A program made the position numbers and the translations under genes. Below, piece after piece: positions 1 through 64,000 of a stretch of DNA of 64,000 bases; position 1 is the first letter of the stretch; each line of letters begins with the position of its first letter. The notes beneath the pieces were generated by a model that did not search any database, had not been told where the DNA came from, and was given only the letters and a program-made list of their open reading frames with translations. The stretch is taken from the NCBI GenBank assembly GCA_024663395.1, contig JANFAH010000007.1, positions 496,001 through 560,000 of the forward strand, written 5' to 3'. This stretch comes from Pisolithus tinctorius. Taxonomy: Eukaryota; Basidiomycota; Agaricomycetes; Boletales; Pisolithaceae.

Positions 1-175
1 CCTCCAGCTGGGCGGCCTCTACCCTTGCGGCCTTGCGCCGCTTGCACTTGGCCATCTTAGCCCGAATGTCAGCTTCTTCATCGTCGCTGGTAATCTGGAG
101 CTCGGGTGTGGTGGCTTTTTGGAGACTGGATGGGTCATTGGATTCATGCAGAGAGACTTGATGAGTAGAAGACAT
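1..175 (-). CDS. Partial gag-like charged ORF, antisense to the adjacent LTR element
   Basis: Seen: an ORF starts at ATG 175 on the minus strand and stays open to the window edge (58 codons). It begins MSSTHQVSLHESND, has an acidic DDEEAD patch, then a Lys/Arg/Ala/Glu-rich stretch that looks like the start of a charged helix or coiled coil. Its stop lies outside the window. Known, from memory only: short charged ORFs of this style are abundant beside LTR elements in Agaricomycetes genomes. Oddity: the neighbouring polypurine tract and LTR (302-802) read on the plus strand, so this ORF is antisense at the element's 3' end. It may be an antisense gene of the element or part of another inserted element. 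Function unknown. Confidence 0.5.
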   Translation of the reverse strand, partial: MSSTHQVSLHESNDPSSLQKATTPELQITSDDEEADIRAKMAKCKRRKAARVEAAQLE

Positions 176-315
176 GATGGAGGGTCAGGGGAAAGCAGTC
201 TTCGCTAAGACGCACCTTTTTAACCCTGGGGAACATGTGTTCTACCAACGCAGCGACTGCCGACCTCGTGTACCTTAGGGCAGGTCTCGAGGGCTCGACC
301 CTAAGGAGGGGATAC
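176..315 (+). other. 3' end of an LTR element entering from the left, with polypurine tract
   Basis: Noncoding 140 bp ending in a purine-rich tract (ctaaggaggggata, about 301-314) directly before the LTR start at 316. The same tract type precedes the LTRs at 27726 and 40684, so I read this as the plus-strand priming site of an element whose body lies left of the window. Confidence 0.6.
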
Positions 316-802
316 TGTCATATACCAAGAAACCCTTGGTTCGGTCTTAGGTTCTGAACACCGGGTCAATACCGAATGCCGAGGCAAGGTCTGTTTTCTT
401 ACTGTACTTTTCTAGTTAGTCTTTGTACTGCCCTCACTTGTGCCGAGGCAGTGTCTGTCTTCAGCTCTCCGATCCCTGCCTTCTCGTTTAACCTTTAGTT
501 AGTTCCTTACACAGCTATTTAGTTCCTCACTGGTAACACCAGCCTTCGGGTTGCCGGTCTTCGGTATATATACTCTACGTATGTTGTACTTAGTCCCTCA
601 GTCTGAATATCAACTTAGTTCACCCCAAGCCTCCAAGCTTAAGCCCGAGTTGACTCTCGGCTTTCGCTCCTGATCCCCCTTGGCTTTCTCTGACTTCAAC
701 CTGGCTTGCACAAGGGTCTAGCGCACGAGCTAAGACCAAGGGTTGTTGCCCCCGGTGCTCGGCCTTTGGCCTTCGACCCCCGTCCCAGTCACAGACTTAA
801 CA
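316..802 (+). mobile_element. LTR-A (487 bp), 3' LTR of the left element
   Basis: Begins TGTCATATACC right after a polypurine tract and ends CAGACTTAACA. A TATA box (tatatata, 565-572) is followed about 35 bp later by the motif cagtctgaatatcaacttag, shared with the C and G LTR families at the same relative place. The 3' flank is the protease relic of Ty3 remnant A. No target duplication can be tested because the other end is outside the window. Confidence 0.65.
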
Positions 803-1044
803 ATCAACACTCTTTTATCCCATACTTGGTCTCACCAATCTGACTCTGGCTCTTCAATGGAATGTCCACTTTTACTATAACCCAAGCAGTAGATGTCAAT
901 ATCTGCTTTGCATCTGGTGATGTCACACCAGTAACCCTGTATCTAGCCCTGTTGGATTCTGAGTGTAAGATAGTCCTCAGACATGACTGGCTCACCTGAT
1001 ACAATCCATTGATTGATTGGGTACTGGGCAGTCTAACATTCCAG
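803..1044 (+). pseudogene. Ty3 protease domain fragment
   Basis: Conceptual reading, with one frameshift near 860, gives a retropepsin-like tail: ITQAVDV, FASGDVTPVTLYL, then YNPLIDWVLGSLTFQ. The segment between protease and RT in basidiomycete gypsy elements of this type commonly has a 'NPLIDW' motif (family knowledge). The DSGA active-site part is missing because the fragment begins downstream of it. A TGA/stop before YNPL and the frameshift make it non-functional. It continues at 3719 after element B1. Confidence 0.7.
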
Positions 1045-1447
1045 TGTCACACACCAAAGGTGTTGTGGACATGGTTACAGCTGACTCTGCCTAGCTTGTC
1101 AATGAGTTGCACACAATGCCCATGCATGCAGATGAAGACTAAAGGCCTCATGTGTAGAAAGACTGCCAGACATGAGCAGTCATCCTTCACACAAGAATGA
1201 GTTGTCAGTGCTAAAGAGAAAAGAGGAAGCAAGTTAAGCATGCATTAAAGGTTTTTAGCACCTGTGTATGGCATTCCAGTTTTCATCATATCTCCACCAT
1301 TTCCAAAGATATCAACTCCATTCTCACACTCACTTAAAGTGCTCAGCCCCACGATTCTTCCTTCCAAATTTGGAGAGGATCCTTGCACCCTATGCATTTC
1401 TACAGCACTCCATCCATCAGACACTCATTTCACTAAGTCCATCAATC

Positions 1448-1927
1448 ATGGCCACCTCTTTGTTGATCATCTCACTTGTCTCATTTGCCAGAGACAGTGG
1501 CTATGTATATCTGCCAGGCATTCCCACCAGCTTCCGTCCTGAAGCCCCCTGGTTCATCCCATCATTGTCAGCCCTGTCTCATCCCATGCAGCTTGGTCAG
1601 CATGTTCTCCTTGTCAGTATGACTTCCAGAAGGATGTTTTTTGGTTGCCTCAGGTCTGTCACTTGGTTAGAAAGGTCTTATGTGGTTGTTTCAGTCTCCC
1701 TGGTGGATGAAGCATATGGATCATTCCTCCCTGCTCCCTGCACCATCTTTATTCCAGTCTCATCCATCATTCTTCCTGCATTGCAACAGCTGCAGCATAA
1801 TCTACTGTTCTCCAGCCTCCCTGATTGCATTCATGATGAGTATGACATGCATCTTGCCTTCTTACTGCAAGGTCCAGCAGAAGACATCCCCCCTTCTCCT
1901 CCTCCTCCATCAAAGCCCTGTCCATGA
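1448..1927 (+). CDS. Element-B ORF, copy 1 (159 aa, unknown function)
   Basis: ATG 1448 to TGA 1927, exactly 480 bp, as in the other three copies. The protein has no family I recognise. Visible features: YLPGIPTSF near residue 20, a beta-rich-looking core around VLLVSMTSRRMFFG and LERSYVVVSV, EAYGSFLPAPC in the middle, an amphipathic stretch LPALQQLQHNLL, and an acidic then proline-rich tail (PSPPPPSKP). This copy has several Arg-to-Cys/His/Trp changes (CGN codons lost by CpG decay) but no stop or indel. The ORF is also open upstream, but a 1-nt indel just before this ATG in copy 4 argues for this start. Confidence 0.6.
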   Translation: MATSLLIISLVSFARDSGYVYLPGIPTSFRPEAPWFIPSLSALSHPMQLGQHVLLVSMTSRRMFFGCLRSVTWLERSYVVVSVSLVDEAYGSFLPAPCTIFIPVSSIILPALQQLQHNLLFSSLPDCIHDEYDMHLAFLLQGPAEDIPPSPPPPSKPCP

Positions 1928-2180
1928 AGCTTTTGTTAACTTCACTGAGAGGATGAAAGGGTGGGAGACATGATCACCTATGCTCCTGTTGCCCCACAGA
2001 CCCCCAACACCCTAGCCCCCTTTGACACCTGACTCATGCCCTTCAGTTCTGGAATTAATACTTCCCTATCTGGAAACACCATCCATCTGTCATGCCATCT
2101 TTGGATCTAGAGATGTCTCCACCAAGATCTGACTTGCATTGCCACCCCCTAATGTGATATCAGTGCACTTACTCAGTTTC

Positions 2181-3063
2181 TGTCATATCCATGACTCTCG
2201 GACTCGGTCCCAGTCCAGTCTGAACCCCTAGCCCCTGTCTCCAGTCAAGCCCAGTCCTAGTCCAGCCTAGAGAACTCTACTCCAGCCCTAGGAAACCCAA
2301 CTCTGGTCTAAATAACTTAAGTCCAGTGTTTTACCCCTATCTCCAGTCCATTCCAGCCTCCCGGCCTTGTGCTGCTCCACCCTGGTCCTCCCAGGTCCAT
2401 GTCTGGGTCACCCAGACATAACTCCAGTCTGTTTTCCTTTGTTTGTGCTATACTTATTCTTGTCCTTTTGTCTAACTCTGCTTACTGTACAAATCCTGTG
2501 TCTGACCCCAGTATGCCGGTCACCTGGACTTTGGCTATTAGCCTCTGCATAGCCACTGTGGCTATTCACTCTCTTACTAATCTTCTTGCTAATAGCTTAT
2601 TAACAAGTCTGGCTCTATGTTCGTTATCCTGGACTGGCCTTGTGTATTTAACCCCTGTACATACTTCATAGCACCTCAGTCAGAATATCAATTAAGTATT
2701 ACCCTCAACTCCTGTACTACACCCTGAGACTACTCTTTAGCTAAGGCTGAGCCTTAGGCTATCCCTGGCCCCTGCCCTGGACCTCTCCCTGGCTTGCATA
2801 AGGGTACAGCACATAAGCTGAGACCAAGGGAGGTAGATCCAACCCCAGACCAGCTTCCCCTTGTGTGCACTCCAAGACCGGTCAGTTTCCCACGCTACCG
2901 GCCTTAAGTCTGGTCCTCTGGACTTAGCCCCTAACCTCTGGCCTCAACTCCAGTCCAACTGGACTTGGCCCCTGTCTCCTGGCCTTGACTTTGGTCAGTC
3001 AGACTTAGCCCCTGTCACCTGGTCTTGAAGCCCAGTCACCTGAGGGTAAACCTGTACTTGACA
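2181..3063 (+). mobile_element. Solo LTR of family C, copy C1 (nested in B1)
   Basis: Begins TGTCATATCCATGACTC and ends TACTTGACA; flanked by gtttc / gttcc (5-bp duplication with one change). The uninterrupted sequence in B copy 3 (tcagtttctgactcc, near 29090) confirms the empty site. 883 bp, CpG-poor compared with C2, C5 and C6. Confidence 0.85.
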
Positions 3064-3718
3064 GTTCCTGACTCCATTTGACTTGTTCTGTGATATTTTG
3101 ACTATCCTTGACTTGTTCATTGCCAATACTTACCAATCTTTTTTGCTTGCTTACTTTTCATTTCTTGCTTACTCATCATGATTACTCAGTCCTTACTCAT
3201 TACTTACCAGGTGTTTGTGCCTTGTTTGTCACAAGCTGTGCTCCCCCCGCAGTATATAAACCCCCATGTACTTAGCAACCCCCAAGTGAACCAGAAGCCA
3301 TTCACTCAGCAGTCAGTCAGTTCTTCTCAGCATAACTCATCATCAACAGTTGAGGCTCATTTGGAAGAGTCTATCTGCCATCCTTCATCATCTGAAGTAT
3401 CATCTGTGCTTTGTCAGCACACCTGCTTAGTCATCCATCTACTCCTGCATAACTTGTTGATGACTTGCGCTAGGAGTCCTTTTGGCTGAACACCTCTGCT
3501 CTGTTCAGCATCCCCTTCTCAATCAGCATTCATTCATCCTCTCCTGCATAACTCATCAACGACTTGCACCAGGAGCACCTCCACTTGAAGTCCCCCCCCA
3601 CATTTAGGTTTTTCTGCACTCCAGATTCCACAGAGGCAAACCACCACTCGCTCTTATTTGTCTTTTGTGTTGGATTTGTTTGGTTTTCACCAGCTTTCCA
3701 CACTTTGACTCACACCAG

Positions 3719-5773
3719 ACTCCTGCACAAGGAATGCCAACCCTGTCAACACCCCCTGTGAGCCCAGTCTCCACTGGCCTCCCTGACTCTGGTCCTAGTG
3801 ACCAACCTGGCCTTGTGCCATCTGTACCAGTCTCTGACTCCCTGGCTTGCACCCCCTTGAAGGCCCCTCTCATTTCCCTAATCAATGCAGCCACCTTTGT
3901 GTGCACCTGCAAACTTGAAGGGTCTGTCCAGTTCCAACTTCAGCTCTGCCCCTCAGACTCAGCTCAAGCATGGTCAGCCTCAGCTTGCCCTCCTCCAGCC
4001 TTACCCAATGTACCCAAGAGTACCATGATTTTGCTGATGTCTTCAGTAAAGCCAGGGCCTTGGCACTCCCGCCTCACTGGGAGTATGACCTGAAAATAGA
4101 GCTTGAAGAAGGAACAACCCCACCATTAGGCACCATTTACTTGCTGTCCCTGGTCAAGCTCCAAGCTCTCCAGACCTTCATTGATGAGAACCTCACCACT
4201 GGTTTCATTCAGCCTACCTCTTCCCCCTATGCTGCACTGGTCCTCTTTGTCAAAAAGAAGGATGGCTCCCTCCAGCTCTGTGTAGACTTCTGTGGCCTCA
4301 ACAAAATCACTAAGAAAGACCACTACCCACTCCCACTCATCTCTGACCTCTTAGATTCACCAAGCTGAGCCAAGATCCATACTAAAATTGATCACCATCT
4401 TGTCTGGATTGCCCTGGGTGATGAATGGAAGACCACATTCTGGACTTGGTATGGTTCTTATGAGTGGTTAGTGATGCCCTTCAGTCTCACCAATGCCCCA
4501 GCTGCCTTCCAATGCTTCGTGAACACCATCTTTGCAAATATGTTGGATGTATGCATAGTTGTCTACTTAGATGACATCCTAATCTACTCCAGAGATAAGG
4601 AGTCCCACAAGCAGCATGTCCAAGAGGTGCTCCACTGGCTTTGGCTTCATGGCCTTTATGTGAAGCTGGAGAAATGTGAGTTTCACTTGGACTTGGTCAA
4701 ATACCTCAGTTTCCACCTCTCCCCCCTGCTGGCCTCACAATGTCCAAGGAGAAAGTCCAGACCATCTGTGATTGGCCTGAACCTCACAAGGTCAAGGACA
4801 TACAATCCTTCCTCAGCTTCACTAACTTCTATTGCCAGTTCATCTTTAATTACTTGGACATCATTGTACCACTGACTTGGCTTACCCACAAGGGGGCTCC
4901 TTGGAACTTCTCTGAGGAGTGCTGTTGGTCATTCAATAACCTCAAGGCCACCTTCACCACTGCACTGGTCTCAACTCATTTCATCCCCAGGGTCCCCATT
5001 ACTGTTGAGACCAATGCATCTGACTATGCCATTGCCAGCATTCTACCCATCACCTGTGGCAACAGCCAGATACATCTGGTCACTTTCTACTCCCAAACCC
5101 TAACCACCCTGGAGTTGAACTATGATACCCACGATAAGGAATTGCTTGCAATCTTTGAAGTGTTCTGGACCTGGCACCACTATCTTGAGGGCTTGGCCTC
5201 ACTGGTCAACATTGTTACCAATCACAAGAATCTTGAGTACTTCTCTACCTCTAAAGTACTCACCCACTGCCAAGCTTGCTGGTCAGAATTCCTGTCTCAG
5301 TTCAATATGGTCATCAGATTCAGACCCAGTAGGCTTGGGGCTAAGCCCAATGCCCTAACTAGATGATGGGACATCTACCCCAAAGAGGGGGATAGTGGCT
5401 ATGCCCAAGTGAACCCACAAAACCTGAGACTGGTCTTCACCTAGGAGCAGCTAGCAGTTTCGCTTTGTGCAACCTACCTCGAGTACCTGGTCTTACAAGC
5501 AGTCACACTAATGGATATAGAAAAACTACACAATGATATCCTGACTGCACTGCTGGACGACCCAGTCTCACAAATCCACCTGTCCAACATGTCTGATCCC
5601 CAGTGGTCAGTAGATGACACTGGCTTCCTTCAGCTCAATGGAAGGATCTACATGCCAGACTCAAATGATCTGCACCTTAGGGTCTTGTGGCTTAAGCATG
5701 ACCACCCCCTGTCCAGCCACTTTGGCCAAAACCAAACCCTAGAGCTCATTCAGCGTGAATATACCTGGCCCAG
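3719..5773 (+). pseudogene. Ty3 reverse transcriptase - RNase H - integrase N-terminus remnant
   Basis: Pieces in three frames. Protease-RT linker (3719-3980); RT start [12 protein letters not shown] (about 4017), [24 protein letters not shown], a stop at 4366-4368, then MPFSLTNAPAAFQ and the catalytic YLDDIL box (about 4564). After a frameshift near 4740 come the connection and RNase H: DWPEPHKVKDIQSFL, ETNASDYAIASIL, the HDKELLAI motif, and ALTR followed by TGA at 5365-5367, where the family has Arg (CGA to TGA). The C-terminus includes MDIEKLHNDI and the integrase HH part (LKHDHPLSSHFGQNQTLELI) ending at REYTWP. Inactive. Confidence 0.85.
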
Positions 5774-6675
5774 TGTCATATCCATGACTCTCAGACTCGG
5801 ACTCAGTCCAGTCCGGACCCCTAGCCCCTATCTCCGGTCAAGTCCGGTCCTAGTCCAGCCTAGAAAACCCAATCCCGGCCCTAGATAACTCAACTCCGGC
5901 CTGCATAACTCAAGTCCATTGTTTTACCCCTATCTCCGGTCCATTTCGGCCTCCCGGCCTTGCGCTGCTCCACCCTGGTCCTCCTAGGTCTATGTCCGGG
6001 TCACCCGGACATAACTCTGGTCTGTTTCCCTTTGTTTGTACTATATTTAGTCTAGCCCGTTCATCTGACTTTGCTTACTGTACGAATCCTGTGTCTGACC
6101 CCAGTATGCTGGTCACCCGGACTTGGGCTATTAGCCTCAGCACAGCCACTGTGGCTATCCACTCTCTTGCTAATCATCTTGCTAATAGCTTATTCACAAG
6201 TCTGGCTTCATGTTTGTTACTCCGGACTGGCCTCATGTATTTAACCCCTGTACATACTTCGTAGCACCCTCAGTCAGAATATCAACTTAGTATTACCCTC
6301 AACTCCATGTTACCCCTTGATCTACTCTATAGCTAAGGCCAAGCCTTAAGCTATCCCCGACCCCTGTCCCGGACCTCTCCCTGGCTTGCATAAGGGTACA
6401 GCACATAAGCTGAGACCAAGGGAGGTAGATCCAACCCTGGACTGGCTTCCCCTTGTGCGCACTCCAACACCGGTCGGTTTCCCACGCTACCGGTCTTATT
6501 CCCACGCTCCCGGCCTTAAGTCTGGTCCTCCGGACTTGGCCCCTGACCTCTGGCCTTAACTCCAGTCCAACCGGACTTGGCCCCTGTCTCCCGGCCTTGA
6601 CTTTGGCCACTTGGACTTAGCCCCTGTCACCCAGTCTTGAAGCCCGGTCACCCGAGGGTAAACCCATACTTCACA
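5774..6675 (+). mobile_element. LTR of family C, copy C2 (5' LTR of element C)
   Basis: 902 bp, TGTCATATCCATGAC to ATACTTCACA. Contains a TATA-like box (gtatttaacccctg, about 6236) followed by cagtcagaatatcaacttag. The sequence after it is not Ty3 remnant A, so this is not a simple solo LTR in A. Confidence 0.75.
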
Positions 6676-7828
6676 GTATATTCTGACTCACACTTGTGCA
6701 AGTCACTTCATCATGTCTAGGTCCTGCTCTAGAGCCCCTACCCATGACCTTGCCCATTGGGACTCATCGGAATACCTCTCATCTGACTCCGGAGCCCAGC
6801 CTGGAGATCTCTGCTGAAGCAGAGAGGTAGCTGGTGCCCCTCGGCACTCTGCACACCCCCAGGTTGCATTACCCCTGACACTATGTTCCTAGTGGTCAAA
6901 ACTTAATGCATCCATTCCCTCACTCCTGACCCCTGCCTGCCACTCATTTCTTCCTGACTCCGGACCGGCCATGTCAACCCCTGAGTTGGACTCACCATCT
7001 GGACTCACCACCAACCTGGGTACACACCTCAGCCCACTTCCAAGTTGGAGTTACTCTCCAGACTTGCCCCTGAGCTGGCCTCAACAACCGGACTCACTTC
7101 TGTTAGCTCCCCCAAGCCATCTCTGACCTCTGGCTGGTCACCCTGGTCTTCATCTCAGTCCTTACCTCAGTCATCCCAGCACTCCAGCCCAGCTGTCTTC
7201 ATCCGGTTCTACTGTACTGAACACTGGGATCTCATCACTCATTTGACCTCCTGACTCCCCAATGTTGGTCTTCAGACCTCTGTGCACCTCTGGTGCAACC
7301 CCCAGGCCCAGACTTGGCCGGTCCCGGCCCTCAATGCCTTCCCTGTTCCCCATTGGCACTCAGCTTCAGCAGTTTTTGGGTCTGGTCTCCACCCTTGGCC
7401 TTCACTACACCAGCCTTGGAGCCCTGGACCCCCTTTCTGGTCTCTGGACTGTCTGTTACTGGCCTGTCCGGCCTTGGTTGGCTTGTCCACACTCACCCGG
7501 ACTTGCCTGAAGCCTCTTTGCCACTTCCTCTGGCATCCCACCCTTCATTACTGGCCATTCCAGCCTTGGTCTCGGTTGGCCTCTCCACCCAGACCTCTCT
7601 AGGCCTGTTACTAGGTCTTAGACTGGTCCTGGATTTCCTCGGACCCTCCTGTCCCTCACAGACCCATCCCAGGTCTCCTGTCCATTGTCCCGGTCCTGCA
7701 CTAGTCACCTCAGCCTCAGGATGGTGCTTGTCCTTTGAACTTGCACCAGGCCTCAGCTCTGGTGGTCTTAGCTAGTGCATGACACCTCCATTTCGGTCTA
7801 GGACCAGTCTGCCAGCCCTCTGGCCCTT
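6676..7828 (+). other. Element C internal region, 5' part; possible gag start relic
   Basis: Pyrimidine-rich, Pro/Leu/Ser-biased sequence built from short variants of ctggtctcc, ccggcctt and ggactc. A short ORF at 6713-6817 (MSRSCSRAPTHDLAHWDSSE) reads like the start of a gypsy gag but stops after 34 codons. The longer ORFs here look like by-products of base composition. I see no other gene. Confidence 0.4.
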
Positions 7829-8710
7829 TGTGAAGTACAGGTTTACCCTCGGGTGACAGGGGCCAAGTCCGAGTGGCCAGAATCAAGGCTGGGAGACAGG
7901 GGCCAAGTCCGGTTGGACCGGAGTTAAGGCCGGAGGTCAGGGGCTAAGTCCGGAGGACCGGACTTAAGGCCGGGAGTGCGGGAATAAGACCGGTAGCGTG
8001 GGAAACTGACCGGTGTTGGAGTGCGCACAAGGGGAAGCCGGTCCAGGGTTGGATCTACCTCCCTTGGTCTCAGCTTATGTGCTGTACCCTTATGCAAGCC
8101 GGGGAGAGGTCTGGGACAGGGGCCGGGGATAGCTTAAGGCTCGGCCTTAGCTATAGAGTAGTCTTGGGGTGTAGTATGGAGCTGAGGGTAATACTAAGTT
8201 GATATTCTGACTGAGGGTGCTACGAAGTATGTACAGGGGTTAAATACATGAGGCTGGTCCGGGATAATGAACATAGAGCTGGACTTGTTAATAAGCTATT
8301 AGCAAGAAGATTAGCAAGAGAGTGGATAGCCATAGTGGCTGTGCCGAGGCTAATAGCCAAAGTCTGGGTGACCGGCATACCGGGGTCAGACACAGGATTT
8401 GTACAGTAAGCAAAGTCAGATGAACAGGCTAGACTAAATATAGTACAAACAAAGGGAAACAGACCGGAGTTATGTCCGGGTGACCTGGACATAGACCTAG
8501 GAGGACCGGGGTGGAGCAGCACAAGGCTGGGAGGCCGAAATGGACCGGAGATAGGGGTAAAACACCGGACTTGAGTTATGCAGGCTGGAGTTGAGTTATC
8601 TAGGGCTGGGATTGGGTTTTCTAGGCTGGACTAGGACCAGACTTGACCAGAGATAGGGGCTAGGGGTCCAGACTGGACTGAGTCCAAGTCCAAGAGTCAT
8701 GGATATGACA
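7829..8710 (-). mobile_element. Solo LTR of family C, copy C3, reverse orientation
   Basis: TGTGAAGTACAGG to GGATATGACA on the plus strand, i.e. reverse complement of the C LTR. Perfect 5-bp duplication ccctt (7824-7828, 8711-8715). 882 bp. Confidence 0.9.
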
Positions 8711-11435
8711 CCCTTAGCCCAGTCCTGACCTCTTTTCCAGCCTCACTTTTCACTTAGAGGCACCCCCTGGGCATGCTAGCCCTTTGGACTTGCTCCTGAC
8801 CCCCAATTTTCAGTCTAGGACCGATCTGCCGGTCCTCTGGCCCCTATCCCAGTCCCTGACCTCACTTCCAGTCCTTTCCCTGTCCTCTGTCCACCCCAGG
8901 ATCCTAACCAGGTTAACAAGTTGGTAGCTTCGTACTCTGGAAGCCAGAACCGGTGGTCTCAGTTGAGACAAAACAATTAGAGTCTACCCCAGGATCCTAA
9001 CTGGGTCAACAAGTTGGTACTCTGGTACACCAGAAGCCAAAACTGGTGGTCTTGGTAGAGACAAATCAATTAGTGCTACACTCCAGTCCCCTTAGCAGTC
9101 CTCCTGACTTGTCCTGCCAGACCCATGGCTTTGCCAGGCTTTACAGCCCAGACTTGCCAGCTCCGGTCCCCTTGTGGCCCTGGCTTGTCCTGCCAAACCC
9201 TGCTGGACCCCCAACTTCCCTCGGACTCACCTGGCTGTTCAACCCTGGACTGGACTTGCTAACTCCAGTCCTCCTATTTGTGTCCACTTTGTCCCACCTC
9301 TGGACTCCCTTATGACCGGTCTCCTGAGTTCCAGTCTTCCCTCCTTCACTAGGCCTTATCACCTTTGTCCGGCCTGTCACCTCTGGACTCCCTTGTAGCC
9401 CCTGACCAGTCTTGCTGACTCCAGCCTTCTTTCTCTTTTCCAGTGTTTCATCACTGGGCTTCCTCATGTTCCCAGACTGGCCTTGCTCACTCTGGACTCG
9501 TTTCTTTTGGCCGGTCTCCCATCTCCGGCCTGCTTCGGACTCTGATGCCCCTTGGGTAGCTCTATGCTACTCCTCTGTCACTCATTTGGCCTTCGGGCCT
9601 CTCCCTCCTCCCAGAACTACCCCTGTCCTCTACCCAGTGCTATGGTCTTGACCTAGCACCTCTTTCCGGTCCTTGGTGGACCCAGCCTTGGTTCTCTCTC
9701 GGTCTCCGACCCCTGTTTTAACCGGCCTTGTCAACCCATTAGGAACTGAAGTATCTTGGTTGTAGGGAACCAACTAGCCCACTCAATAGGCACCCATTGG
9801 CAGCCGAGTGTAATGCAGTCACCTATCCCCACCTAATACTAAAGTTTGCTAACCCCCCTGACGTCAACCCTGCCTTGGAGCATGAATTTGCTTGCAAGAC
9901 ACCCCAGGCTTTGGCCCATCTGACAAACCCCCGACTCTGCCAGCCTGTTTCCCAGCTCACCCACTTGCCCTGGAACTTGTATGTTTGCGAGGCCCCTTCG
10001 GGTACCAGCTAACCCCTCACCTTCCCCTAACCATTGCCACTGTCACCCCACCATCGACTCCGGAACTCTGGTCCTACCCACTCTCTGGACTCCAGTCTTC
10101 ACTGGCCTTCTGGTTTCCCCTCAGGCTCTGGTTCCAGCCTTCATACCCTCACCTTTGACTCTGACACTCCCTACTATCCCTGTACCAGTCTGGCCTGCTC
10201 TGCCAGCCTTGTATCTCCGGTTTTAAAGCTTTTCCGGCCTTGAAAAAGCTCCCTGAAACTGGGCTTAACACCTGTTAAGCCGGTCTCGGCATTCTCAGTA
10301 CTCAGACTTACAACTCTGGTGGTAGTACTCCTACTACCCATCCAGTACTCTGCTCCATGGTCCTAGCCCATACCTCGTACCCCTGTAGACTTGGGAAGTC
10401 TACCCTAAGAGGGGGATAAGGGACCTCGCTAGTGACCTACTCTCTTCCAAACTCCTGTCTGCTACCTCTCCAGTGCCCTCAGCACAACCCCACTCGGTCC
10501 CTGCACACTGGTTCCCAGTTCCTTGGCCCAGTCCTTGCATACTGAAGCACTCCCGAACCACCTGCCCTGGGTTGCTCCCAGCCCCTGACATTTGTGTTGG
10601 TACTCCAGTCTCACTGTCTCAATGGTTCTTGGCCTCGGTGATTGTGTGTTCACTGGTCTCACTGGTCTTGGCCTCCTGTTGTCAGCCTTTCAGCTGGACA
10701 ACCCCTAGGCCTCACCCGGTCTCCAGACCCCCTGAACCGGTCCTCCAGTGGCCCTTTTGGCCTTCGGGCTTCTCACCACCAGAAAACCCACTTCCAACCA
10801 ACTCCGGACACCCCTAAACCAGACTCAACACACGGACTCCCCTCCTGCTGACATCCCTAGGCCTTCATTGAACCGGTCTCATGACCTGCTGGTCCCTGGT
10901 TCATTCCTGGCTATGTCAGGTCCTCTGGTCCTCATGCAAACTCAACTCTCGCTGTCCTAGACAGCCTCCCCAATCCCTTGCCAACCTCTGGAAGCCGTCC
11001 AGCCTGTTCCAAGGTGCTCGGCACTTGGGCTTGCCACTTCTGGCCTTGGGATTACACCTTGCTACCCCTGGTTACCCCGGTCTCAGTGTTAGCCCACCGG
11101 CCTACACTGTTTTGGCCTCTGGTTGTCAGCCCACCAGCTGGATGGCACCTCAGGTCATCTCTGACTACCCCAAGCCCCTCCGACACCTTCAGACTGGCCT
11201 CCAGCCATCCCCTCTGGCCCTGCCCAACTCCAGACCAGTCTCCCTTTGGATTTCCAGCCTTACAGCCCCATCCAGGTCAAGACTGGTCTCCCATAGCCTT
11301 TCTAACCCTTTCAGTCCTCACTGGCTCCCGACTGGACCCCACCTGGCTTTTCTAAGCCCCCCTGACCATTAGACCGGTCTCCAGTTGCCCCTTCTGGTCC
11401 TCTCTGGCCCTCAGACCGGTTCCTGGCCTTCCCGG
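8711..11435 (+). other. Element C internal region, middle part; no gene seen
   Basis: Continuation of the C/T-rich internal sequence. It contains a partly repeated phrase (ggatcctaac..aacaagttggta..ccagaa) at about 8900 and 8990, and a polypurine-like tract (ctaagagggggata, about 10401) that may mark an older degraded 3' end. Open frames are Pro/Leu/Ser-rich on the plus strand and are not supported as genes. Confidence 0.4.
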
Positions 11436-11897
11436 TGTAGGGAACGAGTTCGAGTTCCCTAGGAGAATCCGTCTTGGTCAGGAGTTTAGGGGTGGAAGGA
11501 CTTGTTTTATTTCTTGCCTTTGTTTTTGTGTTTGTACCCCTGGACTTGGTGACGAGCAGCCGCGTCGCTGACTAAGCGCGTGTGCTGTGTTCGCGCGAGT
11601 TCAGTTTACCATAAGAACAAGTACATGTCACAGGCCCTCAGTAGTAGGGTGATTTAGTCTTGCATTTCGGCAAGTTTTCGAAGTTAGATTTATTACTTTG
11701 GGGAGTACCCAAAGTGCCAGGAGGACTGGCAAGAGTATTAGACAGGCACAGCTAAGTATCTTTTTTTCTAGTTCGCATTTTTTACTTTTTTACTACACTT
11801 CTTTCTCCAGAGAGAACCTCCCTTTTGGGTTGAGCACTAAACTCGCCCATTACTGACTATTACCATTATAGGTATATCTATTTTACCTATTCCTACA
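11436..11897 (+). repeat. Element E 5' LTR
   Basis: TGTAGGGAACGAGTTC to TATTCCTACA. Two bases downstream lies TGGAGCCCACCGCGAGG, which starts with TGG as a tRNA primer site would; the tRNA is not identified. Confidence 0.85.
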
Positions 11898-13624
11898 TCT
11901 GGAGCCCACCGCGAGGGGGGTTCTGTCCACTTTGGGGAAAGAAGCCACCGTTTTATCACCGAACGAAGTTTTGCTGGGTTGAGTTGGACAAGCTAAGTAT
12001 TCAGAGTCTTGATTCTAGCTACCATCTACTCTCAGGAATTCAGGAAATTTTCAGAGCTAATTTTCAAGCAACAAATGTCGAGCAAGTGTCGAAGTCGAAG
12101 ATCCCTCGAGCCGAGAAGCAAGTCCGAAGGCAAATTAATAGTTGAATTTCTGAGAAGAAGTCGTGAGAATGCGCTGAGAGAACTCGAGGGAATGCCACCG
12201 AGGCATTCGAGGGATGCACCATGGTTCTCAGGGTGCGCAGCTGACCTTTTTAGGTATTTCAAAGAGGTTCGAAGTCTTTGCGAGCGCGAGAATTGCTTCG
12301 ATGACCAAGAATGGGCGAAATGGGCTTGCTGGTATGCAAGCGGCGAAATCTCAGACTCATGGTATGAGTTCGTTGAAGATCACCTGAGTTGGCCCGAATT
12401 TGTGGTGGCCATCGCGCGTTTGTATCCTGGGTCCCGGAAAATGGATCGACAGTATTCAAGGAGTGACCTTTACAGCCTCGTTGACAGCCGAGCAAGAAGA
12501 GAAATTCGTACAGAGGAAGAACTGATGAACTACAGACTATATTTTCTAGATTTAGCAACGTTTCTACGGGTTTCAAAGCAACTCGAGGCTGACGAGCTCG
12601 AAGACCTCTATGTACAAGGCTTCGACAAGGAATTCCGGCGCGAAATTATTCGGAAAATGCGACGCGACGATCAACGGCGACACTCGGATGATCCATGGCC
12701 CATGGAGCAAGTAACATACACAGCAACACGACTACTACACAAAGGATTTCGCTCGGAGCAAGCACAAACAAGTGCAGGAGACTACTATGAGCCACGAAGT
12801 GACCCAGAATCGAGTTTGGACAAGCAACATCTATCTACGAAGTGTTTTCTGCCTACAGCTACACATGACTCGCTGATGAACAATGTACAGGGATCTACAG
12901 AGTTATCAAGGTACATAGAGTGCGAGAAAGTACCGAAGTTAGTTTCGACAAGTCACGCGCAGCCACACAGCCCACTGGAGAAGACAAGTAGTGAGGACCG
13001 AAGCCCTGGCAGGCTCGTCGAAGCAGCCACAGTAACCTGTTTTGAGACGGGAGAGTTTTCCTTGAGTACAAACAGAATACTGACTACTGAGTTACAGGAA
13101 GCAGTAGAACTCGAGCGAGTCGAACCTGCATTGGTGGAGGAACCACTCACGACGAAAGTCCCATTCGAATTCGAAGCGAATTACAACACTCAAAGGGGTT
13201 TTTCTTTTTGTTTGTATCGAGCTTCTCTGATGGCTACTGGTGTGTCACTACAGGAGTCCTACCTAAGAGGTCGAGGTAATGAAAGGAGTGGCCTCGGAAT
13301 TCCTGCAGTCAGCAGAAATATGCATCAGTTAACCAATGACCCATTCAGGTCAAAGATTCCGCTCGAATTCAAAGCCGAAAGGCTTGAAGAACACCCGAAG
13401 CCCACAGGAGTTGAAGTCGAAGGGCTCGAAATACTCACAGGCAGTCCCGAAACAGATAGGTTGGCATACGAAGAGGTCATTGACTCACACAGAGCGCCGC
13501 AGCACATGAATCACATCGAGTCGAAGGTTATTGCGAGAAGAATTCGGGTCGAGGAGCCATCGAGGCTCGTCATACGAAGGAAGCCACCAGAAGAAATTTT
13601 GCGAATCGAAATGTTGAAGCACGC

Positions 13625-15472
13625 TGTGAGTCAAAGTGTGGAATGCTGGTGAAAACCAAACAAATCCAACACAAAAGACAAATAAGAGCGAGTGGTGGTT
13701 TGCCTCCGCGGAACCTGGAGGGCGGAAACCTAAATGTGGGGGGGAGACTTCAAGTAGAGGTGCTCCTGACACAAGTCGATGACGAGTTATGCAGGAGAGG
13801 ATGAATGAATGCTGATTGAGAAGGGGATGCTGAACAGAGCGAAGGTGTTCAGCCGAAAGGTACTTCAAGTAATGGACTTCAAGTAAACGTGCTCCTTGCA
13901 CAAGTCGATGACGAGTTATGCAGGAGTGGGAGGATGACTAAGCAAGACTTGCTGACTAAGTGGGGAGCTTCAGATGAATGATGGAGGCAGATAGACTCTT
14001 CCGAATGAGCCTCAACTACCAAGTATACGAATGACGACAGATAGACCCCTTCGTGGAGCCTCAACTGTTGACGATGAGATAGGCACTGAACTGATTGCTG
14101 GACTGCTTCTTGATCGATTGATTGTGGGTAGCTAAGTACATGGGGGTTTATATACTGAGGGGGGAGCACTGCTTGTGACAAACAAGGCACAAACACTTGG
14201 TAAGTAATGAGTAAGGACTGAGTAATCATGATGAGTAAGCGAGAAATGAAAAGTAAGCAAGCAAAGAGGATTGGTAAGTATTGGCAATGAGCGAGTCAAG
14301 GATAGTCAAAATATCACAAAATGAGTCAAATAGAATCAGAAACTGAGTAAGCGCACTGATATCACATTAGGGGGTGGCGATGCAAGTCAGATCTCAGTGG
14401 AGACATCTCTAGACCCAAAGATGGCATGACAGATGGATGGTGTTTCCAGACAGGGAAGTATTAATTCCAGAATTGAAGGGCATGAGTCAGGCGTCAAAGG
14501 GGGCTAGGGCGTTGGGGGTCTGGGGCAATGAGAGCATACGCGATCGCGTCTCCCACCCTTCCATCCTCTCAGCGAAGTTAACAAAAACTTCATGAACGGG
14601 GCTCTGATGGAGGAGGAGGAGAAGGGGGGACATCTTCTGCTGGATCTTGCAGTAAGAAGGCAAGATGCATGTCATACTCGTCATGAATGCGATCAGGGAG
14701 GCTGGAGGACAGTAGATTATACTGCAGCTGTCGCAATGCGGGAAGAATGATGGACGAGATTGGAATAAAGATGGTGCAGGGAGCAGGGAGGAACGATCCA
14801 TATGCTTCATCAACCGGGGAGACTGAAATGACCACATAAGACCTTTCTAACCGAGTGACAGACCTGAGGCGACCAAAGAACGTCCTTCTGGAAGTCATAC
14901 TGACAAGGAGAACACGCTGACCAAGCTGCATGGGACGAGATGGGGCTGACAATGACGGGATGAACCAGGGGGCTTCAGGACGGAAGCTGGTGGGAACACC
15001 TGGCAGATATATGTAGTCACTGTCTCTGGCAAATGAGACAAGCGAGACGATCGACGAAGAGGCGGCCATGATTGATGGACTTAGCGAAATGAGCGTCTGA
15101 TGGATGGAGTGCTGTAGAAACGTGTAGGGTGCGAGGATCCTCTCCAAATTTGGAAGGAAGAATCGTGGGACCGAGCACTTTAAGCGAGCATGCGAACCGA
15201 GTTGATATCTTTGGAAACGGTGGAGATATGATGGAAACCGGAATGCCGTACACGGGCGCTAAAAACTTTTAATGCGCGCTTAACTCGCTTCCTCTTTTCT
15301 CTTTAGCACTGATGACTCGTTCTTGTGCGAAGGATGACTGTTCACGTCCAACAGTCTTTCTACGCATGAGGCCTTTAGTCTTCATCTGCATGCATGGGCA
15401 TTGTGCGCAACTCGTCAACGAGTTAGGCAGAGTCAGCTGCAACCATGTCCACAACACCTTTGGTGTGTGACA
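13625..15472 (-). mobile_element. Element B copy 2, reverse orientation (1,848 bp)
   Basis: TGTGAGTCAAAGTG to GGTGTGTGACA on the plus strand. 4-bp duplication acgc (13621-13624, 15473-15476). It splits the element E gag without other damage, so it is younger than E. Contains the intact 480-bp ORF, and a TATA-like box (gtatataaaccc on the minus strand, about 14152). Confidence 0.9.
14590..15069 (-). CDS. Element-B ORF, copy 2 (159 aa, unknown function)
   Basis: ATG 15069 to TGA on the minus strand, 480 bp, no breaks. This is the most CpG-intact copy, so it is the best view of the ancestral protein: MAASSSIVSLVSFARDS at the start, YLPGVPTSFRPEAPWF, QRVLLVSMTSRRTFFGRL, RLERSYVVISVSPVDEAYG, LPAPCTIFIPISS, LPDRIHDEYDMHLAFLL, and a proline tail. 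No signal peptide, membrane segment or known motif is evident. The upstream extension to codon 26 before this ATG is open here but not conserved in copy 4. Confidence 0.65.
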   Translation of the reverse strand: MAASSSIVSLVSFARDSDYIYLPGVPTSFRPEAPWFIPSLSAPSRPMQLGQRVLLVSMTSRRTFFGRLRSVTRLERSYVVISVSPVDEAYGSFLPAPCTIFIPISSIILPALRQLQYNLLSSSLPDRIHDEYDMHLAFLLQDPAEDVPPSPPPPSEPRS

Positions 15473-15942
15473 ACGCGGCGAGGATAGATGCCCTCGCACT
15501 CGAAACATTCCGTGGCCACACAGTATCAGCAATAAATGTTTTATTTGAGGATTCGTCGAGCGAATCGACGCGCGCACTTGGTGTTAGGACTTGCGCAGAA
15601 AGTCCTGCGATGTTGACTAAGCGGAGTCACGTGACCGCTCTGCGCATCGTGGCCGCGCGCACTCAAGTACTACATACTGACGACTCTACTGTTACAGGCC
15701 AACTGTGCAAGATCGCGGCGATCGAAGAATATGAAGAATGGGGAGAGTGGTGTACCATATGGAAGTTACTGCGGCTACGAGCAATGGCGACAGCAGCAAG
15801 GACGACAATGGCAACAACCCGAGCGATAGCAACGACGACGACGACCCTACCTAGCGCAGGTAAATGGCCGTACGAGGTTGGAAATGCCGTCCGATGGGAA
15901 CGATGCGCGACGAGTGCGGATACTGAGCTCGATGGCTCAGAG

Positions 15943-18900
15943 GTACGTTTTGATTTCGAGACGCCTTACTTACATCTACGCTATTCTAGGGCTGAAAGGT
16001 ACCTACGATGAAGTGCAACCACGGCACGAGAATCTACGAAGGACTACGAACAAAAGACACTCGGACGTACTGCGAAACGAGTGCAACATCTACAGTTCGA
16101 ACTACAACAGCGATCGTCGAGGAGACGACATTCAGCGAGCATGAGTGCTGAGTGCAGCGGCCCAAGTTTTTATTTTGGTTGTGCGAATTTATGCTTACAG
16201 CTGCCACATTTTAAGGGATACAACGTTCTATGGAGTATCGTGCAAAAGCTACGGTGGTTACTGGCAACGATGGAGCTTGACACAGGCCGAAGACTGCACG
16301 ACGCTGGAACAGCGGTTCGACGGACACGAGGCGCGATGAGCGCAGATACTGAGCACTACGGCTCAAGGTTTCATTTCGATTTCAGAGCGTTTTACTTACA
16401 GCGTTTCTACTCTAGGGAAAATGGGTATAGGCGACGAAACACAACCGACGTCCCCACAATCGCTATTCAAGAATCCACAACGAACTACGAACATGGGTTG
16501 CACGGAGGTACAGCGAATCAAGCACGACGACTACGGTTCGATCTACAACAACGATCGTCGAGGATACGAGAGCAAGCGCGACATGAGGGAGACATCGGGA
16601 TCACACAGAACGAGCTCGATGGCTCAACTTTTCGTTTTGACTTCAGGGCATTGTACTCACACTGGCTTTGTTCTAGGGAAGGTAGCTATCTACGACGGAT
16701 AGCAGTCGTGATACAAGAAGCTATGACGAACTACGATCGAGGGTTGCGCGGGAGTACGACAAGTACAGCGGCAGTGACGACAACGTTTGACACAGACCGA
16801 AGGCTATGCAAGGCAAGAATGGCCGTCCGAAGGAAACAAAGCGCGATGAAGACCACCGAGCTCGAACGCTCGAAGTTCTGTTTTGGTCCTATGATAGTTT
16901 ACTTACACCTTTGTTATTCTAGGGAAGTCAGGTGTCTACAGCGGACGACTGTCGCAGTACGAGGAACGACGACGACCCTACTTAGTGCAGATAAATGGCC
17001 GTACGAGATTGGAAGTGCCGTTCGATGGGATTGGGGCGCAAGGAGCGCAGATACGGAGCCCTATGGCTCAAAGGTTCATTTCGACTTTGAGACGCTTTAC
17101 TTACATCTACGTTATTCTAGGGAAAACGGCTATACGAGACAACATCCAAGCTACATCCAAGCAACCGCGATACTAGGAGCTACGACGGTCTATGAAGAAA
17201 GACAAACACGAAGCTCACGGCTCGAACTACAACAGCGATCATCGAAGATACAAGATCCGACGGACGTGGGCGCCGAGCGCGACGGCCTGAGTCTCTGTTT
17301 TAGTCACGCAACTTTTTACTCACAGATAGGTTATTCTAGAATAGACGACGACTTCGAAGGAAGATCGCAGCGGGTCACAGAGCGACAAGTACGAAGATCA
17401 CACGGAAGTATCGCGGGACTAGCGCGGTGACTACAGTTCAATTTACAGCAGCAATCCTCGGAAACATGGGATCCGACAAGCATATATACTGAGCGTGACG
17501 GCTCAGGTTTTAGCTTTAATTTCGCAACTTTCTACTTACTGCTACATCGTACTAGAGTAAGCGACAGCTTCGAAGATAGAACGCGTCGATTTACAGCGCG
17601 ACAAGTACGACGGCCACGAAGTGCCACAAGAAACAAGCTCGAAGCGACTCGGTGGACTCGCACACAAGACTTAGCACGAATAGCAACACGAAGGCGAGAT
17701 TTGAAGTCGCGACAGGATACACAACATGTGAAGAGTATCGAGACCACACCGAGTGGGCTCCACAGCCCAAGTTTTAGTTATTTCCTTAGACCGTTTTGCT
17801 TACAGCTACTGCATTTTAGGGAACGCGAATTTTTACAGAGTATCAATGAACCTTCGAGTGTCGACGCGCCTACAGTACAAAGGTCCAGATCAGGACGACC
17901 TGCGACCGCATCCTTTGAAGAAGAAGAAGCCTACCTTACTGTCGATCGAAGCGAAATTTTAGGTCGACATGCCGTCGAGCAGTTAGCAAGGGGAGACACC
18001 ATCCCCATGTTGGATATTGTGCAGAGACATCATGATGTCCCGTTTTATTCGGGGGACACCACAGATGAACGGGACGTGTTGGATATATTGGAGAGATCAG
18101 GCATTACATATATTGTACAGAATGCCTTACTACGGCGAGGCGCGAGAGACCCCTCCATCTACTTCAGGGGTTACGTCGAAGGCACCCGAGCCATCATCGA
18201 AGCAGCCATCGCAGCTGGTGTCCGTAGGCTCGTCTACACGAGTTCCGCAGGCATCGTATTTGACAGCACTGATGTCGTGAATGTCGACGAACGAGTGCCC
18301 TACCTGGAGAAGCCGTTCGACGCATATAATGATGCCCAAGGGGTGTTCGGGTCCAGAGACAGCCAGATAGGTGGCAGCGGAAGTCTGTTCGATTGTACCT
18401 ACGACGGGAACATCGTGCGCACGATCCTACTTGCTGGGAACGAGCTCGTTCCTCCTCCCTCTTACTCTCCTACCACGTCGAGCGAACCCAGACTAGACCC
18501 CGAGGGTGCGACAGCAAAGCTCAGCGAATCTCTACTCCGTGCTCTCCTTCCCATATGTGCCACAACCGAATATCACCGCACGATGCACGGCTCCATGCAG
18601 GCACTCAGTTCCTATGTTGCACCCACACCCAATGCTGAATCCATCCTATCCGCGTTCAACACCCCATTTGACCCATGTGGACTCACGGACCCCGTTGTCT
18701 GTTCTCGAAGCGATGGACAAGCGTTCTTCATCACAAATGGAGAAGTGTTTGGTATCTTAGACTTTACAAGGGTATACAACGAGTACGAGCGAAAACCATC
18801 GCACTTAAAGGTACAGGGTACATATGAATGGCTATGTGACGAGACGAGGGTATGGCTCATCATCGAACGGTGGTCGTTTGAAGCAACAGCAAGCTTTCGA

Positions 18901-18995
18901 TGGAGGAGATGCATAGAGGATTCATGCGCTGAGCTCAACGGCTCAATCTTTCTCTTTTGTTTTGTGTCATATCGCTTACAGCTACTTTACTATAG
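15943..18995 (+). repeat. Tandem array of ten intron-like modules in element E
   Basis: Modules of 47-50 nt lie at 15943-15989, 16166-16215, 16368-16415, about 16629-16676, 16875-16922, 17074-17120, 17291-17339, 17507-17555, 17771-17819 and about 18947-18995. Shared layout: a short inverted repeat GAGC-n6-GCTC, then usually GT, a T-rich run (ttcatttcgattt), ttacttaca, and tattctag followed by ggaa. This matches a fungal mini-intron (donor, branch site, acceptor). Spacing is 199-264 bp in the first nine; the captured gene separates the ninth from the tenth. Modules 4 and 10 have lost the GT. The sequences between modules also repeat (for example acaacagcgatcgtcgagga). Confidence 0.65.
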
Positions 18996-19014
18996 GAAAG
19001 TTCAGTGTCTATGA
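17701..19014 (+). pseudogene. ERG26: Captured ERG26-like sterol-4-alpha-carboxylate 3-dehydrogenase fragment fused in an element E ORF
   Basis: A 437-codon open frame. Residues about 87-357 (17959-18771) match the NAD-dependent sterol decarboxylase/epimerase family: LGRHAVEQL after the missing Rossmann glycine motif, HHDVPFYSGDTTDE, VEGTRAIIEAAIAAGVRRLV, YTSSAGIVF, VDERVPYLEKPFDAYND, GSLFDCTYDGNIV, then DGQAFFITNGE. ERG26 acts in C-4 demethylation during ergosterol synthesis (family knowledge). The glycine-rich NAD motif and the Lys of the YxxxK pair are absent, and blocks between YND, GVFGSRDSQ and GGSGSLFDC are deleted, all without breaking the frame. It lies in the same orientation as gag, and intron-like modules 9 and 10 flank it. 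Not a working enzyme as read; a transduced host gene piece. Confidence 0.7.
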
Positions 19015-20372
19015 AGAGGTAGGAGCGACATCCAAGTGGCTGCGGTGTGGAAGTGCAAAGCAACACACAAGGACGAACACCGGACTATCAAATCGAAGCT
19101 ACACAAGACAATTCGACAGCTCTACTACAATGTTGAAGGAAATGAGATGTTTGATGACGAAGGCCGGGAGGTGGCATGGTGGATGTTAGCAACAACGACA
19201 GGACTGGATGCGGATCGACAGCCGTGCAAAATAGGAAGCGTCATTCGATGGACGGCTCGAAGCTGTTCATCAGTACTTAGCATCAAGACTTCGTCCGCCC
19301 GACTGTGAGGTTGAAGGCCGACAACCAAGATCGAACAAAGTTAGCACCTACACCCGTCAGGGTCGAAGACCTATCTCCGAAGGAGGCTCAAGGATCTACG
19401 AACTAAAGGTGGTGGGTTTTGTTAGAGCTCGAACATGTGCTACATTGAAGTACTTGGTTTCTAGCAGTGAAAAAGTAGTGAATGAAGATGGGCGACTCGA
19501 AGTCGCTCAGCGATACTTAGCGTGAGGGCTTCGGCCACCAGACGAAGTACCAGACGAAGTATGAGAAATCAAGGGCGCGCGTGCACAGCGAGTCGAGGCT
19601 GTGAAAATAGGAATGGGACAGGTGGACGGAGCGAAGGTCCCGGTGAGCGTATATATATAGTTTTTCTTTCATTTGAGTTTTGCTTCGAGCAAAATCGTTC
19701 AACCAAGTCGCACTAACCTTCGGGTGATTCTACTCACCCTGATTTGTAGTTTCGAGTTCCGTTGTTTTTCTTCGTGCTAAATCGTCTTAAGGACGAGCAG
19801 TAGTTGAGAGCACATATGCGTGTAAGGATAGTAAATACACGACTGATCGAGGTTCGTTTTTAGGTACATATATACGTCTTCGAGCTGCCTCGTAGAGGGC
19901 CAGCATCCGCTGTACCAGCCGCTGAGCTGCGTTACACCCTGTTACTGTTTCGCACAAAGACTGTGCCTCGAAGAGCTGTCATTGACTCGCTCTGCACTCA
20001 ATTTATTACTCACTTGTTCGCTTGCCTGGAGATTATCTCCGTCGTCTTTTGGTTCGAGGTTTGGGCCTTGAGGGGAGTGTTCGAGAGGCAGGGTGTGTGT
20101 TCGAGAGGCCAGGTGGCGCTCTGTAGGTGGAAAAGGGTTGTGTTCGAGGGCGAAAGGTTTTGAGGATGAAGAAGGTTGTTCAGCGAGATCAGGAGCGTGT
20201 TTTGGGAAGGAAGGGGGTCATGTTTGAGTAGTGAGGAGGTTAGGGGCGAAGAGTTGTGTTTGAAGGGCATGAGGATATGCGGTGAGGTCCAGGGAAGCAG
20301 ATGCGAGGATGAGGATGTTCGTGCGAGGAGGAGAGCGACCGAGGACGGTTGAATTCTAAACCACCCCTCGGA
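19015..20372 (+). other. Element E 3' noncoding region
   Basis: No coding region supported. Holds a further degenerate copy of the inter-module sequence (19150-19270), a strong TATA-like stretch (gtatatatatag, about 19649), and short direct repeats of gtgttcgagaggc near 20080-20120. No clear polypurine tract precedes the 3' LTR. Confidence 0.45.
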
Positions 20373-20834
20373 TGTAGGGAACGAGTTCGAGTTCCCTAGG
20401 AGAATCCGTCTTGGTCAGGAGTTTAGGGGTGGAAGGACTTGTTTTATTTCTTGCCTTTGTTTTTGTGTTTGTACGCCTGGACTTGGTGACGAGCAGCCGC
20501 GTCGCTGACTAAGCGCGTGTGCTGTGTTCGCGCGAGTTCAGTTTACCATAAGAACAAGTACATGTCACAGGCCCTCAGTAGTAGGGTGATTTAGTCTCGC
20601 ATTTCGGCAAGTTTTCGAAGTTAGATTTATTACTTTGGGGAGTACCCAAAGTGCCAGGAGGACTGGCAAGAGTATTAGACAGGCACAGCTAAGTATCTTT
20701 TTTTCTAGTTCGCATTTTTTACTTTTTTACTACACTTCTTTCTCCAGAGAGAACCTCCCTTTTGGGTTGAGCACTAAACTCGCCCATTACTGACTATTAC
20801 CATTATAGGTATATCTATTTTACCTATTCCTACA
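20373..20834 (+). repeat. Element E 3' LTR
   Basis: 462 bp, nearly identical to 11436-11897. Visible differences: gtacgcctgg versus gtacccctgg, and gtctcgcat versus gtcttgcat. Followed by ccgg and then element F. Confidence 0.9.
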
Positions 20835-20838
20835 CCGG

Positions 20839-21216
20839 TGTGACGAGACCTAAACAACAGGGTTTGTTGTAGGCTTGCACCAAGAACCAACAGAAGAGAG
20901 AGGGAAGAAGGAGGAGATGGCTTTAGAAGCAGGTGGCTTTAGGACTTGAAGACCCAAATGAACTAGCTTAGAGCTAGTTGGGCAATTGAGCGATGGTACT
21001 TATACTAAGGTACATGAGGTAACGGTGAGGCATACATGAGGTCCATGACATCATAGTGATGTCATAATGATATCATGGTGGAGCGGAACATACTAGAAGG
21101 AGAAAGCATGGTAAAGGTGAGGTGAGGTCTAGGCCGGAGCCCAGACCGAGATCAAGAGATAAGACAAGACGAGAAGATTAGATAAGACAAAAAGGAAAAG
21201 AGTACGTATCGTAACA
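20839..21216 (-). repeat. Element F 3' LTR
   Basis: TGTGACGAGACC to TATCGTAACA on the plus strand. It differs from the 5' LTR at ten sites by my alignment, every one a CpG transition. Confidence 0.9.
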
Positions 21217-21227
21217 CTATCCCCTCC

Positions 21228-24200
21228 TTAGAAATCGACTTCCAGGTGATTGAAGGTCGGGACAGTGTCAGTGAAGTTCTCCAGGGGTCGGAAGAGGGAG
21301 GAGAAGAGGGAGGAGTCCATACCGTGAAGCTTCCGAGGGGCAGAAGGATTACGACAGTGGAAATCCCTGACAACACCAGGAGCAGACTTTAAAGCGGACT
21401 CAGGTTCCCAGGTGCGGTCCTCATCATGATACCCCTTCCAATGGACAAGGTATTCAAGCCTGTTCCTTTTCAGATGAGAATCAGCGACATAGTCTACCTC
21501 AAACTCCTCATCGCCTTTGTGTCCTACCACTGGTCCAGGGCAAGTGACAGTTTGTCCCTCCAAAGGGCCCTTGTACGGCTTGACCCAAAAAACGTTAACA
21601 ACTGGATGGATTTTGAGGGTTTTGGGTAGTTTTAACTCAACCGCATTGGGTTTGAGTGAAACGATTTTGTAGGGGCCGATCCATCGTTTGGTGAGTTTCC
21701 GAGAGGGGCATCCTGAGAGAGAGATGCAGGAGGTCTCCAACCAGACCATGTCACCAACAGAGTAGGAGGGGGTATTGGAGCGGGACATGTCTGCAGACAT
21801 CCTCATTTGCTCTGCAGCTTTAACCAAAGCTTTCCTTGTATCCTCCAAAACCTTAGCGAGGTCAACGGCGTGGTCTGTAGCTGCCTCTGCCTTGGAAAGG
21901 AAGGGTTCCACACCCATCCTGGGGGTGTAGGAACGAGTAACCGAGAAGGGGCTCCTGCCAGTGGACTCCTGTCGTTTGTTATTATAGGAGAACTGGGCGA
22001 CCTTGAGCCAAGAAGGCCAAGAATCCTGTTGGTCATTGACAAAGAGGCAGAGATACTGCTGCAAGTCTTGGTTAAGGCGTTCCGTTTGACCATCTGTCTG
22101 AGGGTGAAAGGCAGTGGAGAGTTTGGGTTTGACCCCAAGCATTTTGCAGAGCTCAGTAGTGAATGCACTGGCGAACTGGGGGCCTCGATCAGAGATGACG
22201 GAGGAAGGTAACCCATGCTGGGTCCACACATGATCCCGAAAGAGTTCCACAGTCTGAAGCGAGGAAACCTCCTTGGTAGTGGGGGCAAAAACCACCTCCT
22301 TCGAAAACCTGTCCACCACCACCATGACATTGTCAAAGCCCTGTGCCTCTGGTAGCTCCATGAAGTCCACTGAGATGTCAGTCCAGGGGCACTCCAGGAT
22401 GGGGTTCGGAAGAAGCTTTCCTGCGGGAGGAGTCCTAGAGCTTTTTGCCATCTGGCAACGGTGACACGCCGAGACGTAGTCCTTGACAGTGGCAGTCATT
22501 CCAGGCCAAACATAGCTGTGAGAGACGAGCTCCAGAGTCTTCTTCCATCCAGGATGTCCTGCAAGCGGAGTGTCATGGTGTTTCTCGAGGCAATGGATCC
22601 TGACGGCAGGTGGGACATAAACCTTCCCTTGACAGACATACAGTCCTTCCCTGAGGACAGAACCTTCCGGCTGTGGTGTTACCGATGAGGCGGACTTCAG
22701 AGTGAGAACAAGGTCAACATCCTCTCCTACCATCAAGGTGGTTGCCACCCTAGAGGGGTCGAGCAACGTGACCCCTTGGTTATCTGACCCCTTTTCTGGC
22801 TTGTGATCCTCTCTCCTGGAAAGGGCATCAGCCCTGGCCATTGAAGACCCAGGTTTATACACCAGCTTGTAGTTGAACCGGGAGAGGTACTGGGCCCACC
22901 GTGCCTGGCGGTGATCTAGGTTCTGTGCTTTCATGAAATATTGGAGGTTCGAGTGGTCCGTCCAAATCTTGAACTGATAAGGAGTGGCCTCCAGATAGTG
23001 TCTCCATGTCTCCAAAGCACAAATTATGGCCAGCATCTCCTTATCAAAGACCTGGTAGTTTCGTTCTGGAGGGGACATGGAATGGGAGTAGAAGGCGATG
23101 GGTCGCCAGAGGTCATCCTCGCATTTTACGGAGAGGACAGCACCGGTAGCGAAGTCTGAGGCATCGGTCTCTAAACGAAACTCCCCGTCCTGATCTGGGA
23201 AAGCGAGGACAGGAGCAGTGGTGAAGGCGACCTTCAGAGCGTCGAAGGCCTGTTGCTCTCGTGGACCCCAAGCCCAGAGCTGATCTTTTCTTGTGAGGTC
23301 ATTCAGTGGACGAGTGATCTGGGCGAAGTCCTTGATGAAGCGCTGGTAAAAGTTTGCCAAGCCCAAGAAGGCTCGTACCGAGTGAACCTTTGTAGGAACC
23401 GGCCACTCGGTTATGGCCTTAACCTTACTCTCGTCCATGCTGACCCCTTCAGTTCCAACCACCATGCCTAGGAACTCTACCTGCTTTTGCTTGAAGAAGC
23501 ATTTCTCTGGTTTGACAAAGAGGTCATTCTCCTCCAGCCTCCTCAGTACCTCCAGGACTATCCTGTCGTGTTCCTTTTCATCATCCGTTTTTGTGAAGAT
23601 CATCAGGTCGTCGATATAGACCACAAGGACGTCCTCCATGTCACCAAAGATATCGTTCATCATGTTTTGGAAGGTGGATGGCAAATTGCAGAGGCCGAAG
23701 TACATAACCAGTGGTTCATATGCTCCCTTATGGGTGATGAAGGCAGCCTTCCACTCGTCTCCTTCCTTTACGCGAACATTGTTGTATCCCCATCGGAGAT
23801 CCATCTTGGTGAAGAGTTTACAGCCCTTGAGCTTGTCGACGAGCTGAGAAATGAGAGGGAGAGGGTATGCATTCTTAACTGTATGTTCGTTGAGGTAGCG
23901 GTAGTCCTGAACCATACATTTCTTCCCATCCTTCTTTGGCACAAAGAATACCGGTGAGGTCTGCAGTGACTTCGAGGGACGGATGTAGCCTTTACGCAGT
24001 TGGTCCTCAAGGAAGTCCGATACCTCTTTTTGTTCTTCTATGGAGAGTGGGATGAGACGACCGCATTTGGGAGTGAAGGTTTCTTTAAGGTCGATGGCAT
24101 GGTCCCATGGTTTATGAAGCGGCATCCTTTCCGACTCTTCCTTGGAGAACACCTTTAGGTACTGGTGATACTCTTTCGGGACGAGTTCTTCAGTAGTGCC

Positions 24201-24932
24201 AGCTCGAACTCTGGTGGAACGAAGCTTTGGGTAGAGGTACTCCATGTCCTGCGCTTCTTGTTCTTCAACCATCTTTTCTGCTCTTGTCCTTGGGGCGAGA
24301 TCGTGGCACTCGCAGGGACAACAGGACAGCTTCACCTGTTTGGTTTCCCAACATACCTCCGGGTTGTGCTTTTGTAACCAAGTGTACCCAAGTATGAGCG
24401 GATGCATTCCAAGTGTGGTAACCTGGGCCCAGACGGACTCCCAATGTCCTTGATAGTTCATGACAAGAGAGGTGACATGTGTGATGTTGCCTGCCACGTT
24501 AGGAGTCCCATCAACGTTGAGAACAGCAATGGGTCGTCCAAGCTTGATCAGTGGAACGTCATTCTCATCAGCCCACTTCTTGTCCAAGAAGGTATCGTTG
24601 GCTCCTGAATCCACCAACGCTTTCACACTCCACTTCTTTTCTTGTCCTTCCAACACCACTTCCAACTCCAACTTGGCTTTTGGATCTGCTGTCCTTATTT
24701 TCAGGGTTTCTTTCATTTTCTGGATAGGCGTATTTTTATTTTTATCGCAAGAGGAATTAAGCACCGGTGGTTTTACATCTGCGGCCGCGCCCACTGGGGT
24801 CGCCTCTTCAGATGGTACAGTAGTCTCTGAGTTAAATATATCCTGCTCAGTAGAGAAATTGTCAACGCCTAAGACAGAAAGCTTATTGTAAACGTAGCCA
24901 GTGGAGACCCGATCCTCTACTGGCCGAACTCT
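21228..24932 (-). CDS. Element F pol polyprotein (protease-RT-RNase H-integrase-chromodomain)
   Basis: Reached by -1 frameshift from gag; reading from 24932 gives 1,234 aa with no stop. Domains in order: aspartic protease with VDSGANDTFLD (about residue 108), reverse transcriptase with FVPKKDGKK and catalytic YIDDLM, RNase H with ETDASDFATGA and DKEMLAI, integrase with HH..CHRCQ zinc site and D-D-E core (DISVDFM, ISDRGPQF, TERLNQ), and a C-terminal chromodomain (RLEYLVHWKGYHDEDRTWEPES). The chromodomain places it in the chromoviruses, which use it to target histone marks when integrating (family knowledge). No ATG opens this frame near the start, as expected for a fusion product. Full-length for the family. 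Confidence 0.9.
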   Translation of the reverse strand, partial: RVRPVEDRVSTGYVYNKLSVLGVDNFSTEQDIFNSETTVPSEEATPVGAAADVKPPVLNSSCDKNKNTPIQKMKETLKIRTADPKAKLELEVVLEGQEKKWSVKALVDSGANDTFLDKKWADENDVPLIKLGRPIAVLNVDGTPNVAGNITHVTSLVMNYQGHWESVWAQVTTLGMHPLILGYTWLQKHNPEVCWETKQVKLSCCPCECHDLAPRTRAEKMVEEQEAQDMEYLYPKLRSTRVRAGTTEELVPKEYHQYLKVFSKEESERMPLHKPWDHAIDLKETFTPKCGRLIPLSIEEQKEVSDFLEDQLRKGYIRPSKSLQTSPVFFVPKKDGKKCMVQDYRYLNEHTVKNAYPLPLISQLVDKLKGCKLFTKMDLRWGYNNVRVKEGDEWKAAFITHKGAYEPLVMYFGLCNLPSTFQNMMNDIFGDMEDVLVVYIDDLMIFTKTDDEKEHDRIVLEVLRRLEENDLFVKPEKCFFKQKQVEFLGMVVGTEGVSMDESKVKAITEWPVPTKVHSVRAFLGLANFYQRFIKDFAQITRPLNDLTRKDQLWAWGPREQQAFDALKVAFTTAPVLAFPDQDGEFRLETDASDFATGAVLSVKCEDDLWRPIAFYSHSMSPPERNYQVFDKEMLAIICALETWRHYLEATPYQFKIWTDHSNLQYFMKAQNLDHRQARWAQYLSRFNYKLVYKPGSSMARADALSRREDHKPEKGSDNQGVTLLDPSRVATTLMVGEDVDLVLTLKSASSVTPQPEGSVLREGLYVCQGKVYVPPAVRIHCLEKHHDTPLAGHPGWKKTLELVSHSYVWPGMTATVKDYVSACHRCQMAKSSRTPPAGKLLPNPILECPWTDISVDFMELPEAQGFDNVMVVVDRFSKEVVFAPTTKEVSSLQTVELFRDHVWTQHGLPSSVISDRGPQFASAFTTELCKMLGVKPKLSTAFHPQTDGQTERLNQDLQQYLCLFVNDQQDSWPSWLKVAQFSYNNKRQESTGRSPFSVTRSYTPRMGVEPFLSKAEAATDHAVDLAKVLEDTRKALVKAAEQMRMSADMSRSNTPSYSVGDMVWLETSCISLSGCPSRKLTKRWIGPYKIVSLKPNAVELKLPKTLKIHPVVNVFWVKPYKGPLEGQTVTCPGPVVGHKGDEEFEVDYVADSHLKRNRLEYLVHWKGYHDEDRTWEPESALKSAPGVVRDFHCRNPSAPRKLHGMDSSLFSSLFRPLENFTDTVPTFNHLEVDF

Positions 24933-25975
24933 TTTCCCTGGCTCTTCATCTCACTGATCTGTTTGTCGTAGAAGAAGGCCTGCATTTCTTCAAACGACAT
25001 TTGGCGGAGGGCGGTCTCTTGTGCCTCTTGTGTTGTCTCCCGTATGTTGGGTCTAGCAGGACCCTTGCCTTTGGTGCAGGGGCAGTCTCGTTTATAATGA
25101 TTGCCTTGACAATCGAAGCACTTAATATGAGAGGGGATGGGACGAGGGGGAAAACGAGCAGCACCAATTTCCATAGGAGCACCTCGGCCAGGCTGAGTAC
25201 CGGTAGGGGTGAAGTGGGGGGGGTATGATGGGTGGTTATAAGAAGAGCAGGGAGCGGGTTTGTCAGGGTAATGATTATATAGGAGTTTGAAGCGGTCCCT
25301 GGCTAGGGCGGCTTCTCGGAAGGCGATGGTCATCTGGAGATAGTTGCCTTGCGTATATCCCCTCCTTAGGGCCTCCTTTACGATGGCGGGGTGAACGGCA
25401 TTCTCCAGAAGGAAGCCGGTGGTCTTGTCAGTGACTCGTCCCTGAACCTTTAGGGACTCGAACTTTGCATAAAACTCTTTGTAGCGAGAGTTCCCTTGGC
25501 GCATAGTGCGCATCTGAGCTTTGGCCCATTTGACATCTGTCTGAGGGGCGAAGAACCTATCAATGTCCTCGATCATCTCGGCCGTGTCAGGCCATACTCC
25601 AGTAACGATAGCGAGGGAAAACTTGGCCTGAGCAAATCTTCCTGCTACAGGTCCAGTCATGTGGGACCATACCGCAGTGCACTTATCTTGGGCGGTCAGC
25701 AGGGCGGTCCTATTCTGTGCGACCCACACCTTCATCTTCACCCACCATTCTGAAAACTTGGCACAATCACCGGCGTACTGACCTGGGTTGGCCATCACTT
25801 CAATCCTCCTTTGAATAACATCGGCAGGGAGGGCGTTCCACTGATTACGCTGGCCCTCGATGGCTGTGATCGTTCCTTGAGCGTCCCTTAGCTCGTTGCT
25901 TAGTCTGTAATTTTTGTCTCGAAGGGCGTCAAGGGTGTCACAGAGCTCGGTAAGCTGGTCTTGGATGCCTTCCAT
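24917..25975 (-). CDS. gag: Element F gag (352 aa, zinc knuckle)
   Basis: ATG 25975 to TAG 24917-24919 on the minus strand. The N-terminal third is a helix/coiled-coil stretch (LTELCDTLDALRDKNYRLSN). The capsid-like middle includes WWVKMKVWVAQN and KFESLKVQGRVTD. A CCHC knuckle CFDCQGNHYKRDC sits near residue 290. It forms the virus-like particle and packages element RNA (family role). Just before the stop the zero-frame reads CAG GGA AAA GAG, giving a GGGAAAA slippery heptamer at 24938-24932 that leads into pol. Confidence 0.9.
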   Translation of the reverse strand: MEGIQDQLTELCDTLDALRDKNYRLSNELRDAQGTITAIEGQRNQWNALPADVIQRRIEVMANPGQYAGDCAKFSEWWVKMKVWVAQNRTALLTAQDKCTAVWSHMTGPVAGRFAQAKFSLAIVTGVWPDTAEMIEDIDRFFAPQTDVKWAKAQMRTMRQGNSRYKEFYAKFESLKVQGRVTDKTTGFLLENAVHPAIVKEALRRGYTQGNYLQMTIAFREAALARDRFKLLYNHYPDKPAPCSSYNHPSYPPHFTPTGTQPGRGAPMEIGAARFPPRPIPSHIKCFDCQGNHYKRDCPCTKGKGPARPNIRETTQEAQETALRQMSFEEMQAFFYDKQISEMKSQGKEFGQ

Positions 25976-26266
25976 AGCGATCTGGACGTTTCAAAGTTTG
26001 CTGGGGGCGGAGGTTGTAACGGGGTTGCTGTGGTTCAGCAGGGAGCGAACAGGGGAAGACGGATTCGATGGAGAAAGGGTAAGAAGGGGGCGGTGGAAGG
26101 GAGTAGAGGTTGTGGTCGAAGAGCGGAGTGAGTGAATGACGCTCGGGGATGTACGGAACGAAGAGGTTGGGATCAGGTTCTGAGGCTGGGGGACTTGGCA
26201 AGTACACCCACGAGCCTTCACAAAGGAAATGAGGAATGGTGACGGACGGTGCAAGGGTACAATGAT

Positions 26267-26282
26267 AAGAAGCTAGTTCAAG
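26267..26282 (-). promoter_or_regulatory. Element F self-priming site (candidate)
   Basis: Directly after the 5' LTR the minus strand reads cttGAACTAGCTT. Its reverse complement AAGCTAGTTC occurs inside the 5' LTR (26413-26404), about 35 bp downstream of a TATAAG box (26448-26443), where the transcript start is expected. That is the Tf1/sushi arrangement, in which the mRNA 5' end folds back as primer. There is no TGG-type tRNA site here. Confidence 0.6.
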
Positions 26283-26660
26283 TGTGATGAGACCTAAACA
26301 ACAGGGTTTGTTGTAGGCTCGCACCAAGAACCAACAGAAGAGAGAGGGAAGAAGGAGGAGATGGCTTTAGAAGCAGGTGGCTTTAGGACTCGAAGACCCA
26401 AATGAACTAGCTTAGAGCTAGTTGGGCGATTGAGCGACGGTACTTATACTAAGGTACATGAGGTAACGGTGAGGCATACATGAGGTCCATGACATCATAG
26501 TGATGTCATAATGATATCATGGTGGAGCGGAACGTACTAGAAGGAGAAAGCATGGTAAAGGTGAGGCGAGGTCTAGGCCAGAGCCCGGACCGAGATCAAG
26601 AGATAAGACAAGACGAGAAGATTAGATAAGACAAAAAGGAAAAGAGTACATATCGTAACA
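26283..26660 (-). repeat. Element F 5' LTR
   Basis: TGTGATGAGACC to TATCGTAACA on the plus strand, 378 bp. Carries the TATA box noted for the priming site. Confidence 0.9.
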
Positions 26661-27725
26661 CCCGGCCTTCTGTCCCCTTGACCGGTCTTCGGTCTTGCTG
26701 TTTTCCCCAGACCAGTCACTTTAGCACAACTGGCTCCACCACTCCCAGTCTCAGTCTCTGGCTTTTGCCACCCCTGGCCTGAGCCACCCTCGGTCTCAGC
26801 CTTCGGCTTTGACCCCTGTCTCTGTCTCGGTTTCCTGTTTTCTTGTTATATGTTTTCTTGGTTTTCTGTTTTCTGTTTTCTTTTTCTGTAGATACACACT
26901 TTCAGACCCCATGACCCCCTGGAGCAGACCTTGGACCTAAACCCAGCCTTCTCGGCACTTCTTGTGACCCTCTGTATCCCTGCAGTGCAGTCCCAGTCCA
27001 GCTGGTGCATTACTAGACCGGTTTTCTGGCCTTCCTGGCACCCACCTAGCCTTTTTGTCATTCTGCTGTCACTCAGCAGCACCTGGTACACCCCTGGACC
27101 ATCTTATGGTCATCTCTGGACCTCTCTGGACCCTCTTGGCCTCCATGTTGCCCTGAACCAGCTTTGAAGCACACCTCTGGCCCTAGTGGCACACTCCTGG
27201 TACATTAGTTGGACATTACTGGTCCCCTGCACATCTTCGGTCTCTGGCTTTCCCTGACCTGGCCCTGAAGCACACCCCTAGGCCTTACCTGGTTATTCCC
27301 AGCCTTCGGTTTGCCTTAATGCAGCTCCGAAGTGCAACTCCGGCCCTCTGAGACATCAGCCTCAGCTTTTGCTATCTCTGGAAACCCCTGTCCAGCCAGT
27401 CTAGTCACTCCCAGACTCGGCTTTGCCCTGTCCCGGCCTGTGGAACCATCTGGCAGCCTCCTAGACTGGTCTCCAGCCCTCCTTGTTGTTGCTTCTCCAG
27501 TCTCGGGTTCCCGGAACACTCCTCAGACTTGACCCTTGCCCCTAAACCTGGCTTGTGCCATTCTGGTCCAAGCTACTGGACCTCTGGTCATCGCTGTCCT
27601 GTTTCCCAGCCCTCAGGCTCACCTTGGCACTGTGTGTGCACTCGGACTCACTCGTAGTCATGTGTAACCCTCTGAGCGTATTTCCCTATGGAACCTCAAG
27701 GGTTCAGTTCCTAAGAGGGGGATAC
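26661..27725 (+). other. Element C internal region, 3' part with polypurine tract
   Basis: Same C/T-rich composition as 8711-11435 and continuous with it once E and F are removed (cttcccgg / cccggccttctg). It ends in cctaagagggggatac before the LTR at 27726. No credible gene. Confidence 0.5.
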
Positions 27726-27960
27726 TGTCATATCCATGACTCTCAGACTCGGACTCAGTCCAGTCCGGACCCCTAGCCCCTATCTCCGGTCAAGTCTGGT
27801 CCTAGTCCAGCCTAGAAAACCCAATCCCGGCCCTAGATAACTCAACTCCAGCCTGCATAACTCAAGTCTGTTGTTTTACCCCTATCTCCAGTCCGTTTCG
27901 GCCTCCCGGCCTTGCGCTGCTCCACCCCGGTCCTCCTAGGTCTATGTCCAGGTCACCCGG
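27726..27960 (+). mobile_element. Partial LTR of family C, copy C4 (3' LTR of element C)
   Basis: TGTCATATCCATGAC onward matches the first 235 bp of the other C LTRs, then stops at the start of element B copy 3. The rest is not found on the other side of B3, so the junction has been rearranged or deleted. Confidence 0.8.
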
Positions 27961-29807
27961 TGTCACACACCAAAGGTGTTGTGGACATGGTTACAGCTGA
28001 CTCTGCCTAACTCGTTGACGAGTTGCGCACAATGCCCAAGCATGCAGATGAAGACTAAAGGCCTCATGCGTAGAAAGACTGTTGGACGTGAACAGTCATC
28101 CTTCGCACAAGAACGAGTCGTCAGTGCTAAAGAGAAAAGAGGAAGCGAGTTAAGCGCGCATTAAAAGTTTTTAGCACCCATGTACGGCATTCCGGTTTTC
28201 GTCGTATCTCCACCATTTCCAAAGATATCGACTCCATTCCCATGCTCACTTAAAGTGCTCAGCCCCACGATTCTTCCTTCCAAATTTGGAGAGGATCCTC
28301 GCACCCTATGTGTTTCTACAGCACTCCATCCATCAGACGCTCATTTCGCTAAGTCCATCAATCATGGCCACCTCTTCGTCGATCATCTCGCTTGTCTCAT
28401 TTGCCAGAGACAGTGGCTACGTATATCTGCCAGGCGTTCCCACCAGCTTCCGTCCTGAAGCCCCCTGGTTCATCCCATCATTGTCAGCCCCGTCCTGTCC
28501 CATGCAGCTTGGTCAGCGTGTTCTCCTTGTCAGTATGACTTCCAGAAGGACGTTCTTTGGTCGCCTCAGGTCTGTCACTCGGTTAGAAAGGTCTTATGTG
28601 GTCGTTTCAGTCTCCCCGGTTGATGAAGCATATGGATCGTTCCTCCCTGCTCCCTGCACCGTCTTTATTCCAGTCTCGTCCATCATTCTTCCCGCATTGC
28701 GACAGCTGCAGTATAATCTACTGTCCTCCAGCCTCCCTGATCGCATTCATGACGAGTATGACATGCATCTTGCCTTCTTACTGCAAGATCCAGCAGAAGA
28801 CGTTCCCCCTTCTCCTCCTCCTCCATCAGAGCCCTGTTCATGAAGTTTTTGTTAACTTCGCTGAGAGGATGGAAGGGTGGGAGACGCGATCGCGTATGCT
28901 CTCATTGCCCCACAGACCCCCAATGCCCTAGCCCCCTTTGACGCCTGACTCATGCCCTTCAATTCTGGAATTAATACTTCCCTATCTGGAAACACCGTCC
29001 ATCTGTCATGCCGTCTTTGGATCTAGAGATGTCTCCGCCGAGATCTAACTTGCATCGCCACCCCCTAATGTGATATCAGTGCGCTTACTCAGTTTCTGAC
29101 TCCGTTTGACTCATTCTGTGATATTTTGACTATCCTTGACTCGTTCATTGCCAATACTTACCAATCCTCCTTGCTTGCTTACTTTTCATTTCTCACTTAC
29201 TCATCATGATTACTCAGTCCTTACTCATTACTTACCAAGTGTTTGTGCCTTGTTTGTCACAAGCTGTGCTCCCCCCATAGTATATAAACCCCCATGTACT
29301 TAGCTACCCACAATCAATCAATCAAGAAGTCACTCAGAAGTCAGCTCAGCTCAGCATATCTTGTCGTCGACAGTTGAGGCTCATTCGGAAGAGTCTATCT
29401 GTCTTCATTCATATCATTGGTAGTTGAGGCTCCATCAAGGGTCTATCTACCTTCATCTGAAGTATCATCTGTGCTCTGTCGGCACACCTGCTTAGTCATC
29501 CATTCACTCCTGCGTAACTCGTCATCGACTTGCGCCAGGAGCATATTCTATCAAAAGTCCATTACCCCCAAGTACTTTTGGCTGAACACCTTCACTCTGT
29601 TCAGCATCCCCTTCCCAATCATTGTCCATTCGTCTTCTCCTGCGTAACTTGTCAACGACTTGCGCCAGGAGCACCTCCACTTGAAGTCTTCCCCACTTTA
29701 GGTTTCTCTGCCCTCCAGGTTCTGCAGAGGTAAACCACCACTCGCACATATTTGTCTTTTGTGTTGGTTTGGTTGGTTTATACTGCCTTTCCACACTTTG
29801 ACTCACA
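27961..29807 (+). mobile_element. Element B copy 3 (1,847 bp)
   Basis: TGTCACACACCAAAGG to TTTGACTCACA. Left flank ccgg, right flank gcgg: the 4-bp duplication is not perfect. TATA-like gtatataaaccc at about 29280. Internal near-repeats of ctcctgcgtaact..gacttgcgccaggagca at about 29508 and 29636. Confidence 0.85.
28364..28843 (+). CDS. Element-B ORF, copy 3 (159 aa, unknown function)
   Basis: ATG 28364 to TGA 28843, 480 bp, unbroken. Differs from copy 2 by a few substitutions such as Ala to Thr at residue 3 and Arg to Cys near the end, several at CpG. All blocks (YLPGVPTSF, SMTSRRTFFG, LERSYVVVSV, EAYGSFLPAPC, DRIHDEYDMHLA) are kept. No recognised domain. Confidence 0.65.
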   Translation: MATSSSIISLVSFARDSGYVYLPGVPTSFRPEAPWFIPSLSAPSCPMQLGQRVLLVSMTSRRTFFGRLRSVTRLERSYVVVSVSPVDEAYGSFLPAPCTVFIPVSSIILPALRQLQYNLLSSSLPDRIHDEYDMHLAFLLQDPAEDVPPSPPPPSEPCS

Positions 29808-30285
29808 GCGGATGGGTGGATGGCTGGCAATAGTGTGATTAATGCCAAATACACCAAGGGTGCAGCTTGTGAGGTCTGGGACACTCAAATCAGCTCTGAT
29901 TCATGCCAGAATGGTTTCCATGGAAAGCCACTGTTGAGCGGGTGCCAGGGATGCTGCATCCGCTCAATACAGATGGGCGGATGGCTGGCAATAGTCTGAT
30001 TAATGCTAAATACACCAAGGGTGCAGCTTGTGATGTCTGGGTCACTCAAATTAGCTCTGATTCATTCCAGAATGGTGTCCATGGCAAGCCAATATTGGGG
30101 GGGTGCTGGGGATGCCGCATCCACTCAATGTGGATGGGCAGATGGCTGGCAATAGTCTGATTAATGCCAAATACATCCAGACTGCAGCTTGTGAGATCTG
30201 GGTCACTCAAATCATCTCCAATTCATGCCAGCATGGTGTCCATTGAAAGCCACTGTTCAGTGGGTGCCAGGGATACCACATCCAT
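29808..30285. repeat. 161-bp tandem repeat, about three units
   Basis: The phrase ggatggctggcaatag recurs at 29818, 29979 and 30140, a period of 161 bp. Units share cagcttgtga..tctgggtcactcaaat and gccactgttgagcgggtgccaggga. It begins exactly where element B copy 3 ends. Confidence 0.85.
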
Positions 30286-31190
30286 TAGTGACAGGCCCGT
30301 CTTTATGTTTCAACAGGGTACATCTTACTAGGGCTGGGCCTGCCCATATGCTGTGATAATATAAATAATACTACTGAAGGGCCTGTCCATATGTTGTGAT
30401 GCTATACATGAGATTACTGATGGGCCCATCTTTATGTTTCATCCGAGCTACATCTTGCTGTGGACGGGCCCGCCCATATGTTGTGACAATATCAATTATA
30501 CTACTGAAGGGCCTGTCCATATCTTGTGATGCTACACATGAGATTACTGATGGGCCTGTCTTCATGTTTCATCAGAGGTACATCTTACTGTGGACAGGCC
30601 TGTCCATATGTTGTGACTCTATTCAATGATACTAGTGATGGGCCCGTCTTTATGTTTTGACAGGGTACATCTTACTGGGGCCAGGCCCCCCCATATGTTG
30701 TGACAATATAAATAATACTACTGAAGGGCCCATCTTTATGTTTCATCAGAGGTACATCTTACTGTGGACAGGCCTGTCCATATGTTGCAACAATATAAAT
30801 AATACTACTGAAGGGCCCGCCCTTATGTTGTGACTCTATTAAATGATATTAATGATGGGCCCGTCTTTATGTTTCAACAGCGGTACATCTTGCTATTGAC
30901 AGGCCCGCCTTGATGTTGCGACAGGGGTGTAACCTACCAGGACAGGCCCGCCCATGTCTTACAGCAGCTCAGTATTCTTAATTGGTCACAGGCCCATCTA
31001 AATGTTTCAACATCCTTACACACCATGGGCCCTCCCATATGTTGTGGTAATGCACTTACGGGCCCGTACATATGTTGCTCACACTTTAGTCCCTCGGGCC
31101 TGTCCATGTGTACTGGCTAATCTATTTAGGCGGGCCCATCTCGGGGTCTATATAAGTGTTGGTGTTTTGGTGCACAGGCTGCCCATGTGT
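30286..31190. repeat. About 130-bp tandem repeat rich in GGGCCCG
   Basis: Units built from two or three variants of gggcccgcccatatgttgtga linked by AT-rich arms such as caatataaataatactactgaa. The actactgaag phrase falls at 30370 and 30500, then at irregular spacing. The right part (30,900-31,190) is more degenerate. The 4-bp core GGCC is palindromic in each sub-unit. Confidence 0.8.
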
Positions 31191-31249
31191 TGTGACTAAA
31201 TGGACTACATGGGGTCTGTGGCCCATGTTCCTTCTTGAGAGACAATGAA

Positions 31250-31640
31250 AAGCAATGAAAAAGGCAATAACATTCACCCAAGGATGATGTCAAGATGGTG
31301 TCTGAGCTTGCAAGCACCTTGCGAAGCTTGTAGAACTTGTTTCGAGTGACCTCCTGTAATTCTGGATACTGCTGAGTGACCTCCAAGGTAAAACGAGCCC
31401 AATCTCCTTCGCTACTACTGCCAAAGTGGGACCAGAGGTCTGCCAACTCTAAAGGCGCATACTTGAGAGCAAACCTAATTTGCTCGGGCCCATCTGAGAG
31501 CCCGAATCCATCACAGAAGTTGATTATGTCATCAAAATAGGATTGTAAGTCCTCGGGGTGCCCAGAGAAGCTCAGTGCTTTGGGTGAGCCTCGGCATGGA
31601 ATTTTGAGGCAGAGCATGAAGATAGTTGGTAATACAAGTG
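31250..31640 (-). pseudogene. Gypsy gag capsid relic
   Basis: Minus-strand reading gives SFSGHPEDLQSYFDDIINFCDGF, then EQIRFALKYAPLELADLW and GDWARFTLEVTQQYPELQE, the usual order of a gypsy gag capsid core. It is open for about 130 codons but ends in unrelated sequence with no knuckle. Copia-1 lies immediately to the right (31785), in the 5' leader side of this gag. Confidence 0.7.
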
Positions 31641-31784
31641 TGAGTGTGTGCAAGTGGGAAAACACGAAATTGCGAGCGAAGTGACTGCAAAAATGAGGCC
31701 AAAAAGGCAAAATCTGCTAAACCGAGCCTGAAAATTGTGAAAACGAAGCTGGAGACTGCAAAATAAAATCTGGGAAGGGTTGGA

Positions 31785-32076
31785 TGTCGAGAATGCGATC
31801 CGGAATTATGGTAGCATCTCGGAGTTTTGCCCAGAGGGCTCGGAGTTGTTCCCTGACCCTCGGAATTAAATTCTGATGTCAATGTGCTTACTAATTATGG
31901 TACTATAAATTTTCCACACTGTTCTTTTCCACCTCAGTGACTGCTTCATACACTGAGGTGAGTATAGCTAAATTCCCGCTTGTTTACTTGGTACTGACGT
32001 AGTGTAGAAACTCATACCTTCGTTAGGTACTAATATAGTGACTGCTTCATACACTGAGAAACTCATACCTTCATTA
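31785..32076 (+). repeat. Copia-1 5' LTR (292 bp)
   Basis: TGTCGAGAATGCG to CCTTCATTA; the end is TA, not CA, as judged from the target duplication. The internal direct phrase gactgcttcatacactgag occurs twice. Confidence 0.85.
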
Positions 32077-32092
32077 GGTTATGAGCCCCGCT
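32077..32092 (+). promoter_or_regulatory. Copia-1 primer-binding site (half initiator tRNA-Met type)
   Basis: ggttatgagccc directly abuts the LTR. Its complement gggctcataacc is the anticodon arm (CAT) of initiator tRNA-Met, the half-molecule primer known for Drosophila copia. The identical site occurs in copia-2 at 44844. Confidence 0.7.
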
Positions 32093-32140
32093 CTTGCATT
32101 CTAATTCTGAAAGAGTTATTATGCAGCATCAATACCCACT

Positions 32141-33505
32141 ATGGCAAAAGACGATCATTCCTTACAAGTCCCAACCCTAAATGCGGACAGAAGCAACTGG
32201 CTATACTACAAGGCTCAGGTTGAATGGGCCATCAGCTCAAAAGGGCTGATCAGACACCTGACTGGCTTGGATGCAAAACCAGAGGACCCTTCAGCAGGGA
32301 AAGATGCCTCCTGGAAGCCCACAGCCATGGAGCAAAAACTTGTTAGTGAATACCCAGAAAAACTTCAGCAATGGGCTAAGGACAATGGATACATCAAGCA
32401 AGTGATCACTGTGTCACTCCTGGAATCCCTGTTCCTTCGAGTCCTGAAGGAAGAGACTGCGAAGAGTGTGTGGGGTGTCCTCACTGACCTTTTCCAAAAC
32501 AGCTCTCATGTTGTTGCAATTGATCTTTGGAGAAAACTCCAAGAATCCCACTGTTTGGAAAAAGGCAATGTCTGCACTCACTTTGACAAGATGTGTGCAC
32601 TGTGTGAACAACTTGCTGCACTTGGACAGTCAATCACAGATGACGACTTTGCAGCCATCATCCTCAGTTCACTTCCCACTTCTTATGACTCCAACCTTGC
32701 AGCTATGACATCTTTGGCCCTAGTCATGCAAAAGGACCTATCTCCAGACTTCATCATCAAAGTAATTTCCAATGAATATGATAGGCACCAAATGCAGACA
32801 AAGAGAGGCAACTCTGGAAACTCTGGAAATTCCAAAGATGTGGCTTACTCAGCGAAGGATGGAAAGAAGTCCACTTGTGAAAACTGTGGAAAGAAAGGTC
32901 ATATGAAAGACCAATGCTGGGAAGAGGGTGGTGGAAAAGCTGGGCAAGCACCCAAGTGGTTCCAGAACAAGGGAAAAGGGAAAAAGAAGGAGAAAGGCAC
33001 CGGAAAAGCAGCCACTGCAGCCAGTGCATCAGCCAGCTCGAGTGCACAGACCAGCACTGACTCAGAACCTGATGGAGTTTGGCTAGTGCACCTGCAGGAC
33101 AACGACTGGCTTACAGAAATTGCGGAGGAAGAAATTCCAAACCCCCAGGACATTGTTAATGATGAAGAAGATGCATATATGAACAACTACGACCATGTTC
33201 TCCTCGCAGGTGAAAACCTAAATTCCGCAGAAGAGACCATCCTGTTTGACTCTGGTGCTTCACATCACATGTCCTCCTACTGCAGCAAATTCCTCGATTA
33301 CAAGCCAATCGTACCCAAACCTATCACTGCTGCCAACATCCACACCTTCCATGCCATTGGGAAAGGCGATCTTGCAATCTCACTCCCAAATGGCACTGTG
33401 CAAACCCATATTCAACTCAAGGATGTGCTCTATGCTCCCAAGATGGGAATTACACTCGTTTCCATTAGCAAACTTGATGTTGCTGGGTATGCAGCATTAT
33501 TCTGA
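32141..33505 (+). pseudogene. Copia-1 gag and protease
   Basis: ATG 32141, 454 codons. Gag region: WLYYKAQVEWAIS near the start and a CCHC knuckle CENCGKKGHMKDQC near residue 248. Protease: LFDSGASHHMSSY near residue 367. The stop at 33503-33505 (TTC TGA GAC) sits where the frame should go on into integrase and is most simply a CGA to TGA change. Further stops follow before 33638. Confidence 0.85.
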
Positions 33506-33637
33506 GACAAGCATTGTCAAAATTTTGATGCTCAGAAAAAGAAAGTAGCTTAAATTCTGATGCAAAAAGGCCTCTATTGTCTCAAATGAGCTCATCATGC
33601 CTTTGCAGGCCTAGCCAAGACTACAGAATCCCTAACC

Positions 33638-34323
33638 ATGGAGGAGATTCACATCAGGCTTGGCCACATTGCTCCCAAAGCCATCCAGCACATGCTCAAG
33701 GATGGCACAATCACCAGAATTAAGCTGGATGAGGTGCATTCCACCATGGGTGTGTGCAATTCATGTGAATATGCCAAAGCCACTTGGAAGCCCATTGGGA
33801 AGGAGTGCGACCCACCCCACCATGAACATCTAGGTGATGAGGTCCACACAGATCTCTGGGGACCTTCTCCAGTCCAAACCCCTGGCCACAGCCAATACTA
33901 CGTGTCATTCACAGATGACCACACCCATTATACCACCCTATTCTTGCAGAAGATGAAGGCTGAGACCTTCATGTCATACAAGGCCTATGAAGCATGGCTG
34001 AACATGCAGTTTGACACCAAAGTCAAGCGACTTTGCTCAGATCGAGGGGGAGAGTACCTTAGTGCGGAATTTTCGGAATATCTGAAATCCCAAGGCACAG
34101 AAGGACATGTGACCATCCATGATACCCCTGAACACAACAGAGTTGCAGAATGACTCAACAGAACACTCATTGAGTGTGTACGTGTGATGATTCATGCCAG
34201 CAGCCTACCCAAGAACCTCTGGGGGGAGGCCATCATGCATGCTACTTGGCTCAAAAATGGCTCATCGACTTGCTGTCTAGGCACAAAAACTCCCTATGAA
34301 ATGCTCTACCAAAGACCACCTGA
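33638..34323 (+). pseudogene. Copia-1 integrase, broken by a stop and by element B copy 4
   Basis: Zinc-binding part HIRLGHIAPKAI..CNSCEYAK; core HTDLWGPSPV, SDRGGEYLSAEF and EHNRVAE, followed by TGA at 34151-34153 (family has Arg-Leu-Asn-Arg-Thr, again CGA to TGA). It continues to YEMLYQRPPD, where B4 is inserted. The C-terminal part resumes at 36141 (LSKIPVWGCCVKVHD). Confidence 0.85.
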
Positions 34324-36137
34324 TGTCACACACCAAAGGTGTTTGGTGAGGTGGACATGGATGCAGCTGATGAATGGAGATGAAGACCATAGCCCTCATG
34401 TGAGGAAGGACAGCCAGAAATGCCAGCAGTCATCCCTTGCACAAGAACGAGTCATCAATGCCAAAGAAAAGAAAGGAGAAAGCAAGTTAAGCGCTGGTTA
34501 AAATTCTTAAGTGCCCGTGTACAGCATTCCAGTTTTCAACATATCTCTGCCATTTCTGCAGATACCAAAACCATTCCCACACTTGCTTGTAGTGCTCAGC
34601 CATGTGATCCTACCTTCCAAGATTGGAAAGGATTTGCACACTCCACACATTTCTACAGCACTCCCTCCAAAAGATGCTCATTTCACTAATTCTTCTGATA
34701 TGGCTGCCTCCACATCAATCATTTCACTTGTCCCCTTTGCTAGGGACCATGGCTACATATATCTACCAGGGGTTCCTACCAGCTTCCATCCTGAAGCATC
34801 CTGGTACATCCTGTCCTCGTCTGCCCCCTCCCAGCCCATCCAGCTTGGACAGTGTGTTCTTTTTGTCAGTATGACCTCTAGGAGGACATTCTTTGGTTGC
34901 CTCAGGTCTGTCATTTGCTTGGAAAGGTCTTATGTGGTCATTTCAGTCTATCCAGTCCAAGAAGCATATGGATCCTTCCTCCCTGCTCCCTGCAACATCT
35001 TCATACCAGTCTTGTCCATCATTCTTCCAAAATTGCAACAGCTACAGTATAATCTACTGTTCTCCACTCTCCCTGATCGCATCCATGAGGAGTATGATGC
35101 ACATCTTGCCTCCTTGTTGCAAGATACAGCAGAAGATGCTCCCCCTTCATCCTCTCTTCCATCAGAGCCTCATTCATGAAGTTTTTTTATTTGCTTCACT
35201 GAGAGGATGGTTTGGGGGGGAAAGTTGTGATCCCCTATGCTCCTGTCACCCCACAGACCCCCAAAGCTTGACCCCTGTTGACATCTGACTCACCCTGTCT
35301 GCTTTTGGATGTACTATATTGGCATCAGATCAGTGCTGCCTCTCTGTCATCCTACCTTGGCCTAGAAGCGATCTCTTCGAGATGTGACATGCACAGCCTC
35401 CCCCTAATGCGATTCCAGTGCGCTTTCCCAGTTTCTGACTTTACTTGACTCATACTTTGACATCCTGACTGTCTTTGACTCACTTATTGCCAATACTTAC
35501 CAATCTTTTGGCCTTGCTTACAGATTCTTCGCTTTTTTGGCTTACTTATCCTTACCAATGCTCACCAATGCTTTCTAAGACGATTACCCACTGCTTACAT
35601 TCCTTACTCATCAGTTACCAATCACTTACCAAGTGTTTGCACCTTGTTTTCCATAGGCAATGCCCCTGTACTGTATATAATCACTGTACTTAGATAGCTA
35701 AAGAAGAAGACATCAGAGAGCCCCTCTTGCTTGCATTTTATCATCTCTCAGTAAATCATTCATCAGCTTCGATAGTTGAGACTTTATTAAGGGTCTAGCT
35801 ATTGTCTACTTCACTTATCATTGTCTATCATCAATATACTTTGCTCCAAGCCCTTCCTGAGCTCAGTGCAGCCTAGGACATTGAATTAAGTCATCATCCA
35901 TCCATCTGTAGGCTGACAGCAGTCTACCCCATCACAATCTATTGCATTCTTGCTCCCTCTTTGTCAGGAGCACCCCCAACCCTCAGCACTCATCTTTGAG
36001 TGTTGTAGTTTGCAAAAACCCTCCCAAATCAAAGGTTCTACCATCTAGGTACCGCATAGGCACACCACCACTTGCTCTTTTTGTCTTTCATGTTGGTTTT
36101 GGTTGGTTTCCACCACTGAACCTCACTTTGACTCACA
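34324..36137 (+). mobile_element. Element B copy 4, strongly diverged (about 1.81 kb)
   Basis: TGTCACACACCAAAGG to TTTGACTCACA. Flanks ctga and ccaa are both one CpG transition from ccga, which also restores the copia reading PPD-LSKIPVWG. Many indels against copies 1-3 outside the ORF but none inside it. TATA-like gtatataatc at about 35675. Confidence 0.85.
34700..35179 (+). CDS. Element-B ORF, copy 4 (159 aa, diverged but intact)
   Basis: ATG 34700 to TGA 35179, again exactly 480 bp. Starts MAASTSIISLVPFARDHGYIYLPG. Retains SMTSRRTFFGCLRSV, LERSYVVISVYP, EAYGSFLPAPCNIFIPV, LPDRIHEEYDAHLASLLQD and a Pro/Ser tail. Differences from copy 3 fall often at third positions (for example GGC/GGG, CTC/CTT, AGA/AGG) and there is no indel over 159 codons, while the region just upstream of the ATG has a 1-nt indel. 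This pattern supports coding constraint and this start. Function unknown. Confidence 0.65.
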   Translation: MAASTSIISLVPFARDHGYIYLPGVPTSFHPEASWYILSSSAPSQPIQLGQCVLFVSMTSRRTFFGCLRSVICLERSYVVISVYPVQEAYGSFLPAPCNIFIPVLSIILPKLQQLQYNLLFSTLPDRIHEEYDAHLASLLQDTAEDAPPSSSLPSEPHS

Positions 36138-38966
36138 CCAACCTCTCAAAAATTCCAGTCTGGGGATGTTGTGTCAAGGTCCATGACACCTCTGGCTCCA
36201 AACTAGACATGCGAGCCCAAGATGGACACTGGGTAGGTTTTGACCCTGAGAGAAATGGCCACTGCATCTACTGGCCTGACACACGAGCAATCAGAATTGA
36301 AAGAAGTGTCATTTTTGAGTGCTGAGATGTGTCTGTACCACATGGTGTGCCACTCGAGGGGGAGCAGGGGAATTCCGATGCCCCAGAAAGAAATTCCGAA
36401 GCCTCAGAACAGAATTCCGCAGCTTCACAGGGAAATTCTGAGGCCCTGCAGATAGTCGAGCAACCCACCGAAGCAACTTCGGAAATTCTGAGACTCATTT
36501 CAGACCCACTCAGAGACAATTTCGAGACACCTCAACCTCAACCTCGTCGTTCCACTCACCAGTGCTTCGAATCAGACTATATGAGGCATCTACATACAGG
36601 GGAAGGCACTTGTGATGGGCGTGTCAAGTCTGGGCCTACTCCAACCAACTCCAACGCTTAACAAGGTCTAGAGGAGGGTCCAGAAGCAAGTCCGACACAG
36701 AAGAACAGAACTCCAACTAGTGGAGTGTCGGCAGGAATGAAGACCGCTGAGACAAAGGCAGAGCGGAGTGAGGGCATCAGGTTTAGCTCGTGCGCTACCC
36801 CCTTGCACGATCTCAGCCCTTGTATTTCAGAGGGAGAGTACAGACGGAGAGTCGGAGATAACTCTGACAGACAGGAGACAGAATCAGAGGGAGTAGGAAC
36901 TAAGTTGATATTCGTACTGAGGAATCAGTGGAGTACAGTACATGTTTTTATACTGCTACGGAGGTACAGTAATCGGAATTGGAACTGACATATGGAGACT
37001 CATAAGTTTTCAAGTAAAACTTCCTGGACAACGAATGAAGGGTAGACGGAGGACATACGAACGGGTAACACTGAACATCCAGAAAAGGAAGCAGTCCAGG
37101 CGCTGGGCCATGCGGTGAGCACACTGCGGAGTACCTGACTGCGAAGGTAGTCACATGACCCCTCAGAGAATGGACCGCTCGGTCCAGTAGGAGAGCAACA
37201 CAAGTCTGACAACAGTTGGAGCGGAGATGGTTCGCAACCAACAGAAGTTGGGCGGAGTTGGTGCGGAGCGAGCAGATGACCAGCGGAAAAGGTTGCGGAG
37301 TGAGCAAAGACCTATGACGAACGCACGGTTATGACAGGGTGCATCCCTCTCGACATTGTAAAAGAACTCTGAGAGAGTGATAGCAACCCAAACAGCCTGA
37401 AATCCTGAGAAAACGCTACCTACATATTTGACAAAGAACTAGCTACTGATGAAGAAGACACCAACATCATGTATGCTATGGTGGGAGGGATGGCTGGACC
37501 CATCAACAGTACATGAGGCGAAATCCCAAGCTGACTGGCTGAAGTGGCAAAATGCCATAAATGTGGAATTACAGAGCCTAGAGGAAGCACACACCTGGGA
37601 TGTCATTGAGTGCCCCAAAGGTGCAAATGTCATAGGATGCAAATGGGTCTTCAAGATCAAATGCAATGCTGCCAGAGAAATCGAGAAGTACAAGGCCTGC
37701 CTAGTTGCCAAGGGCTACTCCCAGATACAGGGCATTGACTATGACGAAACATATGCTCCCATTGCAAGACTCACATCTCTCCACACCATACTAGCAATCA
37801 CCACACACAATGACTGGGATATCGATGTATTTGATTTCCACTTGGCATTCCTCAATGGCAAACTCAGAGATGGTGAAGACATCTACATGGAGCTCCCTGA
37901 GGGCTACACTGTAGGGCGGAATTTTTCCCATCCAGTTGGGAAGCTAAATGTAGCATTATACAGCTTGAAACAAGGCACACTTTGGTGGTACCAGAAGCTA
38001 TGCACTACTCTTGCTGATCTTGGGCTCACCAGAGCACACACAGACTGGGGAGTGTTCTATGGGCACATAGGATTGGAAATCCTCATCCTTGCCAGTCATG
38101 TCGACGACTGCACTGTAACAGGCAGTTCCCTATCATTAATTCACTTGTTTAAACAGGAGATCAGCACTCATTTTAAAATCTCTGACCTAGGGCCCATCAG
38201 TTGGCTACTTGGAATGAAGGTGACATGGAATAGAGAAGCCCACACCATATCCCTGTTGCAGCAGTTGTACATCAAGGCCATCCTAACAAAATCCAACCTC
38301 ACTGACTGCAAACCTGCCACAATTCTGATGGACCCTGGCATAAAACTCTCCCACGGAGAAATTCCGCAGCCAGCTGAAGAAGCTGCACACATGAAAAACA
38401 TACCCTACCATGCTGCTGTTGGCTCCCTCATGCACCTCGCTGTTGGAACATGCCCTGATATTGCGTTTGCTGTCTCCACGGTCGCACAATTCAACAATGC
38501 ACCCAACATGACTCACTGGGAAGCTGTGAAATGAATCTACAGGTATATCTCAGGCACAAAAGCACTTGCTTTAACATTCAGAAATTCTGAACGAGGCCTT
38601 GAGGGCTATACTGATGCAGACAGAACTTTGCAGGAGCATCAATGTGCTATAAGCGGATATGCCTACCTACTGGATGGTGGAGCTATCAGTTGGGCCTCAC
38701 AGAAACAGGAACTCGTAACGCTCTCCACTGCTGAAGCGGAGTATGTCACAGTGTCACAGCAACCCATGCAACCAAAGAGGGCCTGTGGCTTCGACAACTC
38801 ATCAGGGAGGTTTTCCGACCACTCAAACACCCTATCCCACTGTATTCCGACAGCCAATCTGCCATCGCACTTACCAAAGATGGCAGCTATCATGCTCGCA
38901 CAAAGCACATCGACATATGATACCATTTCATTCATTTTGCTGTGGAAAACCATTCCTTTCGTTTAA
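36138..38966 (+). pseudogene. Copia-1 integrase C-terminus, RT and RNase H, decayed
   Basis: 36141-36320: KVHDTSGSKLDMRAQDGHWVG (GAG_pre/IN linker type). 36330-36620: Gln/Ser/Glu-rich spacer. Solo LTR J interrupts at 36622. RT from about 37470: SLEEAHTWDVIE, FKIKCNAAREIEKYKACLVAKG, VDDCTVTG in place of the usual YVDD box, WLLGMKVTWN. TGA at 38532-38534 inside EAVK-IYRYI (CGA to TGA). RNase H LVTLSTAEAEYVTVSQ, then a frameshift near 38760; the other frame continues to KHIDI and the end. Polypurine tract gaggggga precedes 39078. Confidence 0.85.
36622..37336 (-). mobile_element. Solo LTR J, reverse orientation (715 bp)
   Basis: TGTCAAGTCTGGGCC to ACGGTTATGACA on the plus strand; reversed, it starts TGTCATAACCGTGC and ends CCAGACTTGACA like LTR-G'. 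Flanks gggcg / gggtg form a 5-bp duplication with one CpG transition. CpG-rich, unlike the copia around it, so younger. Confidence 0.8.
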
Positions 38967-39077
38967 TTTATTGTCCTACTGACAACATGGTCACCAATAC
39001 CCTTACCAAACCTCTACCTAGCATCAAGGCAAAACACTTTGCATCTGCACTCAGACTTCATTCCAATTGAGGGGGAG

Positions 39078-40277
39078 TGTCAAGAATGTGATCTGGAATT
39101 ATGGTAGCATCTCAGAGTTTCGCCCAGAGGGCTCAGAGTTGTTCCCCAACCCTCAGAATTAAATTCCAATGTCAATGTGCTTACTAATGTCATATCCATG
39201 ACTCTCGGACTCGTTCCCAGTCCAGTCCGGACCCCTAGCCCCTATCTCCGGTCAAGTCCGGTCCTAGTCCAGCCTAGAAAACCCAATCCCGGCCCTAGAT
39301 AACTCAACTCCGGCCTGCATAACTCAAGTCCGGTGTTTTACCCCTATCTCCGGTCCGTTTCGGCCTCCCGGCCTCGCACTGCTCCACCCCAGTCCTCCTA
39401 GGTCTATGTCTGGGTCACCTGGACATAACTCCGGTCTGTTTCCCTTTGTTTGTACTATATTTAGTCTAGCCCATTCATCTGACTTTTGCTTACTGTACAA
39501 ATCCTGTGTCTGACCCCGGTATGCCGGTCACCCAGACTTTGGCTATTAGCCTCTGCATAGCCACTGTGGCTATCCTCGTCTTGCTAATCATCTCACTAAT
39601 AGCTTATTCACAAGTCCAGCTCTATGTTCATTATCCCGGACCGGCCTCATGTATTTAACCCCTGTACATACTTCGTAGCACCCTCAGTCAGAATATCAAT
39701 TAAGTATTACCCTCAACTCCGTACTACCCCTCGAGACTACTCTATAGCTAAGGCCGAGCCTTAAGCTATCCCCGACCCCTGTCCCAGACCTCTCCCTGGC
39801 TTGCATAAGGGTACAGCACATAAGCTGAGACCAAGGGAGGTAGATCCAACCCCGGACCAGCTTCCCCTTGTGCGCACTCCAACACCGGTCAGTTTCCCAT
39901 GCTACCGGTCTTATTCCCGTGCTCCCGGCCTTAAGTCCGGTCCTCCGGACTTAGCCCCTAACCTCCGGCCTCAACTCCGGTCTAACTGGACTTGGCCCCT
40001 GTCTCCCGGCCTTGATTCTGGCCACTCAGACTTGGCCCCTGTCACCTGGTCTTGAAGCCTGGTCACCTGAGGGTAAACCCATACTTCACAACTAATTATG
40101 GTACTATAAATTTTCCGCACCATTCTTTTCCACCTCAGTGACTGCTTCATACACTGAGGTGAGTATGGCTAAATTCCTGCTTGTTTACTTGGTACTGATG
40201 TAGTGTAGAAACTCATACCTTCATTAGGTACTAATATAGTGACTGCTTTGTACACTGAGAAACTCATACCTTCATTA
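39078..40277 (+). repeat. Copia-1 3' LTR, interrupted by C5
   Basis: TGTCAAGAATGTG to CCTTCATTA; 292 bp after removal of C5 and its duplicate. Aligns fully to 31785-32076. Confidence 0.85.
39188..40090 (+). mobile_element. Solo LTR of family C, copy C5
   Basis: 903 bp, TGTCATATCCATGAC to ATACTTCACA. Perfect duplication actaa (39183-39187, 40091-40095). The empty site is present in the copia-1 5' LTR (gcttactaattatgg). Confidence 0.95.
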
Positions 40278-40282
40278 TTGGA

Positions 40283-40683
40283 TGGGTGCCAGGCTAAGAC
40301 AGAAGCCCCTCATGGTGGGCTCCAGTTGTAGGAAAATAAAATAAAAGGCTGAGAGTGAGGGGTTGGGTGAAATCTGAGGGGAGAGAGTAAGCCAAAAGGG
40401 GCTTCTATAGCCTGGAACTGGATGGAGGGGACATCTGAGGACTTCTATGACTGTCTGGGTGCAGGGAAATGACCTGCTCGATTTTGTCTCTCATCTGTGG
40501 TAACTCATCTATTCTTTAAAAAAAAACTCATTCTGGACTGGTGAATAGACATGTCAAGGTGGGGAACCAAACCTGAAGTGGACTGGTCTTAAGTCCACTG
40601 GTTTTCAAGGTCAGACACCAAAGTTTCATTCTCAGCATTGTCCTCATTGGAGCCTTGTGGGCTTGGCTCCAAGAGGGGGATAC
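40283..40683 (+). other. 3' end of an LTR-G element with polypurine tract; no gene
   Basis: No coding region seen. Ends ggctccaagagggggatac before LTR-G, the same polypurine form as elements A and C. Contains an A9 run at about 40517. Confidence 0.5.
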
Positions 40684-41268
40684 TGTCATGACCATGCCTC
40701 AACCACCCTAGACTGGCTCTACCCCAGTTTTGACTGGTCTACCCCAACCCTTGCCCTGGTCCTGGCCTTTACCCTTAGACCCAGAAACATGTTAGCTCAT
40801 GAGGCACTGCAAGGCAGTGCCCAATCAAGCTGTTCACTCAGTTGGTACTGGGCCAGTGTAGTACCCAGCCCAGCCACTAGTCCTGCTCCAGTTCCCAGTA
40901 ATCCTTTGTTCATAGTCTTTGCTTGATAATATTCTTTGTAATCACTACTTACCAATGTGTTTACCAATCATCACTGTACCAGCACAGACTAGTCTCCAGT
41001 GCTATGTTACACTTAGGTTACTTCTAGTATTTAAGCTGTAGGATAATCTGTTTTAGCCTCAGTCTGAAACCAACTTAGTCTCATCTAACCCAGTCCCTCT
41101 GATCTCTGTCTTCTGCCTCTCAACTGGACTGTGGCCCATGCAAGGGAATAGTGCTGTGCCTTCAGTCACTAAGCCCAACAGTCCAACCCTCTAAGTTTCC
41201 TCATCTGCCCTCTGACCCCTGACCAGACTCCAGACTGGCCTTGGACTGGTGAAGACCCAGACTTAACA
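40684..41268 (+). mobile_element. LTR-G (585 bp)
   Basis: TGTCATGACCATGCC to CAGACTTAACA. It has cagtctgaaaccaacttagtc and gcccatgcaagggaatag, parallel to LTR-A and LTR-G'. CpG-depleted. Confidence 0.7.
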
Positions 41269-41323
41269 GGTCATCATCACTGGGACCATCATCATTGGGG
41301 TCATTACCCCTGGGGTTGTTGTC

Positions 41324-41460
<137 letters not shown>

Positions 41461-41697
41461 TGGGGATGGGGGTGACTGGGTGACATGGTGTAGGAGTGTT
41501 GGAGGTACAAGCTCTTGAATCAGCTAATGGACTCAGGAGAGTGCCTAGCAGTGCCCAAGGCAGCTAGAGCAGCTTCTCAATGAGTTCCACTGGCTGAGGC
41601 AGATTCAGGGTTAGTGGTAGCACAGCCACATGGAGGTTGTACATGAGTTCTAGTAGCCATTAGAGTTTAGACCCACACAAGTTGGAGTCTGAAATAC

Positions 41698-42237
41698 TGT
41701 CAAGTCTGAGATTCTGGGGTCAAGACTGGGCTGGAGACTGGTAGTATCATAAGGCTGAGGGGGGTCAGAGTACAGAGGGTAACAGGGGACAGAGAGTGGA
41801 TTAATTGGACTTAGTGACTGAGAGTGCAGTGCTATTCCCTTGCATGGGATGCAGTCTGAGACCAAGACAGAGACAGAGATTTCAGGGTGAGACTTAGTTG
41901 ATTTCAGACTGAGGATACAGGCTAAGTAGATACAAGTTTATATACCAATGATGAAGTATAGTACAGAGACCAGTAATGCCAGTCTTGTAAGGATTGGTAA
42001 TGTGACTGAATAGCAGGCTGTACTAGTGAACATGACAAAGACTGGGGGACCAGGACAGAGAAGAAGGCAGGATGGGGATGAGGCCAGGGTTGGCTCAACT
42101 GAGTTAGCACCTCAAATGCACACTGCTTTGCAGTGTCATCCATGCTAGACCAACTAGAGGTTAGACCAGACAAGTCCAAGGCTGGGATGAGTAGGTGTGA
42201 GGCTGAGTCCAGCCAGAGTCAAGACATGGTTATGACA
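41698..42237 (-). mobile_element. LTR-G', reverse orientation (540 bp)
   Basis: TGTCAAGTCTGAG to GGTTATGACA on the plus strand. Reversed, it shares the start TGTCATAACCATG, cagtctgaaatcaactaagtctca and cccatgcaagggaatag with LTR-G. No target duplication seen (aatac / catcc). Confidence 0.65.
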
Positions 42238-42868
42238 CATCCACTCACTAGATGTTTCAACATGGACATGAATGTAATGACACTGAAGCATAGGTGCAAC
42301 AATAGAGGCAAGCTCAAAGAAGCTCAAGCCACATGAAAATCTGTGGCTGTGCATGGTTTTGCTGTGGGTCAGCTACCAGTGGCTCAGCTTGAGCTGATGA
42401 CAGCTGCAGCTTGGAGTCAATAAAAAGCCCAAGTTACAGCAACTCTAGATCACAGCACAGTCACTAGTTCATCTCTTAGGACAATGCTTATTGAACTTAA
42501 AATGGAATTTAAGGTAAATAAGGTTAAACAAGTAAAAATTAGACTGCTGTCAAAATACTGATTTGAAGGCAGAGAAGTGCAGGGAATGCTAGAATGAAGC
42601 ATGGTTGTGACATGTTGACTAACTGACTTATTGTCATTAGAGAAACTTCAGATACCTATTGAGTGGGAGCATCATCCTCAAATTCATTGTTCTTGAACAT
42701 TCTGGCCTCAACAGTATTGAACCTAAAGCTTGACTGTCCACAGTCTACATGGCTACAATGTGTGATAGCAACAGTTACATTTCAATCCATGTCAATTCCA
42801 TATCTTCTGCTATATTTGCAATATCCTGGATGTAAAACCCTTGTTTGGCTCCTTGCCCCTCCTACAGT
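42238..42868. other. AT-rich, CpG-free region, no gene recognised
   Basis: About 630 bp between LTR-G' and the gene fragment at 42869. No repeats or convincing frames seen; it may hold the decayed 3' part of that gene. Confidence 0.4.
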
Positions 42869-43381
42869 TTATTTGCTGAAACAATCACAGAATGAGTACT
42901 TTCTAAACACTGAAAATGTCCACATACACATGCGATTCTCTGATATGACTTTGATAATAGCCTCACATAAACCATCCATATCCCCACTGTGATCATGGAA
43001 AACTACATTGGTAGTTTGAGAAATGGTAGTCTGCATGTTTAAGCTGTTATATTTCTCCACAGCCAATGACAATGCCTCCTGATGATGATATCTATCTTGC
43101 TTTAGAAAGTAAAAATACTCCACAATAAGCAAGTATCCTGGGAAAGTGATTAAGTTGGTGCAGGTGTTTTTGAATAAAACATTACCAATAGAATGCTTAG
43201 CTATGGACTGGGCAGTCAGGAACCTCCCAAAGAAAGTGAAATCTTGCAGCACATCATGAATGCCAGTGTTAGGGTCCACTCCAAATGCAAGCTGGAATGA
43301 TACATTTATTGATGAGACATGGGGAAAGATTGATTCAATACTTACAAGCTGGAATGGGGGAACCAGATGTATCAGAACCAT
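42869..43381 (-). CDS. Unrecognised gene fragment, possibly two exons
   Basis: Minus-strand frame of 170 codons, ATG 43381. A good 54-nt intron is visible at 43345-43292 (gtaagt..cattccag), between PPFQL and LAFGVDPNTG. Because 54 is divisible by three the frame is open either way. The exon-2 protein looks natural: FGVDPNTGIHDVLQDFTFFG, FKNTCTNLITFPGYLLIVEYF, KQDRYHHQEALSLAVEKYN, MQTTISQTTNVVFHDHSG, LCEAIIKVISE. I do not recognise the family. The frame ends at FSK-stop, after a possible donor (agaaagtactc), so the true 3' end may lie further left. CpG-depleted, perhaps a decaying duplicate. Confidence 0.45.
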   Translation of the reverse strand: MVLIHLVPPFQLVSIESIFPHVSSINVSFQLAFGVDPNTGIHDVLQDFTFFGRFLTAQSIAKHSIGNVLFKNTCTNLITFPGYLLIVEYFYFLKQDRYHHQEALSLAVEKYNSLNMQTTISQTTNVVFHDHSGDMDGLCEAIIKVISENRMCMWTFSVFRKYSFCDCFSK

Positions 43382-43689
43382 GAATTAGTCACAGTAAGGG
43401 AGGACAATAAAGGGAGCACAGTTTTGCCTCCTGTGACATTGCTCACCTCCTATCAGGAAAAATATCACATCAATGCACCAAGGGTGATGGGAATCAGATG
43501 ATGCAAATCACAAATATAGCACTTACAGACTACCATACATATTGGCATAAACATCAGAAGACATCCAGGTCAACATGGCAGATTTACACACAGTCTGATT
43601 GGCAAAGTGCAACAAGAATGGAAATGGGAGTGATTAGGAAGGATCTGCAGTTCCATGGAACTGACTCACATCTGGCTAATAAAAGTAAT

Positions 43690-44465
43690 GCTGAGTAGAG
43701 TTCCAGCTGAAAAATCAAGGTATCACTTACATGCTATCATGCCCCCAACACCAACAGGGAAACATGTTCTGGTCAGAAAAAATGGACCTTAATCTCCCAT
43801 TGAATGCTCACTTCCTGTCATTCCACCAATAGCAATAGTACAAGTGGGTCCAGTCAGCAAACATTCAGTTGACCATGCCATGAAATCACTCACTTGCTGT
43901 TATGTGACCAATGTGAACATCACAAGTGAGACAAGTCAGCAGAAACCCAGCAAAACAATGCATGAAATTGTTCACATTCTGTTACACCACCAGCATGAAG
44001 AGTGCAAGTGAGTCCAATCAGCAGACATCCAGCTGAACATGCATCATTTCACTCACTTTCTGTCATGCCACCAATATGAAGAGCACAAGTGAGCCCAATC
44101 AGTGGACATTCAGATAAATATGCCATCACTCACATTCTGTCAAGCCACCAGATCAACATTACAAGAAAACCAGATCAGCAAGCACCTAATGACCATGCCA
44201 TTGAATCCTCACATTCTGACATGCCACCAATATAATGAGTGCCAGTCAACCCAGTCAACAGATAGCCAACTCAACATGCCATTGAATTATAATTACTCAC
44301 CCTCTATGATGCCACCAACATACCAAGCAGTAGCAAGCCCATTCAGCAGACATTCAGCAAAACATACATGAAGTCATTCACTTTCTGTCATGCCACCAGC
44401 ATGCCAAAGAGCAGAGGTGAGAAAACATCTAGCAATCATTGTGTGTGTGGGTGTGTGGAAGATGT
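43690..44465. repeat. Satellite S3, left part (~83-bp units)
   Basis: Degenerate units of the type gagcccagtcagcagacatccagctgaacatgcc..atcactcac..ctgtcatgccaccaatatgaagagtgcaagt. Interrupted by copia-2 with the duplication gatgt. Faint unit-like phrases begin near 43,500. Confidence 0.8.
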
Positions 44466-44843
44466 TGTTGGAAAGTTCCGACTTTACCGACTACCGGTTA
44501 CATGTGTTAAACCGCTTATACCGGCATGTCAGATGACCTAGCACGCCATACTGACATCACTTTCATTCTATGAAGTTCCATGAACATTCTACACTGTATT
44601 TAGTATGTACAAACCCCTTATAGTAGTTTTTACTATACGAGATGCACCTGGTCCGTGCACTCCTCTGTAGTATATATACAGTGACCTCTGAGGCTTAAGT
44701 CCTCAGTTCAAATACATTCTACATTCGTCCTCTGTGCTCAACAGCACTACTTAGAACTACTACTTCTTCAAGCCTAACTCCTAACTGCTAAAAGGCAAGT
44801 GTTCTGTCTTACTTGCCCCCCGTGATTAGTCCTCTGCACAATA
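44466..44843 (+). repeat. Copia-2 5' LTR
   Basis: TGTTGGAAAGTTCC to CTGCACAATA (TG..TA ends). TATA box gtatatatacag near 44672. Confidence 0.95.
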
Positions 44844-44859
44844 GGTTATGAGCCCCGAC
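44844..44859 (+). promoter_or_regulatory. Copia-2 primer-binding site (half initiator tRNA-Met type)
   Basis: ggttatgagccc abuts the LTR, complementary to the initiator tRNA-Met anticodon arm as in copia-1. Confidence 0.7.
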
Positions 44860-44919
44860 TTCTAGTCGGTGTGCTTTGTCTTAAGGACATAACTATTCAC
44901 TGGTGACAACTATAATAGT

Positions 44920-45582
44920 ATGCCTTTCGATGGCCTAGAAGCGCTCGGTTGGGCATTGGCAACTTTCATTGTGTCGCTTCTATGTGGGTTATACCAGGCT
45001 GTATATTTCACCTGGTTCAGTATTCTTACTGACTTCCAATCGGCCTTTATTGCCTCGACTATGTTCTGGGCAACGGCCTTGGGTGTTCCTACGTGGTACC
45101 AAATCTATCAAAATTGGCTTCCCCAAAATATCCAACGACTCCGAGAAGAACAACAGCGTCTAGCCGAAGTTCTTGAACTTATCGGCATGTACAATCACTT
45201 ACAAAACCTATATTGTCTCCTTCCTCCTGTGGATCCTCCCGTTCATCCGGAGATTCCCGAACAAATCGTCGAACTTCCTGATGAAGTTCCGGAATTGCCG
45301 CGACATGAGGTCCCTGTGATGTTCGTGGATCCTCCCAAACAGCCTCCGCATTACCTCCATCATATGATACCTGATTTAGACGAAGATGCGGATCTTGATC
45401 CCATTCCACCTTATCATGCGGAACAAGAGGTTCCTATTACTCCACTGCGTCCCGTGCGGATGCCCACACCTGAGATAGAAGAAATCCAGGCTGTGTATGA
45501 CGCTCTCGCCACTGCAGAAGCAGAAGCTGCTGAGATCAAACTCGCCAATATAAATGCCGCAGAGTTCGAATTGTTGTTTTAA
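44920..45582 (+). CDS. Copia-2 ORF1, 220-aa putative membrane protein
   Basis: ATG 44920 to TAA 45582. Residues about 7-30 (EALGWALATFIVSLLCGLYQ and onward) and 40-60 (FQSAFIASTMFWATALGVPT) are hydrophobic and fit two membrane passes. A short helical coiled-coil-like part follows (NIQRLREEQQRLAEVLELIG), then a Pro/Glu/Asp-rich region (PPVDPPVHPEIPEQIVELPD, LDEDADLDPIPP) and an Ala/Glu-rich end. Standard copia elements have no such ORF here; it occupies the place before gag. It has neither a cleaved-signal plus receptor-domain look nor cysteine pairs, so I do not call it an envelope protein. Function unknown; it is unbroken in this young copy. Confidence 0.7.
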   Translation: MPFDGLEALGWALATFIVSLLCGLYQAVYFTWFSILTDFQSAFIASTMFWATALGVPTWYQIYQNWLPQNIQRLREEQQRLAEVLELIGMYNHLQNLYCLLPPVDPPVHPEIPEQIVELPDEVPELPRHEVPVMFVDPPKQPPHYLHHMIPDLDEDADLDPIPPYHAEQEVPITPLRPVRMPTPEIEEIQAVYDALATAEAEAAEIKLANINAAEFELLF

Positions 45583-45610
45583 CTTTGCATCTAAACCTCT
45601 TCGCGATCAT

Positions 45611-45640
45611 CCGCTCTAACAAAACTCTCTCGTCTTTCAG
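45611..45640 (+). promoter_or_regulatory. Splice-acceptor-like site before ORF2
   Basis: ctctaac branch-type motif, pyrimidine tract and tctttcag end two bases before ATG 45642. This is a complete fungal 3' splice-site layout and suggests ORF2 is made from a spliced message. No donor is assigned with confidence. Confidence 0.5.
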
Positions 45641-45641
45641 A

Positions 45642-47010
45642 ATGTCGCCATTCCCGCTCGCTCGTCAAGCTGAACTTCGTCTCGCAGAACTCTATGACGA
45701 TCAGAAAATTCACAAGTGGAGGAAAGGATATTTGTATAAAGCTATGGGTTTTATCGACGCTATCTATGTTCCTGAATGTCGTTCTTGGGTTGAAGCGTAT
45801 CCTACTTCTCGCGCCTTCACTACACAACCTCCTTCGTCTTCACAGCATGTTCCTATGTCTGTGGTCGCCCACACATGGTCTGACTTCCCCAACTGGCCTT
45901 GCATTCCCGACGATGGCGATTATGATCCATTTTTCTATCCACCTATCCACGTCCAATTCCATGGGCATTTCGTTGACTTCGCTCCGAAGTTGCCCTGGAA
46001 TTCTACTCCTCATGCTGTCGCCAACTTTAATGGCTGTGACTTACCGTCCTTACAGTATGAAGATTTTGCCCTCTATACCGTCCCGGCATTATTGCTCACC
46101 CACAATACTTACGTCCACATCGTCAACCACGCCCATCCATACTACAACTCAAACGTCTTCCATGGGCTCGTCCCTCCTCTCTGCCTTTGGAACGAGTATC
46201 TTGAACATCGTTTCCGAGGAGCTTGGACTTCAAGGGACGTCGACATCCGAATCGTACCAGGCGCTCTCCGTGTCAGAAAAAGAAGCGGAGATTGCCTTGA
46301 TGTGGACACGCTATATAAGGTGGGAGAGATTAAGGAGTGGGGAGATCTGGACGGAAAGGTTAATGGATCAAGAAGCTGCGTCGGCTATGAAAACAATACG
46401 CGCCATCTTTGGTGGCTTGATGCCACCAATCTCCGCCGGTTCACTTACTGGCCTAGTTCAGAGTCAGTTTTGGCTGAACTCGTTCATCAGATGGAAAAGC
46501 CTGTTGAACTGGTCAGAAAGGTATCCACTCGGGGATTATACCGTCAGAATTTGCAAAGGCGTATGCGAGCTAACTTGGTCAAGGAAGCTCTATCCTCTAC
46601 CGGGAACATTTCCCACTCCGTACGCGTCAGGAGGCCGCGCGCTAGAGAAGTTTGATACGATAGAACCATTTTTCCAAGTCGATTACAATCCTTTAATGAT
46701 TCTCGTTGCTCCATTTAATCCATGTCGCCATTTTCATGCTCCTCCGTTTATCTATTCGCTCCAAAAACCCTACTTGGGCTTTGCGATAGATCGTCCGCTA
46801 CATGACGTAGTGTGGGAGCTTCTTTCCTATCACTATTTTCCGCCACTGGATTATGTTGCATTCGAGAACATTCGACTTGATGACTGGTACCCACATTACC
46901 GAGGTCCTGGCTCTAAGCCTAGACCAAAAAGGAAACACCTATACCAAAAACCCCTGCAGAAAACACGGAGAAAGTCGCAGAAGGCTAGAGCTTCTGCTTG
47001 CCGACTCTGA
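45642..47010 (+). CDS. Copia-2 ORF2, about 450-aa unknown protein, in two frames
   Basis: ATG 45642 (MSPFPLARQAELRLAELYDD) opens a frame to a stop at 46653-46655. It reads like a globular, Trp/Tyr/His-rich protein (FPNWPCIPDDGDYDPFFYPP, VQFHGHFVDFAPKLPW, THNTYVHIVNHAHPYYNSN). From about 46640 the natural-looking sequence is in the +1 frame (ALEKFDTIEPFFQVDYNPLM, PCRHFHAPPFIYSLQKPYLG, VVWELLSYHYFPPLDYVAFE) and ends in a basic tail (KPRPKRKHLYQKPLQKTRRK) at TGA 47010. Where and how the frame changes (frameshift mutation, ribosomal slip or small intron) I cannot settle. No known domain recognised. Confidence 0.5.
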
Positions 47011-47069
47011 CTTAAAGGAGATGCGTTAATGAATCCTTCTCTTATTGCTCCTGAACAAACGTTCCTATT

Positions 47070-47097
47070 TGATCACTTACTTCTTGATCTTTATTAG
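47070..47097 (+). promoter_or_regulatory. Splice-acceptor-like site before gag
   Basis: gatcacttacttcttgatct then ttattag directly adjoins ATG 47098. Branch-type cttac, pyrimidine tract and TAG suggest that gag-pol is also translated from a spliced RNA. Confidence 0.45.
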
Positions 47098-50000
47098 ATG
47101 TCTTCTGACTCCGGTCTTGGCAAGAATATCCCACGTCTTAATGGTCTCAATTATGCAACATGGTCGGTCATGATGAAAGCGTATTTCCAAACGCTTGGAA
47201 TCTGGGCCTATGTCGGCACAGATCATCCTATTCCCAAACCGGTCATCGCACAAGGTGGTCCTACTGCTGCTGACGTTGTGGCATGGGAAACCTGTGACAA
47301 TCGTGCCCAGGGTATTATTACCCTTTATACCGATGGAATGATTGCTCTCGCAATCGAGTCTAAAGATACCGCCGCTGCCAAATGGGCGGATCTCAAGACC
47401 AAGTATGGATCTCCGTCAGCAATGACTACTTTTATGGAGTTCCAAAGACTCATCCGTATCCAAATCAAACCTAAAGACGACTTTAACGCTAAAATCGCGG
47501 AAATCAATATGATCTTCCAAGCGATTCATGGTCAAGGGTTCACCCTTGAGGACAAGATGAAAGCTCTTATTCTTGTCCATGCCATGACTTCTGCGTGGGA
47601 CCATGGTCCTACCAATATTCTGTCGTCTCTCGCTCCTGGTGATCTGGATCCGGATCATGTTATTCCTCGGATGAAAGAACTTTGGGCACATAAATCTGGC
47701 CAAACTCAACTCCCTACTGCTATGGGAGAATCTTCTTCTGGAACTCAAGTCAAACGCGAATCAAATTCATTGCTTAATCGCATGAATAAACCTCCTTTTT
47801 GCCAAATTTGTAAAGGCAAACATTTGACTCAAGATCACCGAGGTGGTGGTCGTGGTGGATCTCGTGGTGCTCGTGGTCGAGGTCGTGGTCAACAACGAGG
47901 GGGAGCTCCTTACCCTCCTTGTCAGCAGCAAAACGACCAAGGACAGTCGTCCGGAGGTCGTGGCAGGGGACAAAATTGTCGCCGTGGCAAGGGCAAAGCC
48001 CGAGCCAACACTGCTGAGATTGAAGGCCAAGAGGCCGAGTCCTACCTTGCCGATATTCCTGAAGAACCAGAACAGGAATATTTTGAATTAAATGCTGCTT
48101 CCTATGCTCCTGGAGGTCGCATGCTGACTCCAGAGTTGACCCAAGATGAACGCTATAACTTAGCTGTTCAGAATCAACTTGTACAGGGTGCTGCCCTAAA
48201 CCTCGACAATGTGCTTATGCCATCTCAGGAAGGACCTGATGACGAATATGTCGTCAATCCCTCTAATGCACCTATTGATCCAGACTCAGGCGATGTCTTA
48301 GATTGGTACATGGATGCCATCGAAGAATCCGCCGAACTTGCAGTTGAGTCAGTTGCTCCTGCTCGTTTACCACCTCGTGCTGAATCACCATGTCACTGCT
48401 CTATTTGCCACCGAAATTCAGGGTCGCGTCTTCTCCGAGTGGGTGCATCCCAACGGGGACCCTCGGATGGGACGAGTCCGTCATCTGATTTCGGGATGGT
48501 ACAGAGACAGAATGAACTGGATTCATATTCGTCCACAAAATCCACGCCTCGAGTGGGAAATTCCACAGTGGTTGAGCAGAGACTGGGAGGACAGAAGTAT
48601 TCTATTTATAAACCTTCGTCAAATTCGCGAAAGAAGAATTCTCGCAAGTGTATCACACTTTCGCTGAGAGATTTTCATTCTTCTTTACCAGAAGAAGAGC
48701 CTACAAAGTTTAGGCACAGATATTATCCACGGACTGTAGATCCAGATCCGTTGTACAACCCTAACAATTCTGCCTCGGGATATTACCCTGGCGAATTTGA
48801 CCGTAATGCCATTGATGCTTTTGACTGTTATCCAGTGGATGCCAAACCGTTCAAGAGTCAAGGAGACATCAAGGAACAATCTTATCTTAAAAACACTGGA
48901 GCTGCCATTTGGCTTCTGGATTCTGGGTGCACAGATCATGTCACTCCACATAAAACCGATCTCCTAACTTATACTCCGTTTAATAAGCTGGTTACGGCTA
49001 GTACCGCAGGGAAACAACGTGTCGCAATCCTAGGACAAGGAACTTGTGTCCTGGAAATGCCACATTTGAAAACTAAAATAACCCTCACACATGTTCTATG
49101 GAGCCCTCATTTTTCAAAGAGGTTGTGCTCTAGAAATGCGCTCTTAAAACAGGGGTACAAGAGCGTTGCGACATCTCAATCGGAAGTTATTTGAACACCG
49201 AATGGCCGGGTTTTCTTGGAGGCTACCAAGCTTTACTCGAATTCACCGCTTCTCTGGTTTGTTGGTTTTCCATTACCACCAACTAGACAATATGTGGCCC
49301 TTTGCCCTTCGGTTATGGATTTACCCTTGGGGACATTATGGCATAATCGATTCAACCATCCTGCCGAGAATATTCTCCGTCACCTCAAGCGGTTTGGTCT
49401 TCAGGAGAGTCTTCTACCTCCTTCGTCCTGTAAAGGATGCGCTCAAGGTAAAATGGCCTCTGAATCTTTCAAGCCATCAATAAAACGTGCAACTGCTCTT
49501 TTTGAGCTCGTTCATGCCGATCTCTTGGAACTACCTGTGGAATCATATTTCCGCTCTCGTTATGTTCTTACCCTCTTGGATGATTACTCCTCCTTTGGCT
49601 TTTGCCTCTATCTTCATCACAAATCCGATTGCAAGGATCGCTTTTCTACTTGGCTTGTTGCCGTTGAACGCCAGACTGGGTCTTTGTTGAAAATGCTCCA
49701 TTCGGATCAAGGGGGAGAGTTTTTAGCTGGAGAGTTTCGTTCGATCCTCTCTTCGCACGGCATTACACATCAATTGTCTATTGCCAATCATCCACAACAA
49801 AATGGTCGTGCTGAACGGTTTAATCGCACAATCTTGGAGAAATCCGGAACAATACGTCATCATGCTTGTATTCCCAAGCAGTTCTGGAACTTTGCATTTG
49901 ACTGTGCTTTGCACGTCTATAACCGCACTTCACTTAAAAGATTATTCTTCAAAACACCTGCGGAACTCTTTTTCAAGAAGGTTCCTGACATTTCTTACTT

Positions 50001-52377
50001 TCGCACTTTTGGGTGTAAAGCCTACGTTTGGATTCCAAAGGACCAACAAGGTGATAAACTTGACCCCCATGCGGAAGAAATGGTGTTCTTGGGCTACGAA
50101 CCTGAAACAAAAGGTTATCGCTTCCTTAAAGGACAAAAGATTATTATTGCCAAAACAGCCAAATTTATTGAAGATCAATTTCCTTTCTGTTCGAATTTGA
50201 AGAACAAATCTGATACTTTTGACCAAGATGCCGAAGAAGAAAACGACCAAGGTTCCGATCCTTATTCCTTACCCGGGCCTGATCAGCCCAATGATGAACC
50301 ATTACCGGTTCTACCACCTGTCCAACAACCACCACCACAACCAAACCCACAGCAGAGAGGTCCAGACCAAAATAATAGACCTAGGCAACCTGCTGCTGCA
50401 CCACCAGTCGACCCACAAGTTCTGAGACATCCGCATCAACCTTGGAATGCTCCTCGTGACCCTCCTAGGGAACCTCGTCCTGTTCGCTCTAATATCCCAC
50501 CTCCTTCTCGTCGTCCTGAAACTACTGGACAAAGACGAGATCGTTTACAAGAGTTAGAACATCAATGGGATATAGAAGAACGAAGGAGACATGCCTATGA
50601 TGGATGGCACAGAAGGGAAGAAGAACATAGAAGGCAACAAGAGGAAAGGTGACCACCGTCACCTTGGTTACCACCTCATATGGTACCTCCTCAAGTTCCA
50701 CCTCAGTGGACACATCACACTCCTTCCATGCCACCTTCTCCCTTGACTACACTACCTCCTTCTCCAAAAGAAGAACAAAATGAACCAAATATGTCTATAA
50801 TGCAGATTTTACTTGCTGCACGCGTAAAAGAATCTCTGGAACATTTCAAAGATGTGCTAAAGTTATCACCGGAGTTGCAAAAGAAATGGTTCGAAGCAAT
50901 GAAGGACGAGATAAAATCCATTGAAGAAAGAAATGTTTGGACATTGGTGGATCCTCCCAAAGATCGGAAACCTGTAAAGTGTCGATGGGTATTCGCTATC
51001 AAAAGCGACGGTCGTTATAAAGCCCGCTTAGTGGCTAAAGGATTTACACAAGAATTCGGCACAGACTTTGAAGATACCTTCTCTCCGGTCGCAAGATTTG
51101 AGACCGTGAGAATTCTTCTCGCTCATGCTTCCCAGAAAAATTGGGAGATGGAAGCCTTAGACGTAAAAACGGCTTTCCTATATGGCGGCCTTGACAAAGA
51201 AATTTATATGGAGCAACCCGAAGGTTTTCAAGTCAAAGGTCAAGAACACAAAGTTTATCGGTTGCTGCGCGCTCTCTACGGATTGAAGCAAGTGGCATTA
51301 GCATGGAACAAAGCCCTTCATCAATCACTTCTACGAATGGGCTATATTTGCTCCAAAGTGGATGCTGGAATCTATATCTACAAAACAAAAGCGGATATTA
51401 TCGTCTTCCTTGTCTATGTTGACGATGGACTTTTTCTTGGGTCCAACCTAAAGCTTCTCAAAGCTAAAAAGGCGGAATTTATGAAGAAATGGGAATCCAG
51501 AGACCTTGGCGAGGTTAAAGAATATCTTGGATTACAAATCCACCAAAATCGTCCTCATCGGGAGATTTACCTCGACCAAATACCTTATGTCCACAAGGTC
51601 ATTAAAAGGTTTAATATGGAAAATTCACGCAATGTTCGCACTCCTCTTCCATCTGGATATATTCCCGAAAAAGGTCCTGCGAATTACAACGCATCATCAC
51701 AACTTCGTTCCCAATATCAATCAATTATCGGTTCTCTCCTATATATGGCTCTCGGGACACGTCCCGATATCGCTTTTGCGGTAATTTGCATGTCACAATA
51801 CATGTCGAATCCTACAGAGGACCATAAACAAAAGGCGCTGCACATAATTCATTATGTTGCATCTACTCCAAAGTTAGCGCTTTACTATTCGGGAAACGAA
51901 AATCGGATATATGGCTTTGCCAATTCCGATTGGGCCTCAAATAAAGATACCCGCCATTCCACAACCGGCTATGCCTTCTTTTTAGGCACATCCCTCATTT
52001 CTTGGCGCTCTTGCAAACAAAAGACGATTGCACTTTCGTCTACAGAAGCCAAATACATGACTATGTGCGATGCTGCTCGCCAAATCAAATGGCTGTCAAT
52101 GCTATTTGAAGAACTTGCCTTCAAGTACGAGAAAACTATCTTGTACTGTGACAATATGGGTGCTCGCTTTATTGCTGAAAATCCCGTTTCGGATGGTCGT
52201 TCTAAACATATCGACATCCAATGGCACTATGTCCGCGAATGTGTTCAAGACAGACTTTTCTCAATCGAATATGTGCCAACAGATCGTCAAAAAGCTGATG
52301 GTCTAACAAAGTCACTAACATGGCAAAAGTTCGAAACTAATCACTCGTCAATGGGTTTAGTTACCCTACCATTCTAG
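47098..52377 (+). pseudogene. Copia-2 gag-pol polyprotein (1,760-codon frame with two TGA stops)
   Basis: One frame throughout; only TGA at 49192-49194 and 50650-50652 interrupt it. Gag: LNGLNYATWSVMMKAYFQTL start; knuckle-like CQICKGKHLTQDH (C-C-H-H rather than CCHC) followed by an RGG-rich run (GGGRGGSRGARGRGRGQQRG). Protease LLDSGCTDHVTPH. Integrase: HNRFNHPAENIL..CKGCAQGK, LVHADLLELP, HSDQGGEFLAGEF, GRAERFNRTI. A Pro/Gln/Arg-rich spacer holds the second stop. RT: LDVKTAFLYGGLDKEIYMEQ, YVDDGLFLGSN. RNase H: DWASNKDTRHSTTGYAFF, LSSTEAKYMTM, SKHIDIQWHYVRE. Both stops can come from CGA by one CpG change, so the element was probably active very recently. Confidence 0.9.
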
Positions 52378-52389
52378 AGCAAGGGGGAG

Positions 52390-52767
52390 TGTTGGAAAGT
52401 TCCGACTTTACCGACTACCAGTTACATGTGTTAAACCGCTTATACCGGCATGTCAGATGACCTAGCATGCCATACTGACATCACTTTCATTCTATGAAGT
52501 TCCATGAACATTCTACACTGTATTTAGTATGTACAAACCCCTTATAGTAGTTTTTACTATACGAGATGCACCTGGTCCGTGCACTCCTCTGTAGTATATA
52601 TACAGTGACCTCTGAGGCTTAAGTCCTCAGTTCAAATACATTCTACATTCGTCCTCTGTGCTCAACAGCACTACTTAGAACTACTACTTCTTCAAGCCTA
52701 ACTCCTAACTGCTAAAAGGCAAGTGTTCTGTCTTACTTGCCCCCCATGATTAGTCCTCTGCGCAATA
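52390..52767 (+). repeat. Copia-2 3' LTR
   Basis: 378 bp, four differences from the 5' LTR: ccag/ccgg, catg/cacg, ccat/ccgt and gcgc/gcac, all CpG-type. Confidence 0.95.
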
Positions 52768-55700
52768 GATGTTACTCACAAACTGGCAGACAACCAGCAT
52801 ACAGAATGCAAGCGAGCACATTAAGCAGAAATCCAGTTGAATCTGCTATCAAATCACTCACATGCTGTCATGCCACCAACATGAAGAGATCAAGTGAGCA
52901 AAGTCAGCAGAGATCCAGCTAAACATACCATCAAATCACTCACAAACTGTGATGCCACCACATGAAGAGTGCAAATGGGCCCATTCAGCATATGTCAAGT
53001 TTGACATGCCATGTCATTACTCACATCCTGGCATGTGACCAATATAGAGTGAAAATGAGCCCAGTGAGCAGGGATCCAGCTGAACATGCCACATCACATA
53101 CAACCTGTCATACCACCAGCATTAAGAGGACAAGTGAGCCAAGTGAGCAGACATCCAGGGGAACATGCCATCAAATCACTCACAAGCTGTGATGCCACCA
53201 GGATGAAAATTGCAGGTGAACCTAGTCAGCAGAGATGCAGCTGAATGTGTCATAAAATTGCTCACTCCCTACAATGCCACAAGCATGGAATATGCATGTG
53301 AACTGAGTCAGCAGATATCCAGCTGAACATATCAGGAAATCCCTCACACACTATCATGCCACCAATGTAAAGAATGCAAGTGAGCCAAGTCAGCAGAGAT
53401 CCAGTTGGACATGTCATCAAATCACTCACTCCCTGTGATGCCATGAACATGTAAAGTGCAAATGCAAGCCCAATCAGCAGACATTCAACTGAATATATGG
53501 TTAAATCACTCACCCACTGTCATGCCACCAATGTGAAAAAAGGTCAGCCCAGTCAGCAGCCATCCAATAAACCATCAAATCACTGACCTGCTGCAATGGC
53601 ACCACCATGAAGAGTGCAAGTGAGTCCAGTCAGCAGGTCTCCACCTGGCCATACTGTACAATGTCTCACAGACTATCATGCCACCAATAAAAAGAGTGTA
53701 AGTGAGGTCAATCAGGAGACAACCAGCTGAATATTCCATCAAATCACTCACACACTGCAATACCACCATTGTGAAGAGTGCAAGTGAGGCCTGTCAGCAG
53801 ACATCCAGCTGACCATGCCATCAAATCACTTACTTTCTATAAAAAGTTCAATCAGCAGACATCCAACTAAACATACAGAGTCAAGTCACTGACCAACTGT
53901 CATGCCACAATACAAAGGAGCTCAGTTAGCAAAGGTCTGGCAAAACATAGCATCAAATCACTCACACACTGAGAAGGCATTGTGAAGATCCATGCAGGAC
54001 ATATCAGCTGACATCCAGCTGAATGTGGAATTAAATTACACACAAGCTGCCATTCCACCAACAGCAAAAGTGCAAGTGGGCCACTCAGCAGATATCAACC
54101 AGAACATACTCTGCAATCACTCACACTCTGTCCCAGCACCAATGTAAGGATTGCAGGTAACTCCAATCAGCAAACATGCAAGTGAGCATTCCATCAAACC
54201 ACTCACATGCTGTCATGTCATCAACCAAGTAGGCCAGGTCAACAGAGATCCTGTTCAACATGCCATGAAACTACTCACCACCTGTCATACCACCAGCATG
54301 AAAGATAGAAGTAAGGGCATTCAGAAGAACCTCCCTGGAGAACAGTGCATCAAATCACTTACAAGCTGTCATACAACCAGCATAAGAGGTGTAAATGACT
54401 ACAGTCAGCAGAATCAAGTTGACCATATGCTCATATCACACTCACAAACTATCATGCCACCAATGTGAAGAGCTCAGTCAGTAGAAACCCAGCTGAACAT
54501 GCCATCAAATCACTCACATCCTGACATGTCACAAATGAACAGATTACAAAAGTAATGCAATCAGGAGGGCTTCAGGAGAACATGCCATCAAATCACTCAC
54601 AATCTGTCATACAGCCAACATGACAGGTGGGAAGGAGCCCATTCAGAGGAGCAGAACTACACTGTGATCAAATCACTCACAGCCTAACATGCCACCAGTG
54701 GACAAATTGCAAAGGAACCCAGTCAGCAGAGCTTGAGCTAAACATGCCATCAAATCACTCACACCCTAACATGCCCCCAATGGAGAGATTGCAAAGCAGC
54801 CCAGTCAGGAGAGCTTGAGCTGAGCATGCCATCATATCACTCACACACTGACATGCCACCAATGGACAAATTGCAAAGGAGCTGAGTCAGCAGTGTGTGT
54901 GCTGAATGTACCATTGGAGCACCCACACACTGACATGCCACCAATAAATGGAATGCAAAGGAGCCAGGTCAGGAGAGGGCCAGCTAAACAAGCCATCAAA
55001 TCACTCACAAGCTGTCATGCCACCAATGTGAAGAGCTCAGTCAGGAGAGACCCAGCTGAATTTGCCATCAAATTACTCACACCCTGATGTACCACCAATG
55101 GACAAATGGCAAAGGAGCCCATTCAGGAGAGCTGGAGTTGAACATGCCATCAAACACCCATAGCCTAACATGCCACCAATGGACAGATTGCAAAGTAGCA
55201 CAGTCAGGAGAGTTCTAGCAAAACAAGCCATCAAATCACTCACAAGCTGTCATGCCACCAATGTGAAGAGCTCAGTCAGGAGAGACCCAGCTGAACATGC
55301 CATCAAATCACTCACACCCTGATGTGCCACCAATGGAAAGATGGGAAATGAGCCCATTGAGAGCTTGAGCTGAACATGCCATTAAACACTCACAACCTAA
55401 CATGCCACCAGTGGACAGATTGCAAAGGAGCACAGTCAAGAGAGTTCCAGAAAAACATGCCATCAAACCACTCACACACTGACATGCCACCAGTGGACAG
55501 ATTGCAAAGGAGCCCAGTCAGGAGTGCTTGAGCTGATCATGCCATCAAATCACTCACACCCTGACATGCCACCAAAAGATAAGTTGCAAAGGAACCCAGT
55601 CAGGAAAGCTTGAGCTGAACATGCCATTAGATCACTCACAGCCTAACATGCCACAATGGACAGATTGCAAAGGAGCCCAGTCAGAAGAGCTTGAGCCAAA

Positions 55701-58700
55701 CATGCCATCAAATCACTCACAGCCTGACATGCCACCAATGGACAGATTGCAAAGAAGCCAAGTCAGGAGAGATCCAGCTAAACATGCCATCAAATCACTC
55801 ACAAGCTGGTATTCCACCAATGTGAAGAGCTCAATCAGTAGAGACCAAGCTGAACATGCCATCAAATCACTCACACCCTGATATGCCACCAACAGAGAGA
55901 TGGCAAAGGAGCCCATTCAGGAGAAGACATTGAGCTGAACATGCCATTATATCACTCACACCCTAACATGCCACAAATAGATGGATTGCAAAGGAGCCCT
56001 GTCAAGAGAGATGCAGCTAAATATGCCATCAAATCACTCACAACCTGCCATGCCACCAATGTGACAAGCTCAGTCAGTGGAGAGCCAGCTGAATATGCCA
56101 TCAAATCACTCACACACTGACATGCTGCCAATGGACAAATTGCAAAGAAGCCCAGTCAGGAGAGCCTAGGATAACCATGCCATTAGGTCACTCACAGCCT
56201 GACATGCCATAATGGACAAATTGCAAAGGAACACAGTCAGAAGTGCTTGAGCTGAACATGCCATCAAATCACTCACACACTGACATGCCACCAATATGCA
56301 GATTGCAAAGGAGCTCAGTCAGGAAAACTTGGGATAAACATGCTATGAATTCACTCACAGGCTTTTGTGCAACCAACATATGGAATGCAAGGAGCCCAGT
56401 CAGAAGAGCTTGTGCTAAACAAGCCATGAAATCACTCACAGCCTGACATGCCACCAATGGACAGATTGCAGAGGAGCCCAGTCAGGAGAGCTTGAGCTGA
56501 ATCCACCATCAATTCACTCACAAACTGACATGCCACCAATGGCCAGATTGCAAAGAAGGCCAGTCAGGAAAGTCCTAGCTGAGCATACCATCAAATCACT
56601 CACACACTGGAATGCCACCAATGGACAGATTGCAAAGGAGCCCATTCAGGAGAGCTTGAACTGAACATGCCATCACATCACTCACAGCCTGATATGCCAC
56701 CAGTGGACAAATTGCAAAGGAGCCCAATCAGGAGAGCTTAGGATGAACATGCCACCAGATCACTCACAACCTGACATGCCACCAAGGAGGCCATTGAGGA
56801 GAGCTTGAGCTGAACATGCCATCAAATCACTCACACACTGACATGCCACCAAGGGACAGATTGCAAAGGAGCCCAGTCAGGAGAGCTTAGGATAAATATG
56901 CCATCAAATCACTCACTGGCTATTGAGCAAACAAGTTGTGGAATTCAAGGAGACCAGTCAGAACTTGAGCTGAACATGCCATCACATCACGCACAGCCTG
57001 ACATGCCACCAATGGGCAAATTTCAAAGGAGGCCAGTCAGGAGAGCTTGGGATGAACATGCCATCAAATTGCTCACAGCCTGACATGCCACCAAGGAGGC
57101 CATTCAGGAGAGCTTGAGGTGAACATGCCATCAAATCACTCACACACTGACATGCCACCAGTATGCAGATTGCAAAGGAGCCCAGTCAGGAGAGCTTGGG
57201 ATGAACATGCCATCAGATCACTCACAGCCTGACATGCCCCCAAGGAGGCCATTCAGAAGAGCTTGAGGGGAACTTGCCATCAAATCACTCACACTGACAT
57301 ACCACCAAAATGCAAATTGCAATGGAGCCAGTCAGGAGAGCTTGGAATGGACATGCCATCAAATCACTCACAGGCTGTTGTGTAACCAGCATGTGGAATG
57401 CATGGAGCACAGTCAGGAGAGCTTGAACTGAACATTCCATGAAATCACTGACACACTGATATGCCACCAATGGGCAAATCACAAAGGAGCCCCATCAGGA
57501 GAGCTGGAGCTGGACATGCCATCAAATCACTCACACACTGACAAGCCATCAATGGACAGGTTTCAAAGGAGCCCAGTCAGGAGAGCTTGGGATGAAGATG
57601 CCATCAGATGACTCACAGCCTGACAAGGTCATTCAGGAGAGCTTGACCAGCTGAACATGCCATCAAATCACTCACACCCTAATGTGCCACCAATGGACAG
57701 ATAGCAAAGGAGCCCATTCAGGAGAGCTTGAGCTGAACATGCCATTAAACACTCACAGCCTAACATGCCACCAATGGAGACATCACGAAGGATCCCAGTC
57801 AGGAGCACTTGCACTGAACATGGCATTAAATCACTCACACACTGTTATGCCACCAATGGAGAAATCACAAAGCAGCCCCATCAGGACAGCTGGAGCTGGA
57901 CATGCCATCAATTCACTCACAGTCTGACATGTGACCAATGTGGCCATTCAGGAGAGCTTGAGCTGAATGTGCCATCAAATCACTCACACACTGACATGCC
58001 ACCAATGGACAGATTCCAAAAAACCCAGTCAGAAGAACTTGGAAAGAACATGCCACCAAAGCACTCACAGGCTGTTGTGCAACCAGCATATGGAATGCAT
58101 GTAGCTCAGTCAGAAGAGCTTGAGCTGAACTTGACATCATATCACTCACACCCTGATATACCACAATAGACAGATTGCAAAGAAGGCCATTCAGGAGAGC
58201 TTGAGCTGAGCATGCCACCATATCACTCACACACTTACATGCCAACCAATGGACAGAATGCAAAGGAACCCAGTCAGGAGAAGCCTAGCTGAGCATGCCA
58301 TCAAATCACTCACACACTGAAATGCCACCAATGGACAGATTGCAGAGGAGCCCATTCAGGAAAGCTTGAGCTGAACATGCCATCATATAACTCACAGCCT
58401 GACATGTCACCAATGGACAGATTGTAAAGGATCCCAGTCAGCAGGGCTTGAGCTGACCATGCCATCATATCACTCACACTCTGACATGCCACCAATGGAC
58501 AGATTGCAAAGGATCCCAGTCAGGAGAGCTTGAGCTGAACATGCCATCAAATCACTCACAGCCTGACATGCCACCAATGGACAGATGCAAAGGGTCCCAG
58601 TCAGCAAGGCATGAGCTAAACATGCCATCAAATCACTCACAATCTGAGATGCCACCAATGGACCAATTGCAAAGGAGCCCATTCAGCAGAGCTTGAGCCA

Positions 58701-60486
58701 TACATGCCATCAAATCACTCACAGCCTGACATGCCACCAAGGAGGCCATTCAGGAGAGCTTGAGGTGAACATGCCACCAAATCACTCACCTCCTGACATG
58801 CCACCAATGGACAGAATGCAATGTAGCCCAGTCAGGGAGAGCCTGAACTGAACATCTCATCAAATCACTCACAGCCTGACATGCCACCAATGGACAGATT
58901 GCAAAAGAGCCCATTCAGGAGAGCTTGAGCTGAACATGCCATCAAATCACTCACAGCCTGACATGCCACCAATGGCCACATTCCAAAACAGCCCAGTCAG
59001 GAAAGCTAGTGCTGAATATGCTATCAAGTCACTCACAGCCTGACATGCCACCAATGGACAGATTGCAAATGATCCCAGTCAGGACTCCTTGAGCTGATCA
59101 TGCCATCAGATCACTCACATACTGACAAGCCACCAATGGATAGATTGCAAAGAAGCCCAGTCAGGAGAGTTTGAGCTGAACATGCCATCAAATCACTCAC
59201 AGCCTGACATGCCACCAGAGGACAGATTGCAAAGTAGCCCATTCAGGAAAGCTTGAGCTAAACATGTTATCAAATTACTCACAACCTGACATGCCACCAA
59301 TGGGCAGATTGCAAAGGAACCCAGTCAGGAGAACTTGAGTTGAACATGTCATCAGATCACTCACCCCCTGTCATGCCACCAACAGAAAGATTGTAAAGTA
59401 GCCCAGTCAGTAGACAACCAGCATAGCATGTCATGAAATTGTTCACTCCCTGTTACATATATGACCAGCATGAAGAGTGCATGTGAGCCCAGTCAGTAGA
59501 GGCCCAGCTGAACCTGCTATCAAATCACTGACACACTAACATGCCACCAATGGACAGATTGCAAATGAGCCCATTCAGGAGAGCTTGAGCTGACCATGCC
59601 ATCAAATCACTCACAAACTGTCATACAACCAACAGCAGAGGTGCAAATGAGCTCAGTCAGCAGGAAACCAGCATAGCATGCCATGAAATTACTCACTCCC
59701 TATTACATATGCCACCAGTAAGAAGGGTGCATGTGAGCCCAGTCAGTAGAGACACAGCTGAACATTCCATCAAATCACTCACACACTGACATGCCACCAA
59801 CGGATAGATTGCAAAGGAGCCCAGTCAGGAGAGCTTGAGCTGAACATGCTGTCAAAATACTCACAGGCTGTTATGCAACCAGCATGTGGAATGCAAGGAT
59901 CCCAATCAACAGAGATCCAATGGAATATGAACAGTGCAAATGACCACAGTCAGCAGAATCCAATTGGCAATACCCTTGTATCACTCACACACTGTCATGC
60001 AACAATATGATGAGTTCCAGTCCACCCAGTCAGCAGATATCCAGCTGCACATGTCATAAAATCACTCACTTGCTGTCATACCACCAACATGAAGAGCAGA
60101 TGCCAGCCCAGTCAGCAGATACCCAGCTACACATGCTATCAAATCACTCACTTCCTGTCATGCCACCAACACAACCAATTGCTGGTCAGCAGAAATCCAG
60201 CTGAACATTTCATGAAATCACTCACATCCTGTTATGTCCCCAATATGTAGAATGCAATTGTTCCCAGTCAGCAGATACCCAGCTGGTCATACCATGCAAT
60301 CACTTACAAACTGTTATATCAACCATGCAAAGCATGCAAGTGGGCCCAGTCATCAAATATCCAGCTGAACATGCCTTGAAATAACCTACATTCTTTATCA
60401 CCAGCAGGACAGGTGTCAGTTAACCCAGTCAGCAGAAACTCAACTGACTTTCCATCAAACCACTCACTTTCTGTCATGCAACCAAC
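52768..60486. repeat. Satellite S3, main array (~83-bp units, about 90 copies)
   Basis: Consensus (in two parts): cctgacatgccaccaatgg acagattgcaaaggagccc then agtcaggagagcttgagct gaacatgccatcaaatcactcaca; unit length about 78-84 bp. The left end and far right carry an older-looking type (atgaagagtgcaagtgagcccagtcagcagacatccag); the centre (about 54.6-59.3 kb) carries the caatggacagattgcaaagg type with higher similarity. Almost no CpG. ORFs on either strand are repeat by-products since the period is not a multiple of three. Confidence 0.95.
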
Positions 60487-61390
60487 TGTGAAGTACGGGT
60501 TTACCCTTGGAGTGACCAGGCTTCAAGACCGGGTGACAGGGGTTAAGTCCGAGTGGCCAAAGTCAAGGCCGGGAAGATAGGGGCCAAGTCCGGTTGGACC
60601 GGAGTTGAGGCCGGAGGTTAGGGGCTAAGTCCGGAGGACCGGACTTAAGGCCGGGAGCGCGGGAATAAGGCCGGTAGCGTGGGAAACCGACCGGTCTTGG
60701 AGTGCGCACAAGGGGAAGCTGGTCTGGGGTTGGATCTACCTCCCTTGGTCTCAGCTTATGTGCTGTACCCTTATGCAAGCCGGGGAGAGGTCTGGGACAG
60801 GGGTTGGGGATAGCTTAAGGCTCGGCCTTAGCTATAGAGTAGTCTCGAGGGGTAATACGGAGTTGAGGGTAATACTAAGTTGATATTCTGACTGGGGTGC
60901 TACAAAGTATGTACAGGGGTTAAATACATGAGGCCGGTCCGGAGTAAAGAACATGAAGCCGGACTTGTTAATAAGCTATTAGCAAGAAGATTAGCAAGAG
61001 TGTGGATAGCCACAGAGGCTGTGCAGAGACTAATAGCTAAAGTCCGGGTGACCGGCATACCGGGGTCAGACACAGGATTTGTACAGTAAGCAAAGTCAGA
61101 TGAACGGGCTAGACTAAATATAGTACAAACAAAGAGAAACAGACCGGAGTTATGTCCAGGTGACCCGGACATAGACCTGGGAGGACCGGGGTGGAGCAGT
61201 GCAAGGCCGGGAGGCCGAAATGGACCGGAGATAGGGGTAAAACACCGGACTTGAGTTATGTGGGCCGGAGTTGAGTTATCTAGGGCCGGGATTGGGTTTT
61301 CTAGGCTGGACCAGGACCGGAGTTGACCGGAGTTAGGGGCTAGGGGTCCGGACTGGGCTGAGTCCGAGTCCGAGAGTCATGGATATGACA
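60487..61390 (-). mobile_element. Solo LTR of family C, copy C6, reverse orientation
   Basis: TGTGAAGTACGGG to GGATATGACA, 904 bp. Perfect duplication ccaac (60482-60486, 61391-61395). The most CpG-rich copy, hence young. Sits at the right border of satellite S3. Confidence 0.95.
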
Positions 61391-61450
61391 CCAACATGAA
61401 GGCAACACAAATTATTCAGTTCACCATGTAAATCTTTAATGATGTGGAAT

Positions 61451-62962
61451 TTAGGTACCAACCTCACACTTTGGAAACCAACATAGCAGACAATCTTCCA
61501 AAGATTTCACTCCCAACTGAAGTCTGCACCTAAACCCCAACTCCATTGCTCTTCTCAATGTCCTTCATGACATGAGTACCTGTGCACAGAATACAATGGC
61601 TTACTTACTTCTGTACAGCATATTCAACACACAGCATGATACTTGACTGCTGTGTTGATATGAGTAGCCTTTGCAGACTCTTCTCATTCAGAGCATCTGC
61701 TGTACATTGCATCAAAGCAGTGCAGTCTGCATTCTCTTCCTGCATTTCTGCCCCAAGACATCCATATCTTCCCTCAGGACTTTTTCAAAGTAATGGAACA
61801 CTCACTTTGCAGTGCCATGTATGCTCTAGGTGGAAACTCACACTCATCAAGCCCATCTTTTACACATGCAAGCCACTCCTCCAGTAATTCTCTCTCCTTT
61901 TGTTCAACTCTATCATCAGTTACTTCAATCTCCAAGCTTTCATTTTCAAGTTCTTGAATGGCTTCAAGATTCAGTGTGTCCACCTTTGTCAACAACACTA
62001 TCACAGGGACTGAGTAGATGCTCAGTCACATGACAAGCTATACATGACCAAAAATAATTACCATGTCCTGTGTCACATTCATTAAAGAATTTTTTCTCAG
62101 CAGCAGTTACTGTCCTATTGCATTCCGTCATTGGGATGCAATACCTAGATTTATCTGTTATCCCAGCCCACAGCCATCCACAATGTGGCCCTTACCAAAT
62201 TGCATGAATCCGCTTCTTCAGCCTCTTTTCCACTGCTCGCTCAATCACAAAGTTCTTCATCTCATCAAACTGCTTTGTGGACCCAGCTTCAAAACCACAG
62301 GAATCATGAAAAACAAAGCCCGGGTTACTCTGAAACATGAACTGATGCTTAATACTATGGTATCCACGCTGGAGTACTCAGTTTCAACCTCAGTTTTCAA
62401 GGGTCAAAATGGCATCTTACTGTCGAAGTGCCTTGCACAACAACACCATGAATCTGAGAATTGTCAGATAAGTGTAACTGACCCTAAACATAAGACTGTA
62501 CCTTGTTTCCTTCCTCATCAAAAACCTCTGGTAGCTCTGTAGAGCCGCAGACCCTTTGAAGGATGGTAGTTTTACCTGCATTTGCTCTGCCTAAAACCAG
62601 AATTCGAAATTGCTCAATATTTTTCATGTACTCTTTAGCCTTTTCAGAGTCAAGACGATATCCAGGTTTAGAAGTTGCTGTTGGTGTAACTTGGTATTAG
62701 AAAGTTTGGATTTCTACCAGATGTGACGAACACACCAAGTGGAGTATCTTCCATCTCAGCCAGAACACGATTGCTAGTAGCTGTATTCCCACCCTAAGTA
62801 CCTCATATTGTCATAAACTAAGACAAACGTACCTGCAACCATAGGTTCAGTGGCACCAGGAGCGATATCTATTACATCGCTTCCGCCGAAGCGACGAGAA
62901 CCACTGCTGCTCGCAAGCGGGTTCCGCAACTCGAACCACTCTTCGACACGATCAGGAGCCAT
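61451..62962 (-). CDS. P-loop GTPase (G-domain) protein, nine exons, 357 aa
   Basis: Exons on the minus strand: 62962-62833, 62780-62736, 62689-62502, 62453-62421, 62368-62196, 62144-62062, 62009-61806, 61747-61609, 61529-61451. Introns are 46-79 nt with GT..AG and keep frame throughout. Starts MAPDRVEEWFELRN. P-loop GRANAGKTT (G1), HDSCGFEAGS (G3, DxxG), LLTKVD (G4, TKxD). Other conserved-looking blocks: IERAVEKRLKKRIHAIW, YCIPMTECNRTVTAAE, ENADCTALMQCTADAL, RLLISTQQ, LCWFPKCE near the end. This matches a GTP-binding family that is strongly expanded in Agaricomycetes (from memory); cellular role unknown. The first exon is CpG-normal, later exons CpG-poor, as if decay spreads from the repeats at its 3' side. 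No inactivating change seen. Confidence 0.8.
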
Positions 62963-63482
62963 GTAAATGATTGTTTAGACCTAGTAGCGTAGAGAAAAAA
63001 GCGTCTCGGGGATCAATATGAAGTCGTCGTCGTCGTAGTGGTGAGGCAGAGGGCTGTCGCAACGCGAACTCATCGCCACTTTTCCCACGGGAGAACGTGT
63101 TGGGTCCTTTGGAGACAGGCATCTTGGCGCGCAGAACAACGGTCCCACTGTCAATCCGATTTGCCTACTAGGAAATTGACCATGCCCGTTTTCATGTCAT
63201 TCCCAAGCCTTCTACGAGTGACAATGACTCAAAGCCCGGTTATTAACTCACGGACGACTTGAAGACCCCGCACGAGGACCCGGTCAATAGCCTGGGTAAA
63301 TTGTAGTGGAAGTGTTTAGCTCGGTGCTAGATCCAAACCATCGTATGTATGTTCGTTGAACTTGTACTATGGTATCCAACCCTATACTTGAAGTCAGGAT
63401 CATGAGGCACAGTGACGCTAGGACTCCGTATAGTATACAGTAATTTTCTAGACCGCCTTTTTGTCCCTCCAAGAGAACCAAA
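62963..63482. other. Upstream region of the GTPase gene; no gene recognised
   Basis: CpG-normal sequence without repeats. Presumably contains the GTPase promoter. ORFs on both strands are short with no recognisable content. Confidence 0.35.
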
Positions 63483-63798
63483 TCATTGACTCAGATTGCC
63501 CGGTAGCGCGAGCACCGTAACTCCACCCTTGTCCGTACCTGCATCCATGCGACTAGACCCATCTTCGGCGATCCGCGTAAGCCTCTGCAAATCCAACCAC
63601 ACCGTACACGCAAGATGATGTACCGCCCAAGACACTAAAACTCCTATGAGGCATACTTACCTGCCAGCGTCGCCTCAAGGTACACCCCCTGACATCTGGA
63701 AAAGCTGGTGCAGTGTTTGACCTGGGCCATCCAAAGCCACGGCAGACGACCCACTGCAGGCGAGGACGAACCATCCTCACAACTACCAGCACCAACAC
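63483..63798 (-). CDS. Doubtful small spliced ORF
   Basis: A strong intron-like segment (gtaagt..ggatttgcag, 63660-63585, 76 nt) lies on the minus strand. Splicing it extends the frame from ATG 63798 (MVRPRLQWVVCRGFGW) into RLTRIAEDGSSRMDAGTD and on to a stop at 63483-63485. A different frame across the same junction (YLEATLAEAYADRR) is also open, so the coding frame is uncertain. The upstream end may lie beyond 63800. No family recognised. Confidence 0.2.
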
Positions 63799-64000
63799 CG
63801 CCGGTCAGTCATGCCTGTATGGCGCCTGAACCATCTCCGACTTCGCATTACACAAGTCGGCGGTAGTCACTTGAGTAACGCATGGCCAGAGGCGGGAGCA
63901 GAAGTGCGGCGCAAACATGGCGGGTGAAAGACTCAGTGGTGCATAGCAAGATGTACGTCCGCGAGACAAGTTCTGAGGGGTGAGCAGGGGAAGTGGGGCA
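63799..64000. other. Window end, CpG-rich, nothing recognised
   Basis: No repeat or coding signal that I can support; could be an upstream exon or promoter of the doubtful gene to its left. Confidence 0.3.

What the first reader, a model, noticed from the sequence alone, without database searches (positions are those of the whole stretch)
27961..29807. Element B: a 1.85-kb TG..CA unit with 4-bp duplications and a conserved 480-bp ORF in all four copies
Copies at 1045, 13625 (reverse), 27961 and 34324 share ends and, where testable, 4-bp duplications (ccag, acgc, ccga). All four keep an ORF of exactly 480 bp. Copy 4 has many indels elsewhere, including 1 nt just before the ATG, but none in the ORF, and many third-position changes. 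A TATA-like box lies downstream of the ORF. I infer either a very long solo LTR carrying an accessory gene in its U3, or a non-autonomous element with its own gene. The protein is unknown to me.
Basis: partly seen in the sequence, partly recalled or inferred. Interest (0 to 1): 0.85.

Follow-up and report, generated by a model that had tools for sequence, protein, structure and literature searches.

The report
Fungal retrotransposon LTR carrying a gene
A very abundant jumping gene of the mushroom Pisolithus tinctorius carries a small, selection-maintained protein gene of a family without a name, placed inside its end repeats much as in one mouse retrovirus.

Summary
Element B is the 1.84-kb LTR of a recently active Ty3/gypsy retrotransposon (~11.5 kb, gag and pol frames) in what I take to be a Pisolithus tinctorius genome. 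The four window copies are isolated LTRs. The 159-aa ORF lies in U3, upstream of a TATA box, so each intact LTR carries it. Two subfamilies differ by 17% in the ORF with no indel there; differences fall mostly on third codon positions (18/15/48), while the flanks show no phase. dN/dS is 0.20 for that pair, close to gag (0.19) and pol (0.15). The frame is therefore kept by selection on the protein. It is not intact everywhere: of 20 copies sampled without regard to the ORF, 12 keep it and 8 are broken. The protein matches no Pfam family. Relatives are named in four Pisolithus species and, at 32-48% identity, many are unnamed metagenome proteins. AlphaFold2 gives a confident small five-stranded fold (mean pLDDT 86.5) with only weak matches, several to Tudor, SH3, BAH and ribosomal proteins. 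Most likely it is an accessory gene embedded in U3, positioned like sag of mouse mammary tumour virus but without sequence match. Its function, promoter and splicing are not shown.

The parts
27961..29807 (+). Copy 3: LTR of subfamily B1 (isolated; flanks ccgg/gcgg not identical)
28364..28843 (+). Copy 3 accessory ORF, 159 aa plus stop
   Evidence: homologs; model
28313..28321 (+). TTTCTACAG, a possible 3' splice site 42 nt upstream of the ATG (41 in B2), present in the 10 B1 and B2 copies printed; function inferred only
29281..29287 (+). TATATAA box; transcription of the genomic RNA would start just after it, which places the ORF in U3
1045..3714 (+). Copy 1: LTR of subfamily B1, interrupted by an element A LTR at about 2181-3063; ccag flanks on both sides
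1448..1927 (+). Copy 1 accessory ORF (159-aa ATG; the frame is open further upstream to an ATG giving 219 aa)
13625..15472 (-). Copy 2: LTR of subfamily B1, acgc flanks on both sides
14590..15069 (-). Copy 2 accessory ORF
34324..36137 (+). Copy 4: LTR of subfamily B2 (76% identical to copy 3 over the main alignable part)
34700..35179 (+). Copy 4 accessory ORF (77% identical protein)

Best explanation
Element B is the LTR of a Ty3/gypsy retrotransposon of Pisolithus tinctorius whose U3 contains a third gene, after gag and pol. SHOWN: LTR pairs flank gag and pol; the ORF is upstream of the TATA box; the protein is under purifying selection of the same order as gag; it belongs to a protein family with no Pfam name; and it is predicted with confidence to fold as a compact small five-stranded domain with flanking helices. 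INFERRED: because U3 is copied to both ends at reverse transcription, each new insertion carries two copies of the gene and each solo LTR keeps one. The genomic RNA, starting after the TATA box, would carry the gene only at its 3' end, so the protein must be made from a subgenomic mRNA, either from a promoter in U3 upstream of the ORF or by splicing to a site such as TTTCTACAG just before the ATG. Most likely role (about 0.35 for this step alone): a small adaptor that helps the element's own expression in the nucleus, by acting on its RNA or chromatin or against silencing, like accessory proteins of complex retroviruses and CERV of Cer1.
For: LTR pairs: C2:2748936/2758565 with 7786 bp between and tcgc/tcgc flanks, and C5:3007255/3016878 with ccgg/ccgg flanks; 4 and 2 differences between their two LTRs. 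20 same-strand pairs 9.45-9.75 kb apart among 150 scored places. Pol domains RVT_1, RNase H, H2C2 and rve in Ty3/gypsy order, DUF4100 in the gag frame. Between L004 (B1) and L069 (B2), both from LTR-paired elements, differences by codon phase in the ORF are 18/15/48 (p 4e-6), against 20/25/25 upstream and 9/11/12 downstream. dN/dS is 0.20-0.30 for 21 B1 x B2 pairs (7 x 3 chosen copies); gag 0.19, pol 0.15. No gap columns in the ORF, against 68 in the 403-nt 5' flank, one of them a 1-nt gap just before the ATG. Start methionine shared by 53 of 59 aligned rows. Homologs: 9, 27 and 199 proteins. Model of mean pLDDT 86.5, ten-residue means 89-95 over residues 11-140.
Confidence: 0.78

Rival explanations
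1. The ORF is a chance open frame: the U3 DNA is conserved for promoter or packaging reasons and the copies are simply too young to have lost the frame.
For: The four LTR pairs measured are young (2-8 aligned differences); 8 of 20 unselected copies are broken; other frames are open for about 100 aa too.
Against: Third-position excess in the ORF only, with flanks flat; no indels in the ORF between subfamilies; protein relatives at 32-48% identity; a confident fold.
Confidence: 0.06
2. A host gene captured by the LTR and kept because the host, not the element, uses the protein; the LTRs are its vehicle.
For: Gene models in Pisolithus annotate it as ordinary genes, some fused to other sequence (P0002, P0010, P0011, P0026).
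Against: No outlying relative stood out in this genome with four protein queries (best 150 of 1822-2062 candidates scored each). dS of the ORF (0.52) is similar to gag (0.66) and pol (0.45), so it has diverged together with the element.
Confidence: 0.12
3. The ORF is not a gene of its own but the last exon of a longer element protein (Pol or an env-like ORF), joined by splicing.
For: The frame is open about 63 codons upstream of the ATG in most of the 150 places (open_frame 222 aa); TTTCTACAG sits just upstream in all ten copies printed; some gene models carry extra N-terminal sequence (P0010, P0011).
Against: A 1-nt indel separates the upstream frame from the ORF between subfamilies; the start methionine is aligned in 53 of 59 rows, with a purine at -3 and G at +4 in the ten copies printed; the 5' flank shows no codon phase.
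Confidence: 0.12
4. A non-autonomous 1.85-kb transposable element with its own gene, unrelated to LTR retrotransposons.
For: The window copies stand alone, two of four with 4-bp duplications.
Against: Paired copies flank a 7.7-7.8-kb gag-pol body in both subfamilies.
Confidence: 0.02

Closest known systems
sag (superantigen) of mouse mammary tumour virus
   Same: An accessory gene in the LTR's U3, so each LTR carries it; that sag lies in U3 is recalled. The passages seen in PMC6692512 speak of sag mRNAs from the LTR and from an internal env promoter, and of TBLV, with a truncated sag, differing only in U3.
   Different: The ORF matches no Pfam family; the host is a fungus without T cells; the protein is predicted to be a small compact domain. 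Whether Sag and this protein share a fold was not tested.
CERV of the C. elegans element Cer1 (PMC10309623, passages seen)
   Same: An extra protein of an LTR retrotransposon with a demonstrated element-serving role (nuclear export of genomic RNA). [quoted passage not shown]
   Different: The gene is a 3' ORF of the element body rather than inside the LTR (recalled, not in the passages seen); the M, G and H domains described differ from the domain seen here.
Additional ORFs of plant LTR retrotransposons and fungal Boty (review PMC7264820, parts 1 and 2 of 3 read)
   Same: Extra ORFs of unknown function kept in most copies, mostly downstream of pol.
   Different: Those reviewed lie in the internal region, most often between pol and the 3' LTR, sense or antisense; this one lies inside the LTR, sense, and so exists twice per element and in each solo LTR.
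crapaud of Podospora anserina (PMC10787394, passages seen)
   Same: A fungal LTR element with LTR subfamilies, in a genome with C-to-T repeat mutation.
   Different: The passages seen describe only gag and pol ORFs.

Membership tests
Ty3/gypsy LTR retrotransposon | Paired direct LTRs with TG...CA ends around an internal body | tested here: met
Ty3/gypsy LTR retrotransposon | Pol order RT - RNase H - integrase | tested here: met
   RVT_1 484-598, RNase H 727-856, H2C2 1001-1055, rve 1075-1163 (rve 30.1 bits, below its cut-off of 32.6)
Ty3/gypsy LTR retrotransposon | Short target-site duplication | tested here: met
   2 of 4 paired elements (tcgc, ccgg; none seen for C31 and C125, which share identical flanks and may be alleles); 2 of 4 window copies
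Ty3/gypsy LTR retrotransposon | tRNA primer binding site after the 5' LTR | tested here: inconclusive
   A 25-nt block after the 5' LTR is identical in one B1 and one B2 element (TCTGGAGCCCACCGCGAGGGGTGGT); the tRNA was not identified
MMTV-sag-like U3 accessory gene | Gene lies within U3 of the LTR | tested here: met
   ORF at LTR positions 404-883, TATA at about 1320; transcription start not measured
MMTV-sag-like U3 accessory gene | Sequence homology to Sag | tested here: not met
   0 Pfam families for the ORF at E <= 1; that Pfam holds a Sag family is recalled
Plant/fungal additional ORF between pol and 3' LTR | Sense ORF between pol and the 3' LTR | tested here: not met
   The ORF starts 403 nt inside the LTR; the pol frame ends 130 nt before the LTR
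SH3/Tudor-like small barrel | Fold match well above background | tested here: inconclusive
Rev/CERV-like RNA export factor | Nuclear, binds and exports genomic RNA | not testable with these tools
   needs cell biology

The most novel reading that the evidence does not exclude
A fungal lineage of Ty3/gypsy elements, spread beyond Pisolithus, keeps its accessory gene inside U3, so that each LTR, including the many solo LTRs left after the body is lost, is a complete stand-alone gene. The genome would then hold many hundreds of intact loci able to supply, in trans, a small Tudor-like adaptor protein that controls or protects the family. Recombination that removes gag and pol would leave the regulator behind, giving dose-dependent control of copy number or of silencing.
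Probability: 0.2. Interest if true: 0.85.

Novelty: new variant of a known kind. Interest (0 to 1): 0.62.

Why it matters
Reviewed extra ORFs in LTR retrotransposons sit in the internal region, most often between pol and the 3' LTR. A selected gene wholly inside the LTR is unusual: it doubles with each insertion and survives the recombination that removes the body, so the many solo LTRs become possible sources of an element-encoded regulator. The protein family has no Pfam model, has a confident predicted fold, and has relatives named in four Pisolithus species and in metagenomes, so what fungal retrotransposons gain from accessory proteins becomes testable.

Tried and rejected
Non-autonomous element reading: rejected, since paired LTRs surround gag-pol in B1 and B2. 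Alternative frame: a second ORF of 97-118 aa overlaps in another frame in all four copies, but the excess of differences falls on the third position of the 159-aa frame, so the other frame is not the constrained one. Derivation from the element's own pol or gag protein: profile comparison gave nothing. Solved relatives by sequence: best E 0.83. Viral contigs: two scans, no relative. Splice donor in the leader: no GTRNGY in B1, one site in B2, where only the LTR part from position 1438 on was scanned. Viral fold library: best E 0.014, an unnamed phage protein, TM 0.31/0.40. Weak Pfam hits of other family members (p12I in 3 of 59, best E 0.0083; Transgly in 6 of 59, best E 0.063) treated as chance. 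Papers: five answered searches for ORFs in LTRs or additional ORFs and one for Pisolithus; by titles and abstract openings none described an ORF inside the LTR of a fungal retrotransposon, but apart from the passages or sections of five papers the listed papers were not read, and the library holds open-licence papers only. Whether the metagenomic relatives also sit in LTRs could not be tested (no scans of that collection allowed). Absence of a fold family proves nothing; barely tested residues outside 18-103.

Full report
ORGANISM AND ABUNDANCE. The window lies in a 92.5-Mb genome of 221 contigs. A protein annotated in Pisolithus tinctorius sits on a contig of 6,752,466 bases, the exact length of contig C1 here, so the genome is taken to be P. 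tinctorius, order Boletales. The 20-base LTR terminus is found 1729 times (875 forward, 854 reverse) with up to two mismatches, against 0 for the control. Some contig pairs look allelic (C31/C125 elements have identical flanks), so counts may include duplicates.

WHAT B IS. Full B copies recur in the same orientation: among the 150 places, 20 same-strand pairs lie 9.45-9.75 kb apart. The pair at C2:2748936/2758565 encloses 7786 bp with a gag-like frame (1317 codons stop to stop) and a pol frame (1412 codons) that overlaps it. Pol contains RVT_1, RNase H, zinc-binding integrase and integrase core in Ty3/gypsy order; the gag frame has DUF4100 and a sub-threshold aspartic-protease match. The LTRs of four such pairs differ at 4, 2, 8 and 8 aligned sites (the last two may be alleles of one insertion), so these insertions are recent. 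A second subfamily, B2 (copy 4 of the window), also has full elements (C1:6581563/6591089, internal 7733 bp). The four window copies are isolated: copies 1 and 2 have matching 4-bp flanks, and copies 3 and 4 show neither of the element's internal junctions at their edges.

WHERE THE ORF LIES. In copy 3 the ORF occupies LTR positions 404-883; the TATATAA box lies at 1321 (1319 in copy 2, 1351 in copy 4). By the usual LTR layout the ORF is in U3, and the genomic RNA would hold it only near its 3' end. This placement rests on the TATA box; the transcription start was not measured.

IS IT A GENE? Copies from the two subfamilies were compared pairwise. L004 and L069 come from LTR-paired elements (the LTR divergence of L069's pair was not measured; both its ORFs score alike). 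Over their 477 coding bases, differences fall 18/15/48 on codon positions 1/2/3 (p 4e-6); in the 403 nt before the ORF 20/25/25 (p 0.7) and in 117 nt after it 9/11/12 (p 0.8). dN/dS is 0.20 (bootstrap 0.12-0.33) for that pair and 0.20-0.30 over 21 B1 x B2 pairs (7 B1 x 3 B2 chosen copies, not all young). The same measure gives gag 0.19 and pol 0.15; 159-codon windows run from 0.01 to 0.71, with the higher values at the gag end (0.28-0.34) and in the first part of the pol frame (0.71), so the ORF lies inside the range of real coding windows and the measure separates tight from loose stretches. All these pairs cross one split and are not independent. Indels: none in the ORF, 68 gap columns in the upstream 403 nt, one of them a single-base gap just before the ATG (the same for copies 3 and 4). 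Within subfamilies the ratio is weaker (for example 0.40 for L004-L012 and 0.63 for L069-L066, from the dN and dS), as expected where dead copies decay.

HOW INTACT IS IT? The best 150 scored places for the B1 query have no stop, but that list is ranked by similarity; for the B2 query a minority of the 150 carry one stop, nearly always TGA. Of 20 copies taken as every fifth of the 100 listed LTR termini (exact matches, all on C1), 20 hold ORF-related sequence (in one, L051, only the first 54 codons matched), 12 are open for the full length and 8 are broken by stops, frameshifts or an internal duplication.

HOW IT PROBABLY WORKS. Reverse transcription copies U3 to both ends, so the gene is doubled at each insertion and stays in the solo LTR. 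Expression must be subgenomic. One hint is TTTCTACAG 41-42 nt upstream of the ATG in all ten B1 and B2 copies printed, with no ATG between it and the start in 9 of the 10. Against splicing from the leader, B1 has no GTRNGY there. A TATA-less promoter within the first 400 nt is the alternative. The protein's job is inferred from position and fold: an adaptor acting on element RNA, chromatin or host silencing. The nearest tested precedent for an element-serving extra protein is CERV of Cer1, required for genomic RNA export (PMC10309623, passages). The core is basic in the window copies (pI 9.7 and 8.6) but not across the family (median 7.2 of 55 cores), so direct RNA binding is not a general property.

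COMPARISON. The arrangement resembles sag of mouse mammary tumour virus (recalled; passages of PMC6692512) without sequence match. Reviewed extra ORFs of plant elements and fungal Boty lie in the internal region (PMC7264820, parts 1-2 of 3). By titles and abstract openings no paper listed in the searches described a gene inside a fungal LTR (word searches, open-licence papers only).

VERDICT. A real, selected, LTR-embedded accessory gene of a Ty3/gypsy element and a member of a protein family without a Pfam model; function and expression open.

Noticed in passing
window 39188-40090, 5773-6677, 60485-61391 (minus), 7850-8712 (minus), 2181-3063, 27726-27960: Element A: a separate LTR-like repeat of about 0.9 kb (TGTCATATCCATGAC...CTTCACA in the 39188 copy); that copy has actaa on both sides, and one copy is inserted into B copy 1.
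   Followed up: partly
window 52774-60486 and 43807-44407: Degenerate tandem array with a unit of about 82 bp (also read as 163-164 bp) spanning about 7.7 kb, with a shorter related array near 44 kb.
   Followed up: no
window 29811-30955: Tandem arrays of 161-bp and 87/130-bp units lie directly beside the 3' end of B copy 3; its left flank is an element A fragment cut after base 235, so copy 3 seems to sit at a rearranged junction.
   Followed up: no
ORF copies across the genome: Copies with a stop mostly carry a single TGA; within 42 distinct B1 ORFs (480 bp, starting ATGGCC; others dropped), 183 of 543 minority-base cells lie at CpG/TpG/CpA contexts, suggesting some C-to-T decay.
   Followed up: partly
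P0003, P0004 (P. tinctorius), P0012, P0014 (P. microcarpus): Public gene models lack the same 18-residue stretch (54 nt in frame; strand 52-57 and part of 63-74 of the model) in two species; either a real alternative transcript or a shared prediction error.
   Followed up: no
L055: One LTR copy has a tandem duplication of the first part of the ORF.
   Followed up: no
G000 contigs C31/C125, C16/C143, C73/C168, C45/C110, C21/C79: Elements with equal scores, some with equal spacing, recur on contig pairs, suggesting that both haplotypes are partly present in the assembly.
   Followed up: no
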